Positions 1-64,000 of a DNA stretch of 64,000 nucleotides are shown here, in pieces (the stretch's first letter is position 1; each line of letters begins with the position of its first letter). This stretch comes from Bacteroidota bacterium (GTDB taxonomy: Bacteria; Bacteroidota; Ignavibacteria; Ignavibacteriales; Ignavibacteriaceae): NCBI GenBank assembly GCA_021777835.1, contig JAJYDC010000001.1, positions 1 through 64,000 on the forward strand. The letters run 5' to 3'. Made by a program: the position numbers and the translations under genes. A model generated the notes under the pieces. That model ran no database searches and was not told where the DNA came from. It saw only the letters and a program-made list of their open reading frames with translations.

Positions 1-21
1 TCAATATTCAAGCTTTTTCTG

Positions 22-95
22 TGCACCTGTAGGGATTCGAACCCCAAACCTTCTGATCCGTAGTCAGATGCTCTATCCAATTGAGCTACAGGTGC
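22..95 (-). tRNA. tRNA-Arg (anticodon ACG)
   Basis: Read on the minus strand, the sequence folds as a full cloverleaf. It has a 7-bp acceptor stem (GCACCTG with CAGGTGC), a GCTC/GAGC D stem, an anticodon stem TCTGA/TCAGA with loop CTACGGA, and a T arm with loop TTCGAAT. The anticodon is ACG, read as arginine after A34-to-inosine editing. The discriminator is A and CCA is not encoded. It stands alone, transcribed away from dapA. Confidence 0.96.
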
Positions 96-184
96 AAATT
101 TAATTAACAAATATAATTATACTATACCTTAAGTCAAAAGATGGGTTGCTAAATCTGCTTCTTGAATGTACAGTTTGTGTCTAG

Positions 185-264
185 CCTTTCAAATAGTTTG
201 CTTATGAAGATATTTGATTAGTCCAATTCATTGATTTTGTTGCATTTACCTTTCAAAGAGTTTA
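185..264. repeat. Spaced direct repeat upstream of dapA
   Basis: CCTTTCAAATAGTTTG at 185-200 is repeated as CCTTTCAAAGAGTTTA at 249-264 (14 of 16 bases identical, 64 bp apart, about six helical turns). Both copies lie in the 210-bp leader of the lysine operon, the second 41 bp before the dapA start. A pair of regulator sites is possible; chance similarity in AT-rich DNA is also possible. No lysine riboswitch was recognised in this leader. Confidence 0.35.
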
Positions 265-305
265 TTTTTTAAAAATCAATTTTATAATTTATTTTAGGTA
301 AAAAA

Positions 306-1190
306 ATGTTTAAAGGCGTAGGAACTGCCTTATTAACTCCTTTCGACCGCGAACATAATGTTGATTATTCTGCAATAAAAAGGATATCTAAACATCAAGT
401 CGATAACAATATTGATTCTATAGTAGTGCTTGGAACTACCGGCGAATCGCCTGTTATAAGTACTGATGAAAGAAAAAAAATCACTGAAGTTATAATTGAA
501 GCTACTAATCATAAGCCTGAAATAATTGTTGGTACGGGAACAAATGATACAAGAAAGGTTGTAGAACTAAATAAGATTGCTGAGGATCTTAAGTGTGATG
601 CTGTTTTAATCGTTAATCCTTATTATAACAAAGGCACTCAAGAAAGTTTAGTAGAACATTATAAATATATTTCAGAGCGAACATCTCTTCCTATTATATT
701 ATATAATGTACCTTCGCGCACCGGTATGAATTTGCATCCTGAAACTATAGTGAAAATTCATGAGACTTGTAAAAATGTTGTTGCTGTTAAGGAAGCTTGC
801 GGAAATATTTCACAGATTGCTCATTTAATTTCTATTAAACCCGATACACTTTCGGTGTATTCAGGTAATGATGATCAGACTTTGCCAATTATGGCATTAG
901 GCGGAATTGGAATCATTTCCGTTTTTTCAAATGCATATCCTGCGGAACTTAAAAGTATAACTAACGCAATACTTAGAAATGATTTCGTTTTAGCTCAAGA
1001 ACTTAACAATAAATATTTAAGTATGATGAATGCCTTATTTATTGAAACAAGCCCTTCACCTTTGAAATATGTAATGAATAAACTTGGCCTATGCGAAAAT
1101 ATATTGCGATTGCCTTTAGCTCCGGTGTTAAAGAAAACAGAAGCTTTACTTGATATAGAGATTGAGAAAATATCAAGATTGAAATTATAA
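306..1190 (+). CDS. dapA: 4-hydroxy-tetrahydrodipicolinate synthase
   Basis: DapA condenses pyruvate with aspartate semialdehyde, the first committed step of diaminopimelate/lysine synthesis in the cytoplasm. The 294-residue protein has the normal family length and a TIM-barrel pattern. GTTGES carries T44/T45, LYNVPSRTG carries Tyr133 and Arg138, and VAVKEAC carries the Schiff-base Lys162. The ATG follows TTTAGGT, a modest ribosome binding site. It opens a same-strand run with dapB, dapH, two aspartokinases and a deacetylase, so lysine/DAP synthesis is its clear role rather than another aldolase of the superfamily (NanA, KdgA). Confidence 0.96.
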   Translation: MFKGVGTALLTPFDREHNVDYSAIKRISKHQVDNNIDSIVVLGTTGESPVISTDERKKITEVIIEATNHKPEIIVGTGTNDTRKVVELNKIAEDLKCDAVLIVNPYYNKGTQESLVEHYKYISERTSLPIILYNVPSRTGMNLHPETIVKIHETCKNVVAVKEACGNISQIAHLISIKPDTLSVYSGNDDQTLPIMALGGIGIISVFSNAYPAELKSITNAILRNDFVLAQELNNKYLSMMNALFIETSPSPLKYVMNKLGLCENILRLPLAPVLKKTEALLDIEIEKISRLKL

Positions 1191-1856
1191 ATGACTAAAA
1201 GAAAAATTAAATATGGAATAATTGGTGTTTCGGGACGTTTGGGAAGCGAAGTAAAAAATGTTTTGAACGAAGCCGGTCATAATCTTGTTTTTCAGTATGA
1301 TGTTGACGGTGAAGTAATGACTGAGAGTCCTGAGGTTATAATTGATTGTTCACTACCAGATGTTTTTGAGAAGACGATAGTTTACCAGCATACATACAAA
1401 ACCAGTCTGATAGTTGCGACAACAGGTTTATCAGAGCAACAACTAAAGTCATTGAAAAGTATTTCTGAAGAATATCCTTTAGTCCAAAGTTATAATTATT
1501 CAATTGGTATTCAAGTAATGTTAAAGCTTTCCGAAATGGCTTTCGATAAGTTGAAAGATTGGGATATTGAAATTACTGAGACGCATCACCGTTTCAAAAA
1601 AGATAAGCCGTCAGGAACAGCGAAAATGATTCAAGAGGTAGTTAAAGAGAAAAATGTTAACATTTCATCGTTAAGACTTGGAAACGTTGCGGGTGATCAT
1701 ACAATTAGTTTTGGAGGTTTAGGGGAAGTATTATCAATAACTCATAGTGCTACTTCAAGAAGGACTTTTGCGGAAGGTATTCTTAAGTCAGCTGAGTTCA
1801 TTATCAATAAAGATAAGGGGTACTATTCTTTTACTGATGTAGTATTTGGAAAATAA
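1191..1856 (+). CDS. dapB: 4-hydroxy-tetrahydrodipicolinate reductase (short form)
   Basis: DapB reduces the DapA product to tetrahydrodipicolinate with NAD(P)H. The Rossmann fingerprint GVSGRLG lies at residues 12-18. The catalytic stretch THHRFKKDKPSGTA (131-144) holds His132 and Lys136 by alignment with the E. coli enzyme. At 221 residues it is about 50 shorter than the E. coli type, resembling the compact forms known from Thermotoga-like bacteria. Its ATG directly follows the dapA stop codon with no gap, which suggests translational coupling. Confidence 0.94.
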   Translation: MTKRKIKYGIIGVSGRLGSEVKNVLNEAGHNLVFQYDVDGEVMTESPEVIIDCSLPDVFEKTIVYQHTYKTSLIVATTGLSEQQLKSLKSISEEYPLVQSYNYSIGIQVMLKLSEMAFDKLKDWDIEITETHHRFKKDKPSGTAKMIQEVVKEKNVNISSLRLGNVAGDHTISFGGLGEVLSITHSATSRRTFAEGILKSAEFIINKDKGYYSFTDVVFGK

Positions 1857-1872
1857 ATAATTGAAAGATTAA

Positions 1873-2571
1873 ATGGACTCATACGAAGTTATAAATTACA
1901 TAGCTAACTCAAAGAAGAAGACTCCTGTTAAAGTATATCTTCAAGGTACTTTGGATAAGATTGATTTTACAGGTTTAGATTTTTTCGGTAATAGCGAGTT
2001 TGGTATTCTCTTTTGTGAGTATGAAAGTTTTCAAAAATTATACGAAATAAATAGATCATTCATATTAAAATATAGAACGGACGTTGATAGGAGGAATTCT
2101 GCAATTCCCTTAGCAGACTTAACAAAGTATAATGCGAGAATTGAACCCGGTGCTGTTATTAGAGATTTAGTAGAAATTGGCGACAATTGCGTTATCATGA
2201 TGGGCTCGGTATTAAATATTGGCGCTGTAATAGGGGAGAAGACGATGATTGATATGAATGTAGTTGTCGGGGGAAGAGCGATAGTAGGTAAAAATTGTCA
2301 TATAGGTGCCGGAACTGTTTTGGCAGGTGTAATAGAGCCGCCAAGTGCAGAGCCGGTAATTGTTGAGGATGATGTTTTAATCGGCGCTAATGCAGTTGTA
2401 CTGGAAGGTGTACGAATTGGAAAGGGATCAGTAATCGCGGCAGGATCAGTAGTTGTTAAAAACGTGGAGCCATTTTCTGTTATGGTTGGAGTGCCGGCAA
2501 AGATGATTAAAAAGGTTGATGAGAAAACAAAAAGTAAGACTCAGCTTATAGATGATTTGAGGAAACTGTGA
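1873..2571 (+). CDS. dapH: Tetrahydrodipicolinate N-acetyltransferase
   Basis: DapH acetylates tetrahydrodipicolinate using acetyl-CoA and so commits the cell to the acetylated DAP branch. The 232-residue protein has an N-terminal helical DapH-type region (about 1-85) followed by left-handed beta-helix hexapeptide repeats (about 90-205), with features such as [20 protein letters not shown] and IGAGTVLAG. Length and the N-terminal domain favour DapH over the succinylating DapD. A deacetylase in the same operon supports the acetyl branch. The matching N-acetyl-DAP aminotransferase is not in this window. Confidence 0.93.
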
Positions 2572-2584
2572 CCGGAATTTTATT

Positions 2585-3799
2585 GTGAGCATTGTAGTTC
2601 AAAAATATGGCGGCAGCAGCGTAGCGGATGCTGATAAAATTAAGTCAATTGCAAAGAAGGTCTATGATGTTAAAAAATCAGGCAATGATGTTGTAGTTGT
2701 TGTATCAGCTATGGGGAAGACTACAGATTCGCTAATAGAATTGGCGAAATCAATTTCTAGTAATCCTCAGAAGCGCGAAATGGATATGCTGCTAAGTACA
2801 GGTGAGAGAATAACAATGTCGTTGGTATGTATTGCATTGAATGAATTAGGTATTGAATCAATATCATTGACGGGTTCGCAAGCAGGAATCATTACAAACG
2901 ACCGTCATAACGATGCAAGAGTAATTGAAGTTCGTCCTTTTCGAGTGCTAGATGAATTAGCGAATGATAAAGTTGTAGTTGTCGGCGGATTCCAGGGAGT
3001 AAGTTATAAGAGAGACATTACTACACTTGGCAGAGGCGGGTCAGACACATCGGCGGTGGCACTTGCAGCAGCCTTAAATGCAGAAAGATGTGAAATTTAC
3101 TCAGACGTTGATGGTGTTTATTCATCGGATCCTTCGGCAATAAGTGAAGCGCTTCATTTGCCAGAACTTTCATACGAAATTATGCAGGAAATGAGTGAAG
3201 CAGGCGCGAAAGTGTTAAACGCTCAAGCAGTACAGTTTGCAAAGGAAGCTAAGATTGCTATTTACGCGAGAAAGTCTTCCGGCGGAGAAAAGGAAACGAT
3301 TGTTAGGCTAATGCCGGCAGGCTTATCCAAAGGTGTTAAAGCAGTTGTTCATGAAAATGATTTAATTAGGTTGATTTTTACAGGCAGCAAAAACCAAAAG
3401 AATATTTATGAGTTTTTGAAACTGGCTGAAAAAGCACAATATAAAATAAAAGAATTAAACTATGCAACGTCCAGTAAAAAGGAAGGTTTAGGTAAAGCTT
3501 CAATAATAATTTCAGGGAAAAATATACTTGACAGTAAAGCATTTGAGTATGAATTAAGCAATAATGTCGGCGACGAAGTTTTAATCGAAAATGGATTAGG
3601 TGCTGTTTCTTTGATAGGCGATGGAATCAACAGTGATAATAAAATTATTATAGAATCATTAAATTTGTTAGTGGAAAGCAAAATAGAGGTGCTTGGAATT
3701 TCCACCACTTCATTCCGGATTACCTTTTTGTTATTAGGTAATTCGGTAAAAGATTGCACAAGAGTTTGTCACAAAAAATGGATAGAAGATATTTCGTAA
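2585..3799 (+). CDS. lysC: Aspartate kinase, copy 1 (divergent ACT region)
   Basis: Aspartokinase phosphorylates aspartate, the entry step to lysine, threonine and methionine. The kinase motif KYGGSSVAD is at residues 7-15, and [18 protein letters not shown] and the [11 protein letters not shown] segment follow. The C-terminal 130 residues hold two ACT-like units that are poorly conserved in the first and end in [13 protein letters not shown]. The start is GTG, 13 bases after the dapH stop. A second aspartokinase follows after 33 bases. The two share the kinase domain but differ in the regulatory half, so different feedback control is likely; this is inference. Confidence 0.93.
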
Positions 3800-3832
3800 A
3801 CTAAAGAATAAAAACAAGACTGTTATAGAGAA

Positions 3833-5023
3833 ATGAAAAATATTATAGTTCAAAAATACGGAGGTAGTTCAGTAGCTGATTCTGAAAAGCTGAAAAAGGT
3901 TGCTGAGAAAATCGCTAAGAGGATTAAGCAGCAGTTTAAGCTTGTTGTAGTTGTTTCGGCAATGGGAAAGACTACTGATAATTTAATTAAGCTTTCAAAG
4001 GAGATTTCGATTAATCCTGCTCCAAGAGAATTAGATATGCTGCTAACTACGGGAGAACAGGTATCTGCATCATTGCTTGCGATTGCTTTAAACGATATTG
4101 GAGTGAAGTGTAAATCACTTAATGCATTTCAGGCAGAGATATTGACGACCGGAGATTTTAATCAAGCGAGGATTAAAAACTTAAAAGTTAAGAAGATCAA
4201 GGATCTTCTTAAAGACGATGATGCAGTTATAATAACTGGGTTTCAGGGAATAACTGAAGAGGGTGAGATAACAACATTGGGGAGAGGCGGGTCTGACACC
4301 TCTGCTGTAGCACTTGCAGCAGCCATGAGCGCGAAATGCGAAATTTATAGTGATGTAGCCGGTATATTCACGACCGATCCGAGGATACACCCTGGAGCTA
4401 AGAAATTAAAATACATTACCTATGACGAGATGCTAGAAATGTCCAGTTTAGGCGCCAAAGTTCTGCATAGCAGATCGGTAGAAATTGCTAAGAAATTTGG
4501 TATAACAATTTATTGTGGTTCTACTTTTTCAGAAGAGGAAGGAAGTTACGTTATGAAAAAAAATATTGAGCAGCCGGTTGTTTCCGGATTAAGTGTTATG
4601 GATAATCAAACACAAGTTACATTATCAAATCTTCCGCTTGATTATACACTTGTTCATCAGATTTTTGAAAAGGTGGCAAAGGAAGGGTTGAATGTTGATA
4701 TGATATCTATCATTAGTAATGGGGGATTAAACATTTCCTTTACTGTAATAGAAGATAAAAAGGCTCATATTTCCAAAGCGCTATCGCAGATTCTAAAAGG
4801 GATGAAAGACTTGAATATTAATTATAACTCCGGATACTCGAAAATTTCAATTGTAGGAATAGGTATGAAATCGAGCAGCGGTGTTGCGGCAAAATATTTC
4901 AAGGCACTTGCCGGGATTCCGGTTAAACTTGTAACAACATCAGAGATTAAAATTTCCTGTTTAGTTGAAGAAAAATATAAAGAAAAAGCTGTTAAGGCTT
5001 TGATTAATACTTTTGAGCTTTAA
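3833..5023 (+). CDS. lysC: Aspartate kinase, copy 2 (canonical LysC type)
   Basis: This 396-residue paralogue of the preceding gene starts with KYGGSSVAD (residues 8-16) and carries [18 protein letters not shown] and SDVAGIFTTDPR. Its ACT region is canonical: NVDMISIIS in the first unit and GIPVKLVTTSEIKISCLV in the second, the segment that binds effector in LysC-type enzymes. It is therefore likely the feedback-inhibited form. It ends just before a strong Shine-Dalgarno sequence serving the next gene. Adjacent tandem aspartokinases probably arose by local duplication, although the ACT divergence shows it is not recent. Confidence 0.94.
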   Translation: MKNIIVQKYGGSSVADSEKLKKVAEKIAKRIKQQFKLVVVVSAMGKTTDNLIKLSKEISINPAPRELDMLLTTGEQVSASLLAIALNDIGVKCKSLNAFQAEILTTGDFNQARIKNLKVKKIKDLLKDDDAVIITGFQGITEEGEITTLGRGGSDTSAVALAAAMSAKCEIYSDVAGIFTTDPRIHPGAKKLKYITYDEMLEMSSLGAKVLHSRSVEIAKKFGITIYCGSTFSEEEGSYVMKKNIEQPVVSGLSVMDNQTQVTLSNLPLDYTLVHQIFEKVAKEGLNVDMISIISNGGLNISFTVIEDKKAHISKALSQILKGMKDLNINYNSGYSKISIVGIGMKSSSGVAAKYFKALAGIPVKLVTTSEIKISCLVEEKYKEKAVKALINTFEL

Positions 5024-5033
5024 TTTTTATCAT

Positions 5034-5046
5034 AGGTGAAGTTATT
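5034..5046 (+). promoter_or_regulatory. Shine-Dalgarno plus ATT initiation codon
   Basis: AGGTGA (5034-5039) is a six-base match to the anti-Shine-Dalgarno sequence and sits four bases before ATT at 5044. The frame is open from 5017 (TGA at 5014-5016) and contains no ATG, GTG or TTG upstream of essential domain residues. ATT is thus the best start for the deacetylase. The GTG inside the Shine-Dalgarno (5036) leads into another frame that stops after eight codons. Confidence 0.6.
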
Positions 5047-6147
5047 TCTCCACAAGAATTAAGACATATATTACATCAGAATCCGGAATTATCTTTTCAT
5101 GAATTTGAAACGACGAATCTTCTTAGGAAGTCGATTGAAGAATTAAAAGATAGTTCTAAACTAAAAATTCATTCTCCATATCGAACCGGGCTGTTAGTTG
5201 AGTATAAAGTAAATAATTCCGGTTACTTTCTATTTAGAGCAGATATTGATGCACTGCCGATAAAAGAAGAAAATCAAATTGAATTTTGTTCTAAGAATAA
5301 TTTTATGCACGCCTGCGGACATGACGTTCACACTTCAATTCTTTATAGTTTTTTGAATTATGTTTTAGAAAATAAAATTAAACAAAATATTCTTTTCCTT
5401 TTCCAGCCTGCCGAAGAAAGCGGAGGCGGGGCGATGGAGTTTTTTAAGACGGGGATATTCAACCAGTTCACAGTTACTAAGGCTTTTGCTTTGCATGTAA
5501 CGGATGAATATGCTAAAGGTACAATTGCAAGCACAAAGGGAGTGCTGTTTGCATCTTCACTTGAAGTTAATATAAGTTTTCAAGGTGTAAGTGCACATGT
5601 TGCCTTTCCTCAGGAAGGGAAGAATGCTTTTAATGCTTTAAGACTATTTCTAGATTCTGTAGAAAAAATTCCAAGGGATATTTCAGAGCCTTTTGTTTTT
5701 GGAGCCGGGAGAATTGATGCAGGCGAAATTAGAAATATTATTCCTGGGCAAGCAAAACTAGAGGGGACGATTCGTGGTTTGTCAAATGAGATGGCTCAAA
5801 AATTTTATGGAAGTCTAATAAATATACTTGAAGGAATTCAAACGATAACAGGAGTGAAATACAGTTGTGAAAAGGGTGCTAGTTACCCTGAAGTCATCGT
5901 TAATGAAGAAGTATATGATCAGCTTACCCCTGAACTTTCAAAAGAATTTAATTTTATTGATTGCGGCTATAAAATGACCGGAGAGGATTTTGGGTATATT
6001 TCGCATCAATATCCATCATTTATGTTTTGGCTGGGGACATCAAACGGAGTGAAGTTTGGGCTTCACAATCCAAGATTTCTGCCGGATGATTCTGTAATTG
6101 AGATGGGTAAAAAAGCTTTTGTAGCAATTCTAAAATCTATTATGTGA
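5044..6147 (+). CDS. N-acetyldiaminopimelate deacetylase (M20 family), probable ATT start
   Basis: This M20D-type metallo-amidohydrolase most likely removes the acetyl group from N-acetyl-LL-diaminopimelate, completing the branch opened by dapH. The metal-binding features are RADIDALP, then MHACGHDVH, then PAEES, and a late TGEDFGY. The first ATG in frame (5305) lies inside MHACGHDVH, so it cannot be the start: the 87 codons before it encode the conserved ISPQELRHILHQNPELSFHE N-terminus. From ATT at 5044 the protein is 367 residues, matching the family (about 370). An indoleacetyl-amino-acid or hippurate hydrolase is the alternative; the operon favours the DAP role. Its stop codon abuts the convergent rqcH stop. 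Confidence 0.82.
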   Translation: MSPQELRHILHQNPELSFHEFETTNLLRKSIEELKDSSKLKIHSPYRTGLLVEYKVNNSGYFLFRADIDALPIKEENQIEFCSKNNFMHACGHDVHTSILYSFLNYVLENKIKQNILFLFQPAEESGGGAMEFFKTGIFNQFTVTKAFALHVTDEYAKGTIASTKGVLFASSLEVNISFQGVSAHVAFPQEGKNAFNALRLFLDSVEKIPRDISEPFVFGAGRIDAGEIRNIIPGQAKLEGTIRGLSNEMAQKFYGSLINILEGIQTITGVKYSCEKGASYPEVIVNEEVYDQLTPELSKEFNFIDCGYKMTGEDFGYISHQYPSFMFWLGTSNGVKFGLHNPRFLPDDSVIEMGKKAFVAILKSIM

Positions 6148-7791
6148 TTATTCGTTAGTTAATAGCTCACAGCCTGAAGGGATCTCAGGTTTGACAAGTA
6201 AAACTTCCTCTTTAAGCAAAGCTACCTTTCCCGGTTCCATTCCCTTTTTCTTAATTACATATTTTTTAAATGTATAAGATACAGGGGCAGTACCTGAGGT
6301 TTTTGATTTACTGTAAAATGCTGCTAAGGAGGCTGCTTTTTTCAAAATACTTTTAGGCATTCCTTCTTTTGAACTCTGAACTCTCAATACAACATGAGAG
6401 CCGGACACACTTCTTGCATGGAACCAATAATCATTTTGTTTTGCAAATTTTACAGTTAACAGGTCGTTGCTAGCGCTATCTTTCCCGACGAAAACATTAT
6501 ATTTGCCTTCAATTAGAAAGTGCTTAAATTTATTTCTGATATCATCATGATCATCGCTCGATTCCTTCCCGGATAATTTTAATTCTTTCATAAGCATTTT
6601 CAGTTCATCTATAGTTTTTGACTTATTAAATCGTTCTTCAATGATTTTTAGTTTATCAAAGTTTGCTTTGAAAAATTTAATATTTTCTTTTGCAAGTTCA
6701 AACTTAATTCTTTCGCTTTTAGCTTTCTCAAAATAGTAGTCTACATTTTGTTTAGGAGAAAGGGTCTTTATTAATTTAATCTTAATCAAAAGATTATTTT
6801 TATAAACATCCTCTAGTTCAATAAACTCCATACCCTTTTTCATTACTGAAATATTTATCAGCAATAGATTACCTATCCTATTATATTCTTCTTCTTTAGA
6901 TTCCGATGATATTATTGACCGAGCATTATTCAGTTTTTCGGAAGTTCTTTCAAATTCTTTTGACAAATACTTTGAAATGGTCTTTTGAATATCATGATAA
7001 TCATCGTGGGTAAATTTGAATTGAAGAAAATAATTAAGTGCAGCTGCGACAGAATCAAATTCTTTACGTTTTGTGAAATCATTGTGGAATGAATTAATGG
7101 TTAATTCTGCATTACCAGAGGGCATATTACTAGTGTTACCATTAAAACAAACATCTAATTTATTTTCTAAAGCCTCTTCAATTACATTTTCTAAAATTAT
7201 GAAATCTACTAAACCTTTGACTAAACTGGCACGTTTCTTTGCTTCGTTTATTATTTCTTTACCCAAGAATGGGAATCGATTCTTTGCTTCAACGAAATAA
7301 TCGTTTTGATATTCAAAATTAAGTTCCGGTATATTTTTATTTGAAATAAAATTTGTATTACTAATCTCCTTCACAATTTCAGTTGTATATGAGTCTGTTT
7401 GTTTTTTAAAGAATTCAGCCCGGTTGTATTTATCTATAATAATTACATTTGAATATTTACCTCTAATAAAAAAATAAATAGAGGAATCTTCAAGATGAAT
7501 CCTTATTATTCTATCCGAAGCAGAGATTTCGAAGGAAACAATATTTGCAGGAATATAGTTTGAGAAGAAATCGATAGTATTTCTTTTAGCTCTCGAATAA
7601 TTATCGCGTATGGTTATGAATTCAAAGTGAGAAGAGGTTGAGATTTCGATAAATTTACTTTTGATTCCGTTTGATAATTCAAATAGAAGTTTCTCTTTTT
7701 CTTGGGTAAATGCGGAGATTATCCGGTATCCTTTAAGTGAAGCATTAGCTTCAAGGACAAAGCGGTTTAATATGAAATAATTTCTGAACAT
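6148..7791 (-). CDS. rqcH: Rqc2/RqcH-like NFACT ribosome quality control protein
   Basis: NFACT proteins bind stalled 50S-nascent chain complexes and recruit tRNA-Ala to add C-terminal alanine tails; older annotations call them fibronectin-binding (FbpA). The 547-residue protein has an N-terminal NFACT-N region, a central coiled-coil stretch (roughly 250-400) and a C-terminal NFACT-R domain (about 420-540) with NDYWFHARSVSGSHVVL. The length is typical. It is convergent with the deacetylase, and the two stop codons lie back to back with no spacer. Transcription is away from the POT transporter terminator, so it probably has its own promoter in the short 7792-7818 stretch. Confidence 0.93.
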   Translation of the reverse strand: MFRNYFILNRFVLEANASLKGYRIISAFTQEKEKLLFELSNGIKSKFIEISTSSHFEFITIRDNYSRAKRNTIDFFSNYIPANIVSFEISASDRIIRIHLEDSSIYFFIRGKYSNVIIIDKYNRAEFFKKQTDSYTTEIVKEISNTNFISNKNIPELNFEYQNDYFVEAKNRFPFLGKEIINEAKKRASLVKGLVDFIILENVIEEALENKLDVCFNGNTSNMPSGNAELTINSFHNDFTKRKEFDSVAAALNYFLQFKFTHDDYHDIQKTISKYLSKEFERTSEKLNNARSIISSESKEEEYNRIGNLLLINISVMKKGMEFIELEDVYKNNLLIKIKLIKTLSPKQNVDYYFEKAKSERIKFELAKENIKFFKANFDKLKIIEERFNKSKTIDELKMLMKELKLSGKESSDDHDDIRNKFKHFLIEGKYNVFVGKDSASNDLLTVKFAKQNDYWFHARSVSGSHVVLRVQSSKEGMPKSILKKAASLAAFYSKSKTSGTAPVSYTFKKYVIKKKGMEPGKVALLKEEVLLVKPEIPSGCELLTNE

Positions 7792-7818
7792 TTAATACAA
7801 ACATAGTTGAAATAAAAA

Positions 7819-7852
7819 TCCCCACCATACTTAATAAAAGTAATAGTGGGGA
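7819..7852 (-). terminator. Rho-independent terminator of the POT transporter gene
   Basis: TCCCCAC (7819-7825) pairs with GTGGGGA (7846-7852), and an inner TACTT/AAGTA stem extends the hairpin. On the minus strand the hairpin is followed by TTTTTATTTC. It lies 16 bases past the stop codon of the transporter at 7868. Confidence 0.87.
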
Positions 7853-7867
7853 AATTATTAATAAGTA

Positions 7868-9262
7868 TTATGCAACTCCGTGCATCATCTTTAGCAATAT
7901 CTTATAAAGTACAAAGAGTATAATAGAAGCTACTGCTGCCATAACAACAAAAATCATAAAGAATGAGGGCAAATCTTTCACTGCATAACCAAGGAGGTAA
8001 TGAATTGATGTTGTACCATTTTGGTTAATAGGATAAAGAGTACTTAATTGTCCGGCTAGCCAATCTGCGGCTGCATTAGCCAGAAACCAGACTCCCATCA
8101 GCATAGACGAAAATCTGATCGGAGACAGTTTTGTAACCATTGAAAGTCCTATTGGAGACAAGCTTAATTCACCAAAAGTGTGAAGAGTATATGCAGCAGT
8201 TAACCAGAGGGGGCTAACTAAAACACCTTGCTGAGCTATACCTCCACCTATTACCATTACTACATAGCCAAGTGCAAGAATCATTAATCCCATTGACATT
8301 TTAAGCGGTGAAGAAGGTTCCATATTCCTTTTGCCCAGACCTGTCCACATAAAAGCAAAAAGAGGTGCGGCAATAAAAATTATTATTGGATTTATTGATT
8401 GGAAAAAACTTGCAGGGATAACATAGTTGCCAAGCCATCCGACAACGCGGTTGGTCTGAGATTCGGCAAAAAATGTAAGAGAAACGCCGGCTTGTTCATA
8501 AGCAGCCCAGAAAAAGATCACAAAGAAAGACAGTATGAAAATAACGGCTATTCTTTGTTTTTCTATTTTCGTTAAAGGCTCATCCTTTACATAATCAGCG
8601 CTTTTTTTATCTCTTTTGGTAGGTATCATTCCAACAGGTTTACCATCCGGAGTGACAAGGTTTTTATCTTTGCCGAAGTAAAAAATAATTAATCCGAGTA
8701 TCATTCCAATGCCCGCTGACAAGAAACCCCACTTAAAGTCAGCAGGATTGCCAGTATCTCCGAGTCCGCCGCAAATTAATGGGGCTAAAAATGCGCCTAA
8801 GTTTATGCCCATATAAAAGATGGTAAATGCGGAATCTCTTTTATGAATTTCTTCTTCAGGGTAAAGGCTTCCGACCATAGTAGATATATTTGGTTTGAAG
8901 AAACCGTTTCCTACGATAAGGAGAGTCAAACCTAAAATGAAGAAAATTTCTGCAAAGCCATGGTTTGTAAATACCTGTCCGCTAAAGGCAAGAGCGAATT
9001 GTCCGAGAGCCATTAAAGCTCCACCGACAAAAATTGATTTTCTATTTCCCCAGTATCTATCTGCTACATAACCTCCAATAAGAGGAGTAAGGTAAACAAG
9101 TCCGGTATAATATCCATAAACCGAAGAAGTAAGCTCATGATTATACATAAGTGCTTTGATCATGAAAAGGGCAAGAATCGCTCTATTACCGTAGTAACTA
9201 AAGCGTTCCCACATTTCAGTGAAGAATAGGACGTAAAGTCCTTTAGGATGCTGCTTAAACAT
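7868..9262 (-). CDS. POT family proton-dependent peptide transporter
   Basis: POT (PTR2) carriers of the inner membrane import di- and tripeptides with protons. The 464-residue protein shows about 12-14 hydrophobic segments. The proton-coupling ExxER motif is at residues 16-20 (EMWER), the signature GNGFFKPNISTMVG is near 122, and the FYMGINLGAF motif is near 150. The ATG is preceded on the minus strand by AAGAGGT. It is a monocistronic unit with a clear terminator. Peptide import would fit a heterotrophic life on proteinaceous matter; substrate range cannot be read from the sequence. Confidence 0.93.
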   Translation of the reverse strand: MFKQHPKGLYVLFFTEMWERFSYYGNRAILALFMIKALMYNHELTSSVYGYYTGLVYLTPLIGGYVADRYWGNRKSIFVGGALMALGQFALAFSGQVFTNHGFAEIFFILGLTLLIVGNGFFKPNISTMVGSLYPEEEIHKRDSAFTIFYMGINLGAFLAPLICGGLGDTGNPADFKWGFLSAGIGMILGLIIFYFGKDKNLVTPDGKPVGMIPTKRDKKSADYVKDEPLTKIEKQRIAVIFILSFFVIFFWAAYEQAGVSLTFFAESQTNRVVGWLGNYVIPASFFQSINPIIIFIAAPLFAFMWTGLGKRNMEPSSPLKMSMGLMILALGYVVMVIGGGIAQQGVLVSPLWLTAAYTLHTFGELSLSPIGLSMVTKLSPIRFSSMLMGVWFLANAAADWLAGQLSTLYPINQNGTTSIHYLLGYAVKDLPSFFMIFVVMAAVASIILFVLYKILLKMMHGVA

Positions 9263-9570
9263 TAAGAAACCTCTTAATAATTATTGGTTAACAATCAGTG
9301 GGCTCAAAAATATATCATTATTATTTATTTTCATAATGGAAATATTTCTTCAAATGATGCCGGCACTAAATAATTTCTAGCAGCATGTTCAAATGTAAAG
9401 GATATTATATCCTAGCTTAAAGTAAATGCTGCAAATAATTTGTACAATAAGAGGAGTTGAAGTATTTTTCAACATCCATATGAAGGAATCCTTGTGATAG
9501 GTAATTATTATTATAATTAAATTATCGATTGGTATAAAAATAGAATTAAAAAATATATAATTGAGCTTGC
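9263..9570. other. Divergent intergenic region with a 15-bp palindrome
   Basis: This region of about 308 bp separates the divergent peptide transporter and glycerate kinase genes and must hold both promoters. AGGATATTATATCCT at 9399-9413 is a perfect palindrome around a central T, a plausible operator. AAGGAATCCTT (9484-9494) is a shorter one. I could not fix -35/-10 elements. Confidence 0.4.
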
Positions 9571-10698
9571 ATGAAAATTCTAATTGCTCCAAATAGTTTT
9601 AAGGAATGTGCGGATTCAGTCTCAATTGCGAATCTATTTTTAAATAATTTAAGAAGTCAAAAAAGAGTCACTTTGATTTCTAAACCTATCTCGGACGGGG
9701 GAGACGGGTTCTTAACTGTTTGTATTAAGAACTTCGGATTGGATATAATCTCCTATAAAGTTCCTTTACCTTTTGGCAGAAGGTTAATCGATTGTGAGGT
9801 TGGTTATAGCAAAAGTGATAAGAAAATATTTATTGAGTCTGCTAATTGTGTCGGATTAAAATTAATTCCAAGCAACAAGAGGCATCCTCTTTTAATAAAT
9901 TCAAGAGCAATGGGAATTTTATTACAAAATATTATTTCCGATATAAAGGCGGGGAAAATATTTGTTGATAAAGTAATAATCGGCATCGGCGGTACCGGAA
10001 CCAATGATATGGGGATTGGTATGCTTTCCGAATTTGGATTAAAGCTTATTGATTCAAAAGGTATAAAGATCATACCTATTCCTGGATATTTTGGTTTAGT
10101 GAAAGAAATGGTTTGGGAAGAAATAAATTTACCTTTTCAAATTGATATAATTTCAGATGTGAACAATCATCTGCTAGGAGCTTTTGGTGCTTCGAAAACT
10201 TTTGGAAGGCAAAAAGGTTTAACCGGAAATGAAATTAAAATAGCCGAGAAAGGCTTTTCTAATATTATTAAAATAATTGGAAAACAAAGATTATCTACAA
10301 TTCCCAAATTTATTTCAGGTGCCGGCGGAGGTTTGGCTGCCGGATTTCAAATATTTATGAATTCAAATATAATTTATTCAGATAAGTTTATTTCAAGTAA
10401 TCTAGGAATAAAAAAAGGTACCGGGTATTCTGCCGTAATTACAGCCGAAGGTTTGTTTGATAAACAGAGCTTTATGAATAAAGCCACAGGCACAATCATA
10501 AGAAGATTTGCTGAGACAGGTACAAAGATATTTCTAGTCTGCGGTATTTTGGATAAAACGATAAAAGGTGAACTGCCGGGAAATGCATATCCAGTTGAAC
10601 TATCAAAATATTTCAAGAGTAAGAGTGATTCTATAAAATATTATAAAGAGGGAATCAGACTGGCATGTGAAGAAATAAAAAGTGTATTAAAATATTGA
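9571..10698 (+). CDS. glxK: Glycerate kinase (GlxK/GarK family)
   Basis: This family phosphorylates D-glycerate to 2-phosphoglycerate, feeding glyoxylate or serine-derived carbon to glycolysis. The 375-residue protein matches the family length and carries MKILIAPNSFKEC at the start, SDGGDGF near residue 45, the glycine-rich IGIGGTGTNDMGIGMLSEF near 140 and GAGGGLAAGFQIF near 250. No glycerate dehydrogenase, aldolase or permease is adjacent. The start has no obvious ribosome binding site. Confidence 0.92.
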   Translation: MKILIAPNSFKECADSVSIANLFLNNLRSQKRVTLISKPISDGGDGFLTVCIKNFGLDIISYKVPLPFGRRLIDCEVGYSKSDKKIFIESANCVGLKLIPSNKRHPLLINSRAMGILLQNIISDIKAGKIFVDKVIIGIGGTGTNDMGIGMLSEFGLKLIDSKGIKIIPIPGYFGLVKEMVWEEINLPFQIDIISDVNNHLLGAFGASKTFGRQKGLTGNEIKIAEKGFSNIIKIIGKQRLSTIPKFISGAGGGLAAGFQIFMNSNIIYSDKFISSNLGIKKGTGYSAVITAEGLFDKQSFMNKATGTIIRRFAETGTKIFLVCGILDKTIKGELPGNAYPVELSKYFKSKSDSIKYYKEGIRLACEEIKSVLKY

Positions 10699-10868
10699 AT
10701 ATATATATTAAATCCAGTCTAATAGTGATCAATCTACAATAAACTGTAATTCTGACAGAAGTTGGCAACCCTTCTTAAGTCAAATTGGTATCATTTTATT
10801 ATAAAATAGAAATTGTTATTTTACCTTTGAATCTTTTCTAATTATTCTTCGCGGAAGGTATTTTGTCG

Positions 10869-11558
10869 ATGAAAAAGGAATTATTGATTTTCGGTGCAGG
10901 AGGAGCATTGGGGAAAGTGGCTTCGGAAGTATTTATTAAAAAGGATTACGATAAAATATTTCTATTTGGCTCTAAAGCAGAAGTTAAAAGCAAAAACAAG
11001 CAAGTTGAAACAGTAAATGTTAACAACTTAAGTTTGGAAGCGAACGTTGTCGATGCTTTTAAGTCGGTCACGCCGGGAAAAGATAAAATCTTTTTTCTTT
11101 TTAACACAATCGGAGGTTATTCCGGCGGGAAAAATATATGGGAAACAGAATTAAATGATTTTGAAAATATGTTCAAATTGAATTTAATGACAAGTTTTTT
11201 AATTGCTAAACATTTTTCTCTTTTAGTTAAGAATTCAGCTGCCGGTTCGATTTTAATTACTGCTGCCCTTACGGGCATAAACCCAGATGCCAAAAAGGCG
11301 GCATACGGTGCATCAAAAGCAGCTTTAATTCATCTTGTAAAAACATTAGCTTTGGAAGGTAAAGAAATTAGGTTAACTGCAAATGCTATTGCACCTTTTG
11401 TTATTGACACTCCGGCAAACCGCAAGTGGATGAAAGGCAATTATGATGGTTTTGTTAAACCTGCAGAAATCGGTGAGTTAGTTAATGGAATATTCAATAA
11501 TTTTAATTTCATTAACGGAAATATAATTCAGCTTGCTGATAGATTTAGTGTTGAGTAA
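10869..11558 (+). CDS. Short-chain dehydrogenase/reductase
   Basis: This is an NAD(P)-binding Rossmann protein of the SDR superfamily. It has GAGGALGK near the N-terminus as the cofactor glycine motif and YGASKAA as the Tyr-x-x-x-Lys catalytic pair. The usual catalytic serine position reads ITAALTG, so an active serine is not evident there. The compact size (229 residues from ATG) and the start LLIFGAGGALG recall dihydropteridine-reductase-like SDRs, but the substrate is unknown. A TTG at 10863 is an alternative start; AAGG (10855-10858) is 4 bases before TTG and 10 before ATG. Confidence 0.85.
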   Translation: MKKELLIFGAGGALGKVASEVFIKKDYDKIFLFGSKAEVKSKNKQVETVNVNNLSLEANVVDAFKSVTPGKDKIFFLFNTIGGYSGGKNIWETELNDFENMFKLNLMTSFLIAKHFSLLVKNSAAGSILITAALTGINPDAKKAAYGASKAALIHLVKTLALEGKEIRLTANAIAPFVIDTPANRKWMKGNYDGFVKPAEIGELVNGIFNNFNFINGNIIQLADRFSVE

Positions 11559-11584
11559 AAATAATTTTTAATTTAGGAGATAAG

Positions 11585-12037
11585 ATGAGCTTAAAAGAGA
11601 AAATAAATGAAGACTTAAAAAATGCTATGAAATCAGGCGATAAGATACGGCTTGAAACAATCCGTTCAATACGCGCTTTGATTTTAGAATTTGAGAAAAG
11701 CGGAATCGGCAAGGAATTAAATACCGAAGAAGAAATAAAAATGCTAAGTACCGCAGCAAAAAAAAGGAAAGATTCTATTGAACAGTTTAGAAACGGCGGC
11801 AGAGAAGAACTAGCAAAAAAGGAAGAATCCGAATTAAAAATACTACAGGAATATCTTCCGAAGCAATTATCTGATGAGGAAATCCAGTCAGAGATCAGAA
11901 TAATTGCCGAATCATTAGGTGCAAAAACAAAGGATGATTTTCCAAAGCTTATGCCTCAAGTAATGAAGAGCATGAAGGGAAAAGCAGACGGGAAAATTGT
12001 TAAAGCAGCAGTTGAAAAATATTTGGGGATAAATTGA
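11585..12037 (+). CDS. yqeY: GatB/YqeY domain protein
   Basis: The 150-residue protein is the stand-alone YqeY form related to the tail domain of the GatB amidotransferase subunit, which touches tRNA. It begins LKEKINEDLKNAMKSGDKIR and ends with the KGKADGKIV segment typical of the family. Its cellular role is unsettled; tRNA-dependent amidation is suggested only by homology. AGGAG stands 6 bases before the ATG. Its stop codon overlaps the cvpA start (TTGA), so it heads a coupled yqeY-cvpA-mutS2 operon. Confidence 0.93.
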   Translation: MSLKEKINEDLKNAMKSGDKIRLETIRSIRALILEFEKSGIGKELNTEEEIKMLSTAAKKRKDSIEQFRNGGREELAKKEESELKILQEYLPKQLSDEEIQSEIRIIAESLGAKTKDDFPKLMPQVMKSMKGKADGKIVKAAVEKYLGIN

Positions 12038-12555
12038 ATCTACTTGATTATATTATCATAGCTATTGCCTTAATCGGCTTTATACTTGGATTTAAGGACG
12101 GATTTATTCGTAAAGTAATAGGATTTATAGGATTTTGTCTTGCTATTTATCTTGCAGCAAAATTTTCGGTCAGCTTTGGAAAAATTGTTGAAAATATTTC
12201 AGGTATAGAGCTATACCTGTCCGAGATTATCGCTGGTATATTAATATTTATTGTAGTTATGGCTCTTACATCATTAATTAAAAGAATAATACATCCTTTT
12301 GATAAGGTAAATGGATTAGTAAACCAAATTGTAGGCGGGGCTATAGGAACAATCCAAATTATGTTTTTCTTGAGCGCAGTATTTTTCCTTTTGAATATTT
12401 TTAATGCTCCTTCCAAGAGTTCAATTAAAGGCTCTATCTTTTACCATAGAGTTTTTAATATTATTCCTGATACTATCAATTATCTGAATAATTACACACC
12501 CGAAACAAAAAAGATATTCAAAGACTATTTCAATGAAAAAGATTCCGTAAAATGA
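12034..12555 (+). CDS. cvpA: CvpA family membrane protein
   Basis: CvpA-type proteins are small inner membrane proteins linked to colicin V production and envelope homeostasis. The 173-residue protein has four hydrophobic segments and the family start LLDYIIIAIALIGFILGFKD. The start is TTG in a TTGA overlap with yqeY, with GGGGAT as ribosome binding site. It overlaps mutS2 by ATGA. The cvpA-mutS2 neighbourhood recurs in many bacteria (established for Firmicutes), supporting this identification. Confidence 0.9.
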   Translation: MNLLDYIIIAIALIGFILGFKDGFIRKVIGFIGFCLAIYLAAKFSVSFGKIVENISGIELYLSEIIAGILIFIVVMALTSLIKRIIHPFDKVNGLVNQIVGGAIGTIQIMFFLSAVFFLLNIFNAPSKSSIKGSIFYHRVFNIIPDTINYLNNYTPETKKIFKDYFNEKDSVK

Positions 12556-14900
12556 TATCAACTTCTGCCTTAGAAAAGTTAGAATTTCAAAAAGTCCTTC
12601 AATATATCTCCAGATATTGCATTACGGAAAATGGGAAGAAAAATGTATCCCATCTAATTCCAACAGAAAATATTTCTCAAGCTACTGCTGAGGGAAACTT
12701 AGTAACTGAAGCTAAGGAAATTTTAATTAAAAACATTCAGCCCCCAATCGAATACATAACCGATTTAAACGAATCATTATCTCAAAGCAATATTGAAGGT
12801 GCTCTGATAGAAAGCAAGAAGATATTAGAAATTTTACATCTAGCTATTATTTCAAGAAACCTAAGTGCTTATTTAAAAAGTAATTCTGAAACATCACCTG
12901 AACTATCAAAATTATCGAATTGGCTTTTCACCGATAAACTTTTTGAGTATTCGATTAAAAAAATTATTAATGAAAACGGTGAGGTTAATGATAATGCAAG
13001 CGTAAAACTTTCCGAACTTAGAAACGAAATTCGCAGGACAAACGATGAGCTAATCAAATCAGTAAACCGGATCATAAAATCATTAAAAGAGAAAGAAATT
13101 GTAAGGGAAGATTACCTTACTTTGAGGGATGGAAGAATTGTGATACCGGTTAAGGCTGAACATAAAAGGCATATCAGAGGATTCATCCATTCTGAATCTT
13201 CTACCGGTCAAACTGTTTATATTGAGCCTGAGGAAACTTTAGAGTTGAATAATGAAATCGTTTCTCTATCCTTTGCAGAAAGAAGGGAAATTGAAAGACT
13301 TTTAAGAGAGCTTACAAAGCGTATAGGGGAAGTGTCCAAAGAATTGAAGACTTCGCTTGAAAATATTTCCTATATTGATACTGTTTTTGCCAGAGCTCAC
13401 TATTCAATAGAAGTTATGGGAGCATTTCCGCAATTAGATAATAATAAGGAATTTAAGATAATAGAAGCCCGTCATCCGCTACTTCTAAAAAAATATAGTA
13501 AAGAAAAAACAGTACCGTTAAATGTTTCTGTAGCTGATAAGAAAGTTATACTAATTACCGGACCAAATGCAGGTGGAAAGACAGTTGTCTTAAAAAGCGT
13601 TGGTCTTTTAGTATTACTTGTGCAAACAGGGATTCATATTCCGTGCAGTCCGGATTCAAATTTTCATTTCTTCAAAAATGTTTTGCTTGATATCGGTGAT
13701 CAACAATCTATTGAGGATGATCTTTCAACGTTTAGTTCCCATCTTTCTAACATAAATGAGATATTGCGAACAGCGGACAAAGACACTTTGGTACTATTAG
13801 ATGAGGTAGGTACGGGCACAGATCCAGCAGAAGGGTCAGCATTAGCATCAGCAACATTAATTTGTTTAAGAGACAAGAACGCAATCGTTTTTGCAACTAC
13901 ACATCATGGCAATCTTAAACTCATTGCAAACGACCTTGAAGGATTTGAAAACGCGGCTATGGAATTTGATACTGAGAATTTGAAACCGACCTATTTATTT
14001 AAGCAAGGGATTCCGGGATCAAGCTACGCTTTTGAAGTTGCGAAAAGAATAGGGTTGGAAGAATCATTTATTAGTCTTGCCGCGGAATACCTTGATCCGG
14101 ATAAGCACAAAGTTGAAGAATTTCTCGTAGATATAGAGACGAAGTCCAGAAAACTTGAAGAAAAGCTAAAAAAAATAGATATTGAAAATAGTCGTCTAAG
14201 CGGACTTACAAAGTTATATAAAGAGAACATTGACAAGCTCAATAAGGATAAGAAACAGATTCTAAGAGATTCTAAGCAGGAAGCAGATATTTATTTAAAG
14301 GATGTTAACCGGCAAATAGAAAAGGTTATTAAAGAATTAAAAGAAACAAATGCAAAGCAGGAATCTATAAAGGCAACACAGAATCTTGTCAAGGACTTGA
14401 AGGAAAAAAATAAAAAACTATTTGTAGATGATATTGATTTGAATCCAGAAAGTTATAATTTTGAAGTAGGTAATATTGTAAATATAAAGGATACTCAGAC
14501 TTTAGGCGAGATTATAGATTTTTCACATGATAAAAAGAAAGCTATAATAAAAGTTGGATCTATTAAAATTCAGGCAGCACTTGCAAACTTAATCATAGCT
14601 AAAAAGGATAACAGAAAGACTGAGAATTTTGACTCATATAGTTACAAATCTGAGCAGGCAAATATTAGATTGGATATAAGAGGCGAACGTTCTGATGCAG
14701 CCGAGTTTGAGGTAATAAAATTTATAGATAATGCATATTCTTCCGGATTAGAAAGAATAGAGATTCTGCACGGGAAAGGCACCGGAGCTTTGAAAAAAAC
14801 AGTTATTGAAATATTAAAGCATCACGAAAGAGTAAAAAAATATTATTTTGCTCCAATAGAATTCGGTGGCGAAGGAATAACAATAGCTGAATTAAGCTAA
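12552..14900 (+). CDS. mutS2: Endonuclease MutS2 / ribosome-rescue ATPase
   Basis: MutS2 is a MutS-like ATPase with a C-terminal Smr domain. It was described as a suppressor of recombination and, in Bacillus, as a splitter of collided ribosomes. The 782-residue protein has the clamp/lever region to about 300, Walker A GPNAGGKT at 337-344, Walker B with LVLLDEVGTGTDP, a charged coiled coil (about 515-620), a KOW-like segment (about 635-690), and Smr with LDIRGER and the HGKGTGAL loop near 745. No mismatch-recognition domain I is present, as expected for MutS2. It shares a quality-control theme with the nearby rqcH, but the genes are not co-transcribed. Confidence 0.95.
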   Translation: MISTSALEKLEFQKVLQYISRYCITENGKKNVSHLIPTENISQATAEGNLVTEAKEILIKNIQPPIEYITDLNESLSQSNIEGALIESKKILEILHLAIISRNLSAYLKSNSETSPELSKLSNWLFTDKLFEYSIKKIINENGEVNDNASVKLSELRNEIRRTNDELIKSVNRIIKSLKEKEIVREDYLTLRDGRIVIPVKAEHKRHIRGFIHSESSTGQTVYIEPEETLELNNEIVSLSFAERREIERLLRELTKRIGEVSKELKTSLENISYIDTVFARAHYSIEVMGAFPQLDNNKEFKIIEARHPLLLKKYSKEKTVPLNVSVADKKVILITGPNAGGKTVVLKSVGLLVLLVQTGIHIPCSPDSNFHFFKNVLLDIGDQQSIEDDLSTFSSHLSNINEILRTADKDTLVLLDEVGTGTDPAEGSALASATLICLRDKNAIVFATTHHGNLKLIANDLEGFENAAMEFDTENLKPTYLFKQGIPGSSYAFEVAKRIGLEESFISLAAEYLDPDKHKVEEFLVDIETKSRKLEEKLKKIDIENSRLSGLTKLYKENIDKLNKDKKQILRDSKQEADIYLKDVNRQIEKVIKELKETNAKQESIKATQNLVKDLKEKNKKLFVDDIDLNPESYNFEVGNIVNIKDTQTLGEIIDFSHDKKKAIIKVGSIKIQAALANLIIAKKDNRKTENFDSYSYKSEQANIRLDIRGERSDAAEFEVIKFIDNAYSSGLERIEILHGKGTGALKKTVIEILKHHERVKKYYFAPIEFGGEGITIAELS

Positions 14901-14936
14901 TTTTTAATAATTTCGGGAATACAATTAAGGTCAATT

Positions 14937-16433
14937 TTGTTTAATAAAATTTTAATTGCCAATCGGGGTGAAATTGCAGTTCGAATTATCCGTGCTTGCA
15001 AGGAATTAGGCATTAAATCAGCTGCAATATATTCAGCTGCAGATAAAACATCTCTTCATACAAGACTAGCAGACGAAGCGTATTTGATAGGTGAGTCTAT
15101 TGTTTCGGAATCTTACCTTAATAAAAATAAAATCATTGATTTAGCCAAAAAGATTAAAGCGGACGCAATTCATCCAGGTTATGGTTTTTTTTCTGAAAAT
15201 GCTGACTTTATAAAATCAGTTGAGATTGCAGGAATCGAATTTATTGGTCCATCATCTAATTCGGTGAAAATGATGGGGAGTAAAACCGAAGCAAGAAAGA
15301 TAATGAATTTCCATGGCGTACCGATAGTACCAGGTACAACTCAGCCGATTGTTTCATTAGAGGAGGGAATTAAATCAGCGATAGAAATCGGATTTCCGGT
15401 GCTGCTAAAAGCAGTAAGCGGCGGCGGCGGTAAAGGAATGAGAAAGATTTCTTCAGTTGACGAATTTGAAAATGCTTATGAAGCTACACAAAGAGAAGCA
15501 TTAAAGGCTTTTGGTAATGCCGACATTTATATTGAGAAATTTATTGAACACCCTAAACATATTGAAGTTCAAATTATAGGTGATAAACACGGTAATTACG
15601 TTCATTTATTTGAAAGAGAATGTTCTGTACAGAGAAGGCATCAGAAAATAATTGAAGAGGCACCTTCTTCGTTTATTGATTCAAAAACAAGGAATAAAAT
15701 TACTGAAGCAGCAATTAATGCAGCAAAAGCATGTAATTATTTTAATGCTGGCACAATTGAAATGTTAATGGACAAGAACCATAATTTCTATTTTCTCGAA
15801 ATGAATACTAGGCTGCAGGTTGAACATCCGGTAACTGAATTAATATCCGGAATAGATTTAGTCAAAGAACAAATTAGTATTGCTGCCGGAGAAAAACTTT
15901 CTTTTAGCCAAAAGGATTTAAAGATTAATGGGCATGCGATAGAGTGTAGAATTTATGCTGAAGATCCTGTTAATAATTTTCTCCCGTCGACAGGCGTTTT
16001 GAATGAATATACCCAACCCAATGGACCAGGGGTAAGGATAGACGGTGGGTTTGATGCCGGCTCAGAGATTACAATTTATTATGATCCGTTGATTGCTAAA
16101 GTAATTTGCTGGTCTAATGATAGAGCAGGTGCAATAAGCCGGATTAATAGAGCACTTTCAGAATTTCACATATCAGGAATAATAACTAATATACTATTTC
16201 TGCAAAGTATTTTAAGGCATAAGAAATTTGTGGATGGGACATTCGACATTAACTTTATAGAATCTGAACTGAATTCACTTTTATCATTTGAAAATCAAAT
16301 AGATAATAAGGATTTAACAGATGCAGCAATAGTATTTACCGCGCTTATAAAAAACAGCGGGTACTCAAATAATAATGGACATAACCCTAGCTTAAAAACA
16401 AATAACAAATGGACAGACTTAAGCTATGAATGA
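14937..16433 (+). CDS. accC: Biotin carboxylase subunit of an acyl-CoA or pyruvate carboxylase
   Basis: This ATP-grasp enzyme carboxylates biotin on the carrier protein encoded next. The 498-residue protein begins FNKILIANRGEIAVRIIRAC, has the glycine-rich ATP loop GGGGKGMR near residue 162 and the metal/bicarbonate segment EMNTRLQVEHPVTE near 290, then a C-terminal biotin carboxylase domain. The start is TTG, six bases after AAGG. The extra C-terminal 50 residues over E. coli AccC (449) suggest a propionyl/methylcrotonyl/pyruvate-type subunit. No carboxyltransferase gene is adjacent, so the substrate is undetermined. Confidence 0.9.
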   Translation: MFNKILIANRGEIAVRIIRACKELGIKSAAIYSAADKTSLHTRLADEAYLIGESIVSESYLNKNKIIDLAKKIKADAIHPGYGFFSENADFIKSVEIAGIEFIGPSSNSVKMMGSKTEARKIMNFHGVPIVPGTTQPIVSLEEGIKSAIEIGFPVLLKAVSGGGGKGMRKISSVDEFENAYEATQREALKAFGNADIYIEKFIEHPKHIEVQIIGDKHGNYVHLFERECSVQRRHQKIIEEAPSSFIDSKTRNKITEAAINAAKACNYFNAGTIEMLMDKNHNFYFLEMNTRLQVEHPVTELISGIDLVKEQISIAAGEKLSFSQKDLKINGHAIECRIYAEDPVNNFLPSTGVLNEYTQPNGPGVRIDGGFDAGSEITIYYDPLIAKVICWSNDRAGAISRINRALSEFHISGIITNILFLQSILRHKKFVDGTFDINFIESELNSLLSFENQIDNKDLTDAAIVFTALIKNSGYSNNNGHNPSLKTNNKWTDLSYE

Positions 16434-16926
16434 GATTATCGTTACGTTAGGTGATCAAAAAAGGGAAGTAAAGATTTTAAGTGAATCCGTTGTAATGCTT
16501 GACGGGAAAGAAAATGAATATGATTTAATAATTCTTGATTCAAATTCATACTTAATTAAGTTTAAAAAAAAGGTTTATAAGGTTTCAGTTAGCAGGTTGG
16601 AGAACAATAAATTTTCAATAATGATCGATGGTTTTGTATTTGAAACAATAGCAAGAACCGGGTTAGAAGAAAAAGCTAGTGCAATTATTGGGCTGAGAAC
16701 GCATATTAAACATAAAACAGATGTAAAAGCACCGATGCCGGGGATGATATTAAAAATATTAAGAACTCAAGGTGAGAAGATATCACAAGGAGAAACAGTA
16801 GTCATATTAGAAGCAATGAAAATGGAGAATGACTTACGATCACCTTCAACGGGAACAATTAAAGATGTTTTTGTACATTCAGGTGATAAGGTAGAAAAAG
16901 GGGCAATGTTATTTTCAATAGAGTAG
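16426..16926 (+). CDS. Biotin carboxyl carrier protein
   Basis: The C-terminal 70 residues form a biotinyl domain with APMPGMI and the biotinylation motif EAMKMEN, the target lysine being Lys132. The N-terminal 95 residues form a beta-rich region like the BT domain of acyl-CoA carboxylase alpha chains, so this pair looks like a propionyl-CoA-carboxylase-type alpha subunit divided into two proteins. The gene overlaps the biotin carboxylase gene by 8 bases, giving tight coupling. Confidence 0.9.
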   Translation: MNEIIVTLGDQKREVKILSESVVMLDGKENEYDLIILDSNSYLIKFKKKVYKVSVSRLENNKFSIMIDGFVFETIARTGLEEKASAIIGLRTHIKHKTDVKAPMPGMILKILRTQGEKISQGETVVILEAMKMENDLRSPSTGTIKDVFVHSGDKVEKGAMLFSIE

Positions 16927-16986
16927 AATTTGGGCGTTTTTAAATAATTAATATATGTTCAATTAACAAAATATCAAGGAGGTATC

Positions 16987-18225
16987 GTGAAAGTAACAGT
17001 AATTACTTTCGTAATTTTTGCCACCATAGGACTACAATCAGTTTTTGCGGGTGGATTTCAGCTTAACGAGCAAAACGCAAGAGCAATGGCAATGGGCGGC
17101 GCATTTACCGCAGTATCGAATGATCCTTCAGCAATTTATTTCAACGCTGCCGGGTTAACACAACTTAGCGGAATCAACATTATGCTTGGTACTACATTGA
17201 TAGCACCTACTTTTTCATTTAGAGGCGTTAGCCCGTCAATTCATGAATACGATGCAGCTAAACAAACTTTTTTCCCTACACACTTCTTTGCCTCTTATAA
17301 TTATAATAAAGATTTAGCATTTGGTCTTGGATTCGATAGCCCTTTCGGTCTTGCTTCCAAATGGGATCCAGATTGGGTGGGAAAATATTTAGCCATTGAA
17401 ACTAAGTTGCAGACATTTACGATTTCTCCTGTCGTGGCTTATAATGTACTTGATAATCTTTCAGTTAGCGCAGGACTTGTATATAGTTTTGCTACGGTAA
17501 CTATCTCTCAAAAATCTCCGCAGACTCCGTTTACAGGCGATGCTTTTACAACATTAACCGGAAAGGATAATTCTGCTTGGGGATATAGTTTAGGAGCCAT
17601 GTACAAACCAATTGATGGATTATCAATCGGCGTGTCTTTTCACAGTCAAGTCAAATATCATTTTAAGGGAACAGCATCGACAATTGGCGCTGCACAACTC
17701 GCTTCACAGCTACCAAACGGTAATATTTCAGCAAATTTAACTACACCGATTAATTTAGCATTTGGAGTCGCCTATCAGGTTCTACCTCAATTATTATTAT
17801 CAGCTGACTATCAATATGTAGGATGGTCAAGTTATGATAGCTTAACAGTTGATTTTTCATCACCAAATATGGTAAAATCTTCTCCGCGTCTTTATGATAA
17901 TTCTTTTATCCTCCGCTTCGGAGCAGAATATGGGTTAACCCAAGACCTTAAAGTGCGCGCAGGTATTTATTATGACAAGGACCCGGTAAAAGCTCAATAC
18001 TTAAATCCTTCTTTACCGGATGCAGACCGTCTCGGGTTTAGTTTCGGTCTCGGTTATAAACTAATGAATAATTTCAATATTGACGCTGCTTACTTGTTTA
18101 TTAGAGGAAAGCAGATGACAATTACTAATTCTCTAGAGAATTATGCTGCTGGAATTTCTCCGTTTAATGGAACTTACAATACAGCCGCTAATTTAGTGTC
18201 ATTAACACTATCATATAGTTTATAA
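16987..18225 (+). CDS. OmpP1/FadL-type outer membrane transport protein
   Basis: FadL-family barrels let hydrophobic compounds such as long-chain fatty acids enter through the outer membrane. The 412-residue protein has a signal peptide cut after about VFAGG, followed by the family plug start GGFQLNEQNARAMAMGGAFT and NDPSAIYFNAAGL, then alternating barrel strands to the terminal SLTLSYSL. The start is GTG with a full AAGGAGGT ribosome binding site. A GDSL-type lipoprotein follows 15 bases on, suggesting joint lipid or ester capture. Confidence 0.92.
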   Translation: MKVTVITFVIFATIGLQSVFAGGFQLNEQNARAMAMGGAFTAVSNDPSAIYFNAAGLTQLSGINIMLGTTLIAPTFSFRGVSPSIHEYDAAKQTFFPTHFFASYNYNKDLAFGLGFDSPFGLASKWDPDWVGKYLAIETKLQTFTISPVVAYNVLDNLSVSAGLVYSFATVTISQKSPQTPFTGDAFTTLTGKDNSAWGYSLGAMYKPIDGLSIGVSFHSQVKYHFKGTASTIGAAQLASQLPNGNISANLTTPINLAFGVAYQVLPQLLLSADYQYVGWSSYDSLTVDFSSPNMVKSSPRLYDNSFILRFGAEYGLTQDLKVRAGIYYDKDPVKAQYLNPSLPDADRLGFSFGLGYKLMNNFNIDAAYLFIRGKQMTITNSLENYAAGISPFNGTYNTAANLVSLTLSYSL

Positions 18226-18240
18226 TTTAGAAAAGGATAA

Positions 18241-19692
18241 ATGAAAATGAAAAAGACTTTAAATTTAATTTTTACAGCGCTGCTTTCTGTAATAATATTT
18301 GCAGGCTGTCAGGATAGAACAGATTTGACTGCTCCTAGCGCACAAAGTCCTAAGAGCGGAACTGCTGACTTCACCAGATACGTGTCAATCGGCAATAGCA
18401 TTACTGCAGGTTATCAGTCCGGTGCACTTTTCGAAAGCGGACAAATTTACGCTTACGGAAATTTAATAGCGAAACAAACCGGAACTTCATTCGAAGAGCC
18501 ACTTATAAGTGATCCTGGAATAGGTGGAAGAATGAAAGTTGCTTCTGTTAGTCCTTTCGCAATATCCGTTGACCCTAGTTCGGGAACACCTCTCTATTTA
18601 ACCTATCCGGCACCATATAATAACTTGGGAGTCCCAGGGGCATTAGTTTATGATGTGTTAAATGCTACTAGTGGTACGACCTGCGCTTCATATGTATTTG
18701 GAAATCCCGCTACCCGGAGTTCAAATCCATTTTTTGATATAATATTGCGCGGCCATGGTTCTCAATTTACACAAACAAAATTATTGCATCCAACTTTTAT
18801 TACTATTTGGATTGGTGCAAATGATGTTTTAGGTTATGCTACAAGCGGAGGTTTTTCACCTTCAGCACCAACGCCAACCGCAACATTTCAATATTTGTAT
18901 AATCAAATGGCTGATAGCATATCATCATTAGGCGCTAAAGTAGTTGTAGCAAATGTTCCCGATGTTACTTCAATTCCGTTTTTTAATACCGTCGGACCAA
19001 TGATGGCTCTTGAAACGCCTTGGTCTACACTTAAATTACTTGGGATACCCGGATTAGTTTATGAACAACACGGTGAAATAATTGGAACAGGTGTTGCTGA
19101 TTCTGCTTCTCTCTTAACAGGAAAGGTTTTGTTAACTCTTGAAGGAAGTAGTTATGCACCGTTATTAGGAAAATCAACCGGACAATTTTATCGTGATAAT
19201 CATTACCCGATATTACCTCCAGGAATTGATACGACAAAAGCATTCGGATTTAGTCCTCAAAACCCCTGGCCAGATGCTTTAATCCTTGATGCTAGTGAAA
19301 TGCAGACGGCTGAGAACTCTACTAACGATTTCAATAATGCAATTAGCGCAATTGCTGCTGCACATAATTGGGGTGTAGTAGATATTCATACCATATTCAA
19401 TCAAATGCGTGCAAATGATTTTGCAGGCGGAACAAACTATGACGGAATCAATTTTACAACAACGTATGTAACCGGAGGCTTGTTTACACTCGATGGAGTA
19501 CATCCTACTGCGCAAGCACAGGGTATAATTGCAAATGCTTTCTTACAAGTAATAAACTCAAAATTTGGTGCAAGTTATCCAATGCTTAACGTTGCAACAC
19601 TTCCAAACAGCTTGATTTTAGCTAAGAGGAGCGCATTGTTAAGTCAATATCCTTATTTTGAAAATGGTGCATTTAAACATTTATTGTTTTAA
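18241..19692 (+). CDS. SGNH/GDSL hydrolase lipoprotein
   Basis: This 483-residue protein carries a lipoprotein signal with lipobox FAGC (Cys23). It has the SGNH blocks: SIGNSIT with nucleophile Ser53, the IGANDVL block III, and DGVHPT with Asp418 and His421. The fold class covers esterases, lipases and acetylhydrolases; the substrate is unknown. Co-location with the FadL barrel, and an own terminator after it, support a two-gene unit that releases and imports fatty acids; that link is inference. Confidence 0.9.
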   Translation: MKMKKTLNLIFTALLSVIIFAGCQDRTDLTAPSAQSPKSGTADFTRYVSIGNSITAGYQSGALFESGQIYAYGNLIAKQTGTSFEEPLISDPGIGGRMKVASVSPFAISVDPSSGTPLYLTYPAPYNNLGVPGALVYDVLNATSGTTCASYVFGNPATRSSNPFFDIILRGHGSQFTQTKLLHPTFITIWIGANDVLGYATSGGFSPSAPTPTATFQYLYNQMADSISSLGAKVVVANVPDVTSIPFFNTVGPMMALETPWSTLKLLGIPGLVYEQHGEIIGTGVADSASLLTGKVLLTLEGSSYAPLLGKSTGQFYRDNHYPILPPGIDTTKAFGFSPQNPWPDALILDASEMQTAENSTNDFNNAISAIAAAHNWGVVDIHTIFNQMRANDFAGGTNYDGINFTTTYVTGGLFTLDGVHPTAQAQGIIANAFLQVINSKFGASYPMLNVATLPNSLILAKRSALLSQYPYFENGAFKHLLF

Positions 19693-19702
19693 TTAAATCT
19701 AT

Positions 19703-19731
19703 AGGGATGGCATAAAAGCCATCCCTTTTTT
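19703..19731 (+). terminator. Rho-independent terminator after the GDSL lipoprotein gene
   Basis: AGGGATGGC (19703-19711) pairs perfectly with GCCATCCCT (19718-19726) over a 6-base loop and is followed by a run of T. It lies 10 bases past the stop codon. Confidence 0.95.
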
Positions 19732-19800
19732 GTTTCATTTCAATTCTAATAATTTGTTCTTATTTTTGATATATTATTTTTATAACCTGGAAGGCAGATC

Positions 19801-20265
19801 ATGAAAAGGATTATTAGCTCACTATCGACTTTGATTTTATTTTCATTGTTAGTTTCGGCATGCTCAAGCACTCAGCAGACCACACAGACCAAAACAGAGC
19901 CAAAAGATTCTCTTTATGTATTTGATAAAGTTCCGGTTGACACAACGAAGCCGGTAGAGCTCTCTAAAGAAGAAACACCCCCTCAAGAATCACAAAATAG
20001 TCAGAATGTTCAAAATATTCAAACCCCATATTATCTTGTCCAAATTGGCGCATTTTCAACTAAAGACAGAGCGCAAGAGTTTGTAGATAAGACTCAGTCG
20101 CTTTTAAATCAGAAAGTTAATATAACTTTGAATCCTGATGTAAATTTATTTGTTGTTAGACTCGCAAAAGTTTACCCAACTCATGATCAAGCTGAAACAG
20201 TGAAAAATGAATTAAGACAGCAAGAAGCTTTCAAAGACGCTTGGGTTGTTACTGTAAATAAATAG
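19801..20265 (+). CDS. SPOR-domain lipoprotein
   Basis: The 154-residue protein has a lipoprotein signal (VSAC, Cys21), a 50-residue low-complexity Thr/Gln/Pro-rich linker, and a C-terminal SPOR domain (about 78-152) that starts YYLVQIGAFSTKDRAQEF. SPOR domains bind denuded glycan strands of peptidoglycan, often at the division septum. It is likely anchored to the outer membrane facing the periplasm, as RlpA- or DedD-like proteins are, but no enzymatic domain is present. Confidence 0.9.
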   Translation: MKRIISSLSTLILFSLLVSACSSTQQTTQTKTEPKDSLYVFDKVPVDTTKPVELSKEETPPQESQNSQNVQNIQTPYYLVQIGAFSTKDRAQEFVDKTQSLLNQKVNITLNPDVNLFVVRLAKVYPTHDQAETVKNELRQQEAFKDAWVVTVNK

Positions 20266-20329
20266 AAATAATTAGTTTTGAAATTGCAGCTCTAGCGAGT
20301 TAAGCAATAAGTATCTACTATATTGTCGT

Positions 20330-21250
20330 TTATATTTTATTATTTTTATCTAAATTTCTCCAAGAACCAGCAAGGAATGAGGCAGATATATTTTGCCAAA
20401 CACTAAATATTGCACACGGAAAAGCGGCGATAGAGGAAAAATATTTTACTGCTTGTGCGACGCTTAGCCCCGAGTTCTGCATTCTGACTTCTATGGCTAT
20501 TGTTCTGCTAGTTTTAATATGATATTTAAATACTTTTGGAATAAAATAACCTAATAGATACCCTAAACTACTTACAAGTATAACGCTCAACAAGGTGGCA
20601 AGATTAACCTTAAATAGCATAGCTTTATTTAATGCTACTATAATTGATACTATTACTAAAATAGCAAGAGTTGATATAAGAGGGAAGATGGATCCTACTT
20701 TATCCTGATTTTTAGAGAATATTGAATTAACTGCCGTACCGATTAAAACCGGGAATAAAACAATTTGTAAAATACTTATCATTATATCCCAAAATGGAAC
20801 CGGGACAATTTGGTGTAAGAATAAATAGGAAAAGGCTGGAGTGGCAATTACTGCAAAAAGCGTATTTGTTGTTGTAAGCATTACCGACAAAGCAACGTCT
20901 GCATTGCCAAGATAACACATCACATTCGAGGCGGTTCCGCCGGGGCTGCATCCGACTAATACAGTGCCTGCTATAAGCTGAGGGGTTAATCGAAAGGATT
21001 TAGCTATAAAGAACGCAGAAAAAGGCATTATCAAGTATTGAAGAAACACACCGAAAACGATAACCCCAGGAAGTTTCAACACAGCTTTAAAATTTTCCCA
21101 ATTCAAGGTCATTCCCATACCAAACATAACCGGCTTAAGCAGAGGAACTATGTCAGATTTGAAGACTAAAAATATTTCTGGAAATAAATATGCAGCTAGA
21201 GCAAAGAGCACAGCCCAAATTGGGAAGAATCTTGAAGTTCTTTCAATCAA
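20330..21250 (-). CDS. Bile acid:sodium symporter family transporter
   Basis: This inner membrane carrier of the BASS family has about nine to ten hydrophobic segments in 306 residues. Family features are FGMGMTLNWENF near residue 45, VGCSPGGTASNVMCYLGNADVALSV near 100, and a late sodium-site region. Bacterial BASS proteins move organic anions such as pantoate or pyruvate; the substrate here is not evident. It begins at TTG nine bases after the stop of the outer membrane gene upstream, without a clear ribosome binding site, so reinitiation is plausible. Confidence 0.9.
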   Translation of the reverse strand: MIERTSRFFPIWAVLFALAAYLFPEIFLVFKSDIVPLLKPVMFGMGMTLNWENFKAVLKLPGVIVFGVFLQYLIMPFSAFFIAKSFRLTPQLIAGTVLVGCSPGGTASNVMCYLGNADVALSVMLTTTNTLFAVIATPAFSYLFLHQIVPVPFWDIMISILQIVLFPVLIGTAVNSIFSKNQDKVGSIFPLISTLAILVIVSIIVALNKAMLFKVNLATLLSVILVSSLGYLLGYFIPKVFKYHIKTSRTIAIEVRMQNSGLSVAQAVKYFSSIAAFPCAIFSVWQNISASFLAGSWRNLDKNNKI

Positions 21251-21259
21251 TAAGAAGCT

Positions 21260-21877
21260 CTATTGAAATAGAAGCATTAAACTCACAGAAAATGCATTTA
21301 CGCTTTTTTCACCAGAATTTTTCCCTACGAGATTAAAGACATTATATTTAGCGCTTAAATCAAAATCTACCGGCGGTATTGTTATCTCAGCTCCAATACC
21401 AATCCCTCCGCCTAAGCGACTAAGAGTCGGTGAATCCAAAGTTGCTCCACTAGGTGCTTCTATTTCTAGTTTCCCAAAATTATTTTCCGAAATATTTAAT
21501 GCCACATAAGGGCGCATAAATGGGAAAGGCAGAGCAAAATATTCAGCCTCGGCACCTATTGAAAAAATACTTAAAGATGTCTGATAACCTGTATAATCAC
21601 CTGATCCTGTGCCTTTTAGAATACCGTAATTAATAAAAGCGACCGGAGTTATTGGAAATAATGGCAGATTGAATTTTGCTTCAACGCCAAATTGATAATT
21701 ATTTTTTAATCCATACGCATCTACATTCCCATTTGTTAATGAAATATTGTTCGTATAATAATTTGGCGACTGCAGCGAAAGTAATCCTCCACCTACTCCA
21801 ATTTTAAGAAGTTGTGCATCAGCACTTTGAATAAACAATAACATGAACAAAAAGAGTATCACAGAGATATATTTCAT
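21260..21877 (-). CDS. Outer membrane beta-barrel protein, function unknown
   Basis: The 205-residue protein has a signal peptide (cut after about QSADA) and alternating polar/hydrophobic strands ending in a terminal aromatic stretch VSLMLLFQ, the layout of an 8-stranded OmpA/OmpW-like barrel. No named family was recognised. It is the first gene of a two-gene minus-strand unit with the BASS transporter; the pairing suggests an outer and an inner membrane step for one solute, which is inference. Confidence 0.75.
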   Translation of the reverse strand: MKYISVILFLFMLLFIQSADAQLLKIGVGGGLLSLQSPNYYTNNISLTNGNVDAYGLKNNYQFGVEAKFNLPLFPITPVAFINYGILKGTGSGDYTGYQTSLSIFSIGAEAEYFALPFPFMRPYVALNISENNFGKLEIEAPSGATLDSPTLSRLGGGIGIGAEITIPPVDFDLSAKYNVFNLVGKNSGEKSVNAFSVSLMLLFQ

Positions 21878-22224
21878 ATTTATCCTTTTTCATCAATTAT
21901 TAAATTACCAGGTGAAAAGATAAACTTTTTCCAATCAAATTATCAATAGGAAATTTTGTATATGATATAGAAATTAAAGGAACTTTTCGATATAATTATC
22001 GTCTCATCAGTAGTTAGGCGAGCTTTGGTATCTATTTGTAATTTAGTTGTTTAGGGCACAATTAAAATTAGTACAGGATATTATAATTACAATTGAAATA
22101 ATACTTTGTTAATAATGAAAGCAAAAAGCGAGAGCCTTTATAGATAACCAGAGATTTAGTTAAATTTACAAATTGAATTTTGTTAAGCAATTTAAAATAC
22201 ATTATTGTATACTTGAGAAAAGAA
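21878..22224. other. Divergent intergenic region
   Basis: About 347 AT-rich bases separate the divergent barrel gene and TPR gene. I see no RNA gene, strong hairpin or repeat; both promoters should lie here. Confidence 0.5.
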
Positions 22225-25200
22225 ATGAAAAAAACATATCAGATAATATTATTTGTTATTTTATCTTTTATAACTTTAAAAGCGCAAACAACAGCAGATA
22301 ACTACACTGAAGCTATGAGTGCATATAATTCCAGACAATACGCCATAGCAAATAGGATGTTTCAGAAATTTTTTGCTGAACACCACCTAACTGACGAATT
22401 ATACTCTACTGCAAAATACTATTCTGCAAACGCCCTTCTAAAAATTGGAGAAAAAAATGCTGCCGCTGCAGGTTTTGAATATTTGGTAAATTATTTTAAA
22501 TGGTCAAATTTTAGAGATAAGGCGTTATTTAAGCTTGGATTAATTTATTTTGATTTAGGACAGTATTCGCAAAGCATGGCGAGGCTCAAAACACTTATTA
22601 GTGATTATCCATCAAGCAATTATGCGGGGCAGTCCTATTATTGGATCGGAGAGGACTATTCAAAACAAAATAATTTAGAAGATGCAATTACTTTTTTAAA
22701 AGAGGCAATCAAAAACAATCCTAATAATAAATATATTGACTATTCGATATACACATTAGCAAATATTTATGAAAAGACTGGAGATTATAATAGTGCAATA
22801 AAATATTACGACAATCTTTTGTCTTACCATAGTGACAGCCCGCTTGCAAACGCAGCGCACATTAGAATAGGTATTTGCTATTTCAAGGTTAAGGATTATG
22901 ATTCCGCCACGCTTGAATTAAATAACCCGGTTATTAAAAGCCTTCCTGCTAATGAGTATTCTGAAGATCTTTATTTACTAGCAAACTCATATTACCGGCT
23001 AGAGGAGTACCCGCAAGCTGAAAGAGCGTATATCGAAATAATAGAAAAATATCCTGAATACAAGGACTTACGCAGTGCTAAATATGGTTTGGCATGGTGT
23101 TACTTCCAGCAAAAACATTACGAGCATGCTTACAAGATGTTCAACTCTATTTCTGATGGGAATGATAGCATTGCTGTACGGTCTTTTTATTGGAAGGCCG
23201 AGTCGGAAAGATATGCTGGCAGAGAAAAAGAAGCATATGATTTATATAAGGAATTTGCGAGCAGGTTCCCAAATAATCCATTAACTAATCATGTTATGTT
23301 CCAACTTGGCGGAATATATTTTAATGAAAGGAATTATGACTTAGCTGAGAAATACTTAAAAGCTTCTTCTGCTGATTCCGATAGTTCGATAAAATCCAAA
23401 TCACTTATGTTACTAGGCGAAATTGATTTAGAAAAAAGACATTTTGAAACTGCTAATGGATATTTTGAAGAAGCTATGAAAGTCCCTTCCGTATCTGCAG
23501 GGTTAATTAATAGATCGTTATTAGGATTGGGAGCATCAGAATTTTTTCAGCATAACTATAAAGCTGCTATAATAAATTTAAATGAAGTCAGCTCACGCGA
23601 TCCCAACTTTGAGAGAAATAAAGTTAATTTTTATCTTGCGGAAAGTTTCTATGCAATAGGGAAGTATAAAGAAGCTTTGAGCAGATATGATAAGGTCAAC
23701 TTTGATGATCCAGAAGTTGGGAATCTTGCATTATACGGTAAAGCTTATTGTTATTTTAATTTGAAGGAATTCGATGAAGCGGCTAAATCATTTTCGGAGT
23801 ATGTAACAAAATATCCTGAAAGTCCTAGAATTCTTGATGCCCGGATTAGACTAGCCAGCAGCTATTACGGCAGTAAGAATTTTACAGCTTCAAGTAAAGT
23901 ATACAAGGAAATGTTTAGGAGTGATAAGCGAGCATTTGATAATCCCTTCTCTTATTATCAATATGCCCAAGCTTTATATAAAGCAAATAAAACAACTGAT
24001 GCAATAAATGAATTCCAAAGCCTTCAAGAAAAGTTTCCTGGTTCAGAATATGCTGACAAATCGCTATATGTAATTGGCTGGATTTATTTTCAACAAGGAA
24101 ATTATCCGCAGGCTATAATTAGTTATAGAAATGCGATATCCAAATATCCTAATTCATCGCTTGCTCCTGTCTTGTATTATTCAATCGGAGATTCCTACTA
24201 TAACCTGGCAGAGTACGATTCTGCAATTATAAATTATCAAGCTGTGATGACGAACTTTCCCTCTTCTCCCCACGTGTTTGACGCAATTAACGGAATCCAA
24301 TATTGCTATGTTGCCGAAAACCATCCTGAAAAGGCGATTAGCCTTATCGATTCATTTATTGATGCAAACCCCGGCACACCATCAGCCGATCAAATATATT
24401 TTAAGAAAGGTGATATTTATTATAGTATCCAGGATTACAAAGATGCAGGGTTGAGTTATAAAGAATTTATTGCAAATTATCCTAATAGTAAATTAGTCCC
24501 GCAAGCATATTATTGGGTAGGAAAGAGTGCCGAGAATTTAGGTCAAAATCAGGACGCACTGTTTTATTTCCAACGAGTCTTTGAATCCTATCCAAATAGC
24601 GAATCGGCACCTGCTGCTGTTATTGAGATGGGTAATATTTATAATTCAATGAAAGATTATAATGCAGCTATTGAATTATTTGATAAGGCGCTTACAACCC
24701 TGCCAGATAAACTTCGCTTTCCTGAAATCTTATTTATGAAAGGGATGACATTATCAAATAATAATGACGTTGGATCAGCAGCACAGGTATTTAATACTAT
24801 AATCCAAGAATATGGGCAGAGTGTATTTGCTGATAAATCAAAACTTGAATTAGGTATTATTGATATGGTTGCAAAAGACTATACGGACGCAAATACGTAT
24901 CTGCAAGACCTGGCACAATCAAGAACTGACGAGATCGGCGCGGAAGCACAGTTTTATTTAGGCGAAATTCTTTACGAACAAAATAATTACCAAGATGCTA
25001 TATCTGCCTTTGTCACCGTAGGAACTGTTTTTCAAGCTTATGATCAATGGGTAACTAAATCAAATTTAAGGTTAGGGGACTGCTATGCCAAATTAAAAGA
25101 TTACAGAAAGGCAAAAGAAATCTATCGTTCAGTCTTTATAAATCATCATAGCGATGTATTTGGAACTGAAGCGAGATTAAAACTAAGGAAATTGAGATGA
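22225..25200 (+). CDS. Secreted TPR-repeat protein (about 990 residues)
   Basis: The protein has a signal peptide (KKTYQIILFVILSF, cut near LKAQ) and then tetratricopeptide repeats along nearly its entire length. Recurrent units have the pattern Y-x-x-G-x-x-Y-(F/Y)-x-x-(K/G)-x-Y-x-x-A followed by (Y/F)-P-x-S/N, as in YbgF/CpoB and BamD-like proteins. A longer frame opens at TTG 22180, but the ATG at 22225 directly starts the signal peptide, so I chose it. It overlaps the next barrel gene by ATGA. A periplasmic scaffold for envelope assembly is likely; the exact partner is unknown. Confidence 0.9.
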   Translation: MKKTYQIILFVILSFITLKAQTTADNYTEAMSAYNSRQYAIANRMFQKFFAEHHLTDELYSTAKYYSANALLKIGEKNAAAAGFEYLVNYFKWSNFRDKALFKLGLIYFDLGQYSQSMARLKTLISDYPSSNYAGQSYYWIGEDYSKQNNLEDAITFLKEAIKNNPNNKYIDYSIYTLANIYEKTGDYNSAIKYYDNLLSYHSDSPLANAAHIRIGICYFKVKDYDSATLELNNPVIKSLPANEYSEDLYLLANSYYRLEEYPQAERAYIEIIEKYPEYKDLRSAKYGLAWCYFQQKHYEHAYKMFNSISDGNDSIAVRSFYWKAESERYAGREKEAYDLYKEFASRFPNNPLTNHVMFQLGGIYFNERNYDLAEKYLKASSADSDSSIKSKSLMLLGEIDLEKRHFETANGYFEEAMKVPSVSAGLINRSLLGLGASEFFQHNYKAAIINLNEVSSRDPNFERNKVNFYLAESFYAIGKYKEALSRYDKVNFDDPEVGNLALYGKAYCYFNLKEFDEAAKSFSEYVTKYPESPRILDARIRLASSYYGSKNFTASSKVYKEMFRSDKRAFDNPFSYYQYAQALYKANKTTDAINEFQSLQEKFPGSEYADKSLYVIGWIYFQQGNYPQAIISYRNAISKYPNSSLAPVLYYSIGDSYYNLAEYDSAIINYQAVMTNFPSSPHVFDAINGIQYCYVAENHPEKAISLIDSFIDANPGTPSADQIYFKKGDIYYSIQDYKDAGLSYKEFIANYPNSKLVPQAYYWVGKSAENLGQNQDALFYFQRVFESYPNSESAPAAVIEMGNIYNSMKDYNAAIELFDKALTTLPDKLRFPEILFMKGMTLSNNNDVGSAAQVFNTIIQEYGQSVFADKSKLELGIIDMVAKDYTDANTYLQDLAQSRTDEIGAEAQFYLGEILYEQNNYQDAISAFVTVGTVFQAYDQWVTKSNLRLGDCYAKLKDYRKAKEIYRSVFINHHSDVFGTEARLKLRKLR

Positions 25201-26792
25201 TTAAGAAAATTATTGTAATTCTTGTTTTTAGTTGTATTTCGCTGTTTGCTCAAGACGGGCAAAAACAAAATCCCGGCGTACAATTACCCGATTTTGTAAT
25301 TACGGGGAAAGACATTATTTCTGTTGAAAATGCAAAAAAGATTCCACCTCCGTTCATATCAACTTTATCCGAGCAATTTTTCAAACCTGTGTTTTCACCT
25401 GAAAATTTGCACATTAAAGATATTGATATACCTATTAAAGGTTCTTTAATTAAATTAGATTCACTGAATTATTATAATGGGAGAGTAGACGCTGGTATGG
25501 GCTTATATTCATTACCCACTGCAGATATAAGTTACGCTCAGCCTTTTGCTAACGGTATGCTTGAAGGTTATGCCTCTGTGTTAAATCAGCGCGCTTATGT
25601 TACAAATAGTGATAGGTATAGTTTTAACGGCGGGGCGAGTCTTTTCCTTTTTGTAAGAGATGACAGCAAACTATTACCGGGAACTCATTTCAAATTCGGC
25701 GGCAATTATTCCACCTATTATTATAAATTCTATGCCTCGGATAATCCATTCATTAAAAGAAACCTAGACATTGGTAAAGCATCTCTTAAAATAGAAAACC
25801 TGACTAGCAAGTATGTAATTTTTAGCGGCAAAATTGATGATAAATTAGTTTCGCTGCAAAATGAGAATTTTTCAGAAAACCTTATGAACATTGATGGCTA
25901 TGCTAAATTTGGTTTTCCTACATTTTATCTAAACGTAGATGCGAATTTTAAGAAACAATTTCTGACGAATGATACATATAATAATCAAAGCAGTTTTTTC
26001 ATGATGGCTAGGCCATCAGCAGAATTGAATATCACAAATCTCTTAAAAGCTTCTTTTGGGTTTTATTTTTCTCAGGTAAGCGGAAATAATTTTTTCTCGC
26101 CATACGCTTCGGCTGCATTAAACCTCGGCAACGGAATATCACTTTTCGGAGATTTTTCTCCAAATACTGATTTCTTAACCTCAGAATATTTCCTTACTCA
26201 AAATCCTTATTATAATCCTCAAAGCTTCTCAAGTTTGTTTGTGAAAAATAATTATGCTCTAAATGCTTATATTAAATACGAATACTATACTTTATTCGAA
26301 CTTGACGGAGGCATCAAATATCTATCAACAGAAAATTTACCATATTTTTCAGACATAAATTTACCAGGCATTTTTAATATTCTTACTTCAAATGCAAAGA
26401 GCTATTCTGCCTTTGTTAATATTCTTTTCCATCTTGGTCCCTATGGTGAATTTTACGGCACTACAGAAGTAAACAGTACAAAAGATACTTCCGGGAAATT
26501 TGTCCCATATTTCCCGCAATTGAAGACATCTTTAAATTATCGGTATTTCTTTTCTTCAGGGTTAGATGCTGGAATCAATTTAATTTACAATGCAGGTAGC
26601 TACGCGGATATACAAAATAGATCGGAATTGAACCCTTATTTCAATTTAGGGCTAAATTTTTCGTATCAGTTAGAGCCTGATTTCTTATTGACTCTCAAAT
26701 TTTCTAATCTATTTAATCATAAAAATTATATATGGAATGGATATCAGGAACTTCCTCTTAATGTCGTTGGCGGAATAAGATATCAATTTTAA
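25197..26792 (+). CDS. Outer membrane beta-barrel protein, TonB-receptor-like
   Basis: The 531-residue protein has a signal peptide ending at LFAQ, a short periplasmic N-terminus with LPDFVITGKDI that resembles a TonB box, and then a barrel of many amphipathic strands ending in the outer membrane signature GGIRYQF. It lacks a recognisable full plug domain, so it is not an ordinary TonB-dependent receptor. It is translationally coupled (ATGA) to the TPR protein and followed two genes later by a TonB-like protein. Confidence 0.8.
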   Translation: MIKKIIVILVFSCISLFAQDGQKQNPGVQLPDFVITGKDIISVENAKKIPPPFISTLSEQFFKPVFSPENLHIKDIDIPIKGSLIKLDSLNYYNGRVDAGMGLYSLPTADISYAQPFANGMLEGYASVLNQRAYVTNSDRYSFNGGASLFLFVRDDSKLLPGTHFKFGGNYSTYYYKFYASDNPFIKRNLDIGKASLKIENLTSKYVIFSGKIDDKLVSLQNENFSENLMNIDGYAKFGFPTFYLNVDANFKKQFLTNDTYNNQSSFFMMARPSAELNITNLLKASFGFYFSQVSGNNFFSPYASAALNLGNGISLFGDFSPNTDFLTSEYFLTQNPYYNPQSFSSLFVKNNYALNAYIKYEYYTLFELDGGIKYLSTENLPYFSDINLPGIFNILTSNAKSYSAFVNILFHLGPYGEFYGTTEVNSTKDTSGKFVPYFPQLKTSLNYRYFFSSGLDAGINLIYNAGSYADIQNRSELNPYFNLGLNFSYQLEPDFLLTLKFSNLFNHKNYIWNGYQELPLNVVGGIRYQF

Positions 26793-26866
26793 TGAGTATA
26801 AATTTAAATTGAATAATTCATTTTAAATTTCATTAAATTATAAGTACTAATAATTAATTTTCTATT

Positions 26867-28765
26867 ATGACCAAAGCAGAACTTATAAGGAAGCTTGCAA
26901 AAAGATCCGGCATACCTGATTCGGAAGCAAAAATATTCTTCGAGATATTTTTAAGGGATGCTTCGGAGAACTTGAAGCTAGGCGAAGCTATTAAATTGAA
27001 GAACTTTGGTTATTTCCAATTTAAGAGAGGAATGATCAAGAACATTCATTCTGCCCATAAAACAGAAAATAACTTAGCTTATGCAGACTTGATGGTTTTT
27101 ACACCTCTCAAAGAAGATGAAGAAAGTGAAGATAATTTAATATTTAATATCCCATCTTTGCGAGATGAAGAATTTCATTATGTCGACTTGTTTTTCAGTT
27201 TAAGTATTGGAAAGCCAGTTATCCCTCTAAAAGGAGCTGCAAGTGCCGAATTCTTTATACCGCCAACCGGAATTGAATTAAAAAAACTTATCCATTCTCG
27301 GGTTGAAAAACTTCTGCTTGACGTTGAGATTATTGATAAACACGTTAAAGGTAGCGAATTTTTATTGATAGATGCGAGCAAAGGTGAATTAGAACAATTT
27401 GAGTTTAATTGGGAAAGTGTTTATTCTGAAAATAAAGAATATCCGGTATTAAATAAATCTATAGAAAAACATGGTTATCCGGTAGATGATTCTGAACTTG
27501 AACATGTAGATTGGGACTTCGGTGAAAATTTATCTAAAGAAATTGAAGAAGAAGTTTTATTAGATACTAATAAAGATAGTGATAATCTTACTAGTTACGA
27601 GTCTGACAGTTCGACGGGAATAGAGTGGAACTTCGGAATACCAGTTTCAAGAAATACGGGAATACAAGGCGAGGAATTTGAAGAGGTTGAATCTTTAAGA
27701 TCGACATTGAGCAGGGGATTTACTAATGAATTCGACAACGATAAGAAAATCAACGAGGACTATCTTTCTACTAAGGAATTTGAAGAAAATGTTATTAAAG
27801 AGTTAGACAATTTTGATAGAGTGAAAGCCGTTACATCAGAGTTAAAAGAATCCCCTAAAAGCTTAGGTATAACACAATCTGAACTCAATCTTTCCTGGAA
27901 TTTTGGCGAGCCTAACCCAGAAGTAAATGATGAAAATAGTAAAGAGAATGATAAGGATAATCTCCTAAGTGAAGTAAATGAACTTAATAGTGACAAGATA
28001 AGAAGTTACGAGACTCCCGCTGTCAATAATGGGAGTAACTCTGTAAAGAATGATAAAATATTGGCTGATAGTGAGGTTACTATACCCATTCCGGGTGCTG
28101 ATATTTCGATGAAAAAGGAATATCCTAAGGGAGACAAAGATGCGGGGCCAAAAATTAGAAAGAGAACTTCAATTGTATTTACGATTGCGCTATCCGTTAT
28201 TATATTAATGGCGTTCTTTTTATATGCAATACTAAATAAGTATAATATTATTTCTATTTTTAGTCCAAATGGGAGGGTTAGTGCTGTTGGAAGAAGCTAT
28301 GGTAAACCTATTGTTATCAAGCGTGACTACCAGGTGCCGGTAAATTACCCTTATGCCAAAAAGGATATAACTGCTGATTTGGCTAATCAAGGAATTGATC
28401 CTTCTACGATAGCAGATAATAAGCCTCAAACAGATTCTAACGCGCAACCTGATAAGAATAATCTATCGAATCTTCTTAATACTCCAAAGCAAAAGGCAAA
28501 TTTATCTTCCGGTGTTATAGCACCAAAGAAACAAAATAGGTTAAATGATAATATTGTACTGTCAGCAGGTTATTTTTCTGTGCAGATATCTTCTTGGAAG
28601 TCAAAGTCATCTGCGGTAGATGAAGTTGAAAAATTTAAAGAGAAAGGTTATCAGGCAAGTTATCAGAAAGTTGAGATCCCCGGAAAAGGTATTTGGTATC
28701 GCGTTATAGTAGGTGGTTTCAAATCAGCGGCTGCTGCAAAAGAGTTTTTAGTAAATAACAAATAA
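26867..28765 (+). CDS. HU-like domain, transmembrane segment and SPOR domain fusion protein
   Basis: The 632-residue protein has an N-terminal HU/IHF-fold region (about 1-80: TKAELIRKLAKRSGI and KLKNFGYFQFKRG), a second cytoplasmic segment (about 100-175), a long acidic linker, one transmembrane helix (about 434-456) and a C-terminal SPOR domain (about 553-632). The order resembles the HU-CCDC81/SPOR architecture known in Bacteroidetes, which could link nucleoid or cytoplasmic partners to septal peptidoglycan. The linker holds three W-[DN]-F-G motifs (216-219, 254-257, 344-347). DNA binding by the HU-like part is not proven by the sequence. Confidence 0.87.
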   Translation: MTKAELIRKLAKRSGIPDSEAKIFFEIFLRDASENLKLGEAIKLKNFGYFQFKRGMIKNIHSAHKTENNLAYADLMVFTPLKEDEESEDNLIFNIPSLRDEEFHYVDLFFSLSIGKPVIPLKGAASAEFFIPPTGIELKKLIHSRVEKLLLDVEIIDKHVKGSEFLLIDASKGELEQFEFNWESVYSENKEYPVLNKSIEKHGYPVDDSELEHVDWDFGENLSKEIEEEVLLDTNKDSDNLTSYESDSSTGIEWNFGIPVSRNTGIQGEEFEEVESLRSTLSRGFTNEFDNDKKINEDYLSTKEFEENVIKELDNFDRVKAVTSELKESPKSLGITQSELNLSWNFGEPNPEVNDENSKENDKDNLLSEVNELNSDKIRSYETPAVNNGSNSVKNDKILADSEVTIPIPGADISMKKEYPKGDKDAGPKIRKRTSIVFTIALSVIILMAFFLYAILNKYNIISIFSPNGRVSAVGRSYGKPIVIKRDYQVPVNYPYAKKDITADLANQGIDPSTIADNKPQTDSNAQPDKNNLSNLLNTPKQKANLSSGVIAPKKQNRLNDNIVLSAGYFSVQISSWKSKSSAVDEVEKFKEKGYQASYQKVEIPGKGIWYRVIVGGFKSAAAAKEFLVNNK

Positions 28766-28786
28766 CATCATAAAAGTTTTTTTGAT

Positions 28787-29485
28787 ATGGTCTATAATTC
28801 AGTAAAGAATGTTTCGGTATCTGTTTCAATATTTGCTCATATTGTTATAATAGCGTTACTGCTTACAATAAAATTGACTGTCTCATATCCACCTGAAAAA
28901 TACGTTGAGTTGTCGTTCGGGCAATCCGGTTTACCAGGTTCTTCAGGAGCAGTAGGCGACCAGGTTAACAACAATGATCAGCAAATTCAGCAAGCCTCCC
29001 AAAGTGATTCTAAAAACAAGTCTGTAGATCTTAAGTCCACTGAAATTCCTAAGGTTAAGAATCTATCGAATGAGGATTTAATATCCGAATCAGTAAAAAA
29101 GGACCAGAAGGGGAAGAGCGATAAAAACGCTGATAAGAAGTCAACTAACTCAGATTTCAATTCTTTAGGTATGGGTAATAAAACCGGAGGAAACGGTAGT
29201 TTTGGCTACGACATTGATTGGGGAGGAAAAGGACAAAGGAAGATTTATAGCTATAATATACCCCCTTACCCCGAAGGAGTGAATAAAGAAATAGATATTC
29301 GCCTTAAATTTACAATACTTCCGGACGGTACTGTCGGGACGATAATACCATTGATAAAGGCAGACACAAGACTTGAAAACTCTGCTATAAACGCCTTAAG
29401 GCAGTGGAGGTTTGAGTCATTAGACCCGTCTCAAAAACAAGTCCCTCAAATTGCAGTTATTGTTTTTCCATATCGTCTTCGCTAA
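28787..29485 (+). CDS. TonB-family energy transducer
   Basis: The 232-residue protein has one N-terminal membrane helix (about 12-28), a charged linker rich in Ser, Asp and Lys, and a C-terminal TonB domain (about 150-232) with NIPPYPEGV and the late ALRQWRFE segment. TonB proteins pass proton-motive energy from ExbBD to outer membrane receptors; exbB and exbD are not nearby. It closes the envelope cluster, and its last 29 bases overlap a convergent gene on the other strand. Confidence 0.87.
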   Translation: MVYNSVKNVSVSVSIFAHIVIIALLLTIKLTVSYPPEKYVELSFGQSGLPGSSGAVGDQVNNNDQQIQQASQSDSKNKSVDLKSTEIPKVKNLSNEDLISESVKKDQKGKSDKNADKKSTNSDFNSLGMGNKTGGNGSFGYDIDWGGKGQRKIYSYNIPPYPEGVNKEIDIRLKFTILPDGTVGTIIPLIKADTRLENSAINALRQWRFESLDPSQKQVPQIAVIVFPYRLR

Positions 29486-29756
29486 AAACATCTCTGTAGT
29501 ACATCTTATAGAAAAAGAACTCTGCTATAGATAGTATTGTTAGCGAAAATGCGTCACGGTCGAACATAATTCCTAAACCTTTCTGAGACATTAGTAATTT
29601 TGCAATGATCCCCGATATAGACCATCCTATAGTAAATAATAGACCTATAAGTCCAACGTTAATAAATGCGTCAGACAATTTCTCATCCTGCCATTTCTTT
29701 GTGAATATGACCAATATGAAAAGGAAGTGAGAGAAGAAGATAATTGCAGTAATCAT
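29457..29756 (-). CDS. Small membrane protein, function unknown
   Basis: The 99-residue protein has three hydrophobic segments and no recognised family. It lies 16 bases after another membrane protein gene as the last member of a four-gene minus-strand operon, which is the main reason to believe it is real. Its 3' end overlaps the tonB-like gene by 29 bases on the opposite strand. Confidence 0.7.
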   Translation of the reverse strand: MITAIIFFSHFLFILVIFTKKWQDEKLSDAFINVGLIGLLFTIGWSISGIIAKLLMSQKGLGIMFDRDAFSLTILSIAEFFFYKMYYRDVFSEDDMEKQ

Positions 29757-29772
29757 TTTATTTTAGCAAAAT

Positions 29773-30279
29773 TTAATGTTGAATACGTTTGTTCAAGAAC
29801 GACATACCCAATAGGCTGCCGAATATTCCGAATATAAAATCTATGAATATATTTGTTATAAATATCATAAATGTATAGAGTGGAGAAAATCCGTTAGTTT
29901 GAATTTGCTTTGCCATAGAGCGAAGCATTGTAATTGTTTGGTCAAACAAAGGTCCTGTCAGACCATAGGTCTTCATGAGTGATTCTGTCTGCGGCAAAGC
30001 GGCAATATAGTCGTTAGAGTGGGATATAAATGTCATCAGTACATCAAAAAAGGTTGAGAAGAACGCTGCAAATATTCCTGTAAGGATTCCAAAAGCGAAA
30101 GCCTTTTTTAAGTCGATCGGCGGAAGCGATTTATTAACCTTAATATCTAAAAATAGTGACATGAAAGCGGCGAGCGGGACAATCAGGCAACAACCAATAT
30201 TTTTTATTCCGGGTACTATAGTTAATACGGCGGCTCCGAATCCGCACACGAGTGACGGTAGAATTTTTTTAGTTTCCAT
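29773..30279 (-). CDS. Polytopic membrane protein, DUF4199-like layout
   Basis: The 168-residue protein has four hydrophobic segments: a first pair with a Cys-Cys in NIGCCLIVPL, a glycine-rich third helix with FGILTGIFAAFFSTFF, and a fourth near the C-terminus. The layout recalls DUF4199-type proteins of the FCB group, but the match is only by eye. It overlaps the upstream DUF2085 gene by 11 bases. Confidence 0.7.
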   Translation of the reverse strand: METKKILPSLVCGFGAAVLTIVPGIKNIGCCLIVPLAAFMSLFLDIKVNKSLPPIDLKKAFAFGILTGIFAAFFSTFFDVLMTFISHSNDYIAALPQTESLMKTYGLTGPLFDQTITMLRSMAKQIQTNGFSPLYTFMIFITNIFIDFIFGIFGSLLGMSFLNKRIQH

Positions 30280-30751
30280 TGTTCCTTATTGGCAAATTAT
30301 TTTCAATAACATTCAAAATATAAACAAATGAAACAGAACCAAAAAATAGACCTGTTGCCATTGCGATATATTTGGAATAGTGATAGACCCCTGCGGTTGT
30401 TAATAGAACGTCTGCAAGAAGAATTATAAGAGAAAGAAGAAATATACTTACTCCTTTGATATCCTTAATATAAATGAAATTAGAGATTAAAGAGGCTGTT
30501 AATGCTCCAAGATATATCCCTGTGCAGCGAGCGCATACTAACAACTTCTCTCCGTTAATTGTAAAGGTTTTTGCACCTATCTGATGACATACAATAGAAT
30601 ATATCTTTTTAGTAAATGGGTATGTTAGTAATGCAAGGTTATTCGATTTATATATTAATGGGCTTAGGAAACCAAGGCACCATATTAGAATTAATAGGAA
30701 TAGGGAAGTCCTTATGATACGTTTTGATGTCTTTGAATTAGATAAGATCAT
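30269..30751 (-). CDS. DUF2085 membrane protein
   Basis: The 160-residue protein shows the DUF2085 signature: VCHQIGAKTF followed about 12 residues later by LLVCARCTGIYLGA, in a protein with about four membrane helices. The Cys/His pattern suggests metal or heme-type chemistry but no function is established. It overlaps the NHL gene by ATGA and the next gene by 11 bases, so the four genes are co-translated. Confidence 0.88.
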   Translation of the reverse strand: MILSNSKTSKRIIRTSLFLLILIWCLGFLSPLIYKSNNLALLTYPFTKKIYSIVCHQIGAKTFTINGEKLLVCARCTGIYLGALTASLISNFIYIKDIKGVSIFLLSLIILLADVLLTTAGVYHYSKYIAMATGLFFGSVSFVYILNVIENNLPIRNNGN

Positions 30752-31614
30752 TGAGGTTTTTGATATATGTATATTTTAGTTGGAGTAAGGATATAAAGCT
30801 TATTATTAAAAATAAGGCTGCTTACTATATCTTTTACTTCATCATTACCGCTAAAGTTTATCTTTGTTAGTGATAACGGAGACGTAACAAGATCAGCATA
30901 ATATATTTCTGATTGAGAGTTAACGGTGAGGTTGTCAAAAACTATTCTAATGCTTGAGAAATTATTCTCCTCTTTCAGTGTGTTTATGCCGTTGCCATAT
31001 TGATCAAAGACGATGATTCTTTTTTTATCTACTACAAATATGTTTCCATTTTGGGCAATTGCTAAGCTTAATGGATCAGCCAGGGAATAAGCACCTGCGT
31101 CATAGCCGCCGAAGTTCTGAATGTAATTGCCAAATAGGTCGAATTTAATAATCCTTTTATTCTCTGAGTCAAGTATGTATAGATCACCCTGCAATGATAC
31201 TGAGCAACCAAGAGGATAGCCAAAGCGCATACTTTTATTGTCATTGTTGTGAGTGTCAAGCAGCGAAACAAAGTTCAAATCCTTGTCAAATCTCTCTATC
31301 CTATTATTATTTTTATCTGATACGTAAACCGATAGGGGAGTAGCAAATACGTCAGTAGGGTTATCAAATAGTCCGTTGTCCCACCCATATCCGCCAGCAT
31401 CTTTTAATACGTTGCCGAGTGTATCAATCTTGTAAACTTCATCAGTGTTTGAATCGGTAACATAGAGGATACCACCTGAAGTAATTGAAAATGAAGTAGC
31501 GTTCTTAAAATGCCCGATAGATGATACATATAAGTATCCTTGTGCGAACGTTAGTCCTAGGGAAAAGAAAACTAATGACAGAATAAAAACTGATAACCTT
31601 ATTTGCTTGTACAT
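30748..31614 (-). CDS. Secreted NHL-repeat beta-propeller protein
   Basis: The 288-residue protein has a signal peptide (cut near LTFAQG) and about five to six NHL-like blades, each with a pattern such as LYVTDSNTDEVYKIDTLGN or LYILDSENKRIIKFDLFGN. NHL propellers are binding scaffolds. It heads the minus-strand operon of small membrane proteins, suggesting an envelope role; the ligand is unknown. Confidence 0.85.
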   Translation of the reverse strand: MYKQIRLSVFILSLVFFSLGLTFAQGYLYVSSIGHFKNATSFSITSGGILYVTDSNTDEVYKIDTLGNVLKDAGGYGWDNGLFDNPTDVFATPLSVYVSDKNNNRIERFDKDLNFVSLLDTHNNDNKSMRFGYPLGCSVSLQGDLYILDSENKRIIKFDLFGNYIQNFGGYDAGAYSLADPLSLAIAQNGNIFVVDKKRIIVFDQYGNGINTLKEENNFSSIRIVFDNLTVNSQSEIYYADLVTSPLSLTKINFSGNDEVKDIVSSLIFNNKLYILTPTKIYIYQKPQ

Positions 31615-32275
31615 TAAAATCGAGTTGTAATAGTAATATTATCTTTTAGTCTACATTCAAAAATACACTAAGAAGAACTAAAACAAAACATATTATACTA
31701 CAACATTTGTCTTACCTCAATAGGGGGAAGCACATAATGAGGATAAATCTGAAAATTATATGAAAATTTTAGTTAGCATATGAAGAGTCTTTCATAAAAT
31801 TTAGTATCGCGGATAAAATCTACCGTTACTATAGTAATGGCATAACTAAACCTTAAAGAGACTGTGTGAAAATTAATTTTCATAGAATAAATAGTAATAT
31901 TTTTGAATAAGCTATTTTGGTCTCTTATAATTAAATATATTATGTTAATTGCGCCGCCAACAGCAAGCGGTAAGGCTGGTGTCTGGGCAATAAAAAACAC
32001 TATATTTTAGAAACTACTTCATAATAATATTTGGAATAATCACTTTTTACATTAGAATTTTCATAATGCTTTAACGCTAGAGGTAAATGAAGTCCCAATT
32101 AGCCGGCTTTTTGGATTTGGTTTAAAATATCAAATGTAAAATATCATTAAAAATAAATACTACATGTTAACTAATATATATGCCATTAAGTAATTATATG
32201 ATAATGTGTTATCAGATATCGTATGAGGTTAGAGATATACATTGTTAGGATTATGTTTGGATTGAATAGAAAAGC

Positions 32276-32303
32276 AAGGCTACTTATTAATTAGCCTTTT
32301 AGT
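32276..32303 (+). terminator. Orphan terminator-like hairpin
   Basis: AAGGCTA (32276-32282) pairs with TAGCCTT (32292-32298) over a 9-base loop and is followed by TTAGT. No annotated gene ends upstream on the plus strand, so it may end an unannotated small transcript. The T run is short. Confidence 0.45.
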
Positions 32304-32304
32304 A

Positions 32305-32322
32305 TTTCTTATTAATAAGAAA
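32305..32322. repeat. Perfect 18-bp palindrome
   Basis: TTTCTTATTAATAAGAAA is a perfect palindrome of 18 bp placed directly after the orphan hairpin. It could be a protein binding site or part of a tandem terminator. Confidence 0.5.
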
Positions 32323-32472
32323 CTTAGAGTAGAAGTGAGGTTATATGCCTATAGTTATACTGCATATTTCTGACTTTTCGATATCAATTATATTTAAGGA
32401 AATTAGATAAACTTAGTGATTGAATATAAAGATATATTTTGTAAATTTGGAGACAGGTTTTATGTAATTTTT

Positions 32473-32543
32473 TGCCCTATAGTGTAATGGTAACACGGAG
32501 CACTCTGGATGCTTAATTTAAGGTTCGAGTCCTTATAGGGCAG
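32473..32543 (+). tRNA. tRNA-Gln (anticodon CTG)
   Basis: The sequence folds as a cloverleaf with acceptor stem TGCCCTA/TAGGGCA, D stem GTGT/ACAC, anticodon stem GAGCA/TGCTT around loop CTCTGGA, and T arm TAAGG/CCTTA with loop TTCGAGT. The anticodon CTG reads CAG. The U1-A72 pair and G discriminator fit glutamine identity. G at position 37 and the G-U pair closing the anticodon stem are slightly unusual. CCA is not encoded. Confidence 0.9.
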
Positions 32544-32885
32544 CTAAGCAGTAATTATTAAGAATTTTATATTTCTCACATAGAAACAAAATGAAGTTAG
32601 TAAATTTAGTATATATATACTAAATTTAGATTCATCAACCGCTTATTTGGAATATAACGAACACTGAAGATTAAAAGATCCTTCTAAATGTCACACCATA
32701 TATTTAATTGGCTAAAGTATTAATTCAGTAGTTTCGATAATTATCTATGGAATTATAATAAAAACGAATACATATTTATCTAGTCACTCCTAAAGTATTT
32801 CTAAATGTAAATTCCGTCAATTTAAGTTGCATACTTTTGCAATACTTTCGTAAGGCGGCATTCAGTAATAGAAAAAAACTATAAT
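32544..32885. other. Intergenic region before the hybrid kinase
   Basis: About 340 AT-rich bases between tRNA-Gln and the hybrid histidine kinase. I see no gene, integrase or att-like repeat of the tRNA end; only the kinase promoter is expected here. Confidence 0.5.
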
Positions 32886-35639
32886 ATGAATAAAGCAAGA
32901 TCAAAAATATTTTACTTGAGATTTATAGCTGTAAATTACGTCATATTGATATTGTTTTTATTATCTAACAAAGCATGTGCAGAAGAGAGTCATAAGCAAA
33001 ATTTTATTCCAATACGTGCTGCAAGGGCAGATACTAATAAAGATTATATCCCAGATCTACTAGATAAAACAGTAAGAGTTGCTGGAAGAGTAAGTTTTCC
33101 TTCGAAAAATTTAGATCCCCTTTATATGGAAGCCTATATTCAGGATTCGACCGGAGGAATATTTTTATATTCTCAAAAATATAAATACAATCTTGCATTA
33201 GGAGACAGCATACAAGCGACCGGGCATATTGGCCTGTATATGGGGCAAGTGGAATTAGATGATCCCATTGTCAAGATTATTAAATCTAACAATAAGGTGA
33301 CTCCTCAGCCTATAAAGGTATCATTGAATAAATATAATGCTGAATCCTATGAAGGGAGACTAATAACTGTTGATGTAAGAGTAATAAACATAGTTGTGAA
33401 TAACGGCGGGACATCGCTTTCAGTAGTTGAGCGTAAAGGAGGAGATTTTGTTATTTCGGTTTATGTTTCAAAATATTTTTTATATAATAAAATGTTGGCC
33501 GGAATTAAGATCGGAGATATCATTCAGGTTACAGGGGTTATGGGGAAGTATGATGCAGCCATTAAACCAGATTCCTATTATCAGATATATCCGCGATTCC
33601 CAGGGGATATATCGGAAGAAAAGAAAAAGTTTGTCTTCCCTGTAAAATATATAATTGCACTAGTTGGTATTATAATAATTATATCTTTATGGGTTATTTC
33701 TTTAAGGACCCAGGTAAAGAAGAGGACAAAAGGCCTGTCTGAATCTGAAGAAAAGTTCAGAATGCTTGCGGAAACAGTTCCATATCTAATAGTCATCTTT
33801 GACGAAAATAAATTCCTATATGCAAATCCTGCGACTGAAAGAATTACCGGTTATTCATTTGAGGAATTAGCAAATAGGAAATTCCCGGATATAATCCATC
33901 CTGATTATAAGAAGAATATAAAAGGAAGAATAGAATCAAATATTTCAGACGAAATGTATATTTCTTCTCATGAATTAAAAATAATTACAAAGAGCAATGC
34001 AATAAGATGGCTTGATTACTCAGGGGCGATGATAAAGTATAATGAGAAGAATGCTTTTATAGGCACAGCTTATGATATTACTGAGAAGCATAATATAATG
34101 ATAGAACTAAAGAAGTTCTCTTATGCAATTGAACAAAGTCCTTTGTCAATAATAATAACAAATACAAAAGGTAATATCGAATACGTTAATCCTAAGTTTT
34201 CGGAAATATCGGGATACAATTTTGACGAAGTAGTCGGGCAGAATCCAAGGTTCTTAAAATCAGGTGAAACTCCTATAACAGTTTATAAAGAGCTATGGGA
34301 TGCAATTACGTCAGGAAAAGAATGGCATGGCGAGTTCAAGGATAAGAAGAAAAATGGAGAGTTCTATTGGGAGTCTGTTTCTATATCCCCAGTTAAAAAT
34401 GAGCAAGGGGAAATAACACATTATCTTGCAATTAAAGAGGACATCACTTTAAGAAAATATATCGAAAATGAATTAATTATTGCAAAAGATAAAGCTGAAG
34501 AAATGAATAGGATTAAATCAAGCTTTCTTGCAAATATGAGTCATGAGCTAAGAACACCGATGAACGGAATACTTGGCTTATCTGATCATCTAGAGCTTTC
34601 TTTAGAGGGTCAAGAGGAAAAAGAAATTGCTCACATGATTAACTCAAGCGGTAAGCGTCTAATGGAAACATTGAACCAGTTAATAGATTTAGCAAGAATT
34701 GAAGCTGAAAAACAAGTTATCTATTTAGAGCCGATATTAATCGCATCTAAAATAAATGATGTTATCAATTTGTACAGAATAAATGCACTTAAGAAAAATA
34801 TAATTCTTAGTTTTAATGATGAATTTCAAGGTGCCACATTACTAATTGACGATTCTATAATGACTCAAGTGTTGAATAACTTAATTGATAACGCTATTAA
34901 ATATACCGATAAGGGAAGCGTAACAGTTAGATTAAGGAAAAAGCTATTAGATGGAAACGCTTCGGTAGTTATAGAAATTATCGACACAGGTATAGGAATT
35001 CCCAAAGAATTATTGGATACAATTTTTGAGGAATTCAGACAAGCCAGCGAAGGGTGGGGTCGAAGATTTGAAGGAACAGGGCTTGGTTTAACATTAACCA
35101 AAAAGTTTGTTGGTTTAATGGGTGGAACAATTAGTGTCGAAAGCATATTTGGCGAGGGATCAATATTCACTATAGAATTCAAAGAATATTGTGATTCAAA
35201 TACCAGTGCTGTATCGAATAATGAAACATATTTTCAAATAGATGAGAATATTAATAAACCATCACTGCCATTGGTTCTTTTAGTAGAAGACGATGAAACT
35301 ACAAAACTAGTCACCAAACTATTCCTAAAAGATTTATGCAATATGGAATTTGCTGAAAGCGGCGAAAAGGCAATAGAGTTGGCTGAAAAGAACGAATATC
35401 AAGCAATCTTTATGGATATAAATATGAAAGGAATGGGGGGAGTAAAAGCTACTAAGATAATAAGAAAGAATAATAGAAGATTAAATACGCCGATTGTGGC
35501 ATTTACAGCCTTTGCAATGAAAGGTGATAGGGAGAAATTTCTAGAGGAAGGATTCAATTATTATATTTCAAAGCCATTCACAAAAGAAGAATTGATAAAG
35601 CTTTTTAGATCTATTATGAGTGAAAATAAAGTAGGTTAG
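32886..35639 (+). CDS. Hybrid sensor histidine kinase with periplasmic OB-fold-like region
   Basis: The 917-residue protein has an N-terminal membrane/signal segment, a periplasmic region (about 40-248) resembling nucleic-acid-type OB folds (GRVSFPSKN, DSTGGIFLYSQ, GDSIQATGHIG), a second membrane helix (about 252-272), two PAS domains (about 285-405 and 410-530), HisKA with NMSHELRTPMN (phosphorylated His553), a HATPase domain with DTGIGIPKE, and a receiver with Asp844 in FMDINMKGMGG. The sensed ligand is unknown. No response regulator with an output domain is adjacent, so phosphotransfer to a distant partner is likely. Confidence 0.92.
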   Translation: MNKARSKIFYLRFIAVNYVILILFLLSNKACAEESHKQNFIPIRAARADTNKDYIPDLLDKTVRVAGRVSFPSKNLDPLYMEAYIQDSTGGIFLYSQKYKYNLALGDSIQATGHIGLYMGQVELDDPIVKIIKSNNKVTPQPIKVSLNKYNAESYEGRLITVDVRVINIVVNNGGTSLSVVERKGGDFVISVYVSKYFLYNKMLAGIKIGDIIQVTGVMGKYDAAIKPDSYYQIYPRFPGDISEEKKKFVFPVKYIIALVGIIIIISLWVISLRTQVKKRTKGLSESEEKFRMLAETVPYLIVIFDENKFLYANPATERITGYSFEELANRKFPDIIHPDYKKNIKGRIESNISDEMYISSHELKIITKSNAIRWLDYSGAMIKYNEKNAFIGTAYDITEKHNIMIELKKFSYAIEQSPLSIIITNTKGNIEYVNPKFSEISGYNFDEVVGQNPRFLKSGETPITVYKELWDAITSGKEWHGEFKDKKKNGEFYWESVSISPVKNEQGEITHYLAIKEDITLRKYIENELIIAKDKAEEMNRIKSSFLANMSHELRTPMNGILGLSDHLELSLEGQEEKEIAHMINSSGKRLMETLNQLIDLARIEAEKQVIYLEPILIASKINDVINLYRINALKKNIILSFNDEFQGATLLIDDSIMTQVLNNLIDNAIKYTDKGSVTVRLRKKLLDGNASVVIEIIDTGIGIPKELLDTIFEEFRQASEGWGRRFEGTGLGLTLTKKFVGLMGGTISVESIFGEGSIFTIEFKEYCDSNTSAVSNNETYFQIDENINKPSLPLVLLVEDDETTKLVTKLFLKDLCNMEFAESGEKAIELAEKNEYQAIFMDINMKGMGGVKATKIIRKNNRRLNTPIVAFTAFAMKGDREKFLEEGFNYYISKPFTKEELIKLFRSIMSENKVG

Positions 35640-35886
35640 ATAATCATTAAAAGTAGCAATCCATCTAACCTTTTATATACAATATCAGATACTAAAGATT
35701 TCAAATAATGACAATTCTAAATGTCTAATCATGGAATAAGTACTAGATTAGTAAGAGGGCATGTAAATATTTTTAATAATTAGTATCTAAATCACTATGA
35801 CAAAAAATGTATAATAAGTTCAAAGAAAAGGGATTAATATTTGAATTATACCATTATACTCAAACATTCATACAATTCAATAATAT

Positions 35887-36651
35887 TTAGGCAACTGTAT
35901 TCTTCATAACTCTTATAAACCAGCCGAGTCCAATGGTACATAGAATTATAAATAAGGCAAAGGAAATAATGACAGTACTCTCGCCAAACATTCCATCGCT
36001 TAATAAACGGGATGCATTTACTGCATAAGTAAAGGGGTTAAGAATTGCAATATTCTGAAGTATCTTCGGCGCAAAGCTTAAGGGAAGCATAATACCAGAT
36101 AATAAAAAGAGCGGAAGGACAAAGAAGTTAATTACACTAGCAAGCATACCGCCATCTTTTACGAGTAATGCAGCCGAATATGAAATCGAGGATAAAAATA
36201 TTCCCATTAGTAGAATGAGTAGCATTAGAAAAATCATCCCTATTAAATTAGGAGTAAAACCAAAGAATAAAGAAACCAAACAAATAATTATACTTTGGAT
36301 TAGTAAAACGGCAACGCTTTGAAGGACAAATCCAAGAGCGAGAGACAGCCTATTTACCGGAGTAACTCTAAGTCTTTCAATAAAGCCTGAATCAAGCAGA
36401 TCGAGAATACCAAATCCTGCATAAGAAGAATTAAACATTGCGGTCATGACAATAAGTCCAGGCACAAAGAAACGTGATGTTGATTCAGGAGGGAAGCCAG
36501 GAGCAGAAGCAATGCCTTTTAAGAAAGGCATGAATAAAAGAAGGTAAACTACAGGTTCAAACAGACCAAAAAAGATCCAGTATGGATTTCGGATCAAGAT
36601 TCTAATCTCTTCTTTGAAGATAATGTATGTATCTAAGAAAAACTTTTTCAT
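35887..36651 (-). CDS. ABC-2 type transporter permease
   Basis: The 254-residue protein has six hydrophobic segments and the ABC2 pattern with a long cytoplasmic N-terminus (EEIRILIRNPYWIFFGLFEP) and ERLRVTPVNR after helix 2. It is of the DrrB/NodJ kind, an exporter of drugs, lipids or glycans. It overlaps the ATPase gene by 4 bases and closes the two-gene unit. Confidence 0.9.
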   Translation of the reverse strand: MKKFFLDTYIIFKEEIRILIRNPYWIFFGLFEPVVYLLLFMPFLKGIASAPGFPPESTSRFFVPGLIVMTAMFNSSYAGFGILDLLDSGFIERLRVTPVNRLSLALGFVLQSVAVLLIQSIIICLVSLFFGFTPNLIGMIFLMLLILLMGIFLSSISYSAALLVKDGGMLASVINFFVLPLFLLSGIMLPLSFAPKILQNIAILNPFTYAVNASRLLSDGMFGESTVIISFALFIILCTIGLGWFIRVMKNTVA

Positions 36652-37652
36652 TGTACATCTTTTTTATGTATGGTTTCAGATTCAATTAATTTTCTACCAG
36701 TAAGTTTAAGGAATACATCATCAAGAGTAGGTCTCGATAGACTTGCAGTTTGAATATAAAGGTTATTCTTATGAAGTAAACTCATCACTACGGGTAATGT
36801 TCTATCGCCTTCATCAACGTAAAGGTGGAGCATTGTGTCTACAGGCTGAATTTCCTTTGTGAATAATTGACCGGAAAGAATTTCTAAAGCTGATTGTTGA
36901 GCATTTTTGTTTTCAAAAGTGAGTGTAATAATATCTCCAGCAATAATGTCTCGTTTAAGCTGGGCAGGATTATCAAGAGCAACGATCTTTCCCAGGTTAA
37001 TAATAGCAACGCGATGGCACAGAGCGTCAGCTTCCTCAAGATAATGAGTAGTGAGAATTATTGTCGTACCGTTAGAATTAAGTTTTTTCACCTCATTCCA
37101 GACATGACTTCGGCTTTGTGGGTCTAGTCCGGTAGTTGGCTCGTCGAGGAATAAAATTTTAGGTTTATGAATTATACCAGTGGCAAGATCAAAAAGTCTT
37201 TTTTGTCCTCCTGAATATGTTTTTGCTTTTCTATACGCAAAAGATTTTAAGTCCAGCATATCAATCAACTCATCAGCATGCTTTTCAGAATCTCTTATGC
37301 TCATACCATATAAGCGAGCTTGAAGGATAAGGTTTTCTTTTCCAGTTGAGCGAAGCTCTAGTCCTCCTTTTTGACTAACATAGCCGATGTTATTTCTTAT
37401 TTCATTTTGATACTCTAGAAGGTTATAATTAAGTATTGAGACATTTCCGCTTGAGGGGGAAATTAGCGTACATAGAATTCTCATAGTCGTCGTCTTACCG
37501 GCGCCATTAGGACCGAGAAGACCAAATATTTCATTTTCATTAACTGAGAAATCTATCCCGCTTACGGCTTCAACTGATTTGGATTTTCTTTTCCCGTTGC
37601 TGGAATAAACCTTTTTTAGATGTTCAACTGATATTACAGAATTATTATTCAT
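36648..37652 (-). CDS. ABC transporter ATP-binding protein, DrrA type
   Basis: The 334-residue ATPase has Walker A GPNGAGKT near residue 45, the signature YSGGQKRL near 145, Walker B with LFLDEPTTGLD, and the H-loop LTTHYLEEA. The C-terminal extension (about 235-330) is typical of daunorubicin-resistance-type ATPases. With the permease it forms a complete exporter. The substrate is unknown; nearby surface polysaccharide genes are a hint only. Confidence 0.92.
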   Translation of the reverse strand: MNNNSVISVEHLKKVYSSNGKRKSKSVEAVSGIDFSVNENEIFGLLGPNGAGKTTTMRILCTLISPSSGNVSILNYNLLEYQNEIRNNIGYVSQKGGLELRSTGKENLILQARLYGMSIRDSEKHADELIDMLDLKSFAYRKAKTYSGGQKRLFDLATGIIHKPKILFLDEPTTGLDPQSRSHVWNEVKKLNSNGTTIILTTHYLEEADALCHRVAIINLGKIVALDNPAQLKRDIIAGDIITLTFENKNAQQSALEILSGQLFTKEIQPVDTMLHLYVDEGDRTLPVVMSLLHKNNLYIQTASLSRPTLDDVFLKLTGRKLIESETIHKKDVQ

Positions 37653-37864
37653 GCCAAAGTAAAATTATTTGTTATGTGAAATTACAATTGATTTGTCTTC
37701 TAAAAAAGAACAGGATGATGATTGCCGTATGATTATGGCAGAGTGTATGGTTCTTGGGCGAAAGTAAGAGTCTATACAATGTGAGTTATTAGTTTGTTAT
37801 ACTATGGCGAAAATGAAACGTAATTATTAGTAAAGTATTAGGCAAATTTATCTAATTCGATTCT

Positions 37865-38869
37865 TTAATTATTAAGGAGAGTAGTATTATTCACACGATG
37901 ATTTGAAGAAGAAAATAATTTACTTCGAACGAGGGCTGTCATGTTACTTAGTGAGGCTGCCTTAATAAATGTAGATAAATTCAAATTTGGTTTTCCACAA
38001 GTATATATATCCTGCCATTCCGGATTAAATTTATTCTTAAAGTTATAGAGCCCCAAATAATTATATGCAAACTTTAGTCTTCGACCTGTAAAATTTATTA
38101 GAAATTCTTTTGACAATTTTGGGCTATCATAAATTATATAAGGAACTTCACCAAGGCTCCATGATTCAAAACCTTCTTGTTTTAGCTTATCAAAGATTGA
38201 ATATATCAAAACTTCCATAGTGCCTTTAGTAGCATTTCGTGACCTTAAGATAAGATCTGTGATGACCTTATTACTGTTAATCGTACGAACTGTTATTGCA
38301 CCAAGCCAAGTATTGTATTTGTCTACAAACACAAACAGTTTATTCGAAGGAAGAAGCACATCATTATATAAATATTTTAACTGAGGTTCATTAGCATGCG
38401 TGCATTTTAGCTTAAATTCTTCCAGTGTTTCTGCAACGTTGGTAGAGTAAGGATATTCAATAATATTTCCGTGCCTAAGGCCGATTTTAATAATGTCTTT
38501 TAATGATTTATTGCTGAAATGAGGATAATCAAATTTCAATATTGCTTCTTTGCCGGTTTTCATTATTTCAAAATTATTCTTTTTAAGGAAGGGAATTAGT
38601 GAAGAATTGCAGCCGGTCATAAAAATAGGAATATTATTAAAAAATATTTCATTATATGAATTTAGAGTTTCGACATCATATTTAACCTGAGGATTATTTA
38701 TCCAAATAAGGTTTTTATTCTTCTTGTGGGAATAACTTATTCCAATTTTATCTTTCCTAAAAAATATCTTGCCATTATTTTTTAGGATAAATGCTTCAAT
38801 GTTTTCAACTATCGATAATTGATAAGAGATAGACTTAGAATAGGGTAAAATTTCAAGAGCACTTTTCAC
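37865..38869 (-). CDS. DUF2156 / lysylphosphatidylglycerol-synthase C-terminal-like acyltransferase
   Basis: The 334-residue soluble protein resembles the C-terminal GNAT-like domain of MprF-type phosphatidylglycerol lysyltransferases. The last third has SLGEVPYI and LYNFKNKFNPEWQDIYTC, the usual F-K-x-K-F-x-P-x-W pattern. It lacks the membrane flippase domain of MprF, so the substrate could be any aminoacyl- or acyl-acceptor. It is a single minus-strand gene between the exporter and a GIY-YIG gene. Confidence 0.78.
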   Translation of the reverse strand: MKSALEILPYSKSISYQLSIVENIEAFILKNNGKIFFRKDKIGISYSHKKNKNLIWINNPQVKYDVETLNSYNEIFFNNIPIFMTGCNSSLIPFLKKNNFEIMKTGKEAILKFDYPHFSNKSLKDIIKIGLRHGNIIEYPYSTNVAETLEEFKLKCTHANEPQLKYLYNDVLLPSNKLFVFVDKYNTWLGAITVRTINSNKVITDLILRSRNATKGTMEVLIYSIFDKLKQEGFESWSLGEVPYIIYDSPKLSKEFLINFTGRRLKFAYNYLGLYNFKNKFNPEWQDIYTCGKPNLNLSTFIKAASLSNMTALVRSKLFSSSNHRVNNTTLLNN

Positions 38870-39090
38870 GTTAAATTCTTTATGACATTTTAATATAGAT
38901 CAATATAGCGAACAAGAGATATAGTGGTTATGATAATGGACACCCTCTGCATCATTTGGTATTATTTGTTATTTTAAATGTGATAATATTTTAATGTAAT
39001 CATAAAATGCGGCATAGATGATTAAAATAAGATATTATGTTTATGAAGGAACTCATAAATATTAGATTTAGAAAAGAAAAGGAGTTTATA

Positions 39091-39444
39091 GTGATTAATA
39101 AATCGGAAATTAGGAATAATTATAAAAAGGCTTTAACGACCATGGGAGTATACCAGGTAAGAAATTTAGTGAATGGTAAAATATTTGTAGGTAGTAGTAA
39201 AAACATACCGGCAAGGATTAATCGTCACAAATTCGAACTGAGGTATGGAAGCGAAAACGTTGCGGAATTGCAAGATGATTATAACAAATATGGAGAGGAT
39301 AAATTCATTTATGAAATCATAGATGAGTTAAAGCCAAAAGAAGATACTGAATATAATTATACTGAAGATGTGAAGGTATTAGAAGAACTTTGGATTGAAA
39401 AGCTTCAGCCATTTGAAGAAAAAGGATACAATATTAGAAAGTAA
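39091..39444 (+). CDS. GIY-YIG nuclease family protein
   Basis: The short protein belongs to a stand-alone GIY-YIG group. GVYQVRN supplies the first motif (usually GIY) and KIFVGSS the second (usually YIG), followed by ELQDDYNKYGEDKF and a glutamate-rich tail ending LEELWIEKLQPFEEKGYN. I place the start at GTG 39091, six bases after AAAAGGAG, giving 117 residues that match the family N-terminus. An upstream ATG (39037) has no ribosome binding site. Catalytic activity is uncertain; similar proteins occur sporadically in bacteria. Confidence 0.83.
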   Translation: MINKSEIRNNYKKALTTMGVYQVRNLVNGKIFVGSSKNIPARINRHKFELRYGSENVAELQDDYNKYGEDKFIYEIIDELKPKEDTEYNYTEDVKVLEELWIEKLQPFEEKGYNIRK

Positions 39445-39616
39445 TCATCATTCAAGCTAAACTGATTCCAATCAAATTATTCGCAGAAAATATTGCTAAA
39501 TGTTTCGACAGCAAAGATGATTGGGCATGCGGTCACATAGGAAGAAAAATTCAGCACAAATCATATAAAATTCTTAGCAGTAATATTAATAAAACAAATA
39601 GGGTGAGTAATCAATA

Positions 39617-40627
39617 TTGATTTCAGTTATCTGTCCAACATACAACGAAGCCAACTCAATTAGGGATATTATTGACTTTTTTATTAGCTCAAAGCATTTA
39701 GAAAAAGAACTATTGATAATAGACGGAAATTCTACGGATAATACTAGAGCTATTGTAAAAGAATACTTAATCAAAAACAATAACATTTATTTAATAGACA
39801 ACCCTGAAAAGTATGTCTCATTCGCAATGAACAGGGGGATACAAGCGGCTAAAGGCGATATCATAGTCAGGCTAGATGCACATTCAATTTATTCAGCAGA
39901 CTATTTTGAGAATATCCTTGATACCTTTAAATATACAAATGCGGATATTGTAGGAGGACCTTATCTAACTTATTTTCGGAATGATTTTCAAAAGGCAGTT
40001 GCGAAGGCTATTTCCAGTTCATTTGGAATTGGGAATAGTAAAGCTCATAATCCAAATTATAAGGGGTATGTTGACAGCGTCCCTTATGGTGCATTCAAGA
40101 AGAAAATATTTGATGAGATAGGGTTATTTGACGAGCAATTAATCAGGAACCAGGATGACGAATTTAACTATAGAGCCAATAGTATGGGTAAAAAGGTCTT
40201 TCTAAATCCTGCTATTAAATTCTGGTATTGTCCGCGCCATAGTATTTGGGGGTTGTTCAAGCAATATTTCCAATATGGTTATTATAAGCCTTTAGTGCTT
40301 AAAAAAGTAAAATCAGGAATTAAGTTGCGTCATTTAATTCCTGCATTATTTGTTTTATATGTGTTATCACTTCCACTTATTAAAATTAATAACTTTATAT
40401 TTATTCCACTCATTATATATTTATTTGCATTGATCTTCAACTCATTGATTACACATGGAAAAATAAAAGTAAAATTATTTACCTTAATAGTTTACCCCAC
40501 AATACATTTATCATACGGACTAGGATTTTTAATCGGCTTAAATACTTTATTAATAGGGAGTATTAAAAATGGTCTAACTAGAATCAAAGCTAATTATCTG
40601 GAAATAAACATATATAATCTCAATTGA
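39617..40627 (+). CDS. Glycosyltransferase family 2, ExoA-like
   Basis: The 336-residue protein starts MISVICPTYNEANSIRDII, carries the GT-A DxD-type region (RLDAHS near residue 95) and the acceptor segment RNQDDEFNYRANSMGK, and ends with two or three membrane helices. This layout matches ExoA-type enzymes that extend polysaccharide repeat units on the cytoplasmic face. The TTG start is preceded by GGTGAG at 9 bases. It opens the surface glycan cluster. Confidence 0.9.
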   Translation: MISVICPTYNEANSIRDIIDFFISSKHLEKELLIIDGNSTDNTRAIVKEYLIKNNNIYLIDNPEKYVSFAMNRGIQAAKGDIIVRLDAHSIYSADYFENILDTFKYTNADIVGGPYLTYFRNDFQKAVAKAISSSFGIGNSKAHNPNYKGYVDSVPYGAFKKKIFDEIGLFDEQLIRNQDDEFNYRANSMGKKVFLNPAIKFWYCPRHSIWGLFKQYFQYGYYKPLVLKKVKSGIKLRHLIPALFVLYVLSLPLIKINNFIFIPLIIYLFALIFNSLITHGKIKVKLFTLIVYPTIHLSYGLGFLIGLNTLLIGSIKNGLTRIKANYLEINIYNLN

Positions 40628-41044
40628 ACTTTACATTTCATAATAAAAAATTCCTTTCGCAATTATCACAGTGAATAATTAATTCAGGAATAATATATAC
40701 TCCAGTATTACTTAGCTAAATTATTCCTTTGTTATCAAGAAAGAGAAAGAATATTAGTAAATGTTTTTCGATTTTGAGAATAAAGCCATATTTTATTAGC
40801 GAAGAAGTACTAAGGTATAAACTTTATTATTTACTTTTTCACCGGTATGAAATTATGGCTATAGGACTTGCCAAAATTGAATGTTCTTGCAATGATTATA
40901 ATTTCTATTAGCTGTAAAAATTTAATATGTATAAAACAAATTAAAATGACTCGGCATTATATTTGTTTATCATAAAATGTCATTATTCGTACAACATTTA
41001 TAATATTAATATTAATCATACTAAGGGGAATAAGGGGATAAATT
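40628..41044. other. Intergenic region in the polysaccharide cluster
   Basis: About 417 AT-rich bases. A 60-codon open frame (40729-40911, TTG start) resembles nothing I know and has no ribosome binding site. GGGGAATAAGGGGAT at 41024-41038 precedes the aminotransferase and holds its ribosome binding site. Confidence 0.5.
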
Positions 41045-42202
41045 ATGAATGAATACATACCATTCCATAAACCAATGATTACAGAAGATGAAGTAAGGGA
41101 AACGGCAGATACGATTCGTTCCGGCTGGTGGACTATGGGACCTAAAGTAATTAGGTTTGAAAAAAAATTCAGTGACTACATAGGTTCCAAATATTCAGTA
41201 TCGGCAAATTCATGGACATCCGCTGCTCACCTTGCGCTTGAGGCCATCGGATTAAAAAAAGATGACGAAGTTATAGTCCCATCGTTCACCTTTACAGCGA
41301 CAGCGGGGATAGTGTGTTACTTTGGAGCAACCCCAGTTATTGTAGACGTACAAAAAGATACTTGCAACATAGACCCGGCGAAAATTGAAGCAGCTATTAC
41401 AAACAAAACAAAAGCAATAATTCCAGTGCATTATGGGGGTAATCCATGTGATATGGATGAGATACTTGAATTAGCAAAGAGATATAACCTTAGGGTAATT
41501 GAGGATGCAGCACATGCGCTGCCAGCCTCTTACAAAGGCAGAAAGATAGGGACTATAGGCAACGTTACCTGCTTTAGTTTTTATGTTACAAAAACGTTGG
41601 CTGCGGGCGAGGGGGGCATGCTTTGCACAAATGATGAAGAAATATCTGAGAGAAGTACATTAATGAGGCTTCATGGAATAAATAAAGATTCCTGGAAGCG
41701 ATATTCAGATGAAGGCGCATGGTATTATGAAGTCGTTGCGCCAGGCTATAAATATAATTTTGATGACATTCATGCCTCGTTAGGCTTAGCACAATTATCG
41801 AAAATTGACTATATGCTTCAAAGGAGAAAAAATATATATCATAAATATAATTCTGCATTTGATAAGAATGAGCTTATTAGTACTTACAATTTGAAAAACG
41901 ATAGAACCTCCGCACATCACCTTTATCCTATACTATTGGACATAGATAACTTAAGAATAAATCGAGCTCAATTCATAGAAGAATTAAAAGCTCAAGGAAT
42001 TATTGCTAGTGTTCATTTTATTCCCCTTTATAGGCATACATTCTATCAAAAGAATTTCCATCTGGAAAACAGCAAATACTCTGTTTCCGAATATATTTAT
42101 CCTAGAATAATAACCCTTCCAATTTGGCCTATGATGAGCGATGAGCAAATCGAAAGAGTTGCTGATGCAGTGAATTTAATAACAAAAAAATATAAAAAAT
42201 AA
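41045..42202 (+). CDS. DegT/DnrJ/EryC1/StrS sugar aminotransferase
   Basis: This PLP enzyme aminates a keto-sugar nucleotide, most likely the product of the CapD-type dehydratase encoded downstream. The 385-residue protein has family length, begins with the substrate loop IPFHKPMI, carries EDAAHALPASY and the PLP-lysine segment FSFYVTKTLAAGEGGM. The sugar could be a UDP-4-amino-4,6-dideoxy-hexose (as made by PglE/PseC-type enzymes); this is inference from neighbours. Confidence 0.93.
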   Translation: MNEYIPFHKPMITEDEVRETADTIRSGWWTMGPKVIRFEKKFSDYIGSKYSVSANSWTSAAHLALEAIGLKKDDEVIVPSFTFTATAGIVCYFGATPVIVDVQKDTCNIDPAKIEAAITNKTKAIIPVHYGGNPCDMDEILELAKRYNLRVIEDAAHALPASYKGRKIGTIGNVTCFSFYVTKTLAAGEGGMLCTNDEEISERSTLMRLHGINKDSWKRYSDEGAWYYEVVAPGYKYNFDDIHASLGLAQLSKIDYMLQRRKNIYHKYNSAFDKNELISTYNLKNDRTSAHHLYPILLDIDNLRINRAQFIEELKAQGIIASVHFIPLYRHTFYQKNFHLENSKYSVSEYIYPRIITLPIWPMMSDEQIERVADAVNLITKKYKK

Positions 42203-42231
42203 ATAGTCCTCAATTATATATAAAAAGATAA

Positions 42232-42846
42232 ATGTATTTTATTGTAAAAAGATTGCTTGACATTTTAATTCCTATAATAGTGATAACTCTATTGCTCCCA
42301 CTATTCCTGTTTATCTCATTTGCAATTCTAATTACTTCAGGATTACCCGTATTCTATTTGCAGGAAAGAGTAGGGAAGGATTGGAAAGGATTTAAGATAA
42401 TAAAGTTTAGGACAATGATAAATAATGCTGATAAAATGGATTATAACATATCAATATTAAAGGATGAGAGGATTACATACTTCGGGAAATATCTAAGGAA
42501 ATATAAACTTGACGAACTTCCTCAACTTTTTAATGTTCTCGTCGGAGATATGAGCCTGGTAGGTCCCCGCCCTGAGTTATTAAGATTTGTTAACTTCTAT
42601 CGACAAGAATATTCTGAGATTCTTAAAATTAAACCGGGTATTTCAGACTATGCTTCTATAATGTTTATTAATGAATCAAAAATACTGATTGATTCCAATG
42701 ATCCTGAATCTTTTTATGTTAAAGAAATACTCCCGCAAAAATTAGAGTTGTGCATGAAATATTTGCAGGAAATGAGCTTGGAAATTGACATTAAAATACT
42801 ATTTAAGACGGCAAGGGGAATTCTTTATGATGTTACAAAATGCTGA
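42232..42846 (+). CDS. Undecaprenyl-phosphate sugar transferase (PglC/WcaJ catalytic type)
   Basis: The 204-residue initiating phosphoglycosyltransferase moves a sugar phosphate from a nucleotide sugar to the lipid carrier. It has one re-entrant membrane helix (about 10-33), VFYLQERVGKDWKGFKIIKFRTM, and the DELPQLFNVLVGDMSLVGPRPE core. It lacks the N-terminal four-helix part of WcaJ and so is the small PglC type. The aminotransferase upstream suggests that an amino-dideoxy sugar is the first sugar. Confidence 0.93.
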   Translation: MYFIVKRLLDILIPIIVITLLLPLFLFISFAILITSGLPVFYLQERVGKDWKGFKIIKFRTMINNADKMDYNISILKDERITYFGKYLRKYKLDELPQLFNVLVGDMSLVGPRPELLRFVNFYRQEYSEILKIKPGISDYASIMFINESKILIDSNDPESFYVKEILPQKLELCMKYLQEMSLEIDIKILFKTARGILYDVTKC

Positions 42847-43117
42847 TAATATATGTCCATTTATTAAAATAAAAAATGTTGCATCAATCCATTTGAGCTT
42901 TGGTGATCTGACAATTGTCATCAGTTCAGGCATACTCTTTATAATTATTTTAGTATTTGATTCAAGGATAAGTAGCCTATTATTTAGTTTTACTCTGATA
43001 ACTGATTTTAGTTTAACGTTTGTATTGTTTTCATTATTCAGGCTATCATTTGATTTGAATTATGAATATAAGCTGCCAGATAGTCCTACGGATTACTTTA
43101 AGGATACAATAAGCTAA
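42827..43117 (+). CDS. Small membrane protein, likely remnant of a WbpM/CapD membrane domain
   Basis: The 96-residue protein has two hydrophobic segments. Its sequence (KNVASIHLSFGDLTIVIS, then DFSLTFVLFSLFRLSF) corresponds to the last part of the N-terminal membrane domain of WbpM/CapD dehydratases, where a W-R-(Y/F)-x-S-I-x-D segment and an I-D-(W/F)-x-L-T-x-x-x-x-x-x-(S/A)-R segment are usual. The start is ATG 42827, 8 bases after AAGGGG, inside the end of the sugar transferase gene. The catalytic domain is encoded 10 bases further on in another frame. Confidence 0.6.
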   Translation: MMLQNADNICPFIKIKNVASIHLSFGDLTIVISSGILFIIILVFDSRISSLLFSFTLITDFSLTFVLFSLFRLSFDLNYEYKLPDSPTDYFKDTIS

Positions 43118-43127
43118 TAAAATAACT

Positions 43128-44291
43128 ATGGCAAACGATGTGTATAAAGAACCAATAGTAGAAGGTACAATGGCGTTCGATATAAGGGATCTTATTAGTA
43201 ATCAGTCATTATTGATTAATAAATCAAATTTAGGCAATTCGATAGAAAATAAATCAATATTGATAACAGGTGCTTCTGGATCTATTGGCTCAGAAATAGC
43301 TCGACAAGTCGCTAGTTATAAACCACGCCGAATAGGGATACTTGATATAAATGAAAGTGATCTTGTTAAGCTAGAGATTGAACTTAGCTTAAAAATTGAT
43401 AACAATAAAATCAGTATGTATCTATGTGATATATCAGATCTTGCAAAAGTTGAAAGAGTAATTGAGGATTTTGACCCTGAAATTATATTTCATGCAGCGG
43501 CTTATAAACATATACCTGTGTTGGAACAGTATCCTGAAGAAGCAGTACGCGTAAATGTTATAGGAACATATAATATTGCAGAAACTGCAAAGAACTTTGA
43601 AGTAGAAAAAGTTATTCTAATTTCAACAGATAAAGCAGTTAATCCAATTAGCATTCTTGGAGCCTCCAAACGAATTGCAGAATATATTGTTTCAGGAATT
43701 GGTCTATCATCTAAATCAAAATTTATAGTGGTGCGCTTTGGTAATGTAATAGACAGTCGCGGCAGTGCTATTTCTGTTTTTATAGAGCAATTGAAAAATG
43801 GAGGGCCTATTACAATAACACATCCCGAAATGAAAAGATATTTCATGACAATTTCTGATGCAGTCTCTCTAGTTTTAGAGGCTGCTACAAGTGGCATGAA
43901 TAACGATTTATTTATTCTTGATATGGGAGAATCAGTTAGAATTTTAGACATGGTTCGCAATCTAATTCGCATTTATAATAAATGTGAAGGTGAAGATATT
44001 GAAATTGTATATACTGGAATTCGTGAAGGGGAAAAAATATCCGAGGAAATCCTTAACGTAGAAGAGAGAATAGTGAAGACTGATAATCCAAAAATATTTA
44101 GATCAAAGATCTTGTCAAAACATGACCCATGTTCTGTGAAAGCAATGATTGATGACTTTGTAAAGATGAATGCAATTGCAACAAAAAGAGATTGGATTCA
44201 ATTATTTGAGAAATACGTTTCTTCATTCAATTCCGTAAGGGGGAATAATCATAACACAACCTCCAATGATATAAAATCTATAACTGTTTAA
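43128..44291 (+). CDS. CapD/WbpM-type NDP-sugar 4,6-dehydratase, cytosolic domain only
   Basis: The 387-residue protein is an extended SDR with cofactor motif TGASGSIGSE, HAAAYKHIPVLE, STDKAVNPISILGASKR and a C-terminal REGEKISEE region. Full-length WbpM-like enzymes are about 600-670 residues with a membrane domain that is missing here; a small separate membrane protein precedes it. The residue before G in ILGASK, normally Met (or Tyr in PseB), is Leu, which may alter activity. It most likely makes a 4-keto-6-deoxy sugar for the DegT aminotransferase. Confidence 0.88.
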   Translation: MANDVYKEPIVEGTMAFDIRDLISNQSLLINKSNLGNSIENKSILITGASGSIGSEIARQVASYKPRRIGILDINESDLVKLEIELSLKIDNNKISMYLCDISDLAKVERVIEDFDPEIIFHAAAYKHIPVLEQYPEEAVRVNVIGTYNIAETAKNFEVEKVILISTDKAVNPISILGASKRIAEYIVSGIGLSSKSKFIVVRFGNVIDSRGSAISVFIEQLKNGGPITITHPEMKRYFMTISDAVSLVLEAATSGMNNDLFILDMGESVRILDMVRNLIRIYNKCEGEDIEIVYTGIREGEKISEEILNVEERIVKTDNPKIFRSKILSKHDPCSVKAMIDDFVKMNAIATKRDWIQLFEKYVSSFNSVRGNNHNTTSNDIKSITV

Positions 44292-44502
44292 ATTCTATAA
44301 TTTCAAATAAAATAAATAAACAACTGACTTAAAGCGTAAGTAATTGAAAAATCACGGTTACTAATAGTAATGCTAAGTATATCTAAAAATAATAAGAGTA
44401 GAAAAACATGAATCTTCTACAGCTAAATATTTAGTCTAAAAATACCTAAATAATATATATCTATTTAACTTAGTTTTTAATTGCTCTTTGCTACTTTATT
44501 TA

Positions 44503-47500
44503 ATGAATAGACTTAAAAAAATATTATTACTTCCCATAATCTTATTATCTCTAGACGTAGGATATTCGCAAACTTACCGTGTAATAAAGTCTTCATTAGA
44601 AAATATTACAATCGAATTTAATTTCAATGGATCGTATGAAATTAAGGATACAATAATTAGCGGAAAGAAATTTCAAAGAATTATTGGTCAAAGCTATCCA
44701 ATGAGGGTTGCAGGAGAACCTTCACTTCCTGCATTTTATATAAATTTAGGTGTGCCTATCAATTCAAATCCTCAAATCAGAATTGTCTCGCAATATAAAT
44801 CAGTGATCAAAAATCAATTTATTATCCCAATGTCAGGTGAAGTCTCCTCCTTAAAACCTTTATCAGTAAATGATTTCAATAAGAATATTTATAATAATAA
44901 TAAATTATATCCCTCGATGGCAGCAGAGATAATTGATAATTATTTTTTTCGTTATGCACACATTATAACGTTGAATGCTTCTCCTTTTCAATTCAATCCG
45001 GTATCCAGAGAATTAGTTTATAACAAAACAATTGTTGTTGAAGTCTCATATAATGTGCATGTCCCTTTAGTCCTGACAGGAAATCAAATTAATGATACTT
45101 TGACACTTGAGTTCGTTAGGAATTCGCTTGTAAATAAAAATGAGGCTATGAACTGGATTGGAAAGAATAACCCATCTACTATTTCAAAAATGGAAACATC
45201 GCAAAAATATTGGATGGATCCACAGAAGTCCTATTACCAATTCTTTCTAAAAAAGGAAGGGATATATCGTATTTATTATGAGCAGCTTAGTGTACTTGGG
45301 TTTTCGTCGAATAATGTATCAAATTCTAACTTAGAGTTACTAAATAATGGAAAGCAAGTACCAATTTATATTATCGACAATAATGGGGATGGTATTTTCA
45401 ATGGTAGTGATTATTTCGAATTTGTAGGTTTGGCACCAAAGCATACACCTTACGCTGAATCTAATATTTACAACAATGAAAATATCTATTTCTTTTCTAA
45501 CGAAGGAGATTCAAACTGTTTGAGATATACAGAGAAGAACGGAATTCCGCATGAATGGGACCATACATCTCAAACAAATTATACAAAGATACATTATGAA
45601 AAGGATTCTCTATTCGAAAGTCTTGGATATGCTGGCGATGATAGAAGAGATTTTTGGCTATGGGATAATATTTCGGGGCAAAATGGCTCAGTGCAACATA
45701 GCTTTGAATATCATTTTAATGGGCTAAAGGACATTAACCTCGATTCAACTCAAATAAGAATCAAAATGCAGCTACAAGGTTTAACAACAAATATCGGGTG
45801 TTCCACTGATCATGAGGTGTCTCTTAGCATTACTAATCATCAAATTGGATCAATATCCTGGGCAGGTCAGACTACTGCTACTTTTGAAAAAACTTTATCT
45901 CTTACTAAAAACGGAATTCAACTTTATCCAACAGGAAATATCATGCAAGTTCAAGTTAATGGCGATGCTTGTGAAATCAATACAATGGATGAAGTAGCTG
46001 TGAACTGGTTTGATATCTATTATTGGCGTGATAATCGTGCTGATACCAATCATCTGGAATTTAGTAGTTTACCAAGTGTGAAAGGTAAAATTAGATATTG
46101 GACATGGCAATTCTTAAGAGATTCAATTAAGGTATTCATTCCTCAAAAAAATACTATCATAAAGAATACACTAGTTTCACACGATCAATACAACTCTATT
46201 TTTTTTGTTGACTCTGTCTCTTCGCCAATGAATTATTATTGTGCCGGATACGATTATTTTCTTTCGCCCGATTCGATTGTAAAACCAGTTCATTCGGATT
46301 TAAGAAATGCTTCGAATGCTGCTGACTATATCATTATTGCGCACCCAAATTTCAAATCAGTAGCTGAAAGGCTTGCTAAGTATAGAGTCAACAATTTCCC
46401 GGATGCTTCAATAACTAATCCGAGAGTTAAAATTGTATATACAAATCAAATATATAATGAATTTTCAAATGGTCTCTTAGATCCTTACGCTATAAAAAAT
46501 TTCATCTCTTATGCTTTTTATAATTGGACAAAGCCATCTCCAGCATATGTTGTTCTACTTGGAGATATGAGTCATGACTATCGGCATCTACTCTCTAATA
46601 GCAGGCAAAGCTTTGTCCCATCCCTACCATATTATAGCCGCACTCTTGGCGAGTCAATTAGCGATAATCTTTTAGTAGCAGTAAACGATAGTATCCATCC
46701 CGACTTAGCTATTGGAAGATTATCATGCGAGTCTGTTGAAGAAGGAAATATTCTAGTTGATAAAATAATTAATTATGGTAACGACAATTCCAAGTCTTGG
46801 AAGCAGAATATCCTTCTCCTCTCATCCGGATTAAGCCAGGAAGATGAAGATAATCTTCACTTAAATGATGCAAGTGTTCAGCTAGAAAAATCATATATCC
46901 TTCCGAATGGATTCAAGTCAACTAAAGTAATGAGGTATCCAAATCTCCCTGAATATTCTAAGTTTCAAGGCGGAGGACTAGAAATAAGAAATAATATAAA
47001 TGTAGGTGCAGCACTAATAAACTATTTAGGTCATGGCGGAGGTTATCAATGGGATCTTACATTTATTAATGATGATATTTATTTATTGAATAACATTGAT
47101 CGACTTCCTGTTATCTTAAGCCTTACTTGCTACACCGCTCATTTTGATGATCAAGATGTCTTTGGCGAACAATTCAATAAAATACCACGGAAGGGGAGTG
47201 TGGGATTTCTAGGTAATGTCGGTCTAACTTATTGGAGTGTCGGCTCATACATTGATAATTTAATCTTCGACGAGATCTTTAATAAAAAAAATCTTATTAC
47301 AGGGAAAATATTTCAATATGCAAAATCTGTATTACCAGCAGTAGGATACAATACTAGTCAAATCGCTCTAATTACATATCTGGGAGACCCGGTATTGAAA
47401 TTAACCTTACCTGATAAAGCAGATTTTAGCATAGCTTCATCCCAAATATCATATGGAACCATGAATCCAGTCGTTAATGATTCGATACAAATAAAGGTCA

Positions 47501-50223
47501 TCATAAAAAATTATGGAACATTGTTCTCCTCAGACTCTGTAACAGTACAATTATATATGGAGTCCCCTGATTCTTTATACCTATTAGGTGAAAGGAAATT
47601 ATGCAGTTTTAGCATTGAAGATTCAACATTTTTTACTTGGATTCCGAGATATGCAGGCACTTATTCTTTGATTGTTAAAGTAAATGAAATAAATCTCATT
47701 CCTGAAATGGACCATTCAGATAACATTGCAAAAAGCACTATTGTAGTTTATAATCTTAGTTATCCAAGTATTATTTCACCTATAGATGGATTTACTTCCT
47801 CGGATTCTTTTGTAGAATTCAAAATGGCGGATATCGGATATTTTATATCTCAACCTAAGAAATATTTAATCCAAATCGATTCAAATATAAACTTTACTAA
47901 CCCGGTGTGTTCTCCTTCAATTGAACCAAGTATGGGCTTGGTTTTGTGGAAGTCACCGCCTCTAAAAAAAGGAATTTATTTTTGGCGCTCAAGAATTTAT
48001 AGCAGTTTAGATTCAAGTAAGTGGAGTATCCCCCGTACATTTTCAACCTTGTCTTTAAATCGAAATGGCTATTATGTTGAAGGAAAACAACTATCTTTGT
48101 TTAGTAATTATAATATGAATGTTTCCGATTCCGGTTTGACCTTAAATAAAAATTTCCTTCCACCAAAGCCTTCTAATAAAAATTTTATTAAAAATATTAC
48201 TATCGATCCATCTTTTATTGATTCCACTGGAATCACTTCTATAGCTACTGACGGCTCGTACATCTATTTGGGGGATATTTCTTATTATGCTCATAAATAT
48301 AATAGTGAAGGGTATTCCAAAATATACAAGATAGGTACAGGATTTAATGGGACGATAAAAGGACATTTTTACGGTGCTCTTCCAAATTTTTATGCACCCA
48401 TAAACAACTCGTTACTTTATTTGAGCGATGATTTTATTTATGTATCAGATGGTGATCCTTTTGGCCTATTGAAAGTGAACAAATTCAATGGCGATACTAC
48501 AAGAATTATTCTAGCAGATGGGCTGTTGAACTGGGACAATGCTAAGGTTCAAAACGGCGCATTCTATCTTACATCGGACAGTAACTTTGTCTACAATCTC
48601 GCATCAAGAGACTCTTTAGGGAATAGACACTATATATTAAGGACTTTCAATCCTAAAAAACATTGGTCACTTGCTAAGCCTGATTTGCAGCTTAGAGGAA
48701 CAATCTATCCGGGATTCTCATCTTTCTTTGTTGCGGATGGTTTTATTTACCCCTATGAAAATTATCAGAATGGACTTATGCGCAGGATAAATATCTCTCA
48801 AGGAAAATTCGAAGAAGAATGGATTTCATACTCACCCTTTCAACACTATTATTCCTGGTGTTATGATCCAACAAATAATATCGTTTATGCCTCTGAGTTT
48901 AGTAATGAAAATGGTTCTTCTAGAATTGCTAGCTTCAAAGGGAAATATATAGATGCAATTGGTAACGCAACGACAACTGAAATTGGTCCCGCAGCAAAAT
49001 GGAATAGCTTAGATTTTAATATTGTTAACGAAAATAAATCGTCCTCTTTCAAAGTCTCATTGCTTGGGAAAAATACCTCGACTAATAAATGGGATACCCT
49101 AAAAGCTGATTACGCTTCTCCAATGAGCATGAAGTTTAACGAATCAAACAAGTATAACTATATTAAGCTTGAGTTTACCTTTTGGGATTCTTCCTTTACT
49201 TCTTCTTCCATAAACCTAAAATCTGTATTCGTTAATTACACTTCTCTTCCGGATATTTCATTAATTAAGGATGAAATGATACTAAGTCAGGACTCCGTTT
49301 TACTTGGTGTTCCGGTAAATATAAATCTTAGATTACACAATTACGGTCTTTCAACCGCTGATTCAGTGAAACTTGGTATATTCTTAAATTCGAATAACTT
49401 TCCTTTCTTTTCTAAAACAGTTTCTATTCCATCTGATAGCGCAGTAGACTTTAGCACAACAATTCAAACTGACAATTTGGCTTCCATCAATATAATAACA
49501 GCAGTAGCTGAATTACCTGCAAGCGAGTTCTTTACCTTTAACAATTCTGTCTGCAAAAACCTATACATTATAAAGGATTCAGCAAACCCATCAGTGTCCG
49601 TTACATTTGATGGTCGTGAGATTTTAGATGGTGATATTGTGTCAGCAAAACCGGTTATAGTATTAACCGTTAGAGACAACAGTATCCAGCAAATCGATAC
49701 CTCCAATTTTAAGATTGTCCTTGATGATCATCCCATTAATTTCTCTGGAAATGATGTGAAGTCCACAGTCACTTCTCATAATTTCAGGCAGATTGAGATA
49801 GAATGGACGCCCCTTTTGGCAGATGGAATGCATAGACTTAGCTTTAATGTTAAAAACGCTTTAGGAAACTTTTCTGATTCGCTTAATCATAAGATTCAGT
49901 TTTACACATTTAATAAGCCAGACATTCAAAATATATTCAATTATCCTAATCCTTTTCAAGATAATACAAATTTCACTTTTCAGTTAACTGGATCAAATAT
50001 ACCTGAAGAATTTTTAATACAAATCTTTACAGTTGCCGGTCGGTTTATAAATGCCATGTCAGTACCAAGTTCCGATCTTCACATCGGATATAATAAAGTT
50101 CGTTGGAATGGACGAGACAAAGAAGGCAATATAATTGCAAATGGAGTATATTTTTATAAAATTACCGTTAAGAATAATGGCATTGTTAAATCAGTAATCC
50201 AAAAATTAGTCAAAGTGAAATAA
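44503..50223 (+). CDS. C25 (gingipain-like) cysteine peptidase with T9SS sorting domain
   Basis: This giant surface or secreted protein (1906 residues) has a signal peptide (cut near GYSQT), an N-terminal propeptide region, a C25 peptidase domain with the catalytic His844 in YLGHGGGYQWD and Cys876 in LSLTCYTAHFDD, a CARDB-like Ig domain (about 980-1090), a beta-propeller-like stretch (about 1250-1490), a second CARDB-like domain (about 1590-1690), and a T9SS type A sorting domain (about 1818-1906, ending GVYFYKITVKNNG). PorU, the T9SS sortase, shares the peptidase fold but normally lacks the sorting domain, so this is likely a cargo. A longer frame opens at TTG 44488; ATG 44503 starts the signal peptide. 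Confidence 0.9.
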   Translation: MNRLKKILLLPIILLSLDVGYSQTYRVIKSSLENITIEFNFNGSYEIKDTIISGKKFQRIIGQSYPMRVAGEPSLPAFYINLGVPINSNPQIRIVSQYKSVIKNQFIIPMSGEVSSLKPLSVNDFNKNIYNNNKLYPSMAAEIIDNYFFRYAHIITLNASPFQFNPVSRELVYNKTIVVEVSYNVHVPLVLTGNQINDTLTLEFVRNSLVNKNEAMNWIGKNNPSTISKMETSQKYWMDPQKSYYQFFLKKEGIYRIYYEQLSVLGFSSNNVSNSNLELLNNGKQVPIYIIDNNGDGIFNGSDYFEFVGLAPKHTPYAESNIYNNENIYFFSNEGDSNCLRYTEKNGIPHEWDHTSQTNYTKIHYEKDSLFESLGYAGDDRRDFWLWDNISGQNGSVQHSFEYHFNGLKDINLDSTQIRIKMQLQGLTTNIGCSTDHEVSLSITNHQIGSISWAGQTTATFEKTLSLTKNGIQLYPTGNIMQVQVNGDACEINTMDEVAVNWFDIYYWRDNRADTNHLEFSSLPSVKGKIRYWTWQFLRDSIKVFIPQKNTIIKNTLVSHDQYNSIFFVDSVSSPMNYYCAGYDYFLSPDSIVKPVHSDLRNASNAADYIIIAHPNFKSVAERLAKYRVNNFPDASITNPRVKIVYTNQIYNEFSNGLLDPYAIKNFISYAFYNWTKPSPAYVVLLGDMSHDYRHLLSNSRQSFVPSLPYYSRTLGESISDNLLVAVNDSIHPDLAIGRLSCESVEEGNILVDKIINYGNDNSKSWKQNILLLSSGLSQEDEDNLHLNDASVQLEKSYILPNGFKSTKVMRYPNLPEYSKFQGGGLEIRNNINVGAALINYLGHGGGYQWDLTFINDDIYLLNNIDRLPVILSLTCYTAHFDDQDVFGEQFNKIPRKGSVGFLGNVGLTYWSVGSYIDNLIFDEIFNKKNLITGKIFQYAKSVLPAVGYNTSQIALITYLGDPVLKLTLPDKADFSIASSQISYGTMNPVVNDSIQIKVIIKNYGTLFSSDSVTVQLYMESPDSLYLLGERKLCSFSIEDSTFFTWIPRYAGTYSLIVKVNEINLIPEMDHSDNIAKSTIVVYNLSYPSIISPIDGFTSSDSFVEFKMADIGYFISQPKKYLIQIDSNINFTNPVCSPSIEPSMGLVLWKSPPLKKGIYFWRSRIYSSLDSSKWSIPRTFSTLSLNRNGYYVEGKQLSLFSNYNMNVSDSGLTLNKNFLPPKPSNKNFIKNITIDPSFIDSTGITSIATDGSYIYLGDISYYAHKYNSEGYSKIYKIGTGFNGTIKGHFYGALPNFYAPINNSLLYLSDDFIYVSDGDPFGLLKVNKFNGDTTRIILADGLLNWDNAKVQNGAFYLTSDSNFVYNLASRDSLGNRHYILRTFNPKKHWSLAKPDLQLRGTIYPGFSSFFVADGFIYPYENYQNGLMRRINISQGKFEEEWISYSPFQHYYSWCYDPTNNIVYASEFSNENGSSRIASFKGKYIDAIGNATTTEIGPAAKWNSLDFNIVNENKSSSFKVSLLGKNTSTNKWDTLKADYASPMSMKFNESNKYNYIKLEFTFWDSSFTSSSINLKSVFVNYTSLPDISLIKDEMILSQDSVLLGVPVNINLRLHNYGLSTADSVKLGIFLNSNNFPFFSKTVSIPSDSAVDFSTTIQTDNLASINIITAVAELPASEFFTFNNSVCKNLYIIKDSANPSVSVTFDGREILDGDIVSAKPVIVLTVRDNSIQQIDTSNFKIVLDDHPINFSGNDVKSTVTSHNFRQIEIEWTPLLADGMHRLSFNVKNALGNFSDSLNHKIQFYTFNKPDIQNIFNYPNPFQDNTNFTFQLTGSNIPEEFLIQIFTVAGRFINAMSVPSSDLHIGYNKVRWNGRDKEGNIIANGVYFYKITVKNNGIVKSVIQKLVKVK

Positions 50224-50307
50224 TGCTTTTATATCTTTCAATTAGCCAAAATATAAAATATTTTTATAATTGGATTTTATCTTTATCTAAATATAGCAGG
50301 AGTATTT

Positions 50308-52140
50308 ATGTGCGGGATTGTAGGATATATAGGAGATAAGAATTGCGTACCCATTCTTATTAACGGTTTAAAAAGATTAGAGTATCGTGGCTACGATTCA
50401 GCAGGTATTGCACTAATTTTCGATCATCATTCCGAAGTTATTAAAAATAAAGGAAAAGTCTCTCTTCTCGAAGATAAAATTGAGATTCTTAATCTTACTG
50501 CCAATGTAGGAATTGGTCACACTCGTTGGGCGACTCATGGTGTTCCAAATGAAATAAATGCCCACCCTCATTTTAATACTTCTAAAACTTTGCATGTAAT
50601 TCACAATGGTATAATTGAAAATTATCAGACGCTAAGAACAGGTCTTCAAAAACTTGGCTATGAGTTTATCACTCAAACTGATTCAGAAGTCCTTCCTCAT
50701 TTGATTGATAGCTTTCTAGTTAAAGGACATTCACTATTCAAATCAGTGCAGCTAGCTTTAAGTGAGGTCGAAGGCACCTACGGAATTGCGGTTATTTATG
50801 AAAAAGAACCTGATAAAATTATAGCGGCTCGTAAGGGCTCACCTCTTGTATTAGGTATAGGTGAAAATGAAAATTATGTCGCTTCTGATGTCTCTGCAAT
50901 TATTTCTCACACTAAACAAATTGTATACCTTGAAGACGGTGAGATTATCCAGGTATATAAAAATCATTTTACTGCAAAGACTAGCCTTGACAAAGATGTT
51001 AAAAAAGAGGTCCATGAAATAACAATGACTCTTGATGAAATTGATAAAGGCGGTTTCCCTCATTTTATGCTCAAAGAAATAATGGAACAACCTGAGTCGG
51101 TTCGTAATTCAATGCGAGGCAGAATCCTTTTTGATGAAGGAACTGCAAAACTTGGCGGACTTGAAAACGTTGCTGATAGACTTGCTGCTTCAAAAAGGAT
51201 TACTATCTCTGCATGTGGTACTTCATGGCATGCAGGACTTGTAGGAAAATACATGATTGAACAATTTACACGCATACCCACTGAAGTAGAGTATGCATCT
51301 GAATTCAGGTATCGAAATCCTATTATTGAAAAAGACGACGCAATTTTCTTTATATCTCAAAGCGGTGAAACGGCAGACACTCTTGCTGCCCTTAAAGAAG
51401 CAAAGCTTAGAGGCGCACTTGTTCTTGGAATATGTAATGTGGTCGGCAGTTCGATAGCCCGCGAAAGCAATGCGGGTGTTTATACTCATGCCGGACCTGA
51501 AATAGGCGTCGCTTCTACTAAGGCTTTCACTTCTCAGCTTGTTGTGCTTGCATTAATAACATTGTTAATCGCACGCAAGAAAACTATGAGCTTAGTTGAT
51601 GGCAAAACTATTGGCGAAGAATTATCAAAAATCCCTGATAAAATCTCTGAAATTTTAAAATTAAATTATGAAATTGAGAAGATAGCTGAGGTCTTTAAGG
51701 ATTCAAGAAATTTCCTTTACCTTGGACGAGGCTACAATTTCCCGGTTGCCCTTGAAGGTGCTCTAAAGCTTAAGGAAATTTCCTACATCCACGCAGAAGG
51801 TTATCCGGCTGCAGAAATGAAACACGGACCTATTGCACTCATAGATGAAAATATGCCTGTCGTTTTTATTGCCCCAAAAGATTCTACCTACGATAAAATT
51901 ATTAGCAATATTCAAGAAATTAAAGCTCGCCGCGGTCGAATTATTGCTATCGCTAGTGAAAACGACAAAGAGATTGACAAACTTGTCGACTATACAATCA
52001 AGATACCGGATACTATTAGAATACTTATGCCATTGTTAACTGTCATTCCTTTGCAACTTCTTGCATATCATATTGCAGTCAAAAAGGGATTAAACGTTGA
52101 TCAACCAAGAAATCTTGCTAAAAGCGTTACTGTTGAATAA
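50308..52140 (+). CDS. glmS: Glutamine--fructose-6-phosphate aminotransferase
   Basis: GlmS makes glucosamine-6-phosphate for peptidoglycan and lipid A or glycan synthesis. The 610-residue protein starts MCGIVGYIGD, with Cys2 as the N-terminal nucleophile of the glutaminase domain, and has two SIS isomerase domains with SQSGETADTLAAL and the C-terminal NLAKSVTVE. AGGAG is six bases before the ATG. It follows the polysaccharide/C25 region but is probably transcribed alone. No glmS ribozyme was seen in the 84-base leader. Confidence 0.97.
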   Translation: MCGIVGYIGDKNCVPILINGLKRLEYRGYDSAGIALIFDHHSEVIKNKGKVSLLEDKIEILNLTANVGIGHTRWATHGVPNEINAHPHFNTSKTLHVIHNGIIENYQTLRTGLQKLGYEFITQTDSEVLPHLIDSFLVKGHSLFKSVQLALSEVEGTYGIAVIYEKEPDKIIAARKGSPLVLGIGENENYVASDVSAIISHTKQIVYLEDGEIIQVYKNHFTAKTSLDKDVKKEVHEITMTLDEIDKGGFPHFMLKEIMEQPESVRNSMRGRILFDEGTAKLGGLENVADRLAASKRITISACGTSWHAGLVGKYMIEQFTRIPTEVEYASEFRYRNPIIEKDDAIFFISQSGETADTLAALKEAKLRGALVLGICNVVGSSIARESNAGVYTHAGPEIGVASTKAFTSQLVVLALITLLIARKKTMSLVDGKTIGEELSKIPDKISEILKLNYEIEKIAEVFKDSRNFLYLGRGYNFPVALEGALKLKEISYIHAEGYPAAEMKHGPIALIDENMPVVFIAPKDSTYDKIISNIQEIKARRGRIIAIASENDKEIDKLVDYTIKIPDTIRILMPLLTVIPLQLLAYHIAVKKGLNVDQPRNLAKSVTVE

Positions 52141-52272
52141 TATTTAATACTAAACAACCTTCTTTGCAGAGATTTTGAAGTAGATTATTCTTATTTTTAA
52201 TGTAATGGTGCCCGACAAAATTGGGCGGCCTTCCCTTAAATAAATATTTCTAAACAATAGATCGGGGATACT

Positions 52273-53592
52273 ATGTCTACAAAAAATGTCTTGATCATGG
52301 GCGCCGCTGGACGCGACTTCCACAACTTTAATGTCTACTTCCGCGATAATAAAGATTACAATATTGTCGCTTTTACCGCCACTCAAATTCCTAATATCGA
52401 TGGTAGAATTTACCCTCCTGAACTTGCTGGAAAATTGTACCCTAAAGGAATTAAAATATATGATGAAAAAAATCTCACCAGCTTAATAAAAGAGCTTAAT
52501 GTCGATGAGGTTGTCTTTTCATATTCTGATGTTACTTTTAATTATGTAATGACTAAAGCTTCAATCGTTAATGCTGCCGGAGTATCATTCAGACTTCTGG
52601 GAACTAACGATACAATGATCAAAAGCAATAAACCAGTTATCTCAATTATTGCAGTCAGAACTGGCTGCGGAAAATCTCAAACATCACGTAAAGTTGTCCA
52701 AGTCCTCCGCGATGCAGGGAAGCGCGTTGTTTCAATTCGTCATCCTATGCCTTACGGAGATCTTGTAAAACAAAAAGTACAACGGTATGGCTCTTTAGAT
52801 GATCTGGTAAAATATAAATGCACTATCGAAGAGATGGAAGAGTACGAACCACACATAGTTATGGGAAGCGTTATATATGCCGGCGTAGATTATTCTGCAA
52901 TTCTTGCAGAAGCCGAAAAAGAAGCTGATGTTATTATTTGGGATGGCGGTAATAATGACATTCCGTTCTATAAATCTGATTTAACTTTTACTGTAGTCGA
53001 TCCTCACCGCACTGGTCATGAAATGTTCTACTATCCGGGTAACACATCCTTGCGGCTCGCTGATGTAGTTGTGATAAATAAAATGGATTCAGCCGATCCG
53101 AAGAATGTATTGAGATTATATGAAAATATTAACTTAGTAAACCCCGATGCTCAAATTATTGAGGCTGACTCACCTCTTACCCTCGATAAACATAACTTGA
53201 TTAAAGGGAAAAGAGTTCTTGTTGTGGAAGATGGTCCTACTTTAACTCATGGCGAAATGGAATACGGCGCTGGAATGATAGCCGCTTGGAGAAATGATGC
53301 AGAAGAAATAATTGATCCTAGACCATTTACCGTTAAGTCAATTTCAGATACATTTAAAAAATATCCTAAAATTGGAAAACTCTTGCCTGCTATGGGCTAT
53401 AGCGATCAGCAAATTCTTGACCTTGAAGAAACCATAAATAAAACAGATTGTGATACTGTTATAATCGGTACGCCAATTGATCTTGGAAGAATATTGAAAA
53501 TAAATAAACCGCATGTCCGTGTTCAATACGAACTTCAGGAAAAAGGAAGCACAACAATTAAATCTGTTTTGAAAGAGAAAGGTTTTATTTAA
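52273..53592 (+). CDS. cDPG-synthetase-like GTPase
   Basis: The 439-residue protein belongs to the family named after archaeal cyclic 2,3-diphosphoglycerate synthetase. It has an N-terminal Rossmann-like half (GAAGRD at 10-15), a P-loop RTGCGKSQ at 129-136, the WDGGNND segment, and VVINKMDSAD as the base-recognition motif. Bacteria carrying this family rarely make cDPG, so the true function is open. An ornithine carbamoyltransferase gene follows about 100 bases downstream after a hairpin; similar pairings with carbamoyltransferases are known to me from other bacteria, but I cannot verify how common they are. Confidence 0.82.
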   Translation: MSTKNVLIMGAAGRDFHNFNVYFRDNKDYNIVAFTATQIPNIDGRIYPPELAGKLYPKGIKIYDEKNLTSLIKELNVDEVVFSYSDVTFNYVMTKASIVNAAGVSFRLLGTNDTMIKSNKPVISIIAVRTGCGKSQTSRKVVQVLRDAGKRVVSIRHPMPYGDLVKQKVQRYGSLDDLVKYKCTIEEMEEYEPHIVMGSVIYAGVDYSAILAEAEKEADVIIWDGGNNDIPFYKSDLTFTVVDPHRTGHEMFYYPGNTSLRLADVVVINKMDSADPKNVLRLYENINLVNPDAQIIEADSPLTLDKHNLIKGKRVLVVEDGPTLTHGEMEYGAGMIAAWRNDAEEIIDPRPFTVKSISDTFKKYPKIGKLLPAMGYSDQQILDLEETINKTDCDTVIIGTPIDLGRILKINKPHVRVQYELQEKGSTTIKSVLKEKGFI

Positions 53593-53610
53593 TTTTCCAT
53601 CTCAAATATA

Positions 53611-53633
53611 GCCCCATGATTTTATTGTGGGGC
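53611..53633 (+). terminator. Terminator-like hairpin
   Basis: GCCCCA (53611-53616) pairs with TGGGGC (53628-53633) over an 11-base loop. It follows the GTPase gene by 18 bases; the downstream stretch ATATATTT is T-rich but not a clean run. Partial termination before the carbamoyltransferase gene is plausible. Confidence 0.6.
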
Positions 53634-53699
53634 ATATATTTATAACTCATGATGTATCATGAGGAATTATTACTCATTAAAACTACAAAGGAAATAAAC

Positions 53700-54629
53700 A
53701 TGTTGAATATGAAAGGGAAAAGCTTAATTTCTTTGAATGATTTATCTACAGAAGAATTTTGGCAAATATTTGAACTTAGCGCTTCTCTAAAATCTAAACT
53801 AAAAAATGGAGCTCCTCACCGTATTCTTGAAGGTAAAACATTAGGAATGATTTTTTCTAAACCTTCAACACGCACAAGAATTTCCTTTGAAGTCGGAATT
53901 TATCAACTGGGCGGTATAGGTATGTATTTTAATCAAAACGATCTTCAACTTAAAAAAAGTGAAAGTATACCCGATACTGCTAAAGTCCTCTCAAGATTTT
54001 TAAATGGTATAATGATCAGAACGTTTGACCATCAAGACGTTATTGATCTTGCAAATAATTCCTCAATTCCTATTATAAATGGTTTGACTGACCTAATGCA
54101 TCCTTGCCAAATATTAGCTGACCTATTCACAATATACGAAAAGAAGAAAACCCTTAAGGGTTTGAAACTTGCCTATGTAGGAGATGGGAATAATGTTGCA
54201 AATAGTCTTTTGCATGGCTGTTCAAAAGTCGGCATGAATATCTCGATTGCATCTCCAAAAGATTTTCAACCTAATAAAGATATAGTGCATGAAGCAAATT
54301 TAAATGCTAATGTATCCGGCAGTAAAATAGATATCTTAGAAGACCCCATTGAAGCAGTTAAAGGAGCAGATATTATCTATACAGATGTATGGGCTAGCAT
54401 GGGGCAGGAGAGTGAAGCAGCTAAAAGAAATGAAATATTTAAACAATACCAAGTTAATCCTAATCTAGTTAAACATGCCAAAGATGATTATCTATTTATG
54501 CACTGCCTTCCGGCGCATCGCGGACTAGAGGTTGTAAACGAAGTTGCTGATTCTAAAAACTCGGTAATATTTGACGAAGCTGAAAATCGCCTCCATGTAC
54601 AAAAAGCGATTATGGCTCTTGTTATGTAA
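53700..54629 (+). CDS. argF: Ornithine carbamoyltransferase
   Basis: OTC joins carbamoyl phosphate and ornithine to citrulline in arginine synthesis. The 309-residue protein has the carbamoyl phosphate motif SKPSTRTR, HPCQILADL, the ornithine-side TDVWASMGQE, and FMHCLPAHRG. I chose ATG 53700 because AAAGGA is 7 bases before it and this matches the family start; an upstream ATG at 53649 would add 17 atypical residues. No other arginine genes are nearby; the SMG and HCLP motifs favour true OTC over the YgeW-type relatives. Confidence 0.94.
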   Translation: MLNMKGKSLISLNDLSTEEFWQIFELSASLKSKLKNGAPHRILEGKTLGMIFSKPSTRTRISFEVGIYQLGGIGMYFNQNDLQLKKSESIPDTAKVLSRFLNGIMIRTFDHQDVIDLANNSSIPIINGLTDLMHPCQILADLFTIYEKKKTLKGLKLAYVGDGNNVANSLLHGCSKVGMNISIASPKDFQPNKDIVHEANLNANVSGSKIDILEDPIEAVKGADIIYTDVWASMGQESEAAKRNEIFKQYQVNPNLVKHAKDDYLFMHCLPAHRGLEVVNEVADSKNSVIFDEAENRLHVQKAIMALVM

Positions 54630-54701
54630 ATAATCTCATTCAATAATACTTTTACTATTATAATTCGATTCCTAGAAAAGTCAAATACTGATTAAGTTTG
54701 C

Positions 54702-55280
54702 TTATTGCTTTATTATTATATCGTACTTATCTAATAAACCACTTAATCCGAAAAGCGAAAAAATAGCCTTTAATAATTTATTCTTTTCAGGATCAATTGA
54801 ATAATTATAGGAAGTACTGAGATCACACTTAGTTAGATTAGTATTATCAAAAACAGCCTTATTTAAGTCGCAATTGTCAAATAGTGAATTGCTCAAATCC
54901 GCATTCGCAAAATCAACTTCTTTCAGCTTGCAGTTAATAAAATTAGTCTTATGAAGCTTCAAATTATAAAACGATGACATATTTAACTGACAATTATCAA
55001 ATTGCATTGAAAACATAAACTTGTTACAGCTCGAAAACTCTAACCCTAATAATTTACAATTCTTGAATGATATTTCTCGGAATGTTGTGTCTTTAATTCT
55101 TGTATTACTAAATTCACAGTATTCAAATTTACATCCTATAAATGAACTGGCTGACAAATTAACTTTTGAAAATTGGCAATTCTTAAAACTGCAATTTTCA
55201 AATTCGCTGACATCGATTACAATTTTTGAATAATCAATGTCGGAATATTTTATATCATAGAAATAATTACTCTCTTTCAC
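54702..55280 (-). CDS. Pentapeptide repeat protein
   Basis: The 192-residue protein is built mainly from pentapeptide units of the form A/S-x-L/F-x-x, for example FENCSFKNCQFSKVNLSASS and FANADLSNSLFDNCDLNKAV, predicting a right-handed quadrilateral beta-helix. It ends with a hydrophobic non-repeat tail (about 165-192). Qnr-type members mimic DNA and protect gyrase, but most are of unknown role. It is a lone minus-strand gene. Confidence 0.88.
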   Translation of the reverse strand: MKESNYFYDIKYSDIDYSKIVIDVSEFENCSFKNCQFSKVNLSASSFIGCKFEYCEFSNTRIKDTTFREISFKNCKLLGLEFSSCNKFMFSMQFDNCQLNMSSFYNLKLHKTNFINCKLKEVDFANADLSNSLFDNCDLNKAVFDNTNLTKCDLSTSYNYSIDPEKNKLLKAIFSLFGLSGLLDKYDIIIKQ

Positions 55281-55941
55281 TTATACCTGCTTTAATATAT
55301 AATTATAAATTAATCTATGTTCTAAAAATAAATAAAATACAATATCGATACCTAAACATTTTAGATTACTGAATAATTAAAATCATGAGTGGTCATTTCC
55401 CATTTTACCTATAAAAAGAATCACTATTTGGCGGTCGAAACAATATATATTTGTTTCTTTATCAAGCAAAATCTGAGATAATTCAAAATATATTGGTTAC
55501 ATTCCCATTTTTACAGTGCATAGAATACCATAATATTTTAACTTATTTCGAGTTAAAAGTTAACAGCTTGCACTAAATGTCTTAGCTCATTTACGGGAAA
55601 AAGCATCACTTGCACAAATAAAGGGTGAGCAAAATCGATTACCTTCCTCAATAATTTCTGAATTCGTTCTGAAAACGTCTTGAAAACGTCATGTAAACGT
55701 TGTGCTACCTACCTAGAACGCACCTTACCGTAGTATCCTTATACCCAGACAAGGAAGTTATTCAACCCTTATTCAGCTGATAAATAATAACATAACTAGC
55801 ATCCCCATTACTTTCTTACTCGGAAACATCATAATTTAACATTCTTAACAATTGACTTTTAGAAATAGGAATTCTAACTTTATATGCTTTGAAGAATTTC
55901 AAACCGAATAAATAACAATTTAAAATAGGCGGGGTAAAGCA
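55281..55941. other. Long leader of the thiolase gene
   Basis: This region of about 660 bases has no convincing gene. Its one marked feature is a set of four 11-bp repeats at 55656-55699, about 240 bp before the thiolase start. GGCGGGG (55929-55935) is close to the start codon. Confidence 0.5.
55656..55699. repeat. Four tandem 11-bp repeats
   Basis: Consecutive units TTCTGAATTCG, TTCTGAAAACG, TCTTGAAAACG and TCATGTAAACG share T-x-x-T-G-(A/T)-A-x-x-C-G with an exact 11-bp period, one helical turn. Such phased repeats can be sites for a cooperatively binding regulator. Confidence 0.6.
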
Positions 55942-57120
55942 ATGGAAAAAGTAGTTATTACAAACGCTAAAAGAACTGCAATCGGTGCATTTAACGGCGG
56001 ACTAAGCAGTTTTACAGCTCCTCAGTTAGGCAGCATAGTTATCAAATCGCTTCTTGAAGAATCAAAAATCGATATAAACATTATTGATGAAGTAATTATG
56101 GGCAACGTGTTAACTGCTGCTTTAGGACAAGCTCCAGCACGTCAGGCAGCTCTATTAGCCGGATTACCCAACAAGACTGAATGTCTGACAATCAATAAGA
56201 TGTGCGGCAGCGGATTAAAAGCAGTGATGCTCGCACAGCAAGCTATTGCTTGCGGAGATGCCGACATTATAATAGCAGGAGGTCAGGAAAGTATGACTAA
56301 CTCTCCATTTGTTCTACCCAATGCAAGAAATGGCTACCGTTTAGGCAATGGAACTATCTTAGACACTATATTGGTAGACGGCCTGGTAGATGCTTATAAT
56401 AATATTCATATGGGACTTTGCGCAGAGTCATGCGCTAAGGATTTCCATTTCACTCGAGAACAATTAGATGAATTCTCAATTCAGTCCTACATGCGAGCAC
56501 TTACAGCACAAAAGGAAGGGAAGTTTAAAGACGAGATAACTGAAGTGAAAATCAAAACTAAAAATGGTGAAATTGCCTTCATAAAAGATGAAGAGCCTGA
56601 GAAAGTCAATTTTGATAAGATTCCTTCCCTTAAGCCTGTATTTGATAAGAATGGAGTTGTTACGGCGGCTAATGCCTCTAGCATTAACGATGGAGCTGCT
56701 GCTGTACTAATTATGTCAGAAGAAAAAGCTCTTAAACTTGGGCTTACTCCTCTTGTTGAAATCGTAGCTCAAAGCTCTGCAGCTAAGGCCCCAATTGAAT
56801 TTACAACCGCACCTGCAGATGCAATAACTAAAGTATTAAAGAAAGCCAATTTAGATATTAAACAAATAGACTTGTTCGAAATCAATGAAGCCTTTGCTGT
56901 AGTATCACTTGCAGTGAACAAGCTCTTAGATTTGTCTACTGAGAAAGTAAACGTTAACGGCGGAGCTGTGGCTTTAGGACACCCGATAGGAGCAAGCGGT
57001 GCAAGAATATTAACTACGCTTATATATGAAATGAACAGAAGCTACGCTGAATATGGTCTTGCTTCACTCTGCATTGGAGGCGGGGAAGCATCTGCTGTAA
57101 TTGTTAAACGTTACCAATAA
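55942..57120 (+). CDS. atoB: Acetyl-CoA C-acetyltransferase (thiolase)
   Basis: Thiolase II condenses two acetyl-CoA to acetoacetyl-CoA or runs in reverse in fatty acid and ketone degradation. The 392-residue protein has family length and all three catalytic features: Cys88 in NKMCGSGLKA, His347 in GHPIGASGA and Cys377 in CIGGGEASA. It is a single gene preceded by an unusually long leader with phased repeats, and followed by an inverted repeat. Neighbouring acyl-CoA genes are absent; the direction of the reaction cannot be told. Confidence 0.95.
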   Translation: MEKVVITNAKRTAIGAFNGGLSSFTAPQLGSIVIKSLLEESKIDINIIDEVIMGNVLTAALGQAPARQAALLAGLPNKTECLTINKMCGSGLKAVMLAQQAIACGDADIIIAGGQESMTNSPFVLPNARNGYRLGNGTILDTILVDGLVDAYNNIHMGLCAESCAKDFHFTREQLDEFSIQSYMRALTAQKEGKFKDEITEVKIKTKNGEIAFIKDEEPEKVNFDKIPSLKPVFDKNGVVTAANASSINDGAAAVLIMSEEKALKLGLTPLVEIVAQSSAAKAPIEFTTAPADAITKVLKKANLDIKQIDLFEINEAFAVVSLAVNKLLDLSTEKVNVNGGAVALGHPIGASGARILTTLIYEMNRSYAEYGLASLCIGGGEASAVIVKRYQ

Positions 57121-57139
57121 TAATTAGTCATCTATAATA

Positions 57140-57215
57140 AAAGCCTCCAAGATTTAAACTGTAGCAAAGTATAAATATTTTGCAGACAACTTTAATAATA
57201 AACCTTGGGGGCTTT
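57140..57215. terminator. Nested inverted repeat between convergent genes
   Basis: AAAGCCTCCAAGATTTA (57140-57156) can pair with positions 57199-57215 over 17 bp with one G-U and one mismatch. Inside lies a second hairpin, GCAAA (57164-57168) with TTTGC (57179-57183). The minus-strand copy ends in TTTTATTAT, so it most likely terminates the kinase operon, and perhaps the thiolase gene from the other side. Confidence 0.7.
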
Positions 57216-57234
57216 GCTCTTACTGAACATAATC

Positions 57235-58590
57235 TTAAAAGCTTAGCGTAAATACCGTTTCCTTATTGGGCACCGAATATACAGTTATTCCCCCTTTATG
57301 CACTCTCATTATCTGCCGAGATAAACTTAAGCCTACTCCTGAACCTTCTTTCCTAGTTGTAAAGAAGGGAATAAAAATCTTTTCATATAACTCTTCAGGA
57401 ATTCCAGGACCGTTGTCAATGACTTGAATTACTAATTCGCCTCTGTTATCAATCCTACTAATCAGCTTAATAGCAGGCTCTCTGGTAACCGCTAACGCAC
57501 TCATTGAGTTTAATATTAGGTTTATTATCACCTGTTCAATCAAATCAGGATCAGCAGTAATCTCCAAATCCAAAGGAATTATCGAAAAGTAAAACTTTAT
57601 ATCCTTCTCGTGAAATTGCTCGGTAAGTAACTTCTCAATTCTTTCGAATAATTCCGAAATTCTAACCACCTGAAAATTCGGAATAGGAATCCTAGTTAGA
57701 CTACGATAATCATCTACAAAATGAAGCAAGCCTTGACCTCTTCTTTTAATTGTATTTAATGCCCCTTTTACATCCTCCATACCTTCTTCATTGATAATTT
57801 TATTATCCTTAAAATTATTATCAATCTCTTCGAGCAAGGTGCAAGCAGTAGCAGAAAGTGAAATTATTGGTGTTACTGAATTCATTATTTCGTGTGTCAA
57901 TACACGGATTAAATTCTGCCACGTCTCCATTTCACGCTCCTCTAGCTCACTCTGAATATTGCTTATTGAAATGAGTGTATAGTGGTTCTCCCGTAATTTA
58001 AATTCTGTAGCATAAATTGAAAGCTGAGATAGCTCATTATTATCTGCAATCTTAACCAAAACTTTGTCTCCAGATTTCAAGTTCCATAGAGAATCCGCTA
58101 TGGTTTTACTTACACTTGAAAGTTCTGAAATATTCCTTAAGCTATGGATCTTAAGCAATTTTTTAGCAGCTGTATTTATTAGTTCAACATCTCCATCTAA
58201 CTTATATGCCATTAATCCAATTCCCACATGCTGAACTATTGTCTGCAAATAACGGTAGTGTTCCTCCTTTTCCATTCTTGCTTTCCTAAACTCATCAATT
58301 ACATCTGAAAATGCGCTACTTAATTCCTCAAAGGATGAACCTTTCATGCTGCTTCTAAAGTTCTGAGAGAAATCAGAGTATTTAATTGAACTAAAAAATC
58401 TTGCTATTTCCCGATTGGTCTTTTGAACAAATTGTACAAGCCAAAATATTTGAGCAACGATAAGGACAAAAACTATAAATGTTGTTGCTATCAGCTTAGT
58501 TTCAGTAAGGAGAAAGAAAATAATAAAAACCGAAATGCATAGTAATGCAGTCCTAAATAAAATTATAAGGCTGAATCTTTTATAAACCAT
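57235..58590 (-). CDS. NtrY/NtrB-like sensor histidine kinase
   Basis: The 451-residue kinase has two N-terminal membrane helices (about 8-53) with almost no periplasmic loop, a HAMP-like linker, a PAS domain (about 108-215), a phosphoacceptor segment VLTHEIMNSVTP with His233, and a HATPase domain with DNGPGIPEE and SGVGLSLSRQIM. The short loop suggests sensing in or near the membrane. It overlaps the response regulator gene by 11 bases, so the two form one translationally coupled operon. Confidence 0.93.
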   Translation of the reverse strand: MVYKRFSLIILFRTALLCISVFIIFFLLTETKLIATTFIVFVLIVAQIFWLVQFVQKTNREIARFFSSIKYSDFSQNFRSSMKGSSFEELSSAFSDVIDEFRKARMEKEEHYRYLQTIVQHVGIGLMAYKLDGDVELINTAAKKLLKIHSLRNISELSSVSKTIADSLWNLKSGDKVLVKIADNNELSQLSIYATEFKLRENHYTLISISNIQSELEEREMETWQNLIRVLTHEIMNSVTPIISLSATACTLLEEIDNNFKDNKIINEEGMEDVKGALNTIKRRGQGLLHFVDDYRSLTRIPIPNFQVVRISELFERIEKLLTEQFHEKDIKFYFSIIPLDLEITADPDLIEQVIINLILNSMSALAVTREPAIKLISRIDNRGELVIQVIDNGPGIPEELYEKIFIPFFTTRKEGSGVGLSLSRQIMRVHKGGITVYSVPNKETVFTLSF

Positions 58591-59956
58591 ATTTCTCTAA
58601 CCTTCGGTATAGCGATGCTCTTGTTAACCCCAATTCCTTTGCAGCTTTAGTCAAATTACCGCCGTGCAAACTTATTGCTTTAATAATTAGCATCTTCTCC
58701 GTTTCTTCAAGATGATAATTATCGAATACCGACTCTTCATCTTTAACATCTTTGGACGAAAAATAAAAGTCTTCAGGATGTAGCGTTTCCGAATCACTCA
58801 TGATTACAACTCGTTCAATCATATGCTGTAGTTCCCTTATGTTACCCGGCCAATGATATTGCATCAGCTTGCTAAGAGCTTGCGTACTAATCTTCTTCAT
58901 AGACTTGTTATATTTCTTACAATAAATGTTAATGAAATGATCAACAATAAGAGGAATATCTTCATATCTCTTTCTTAATGGCGGAAGATGAATCTCAATT
59001 GTATTCACCCTATAGAGCAGATCTTGCCGAAAGCGCTTTTCAGATATTAGTTCTTCATAAGGCAAATTAGTAGCGCATATTAAACGAATATCAATCTTTT
59101 TAGAGATTGTTGAACCAAGTCTAGTAATCTGTCTATTTTGAAGTGCAGTCAATAATTTCACTTGAAGATTAAACGTTAAATTTCCTATTTCATCAAGAAA
59201 TAATGTACCCCCCGAAGCAACCTCAAAGCGACCAGCCCTGTCTTCTTTTGCATCTGTAAATGCACCTTTCACGTAACCGAAGAATTCACTCTCAAAAAGG
59301 GACTCACTTATAGCCCCCATATCCACACTTAAAAATATTTCCTTATTCCTAGCCGACTGGTGATGTATTGCTCTTGCAATAAGCTCCTTACCCGTTCCAT
59401 TTTCCCCAAGTATCAAAATGTTAGCCTCTGTCTTAGCAACCTTTTGTATTGTATTAAACACTTTTTGCATTTCCCCTGAAATGCCAACTATATCATGAAA
59501 CTCCTTTTCGATGTCACTGCTTAATTGCTTCTGCCTTGATAATAGATGATCTATTTCCTGCTTAGACTCACTTAATTTCATTGCAGACGATACAGTAGCT
59601 AGTAATTGTTCATTCTGCCATGGTTTAAGTACAAAATCAGTAGCACCTTCTTTTATAGCCTTCACAGCAATATCGATATTACCAAAAGCAGTTATATGAA
59701 TAACTACAGCTTTCGGATTCAGCTCAAGTATTTTCTTAAGCCAATAGAATCCTTCAACTCCAGTAGTTGTATTACCGCAAAAATTCATATCAAGCAGGAT
59801 TACGTCATAGTGATTCTCTTTTAAAATAGCAGGTATTTGCTCAGGATTCTTTTCTATCCGAACAATTGAATAATATTGTTTCAAAAGAAGTCTTGCAGAG
59901 AAGAGGATATCTTCATCATCATCTATAATTAGTATATTTCCGGACTTGTTATTCAT
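58580..59956 (-). CDS. NtrC-family sigma-54-dependent response regulator
   Basis: The 458-residue protein has a receiver (Asp56 in VILLDMNFCG), an AAA+ sigma-54 activation domain with Walker A GENGTGKE and the sigma-54 contact loop GAFTDA (a common variant of GAFTGA in the FCB group), Walker B FLDEIGN, and a C-terminal Fis-type helix-turn-helix (LTKAAKELGLTRASLYRRLE). It should activate sigma-54 promoters when phosphorylated by the kinase encoded after it. A sigma-54 promoter and a palindrome in the divergent region point to the efflux operon as target. Confidence 0.95.
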   Translation of the reverse strand: MNNKSGNILIIDDDEDILFSARLLLKQYYSIVRIEKNPEQIPAILKENHYDVILLDMNFCGNTTTGVEGFYWLKKILELNPKAVVIHITAFGNIDIAVKAIKEGATDFVLKPWQNEQLLATVSSAMKLSESKQEIDHLLSRQKQLSSDIEKEFHDIVGISGEMQKVFNTIQKVAKTEANILILGENGTGKELIARAIHHQSARNKEIFLSVDMGAISESLFESEFFGYVKGAFTDAKEDRAGRFEVASGGTLFLDEIGNLTFNLQVKLLTALQNRQITRLGSTISKKIDIRLICATNLPYEELISEKRFRQDLLYRVNTIEIHLPPLRKRYEDIPLIVDHFINIYCKKYNKSMKKISTQALSKLMQYHWPGNIRELQHMIERVVIMSDSETLHPEDFYFSSKDVKDEESVFDNYHLEETEKMLIIKAISLHGGNLTKAAKELGLTRASLYRRLEKYGL

Positions 59957-60178
59957 AATGACTCAAAACCTTTATATAATTAAATTTAGAGCCCTTTACT
60001 GGACTCGAAGTTAGAAGATTACCTAATCAAAACCTAAAGTAAAATAGCAAAAAGGTAATAGAATATTTAATATTAGCTTAAATTGTATGTTATCATATCA
60101 AGCTCGATGCTATATATAGAATTCTCAAATATTATTCCTTAAGAAAATGTTTAATCCCTTTAGAAGAATCATCTCATA

Positions 60179-60212
60179 GTACGATTATGGACAGTAGCGT
60201 CCGATATCGTAC
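60179..60212. promoter_or_regulatory. Palindromic enhancer candidate for the NtrC-type regulator
   Basis: GTACGAT (60179-60185) is matched by ATCGTAC (60206-60212) and inner GGAC by GTCC (60189-60192, 60199-60202), forming an imperfect 34-bp dyad. It lies about 115 bp before the -24 element, the usual distance for a bound sigma-54 activator. It is the strongest dyad in the gap. Confidence 0.65.
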
Positions 60213-60327
60213 AATACTAACTTCAAGGTTTGTTAATTAAAAAGCAACTACGAGCCTAAATATTTTGAATTTGTAGTCTATCATAAACATTTGCAAAAAC
60301 TCACCATTAAAATATAAATATACTTAA

Positions 60328-60343
60328 AGGCATGCTAATTGCT
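60328..60343 (+). promoter_or_regulatory. Sigma-54 promoter of the HlyD-ABC-FtsX operon
   Basis: AGGCATGCTAATTGCT has GG at 60329-60330 and GC at 60341-60342, exactly 10 bases apart. It matches the consensus TGGCACGNNNNTTGCW at all but two of its fixed positions. Transcription would begin near 60353-60355, giving a leader of about 23 bases to the start at 60377. Confidence 0.77.
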
Positions 60344-60376
60344 AACACCAATTAAGAAAAATCAATAGGTCAGCAA

Positions 60377-61627
60377 TTGGATAAGAAAATAGAAAAGAAA
60401 CCATTATTCAAAAGAAAGAAATTCTGGTTTACATCTGGAGGTACGGCAATATTACTAATATTGATAGTATCTATACTTGTAGATACTGGTTCAAAACTTA
60501 ATGTAGAAGCAGATAAGATTACTATCTCCACAGTCTCCGAAGGAGATTTCCAGGAATTTATTCCAGTGTCAGGTAATGTACTCCCGAAGACAACTTACTA
60601 TCTTGACGCAATCCTCGGTGGAAACGTACAACAGAAATTTGTTGAAGAAGGAGCAATGCTGAGAAAAGGAGATAAAATATTAAGATTATCAAATACTGAT
60701 TTCCAATTAAGTGCTTTACAGCAGGAATCTTTTGCATTTCAACAAATTAACGATGCAAGAAATACAAGATTGTCTATTGAACAAAACAGTATTAACCTTC
60801 AGACAAGACTTGTTGACGCAAATTATAGTTACTTAAACAATAAGCAGCTATTTAATAGGACAAAAGTAATGTGGGAAAAGAAACTAATCTCACTTCAGGA
60901 TTATGAGCAGGCAAGAGATAACTATTATCACGACAAAGAACAAAAGAAACTTGCAGAAGAGAACTTCCAAAAGGATTCTGTGTTGAAACAGTCTCAGCTC
61001 GAACAAATAGGTGAATCTATAAAGCGTTTACAATTGAATCTCGGATTAATTAGAGAAAACTTAGATAACCTAACTGTAAAAGCTCCAATAAGTGGACAAC
61101 TTACCTCTTTGAATGCTGAAATTGGTCAATCCAAATCTCCCGGTTCTCAACTAGGTCAGATTGATGCGTTAGATGGCTTCAAAGTTAGAGCTGACATTGA
61201 TGAGTATTATATTGCAAGAGTAGTCAAAGGACTTCATGCCACTGCTGAGATTGATGGAAAGGATTACAGGCTAGTTGTCATAAAAGTCTTTCCCGAAGTT
61301 AAAAATGGTAAATTTCAAGTTGATATGAATTTTGAAGGCACAGTACCAGCTGGAATTAGAAGAGGTCAAACTTTACAAATTAGATTGCAGCTAAGTGATA
61401 GGACAAAAGCACTGCTGCTTCCGCGTGGAGGTTTTTACCAAAAAACCGGAGGGCAATGGATTTTTATTCTCAATAACTCCGGCACAGAAGCCGTAAAAAG
61501 GAATATAAGTCTCGGCAGACAAAATCCGGATTACTTTGAAGTGCTGAATGGATTGAGAACAGGCGATAAAGTGATTACTTCTTCTTATGACAATTTCGGC
61601 GACGTGGACAAATTGATAATCAAATAA
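60377..61627 (+). CDS. HlyD/MacA-like efflux periplasmic adaptor
   Basis: The 416-residue adaptor has one N-terminal membrane helix (about 17-35), a lipoyl/barrel-sandwich half (KTTYYLDAILGGNVQQKFVE), a long alpha-helical hairpin coiled coil (about 110-225), the second lipoyl half (VKAPISGQLTSLNAEIGQ) and a beta-barrel C-terminal region. It would join an inner membrane ABC transporter to an outer membrane exit duct. The start is TTG, six bases after AGGT. The gene follows a sigma-54 promoter and precedes a MacB-type ATPase and permease. Confidence 0.93.
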   Translation: MDKKIEKKPLFKRKKFWFTSGGTAILLILIVSILVDTGSKLNVEADKITISTVSEGDFQEFIPVSGNVLPKTTYYLDAILGGNVQQKFVEEGAMLRKGDKILRLSNTDFQLSALQQESFAFQQINDARNTRLSIEQNSINLQTRLVDANYSYLNNKQLFNRTKVMWEKKLISLQDYEQARDNYYHDKEQKKLAEENFQKDSVLKQSQLEQIGESIKRLQLNLGLIRENLDNLTVKAPISGQLTSLNAEIGQSKSPGSQLGQIDALDGFKVRADIDEYYIARVVKGLHATAEIDGKDYRLVVIKVFPEVKNGKFQVDMNFEGTVPAGIRRGQTLQIRLQLSDRTKALLLPRGGFYQKTGGQWIFILNNSGTEAVKRNISLGRQNPDYFEVLNGLRTGDKVITSSYDNFGDVDKLIIK

Positions 61628-61714
61628 TGAAGTGTTTTCGTCTTAGCTACCTTATAGTGAAGGAAAAGAGACGCCAATTAGGGAAACGTTAATAATCTTT
61701 GAAAGGGAAATATA

Positions 61715-62404
61715 ATGATCAAAACCGTCAACATGAGAAAAATTTATACTACTGAGGAAGTTGAAACAACAGCACTTAATAGTGTGAATATAGAAATTAA
61801 CGAGAAAGAATTTGTAGCAATTATGGGACCTTCCGGCTGCGGGAAGTCAACTCTGCTCAATGTTTTTGGATTGCTTGATAATCCTACTGATGGAGAGTTT
61901 CATTTTCTTGAACAGGAGGTGTCTAAATATTCTGAAAGACAAAGAGCTAATCTTCGCAAAGCAAATATCGGCTTTGTGTTCCAAAGTTTTAATCTGATTG
62001 ACGAGTTAACTGTTTATGAAAATGTTGAGCTTCCTCTTCTTTACCTTGGCATTTCTTCAAATGAAAGAAATAAAATGGTTACAAATGTATTGGAAAGAAT
62101 GCAGATAATGCACCGCAAAGACCATTTCCCGCAGCAACTTTCAGGTGGGCAGCAGCAGCGTGTTGCCGTTTCGAGAGCAGTTGTTGCAAAACCTAAATTA
62201 ATTCTTGCTGATGAACCTACCGGAAATCTTGATTCTGCAAACGGCGAAGAAGTAATGAACATTTTAACTCAGCTTAACGAAGAGGGAACTACCATCGTTA
62301 TGGTGACCCACTCACCACATGATTCGGAGTTCGCTCATCGCATTATACATCTTTTTGACGGTCACGTAGTAACTGAAAATTACAAGGAAAAATTTCATGT
62401 TTAA
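61715..62404 (+). CDS. MacB/LolD-type ABC transporter ATPase
   Basis: The 229-residue ATPase has Walker [10 protein letters not shown], the Q-loop near [11 protein letters not shown], signature [14 protein letters not shown] and Walker [13 protein letters not shown]. This sequence type pairs with FtsX/MacB permeases that move substrates by mechanotransmission from the periplasm. It lies 87 bases after the adaptor and 82 bases before the permease, with AAAGGGA as ribosome binding site. Confidence 0.95.
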
Positions 62405-62486
62405 GAATCTTTGTGCCTAAGCGTCTCTGGGTATGACAACATCAGCATAAAGGTGCATACGGAAAATACATTAAAAGGGTATAATA

Positions 62487-64000
62487 ATGTTAAAAAATAA
62501 TATACGCATCGCAATTAGAAACTTGAGGAAGTATAAAGCTTTTTCATTCATAAATATTATCGGACTTGCAGTCGGAGTGGCATGTGTTGTGCTCATTCTG
62601 CTTTATGTGCTTGATGATTTGAGCTATGAGAATTTTAACCGCAACGCAGGTCGAATCTATAGAGTATATTCTAGTGCAAGAATTGAAGGAGGGGAAATGA
62701 AAATGGCAGTTACTCCTCCTCCTCTTGGTGCTACTCTTGTGCGGGAGTTTCCTGAAGTTAAACAATACACTAGAGTTATGCCGACTGCCAATATGCTTAT
62801 CCGATATAAAAACAATGTTTTCAACGAAACTAGATTTTTCTGGGCTGATTCAACATTGTTTGATGTTTTTACTATGTCATTTATCAAAGGAAATCCCCGT
62901 ACTGCTTTAAATGAGCCCCATACAGTCATACTTACTGAATCACTGGCTAAAAAATATTTCGGTAATGAAGATCCGATTGATCAAGTTATGAACTTTGAGG
63001 ACGGTACTCCGTATACGGTTAAGGGTGTAATTAAAGACTGTCCTGTAAACTCTCATTTCCATTACGATATGTTTGCATCAATGGCGAGTATTGATGTAAG
63101 CAAAGCTAACTTTTGGCTTAATGATATTTTTTATACTTATATAGTTCTTAAAAAGGGAGCTTCACCAACCGTGCTGGAGGCCAAATTTCCTGAATTAATT
63201 AAAAAATATGCTGGACCTCAATTGTATCAGGCTTTGGGCATTACTATGGATGATTGGAGGAAAAAAGGTTACGCGTACGGAATGCATCTGCAGTCTTTAA
63301 ATTCCATCCACCTGTACTCTCATCTTGAAAACGAGATGGAGCCAAACAGTGATATTAAATACGTATATATTTTCTCGGTGATTGCAATATTTATTTTATT
63401 GATTGCGTGCATAAATTTTATGAACCTTGCAACAGCACGCTCAGTAATGCGCTCAAAGGAAGTAGGCGTGAGGAAAGTCCTTGGCTCAAATAGAGCGCAG
63501 CTTATTATACAGTTTCTTCTTGAATCAATTATGCTCACGTTTTTTTCTATTATGCTAGCTATAGTGTTGGTAGAAATTTGTCTGCCTTATTTTAGTGATT
63601 TGTCAGGAAAGCAATTGCATTCCGCATACTTCAATAATCTATTTACGATACCTTCATTAATTCTTACAGTATTAATTGTAGGAATAATTGCAGGTAGCTA
63701 CCCTGCATTTTTCCTTTCATCGTTTCGGCCCGTTAAAGTATTAAAAGGAAAAGCTATAGCTGAAAAAGGAAGTTGGTTTAGAAGCGGTTTAGTCGTTTTT
63801 CAATTCTCAATTTCGATTATTCTTTTCATCGGAACATTTATTATAGACAATCAATTGAATTATATCCAGAAAGCAAAATTGGGGTTTAACAAAGAACAAG
63901 TTCTAGTTGTAAAGAGAGCATGGGCTCTTGAGAATCATGCACAAACATTTAAGGAAGCACTGCTCAAGAATCACAATATAATAAATGCTTCCTGCACAAA
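62487..64000 (+). CDS. FtsX/MacB-like ABC transporter permease (partial, runs past the window)
   Basis: The gene starts at ATG 62487 and stays open to the end of the window (504 codons seen). It has a first membrane helix (about 20-42, INIIGLAVGVACVVLILLYV), a MacB periplasmic core domain (about 45-275), then helices with FMNLATARSVMRSKEVGVRK, the usual cytoplasmic segment of the family. A second half begins near residue 420. Full-length relatives are about 780-800 residues. With the adaptor and ATPase it completes a MacAB-like exporter. Confidence 0.92.
   Translation, partial: MLKNNIRIAIRNLRKYKAFSFINIIGLAVGVACVVLILLYVLDDLSYENFNRNAGRIYRVYSSARIEGGEMKMAVTPPPLGATLVREFPEVKQYTRVMPTANMLIRYKNNVFNETRFFWADSTLFDVFTMSFIKGNPRTALNEPHTVILTESLAKKYFGNEDPIDQVMNFEDGTPYTVKGVIKDCPVNSHFHYDMFASMASIDVSKANFWLNDIFYTYIVLKKGASPTVLEAKFPELIKKYAGPQLYQALGITMDDWRKKGYAYGMHLQSLNSIHLYSHLENEMEPNSDIKYVYIFSVIAIFILLIACINFMNLATARSVMRSKEVGVRKVLGSNRAQLIIQFLLESIMLTFFSIMLAIVLVEICLPYFSDLSGKQLHSAYFNNLFTIPSLILTVLIVGIIAGSYPAFFLSSFRPVKVLKGKAIAEKGSWFRSGLVVFQFSISIILFIGTFIIDNQLNYIQKAKLGFNKEQVLVVKRAWALENHAQTFKEALLKNHNIINASCT

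Follow-up and report, generated by a model that had tools for sequence, protein, structure and literature searches.

The locus lies in a window of 64,000 nucleotides, the whole stretch of DNA analysed, and contains four consecutive plus-strand genes. An open reading frame (ORF) check confirmed all four where a preliminary description of the sequence had placed them. The genes and their features are listed below.

22225..25200, plus strand: TPR gene, 991 aa
25197..26792, plus strand: barrel gene, 531 aa
25281..25307, plus strand: TonB-box-like motif QLPDFVITG of the barrel protein (residues 29-37), marked by conservation in a stretch with pLDDT below 50
26867..28765, plus strand: HU-SPOR gene, 632 aa
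HU-SPOR residues 1-56, plus strand: HU-like domain, PF00216 (Pfam, 1.9e-8)
27512..27907, plus strand: three W-[DN]-F-G linker motifs at HU-SPOR residues 216, 254 and 344 (motif search)
28172..28228, plus strand: putative TM helix, HU-SPOR residues 436-454 (most hydrophobic 19-mer)
28565..28750, plus strand: SPOR domain, PF05036, HU-SPOR residues 567-628 (Pfam, 1.7e-10)
28787..29485, plus strand: TonB-like gene, 232 aa
28826..28840, plus strand: S-x3-H motif for motor contact, S14 to H18, within the TM helix of the TonB-like protein (motif search)

The TPR protein, first reported as 990 residues, is 991 aa by count, and its gene has an in-frame alternative TTG start at 22180. The TPR and barrel ORFs share the ATGA overlap that had been claimed, and the same 4-nt overlap occurs in 36/40 near relatives' loci. 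Neither promoter-like sites at the locus (36, shuffle mean 33.9) nor terminator-like sites (4, compared with 4.2 in shuffles) are in excess, and an Rfam search of positions 18000-33000 matched a tRNA as its sole hit. None of the four proteins has a Pfam match to propeller or OmpA families.

The order TPR, barrel, HU-SPOR, TonB-like is kept in all 40 near relatives' loci, as counted with profiles trained on loci that were collected by a TonB-box pattern; BLASTP with the window proteins gives the same near order, except that the L077 barrel is missed. Among 39 distant loci, counted with profiles built without far members, 34 have a TPR gene (longer than 600 aa, starting within 4.5 kb upstream) ahead of the barrel, and 31 have HU-SPOR after it. 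The TPR ORF of L165 starts beyond the 4.5 kb limit and raises the first count to 35/39 if included, and in L167 one ORF intervenes between TPR and barrel. Neighbours were read in 99 loci (40, 39 and 20), compared with 205 barrel-bearing genomes, and the barrel was found in 56/59 relatives. The preliminary description had named a lack of order conservation outside this genome as its refuter; the opposite was found, with the core recurring in most distant loci read. Conserved gene order rules out chance neighbours, and the cluster is old and kept across much of Bacteroidota. Two f22 genomes with weak barrel matches (G063 and G134) were rejected as carriers, their loci (L209 and L210) being without TPR, HU-SPOR, ExbBD and TonB by the profiles used.

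The barrel protein matches no Pfam family at E 0.05. In its predicted model, residues 95-530 span 23 strand elements, corresponding to about 22 strands. The model has a mean pLDDT of 84.7 and aligns with FhuA at Z 23.3 (rmsd 2.7 over 413 residues) and with BtuB at Z 23.0. The claim that it has no plug holds in this predicted structure: the model includes no N-terminal plug domain or substrate-binding part, residues 18-89 mostly fall below pLDDT 50, and the best structural-match rows begin past the plug, at FhuA 159 and BtuB 135. Some other rows start inside the plug range, with model residues 79-82. The protein models as a TonB-dependent-transporter-type barrel without a plug. An ordinary TonB-dependent receptor for nutrient uptake was set aside as the leading explanation, given the missing plug and the constant TPR partner.

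The TonB-box-like N-terminus noted earlier is present and is the most conserved stretch of the barrel protein. LPDFVITG sits in a tail predicted to be disordered, and QLPDFVITG ranks highest in conservation among all 9-residue stretches, with a mean column identity of 0.956 versus 0.451 for the barrel part. This figure is taken from a single alignment, because other loci, together with two derived alignments, were gathered with the pattern LP[DE]FVITGx[DQE]. The motif, present and extremely conserved, is a putative TonB box. It also argues against the proposal that the operon holds two functional units with separate jobs, a TPR-barrel pair and a HU-SPOR/ExbBD/TonB set, as the tail links the barrel to the TonB unit. 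Consistent with two units are six f28 loci in which TPR and barrel alone remain together, and four loci (L178 and L180-L182) in which the barrel stands with HU-SPOR, ExbBD and TonB and no adjacent TPR gene. On balance, such a division is unlikely.

The TPR protein matches many Pfam TPR families, and its N-terminus, judged by eye, is signal-peptide-like without a lipobox Cys, which suggests that it is exported. It scores 342.6 bits against TIGR02795 YbgF (cut-off 90.1), a repeat-driven score; 111.3 bits against the CpoB equivalog NF008068 (cut-off 383); and 43.8 bits against NF033756 GltC (cut-off 450). Type IX secretion membership is ruled out by its 144.8 bits against the PorW/SprE model NF052312, below the cut-off of 250. 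In the proposed arrangement it sits in the periplasm, as a partner of the barrel or as its cap.

The TPR-barrel pairs AlgK-AlgE, PgaA and BcsC are models for a transport reading, in which a Ton-type machine would serve a channel dedicated to a single conserved substrate, be it lipid, polysaccharide or protein; the TPR protein would keep this channel shut until TonB pulls it open. The transporter fold of the barrel favors this reading, as do the overlapping TPR and barrel ORFs (36/40 near loci) and the persistence of the pair where the rest is gone. Against it stand the missing plug and substrate-binding part in the predicted model, the SPOR protein within the operon, and the single conserved barrel in 56/59 relatives, unlike a nutrient-specific system. 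Transport is a credible possibility without being the favored one.

The HU-SPOR protein consists of an HU-like domain, a linker, a single TM helix, and a SPOR domain, and its predicted topology places the HU-like domain in the cytoplasm and the SPOR domain in the periplasm. The linker motif W-[DN]-F-G, picked post hoc, occurs 43 times in 22/41 near proteins versus 0.21 expected after shuffling. The predicted model of residues 1-190 is HU-like, with weak structural matches (best Z 3.2, rmsd 4.6 over 68 residues, 29 percent identity). DNA-bending HU/IHF proteins carry an NPxTG-type arm; this arm is found in 0/41 near HU domains and in 1/73 near and far domains combined (L168).

CCDC81-like prokaryotic HU proteins form a clade for which a role in chromosome partition has reportedly been predicted. 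The window HU-SPOR protein differs from them in that it reaches neither of their Pfam models, PF18174 and PF18175, at E 0.05 and scores as an ordinary HU. The likeness lies in distant genes at the same place, which carry both domains together with SPOR. Among 36 genes scanned directly after the barrel, including the window's, SPOR is found in 28, PF18175 in 9, and PF18174 in 5; in L187 the gene at this place has CCDC81-like HU domains at 4.1e-18 and 2.9e-6 and SPOR at 4.8e-6. By these Pfam matches distant HU-SPOR orthologues have CCDC81-like prokaryotic HU domains, so not all cluster parts are unnamed. The claim of a machine not described under any name therefore stands in part: no description of the cluster under one name was found in literature whose coverage left out preprints and most subscription papers, and the HU-SPOR orthologues do match a named domain.

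The window TonB-like protein matches TonB_C (PF03544) over residues 171-225 at 7e-5 and 23.7 bits, just under the curated cut-off of 24.6; its L054 counterpart exceeds the cut-off at 27.8 bits, and the L187 counterpart has no PF03544 match. S-x3-H is found in the TM helix of 41/41 near members and 5/27 far members, one of the five (L161) being doubtful with a match that precedes the helix; some far members have adjoining ExbBD. The window locus has no ExbB or ExbD gene, as had been observed. As a trait of the system this fails: ExbB and ExbD lie between the HU-SPOR and TonB-like genes in 29/40 near relatives' loci, were identified by Pfam in the L054 cluster, and have an invariant TM aspartate in ExbD (Asp20, 44/44). 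On the tree their presence in the cluster has changed five or more times, and their lack is a loss in the window's and some other lineages. Elsewhere the window genome has four MotA/ExbB-type genes: one in an ExbB-ExbD-TonB set and one in an ExbB-ExbD-ExbD set. The remaining two are on contig C54; the one inspected has flagellar-looking neighbours.

Motor genes in most relatives' clusters rule out a transducer without any motor. A narrower proposal is that in lineages like the window's the TonB-like and HU-SPOR proteins form a passive, motorless tether that merely links membranes and wall. Cluster ExbBD is indeed missing in 11/40 near loci and the window, but S-x3-H is retained in all 12 of these members, and some ExbB-type gene occurs in all but one of 59 relatives. 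A passive tether is very unlikely.

The cluster resembles several known systems. Like the Ton system with FhuA and BtuB, it has the barrel fold, a TonB-box-like N-terminus, and ExbB/ExbD/TonB genes; it differs in its plugless barrel, constant TPR partner, and HU-SPOR gene in the operon. Like Tol-Pal (TolQ-TolR-TolA-TolB-Pal-CpoB), it unites a motor of the ExbB/TolQ and ExbD/TolR type, a TonB/TolA-type transducer, and a TPR protein resembling YbgF, and a septal (SPOR) protein counts among the likenesses. Unlike Tol-Pal, it has no TolB or Pal, and a plugless transporter barrel is its outer-membrane partner. In domain make-up, the Glt/Agl gliding core of Myxococcus, as given in the available excerpt of PMC3169522, likewise clusters a TolQR-like motor with TPR proteins and a transducer bearing a TonB motif, and differs in having no HU-SPOR and barrels of other types (GltH is autotransporter-like). 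The same excerpt lists this core for Delta-, Gamma-, and one Betaproteobacterium and Fibrobacteres, and does not list Bacteroidetes. PorE of type IX secretion is proposed, in the available part of PMC12204202, to be a CpoB-TolB-Pal fusion that stabilizes the outer membrane in Bacteroidetes, the same role as is proposed here for the cluster. PorE is a single lipoprotein that combines TPR, propeller, and OmpA-like domains, in contrast to four proteins without propeller or OmpA matches.

TolB and the barrel differ in their distribution. By profile search, full-length TolB is found in 63/64 genomes of the green-sulphur family f24 versus 0/232 others, and the barrel at E 1e-30 in 0/64 f24 genomes versus 205/232 others; these tallies were made by hand, and the 1e-30 cut was chosen after the table was viewed. 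In the f24 loci Pfam identifies a Tol-Pal operon, and these genomes have Tol-Pal without the barrel. In the window genome TolB_N was not found, and the best TolB-profile match (9.4e-17) is not a full-length TolB. Pfam TolB_N has low sensitivity, within f24 as well (found in 7/148 genomes, 4 of them f24), and the TolB profile was built from four f24 sequences, so confidence in the absence of TolB elsewhere goes no further than that profile. Outside f24, 27 sampled genomes have neither TolB nor barrel by the profiles used, and the contrast is essentially that of one clade. Families f19, f37 and f41 are among those in which both were missing.

From the domains, we infer that the cluster may span the envelope and act at the septum. 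The main reading, given a probability of about 45 percent, is that it encodes a counterpart of Tol-Pal: a trans-envelope machine of Ton type, driven by protons and working at the division septum. In its favor stand the conserved gene order, ExbBD in the clusters of most relatives with the invariant ExbD aspartate, S-x3-H in all near members, the plugless transporter-type barrel whose box is far more conserved than the rest, SPOR in 28/36 genes after the barrel, and the contrast between f24 and other genomes in TolB and barrel. ExbBD would energize the TonB-like protein, whose C-terminal domain would grip the TonB-box-like motif of the barrel by strand addition, as TonB does. With no plug to pull, the tail of the barrel and the TPR solenoid would take the force, the solenoid probably forming a periplasmic cap over the barrel. 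HU-SPOR would position the machine at septal peptidoglycan and tie it to the cytoplasm, and the outer membrane would thereby be drawn inward with the constricting wall. In the window organism, where cluster ExbBD is gone, one of the two other genomic ExbBD sets would drive the machine.

A more specific version, offered tentatively and with some doubt, is that the cluster is the missing Tol-Pal of Bacteroidota. A Ton motor would have been co-opted for a transporter barrel which, having shed its plug, now serves as an outer-membrane constriction handle in place of TolB-Pal. HU-SPOR would link the machine with the septal wall and, by way of HU and the W-x-F-G linker motifs, with the cytoplasm. 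In the green sulphur bacteria, where Tol-Pal is present, the cluster is missing.

Several observations run against a Tol-Pal counterpart. S-x3-H is kept in just 5/27 far members, six f28 loci keep TPR and barrel alone, and the HU domain is without the NPxTG arm. The TolB contrast is essentially that of one clade, with 27 genomes having neither, and PorE has already been proposed for the role (PMC12204202, available part).

Bacteroidota include gut commensals, and the available part of a 2025 survey (PMC12204202) treats as an open question which system keeps their outer membrane stable as they divide. The cluster brings motor, transducer, outer-membrane partner, and septal protein into one conserved operon and makes that question directly testable. 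A transporter barrel that shed its plug while retaining a TonB box would also put a Ton client to a new use.

The cluster comprises four genes of the window, which are open reading frames at the plus-strand places where the preliminary description put them. The listed features are:

22225-25200, plus strand: TPR gene (gene 1), an open reading frame with Pfam TPR families
25197-26792, plus strand: barrel gene (gene 2), an open reading frame
26867-28765, plus strand: HU-SPOR gene (gene 3), with Pfam SPOR and an HU-type domain
27512-27907: repeated W-[DN]-F-G motifs in the HU-SPOR cytoplasmic linker
28787-29485, plus strand: TonB-like gene (gene 4), with Pfam TonB_C just below the cut-off

The TPR and barrel open reading frames share an ATGA, an overlap repeated in 36 of 40 loci from relatives of the window's organism (the near loci). 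A search with the window's barrel protein matches 56 of 59 related genomes. Near loci were taken around the barrel, and their genes were mapped by BLASTP to the window's proteins and also by profiles. All 40 have the order TPR, barrel, HU-SPOR, TonB (the barrel of L077 by profile only), so the gene order is conserved outside the window's genome, the test named in the preliminary description. That description also held that the TonB-like transducer lacks ExbBD. This is correct for the window, whose locus has no ExbB or ExbD gene, but not as a general trait: 29 of the 40 near loci carry two extra genes between HU-SPOR and TonB, which Pfam identifies in L054 as MotA_ExbB (2.7e-35) and ExbD (1.7e-24), making the absence a local state. 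A quick tree built from 41 TPR proteins requires five or more changes of the ExbBD state. Within the window's own genus, the cluster of L042 contains ExbBD, which is absent from those of the window, L038-L041, L043, and L044.

Flanking genes recur as well. Behind the cluster, four convergent minus-strand genes (29457-31614; 99 aa, DUF4199 168 aa, 160 aa, and NHL-like 288 aa) hold the same place in most of the 40 near loci. The upstream region in L054 (1200-4401) contains an LTXXQ-family gene on the opposite strand, as well as an ECF-type sigma factor gene, behind which come two small genes and a TPR gene of 254 aa; many near loci have similar-sized open reading frames there, the Pfam assignments coming from L054 alone.

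The gene 2 product matches no Pfam family at E 0.05. Its model shows 23 strand elements over residues 95-530, with pLDDT below 50 at residues 18-55 and 60-89. VIA-align pairs the model with FhuA (Z 23.3, rmsd 2.7, 413 residues) and BtuB (Z 23.0) in rows that begin past the plug, at FhuA 159 and BtuB 135; some other rows begin within the plug, at model residue 79-82. TonB-dependent transporters also head the Foldseek list. From these matches and their plug-less starts, gene 2 is predicted to encode a transporter barrel in which no more than some 70 residues take the plug's place. Close to the signal peptide, the tail contains QLPDFVITG, the most conserved nine-residue stretch of the protein in the alignment of 40 barrels (mean column identity 0.956 versus 0.451 for the barrel part). 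A short conserved motif in the disordered tail of a transporter barrel whose cluster includes a TonB gene is what would be expected of a TonB box, and this stretch is a putative one. Distant barrels carry variants near the same place, such as EEIEVVRPYKP or TETVTVTKAYTP.

In the model of HU-SPOR residues 1-190, an HU-like fold precedes a region of lower certainty, and structural matches are weak, with HU chains on top (Z 3.2). The NPxTG arm is missing in all 41 near members, which makes DNA bending in the manner of HU unlikely. Among 36 scanned genes at the HU-SPOR place, the window's included, 28 match SPOR, and two models of CCDC81-like prokaryotic HU proteins, a clade reportedly predicted to act in chromosome partition, match 9 and 5, all of these from distant loci. 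The linker motifs (W-x-F-G, 43 in 22 of 41 proteins versus 0.21 expected) look like docking peptides for some cytoplasmic partner. A second, small SPOR protein (19801-20265, 154 aa, PF05036 8.3e-10) is encoded about 2 kb upstream of the cluster on the same strand, and L038 has it too.

The transmembrane helix of the TonB-like protein contains S-x3-H in 41/41 near members, whether or not the cluster includes ExbBD; among 27 far members it is present in just 5, of which one is doubtful. A passage of PMC12204202 describes the histidine of an SHLS motif at this place as essential for the motor contact of TolA and TonB; its main text does not contain the string "SPOR". ExbD Asp20 (44/44) and ExbB Thr127 (45/45) are invariant. 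Away from the locus, the window's genome has four MotA/ExbB-type genes: one in an ExbB-ExbD-TonB set, one in an ExbB-ExbD-ExbD set, and two on contig C54, where the one inspected sits amid flagellar-looking genes. The genome's two ExbBs share 30 and 34 percent identity with the L042 cluster ExbB, and neither is close to the cluster type; nine ExbBs from other clusters are 57-81 percent identical to that of L042. Some ExbB-type gene occurs in 58 of the 59 relatives.

Across a phylum sample of 296 genomes, the 40-barrel profile matches 220. A profile of 49 barrels matches 293 at E 0.001, but because these include ordinary TonB-dependent receptors, only matches at E <= 1e-30 were counted, a cut chosen once the table had been seen that leaves 205 genomes (tallied by hand). 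In 39 distant loci picked on barrel score rather than neighbors, profiles built from near members only detect an upstream TPR in 34, HU-SPOR in 31, TonB in 26, and each of ExbB and ExbD in 18. In 20 further loci, profiles that include those 39 and exclude these 20 find TPR in 16, HU-SPOR in 14, ExbB and ExbD in 11, and TonB in 8; two weak matches from family f22, included in these 20, did not represent the cluster. Some loci have an incomplete set: by these profiles, six f28 loci retain TPR-barrel alone, and the TPR neighbor is missing in L178, L180-L182, L226, and L227 (f30). In L187, a FolC-like gene with Mur-ligase domains by Pfam follows TonB (13841-15130); other far loci have like genes of about 430-450 aa there, the Pfam basis being the L187 gene only.

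Of 148 genomes, 7 have a Pfam TolB_N match, four of them in family f24; the window's genome has none. FMO protein in all seven f24 genomes tested identifies f24 as green sulphur bacteria; one f37 genome has FMO too. Pfam reveals Tol-Pal clusters in two f24 loci: L202 (MotA_ExbB, ExbD, TonB_2, an extra 559-aa gene, TolB_N with PD40, OmpA (Pal), and a TPR gene) and L204 (ExbB and ExbD by profile, then TonB_2, TolB_N with PD40, OmpA, and a TPR gene, consecutively). By a profile of four f24 TolBs, full-length TolB is present in 63 of 64 f24 genomes (all except G263) and in none of 232 outside, where the top match is partial (1.3e-37); no f24 genome has the barrel at E <= 1e-30. The contrast is striking, yet based on one clade. 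Neither protein, at these thresholds, occurs in 27 sampled genomes outside f24 (f19, f37, f41, f22, and six singles); f19, f37, and f41 account for 18 of the sampled genomes with neither.

The TonB-like protein is most likely driven by ExbBD and most likely pulls the barrel's tail. On the periplasmic side, the TPR solenoid would be a natural cap for a barrel that is otherwise open, and also the pull's output; SPOR would bring the complex to the septum. The main rival has the same machine serve as a channel for one substrate. The plug that defines the Ton transporter is missing from the barrel, and TolB and Pal, the defining features of Tol, are missing from the cluster; with the motor and transducer signatures of both, the cluster is a new form within the Ton/Tol kind.
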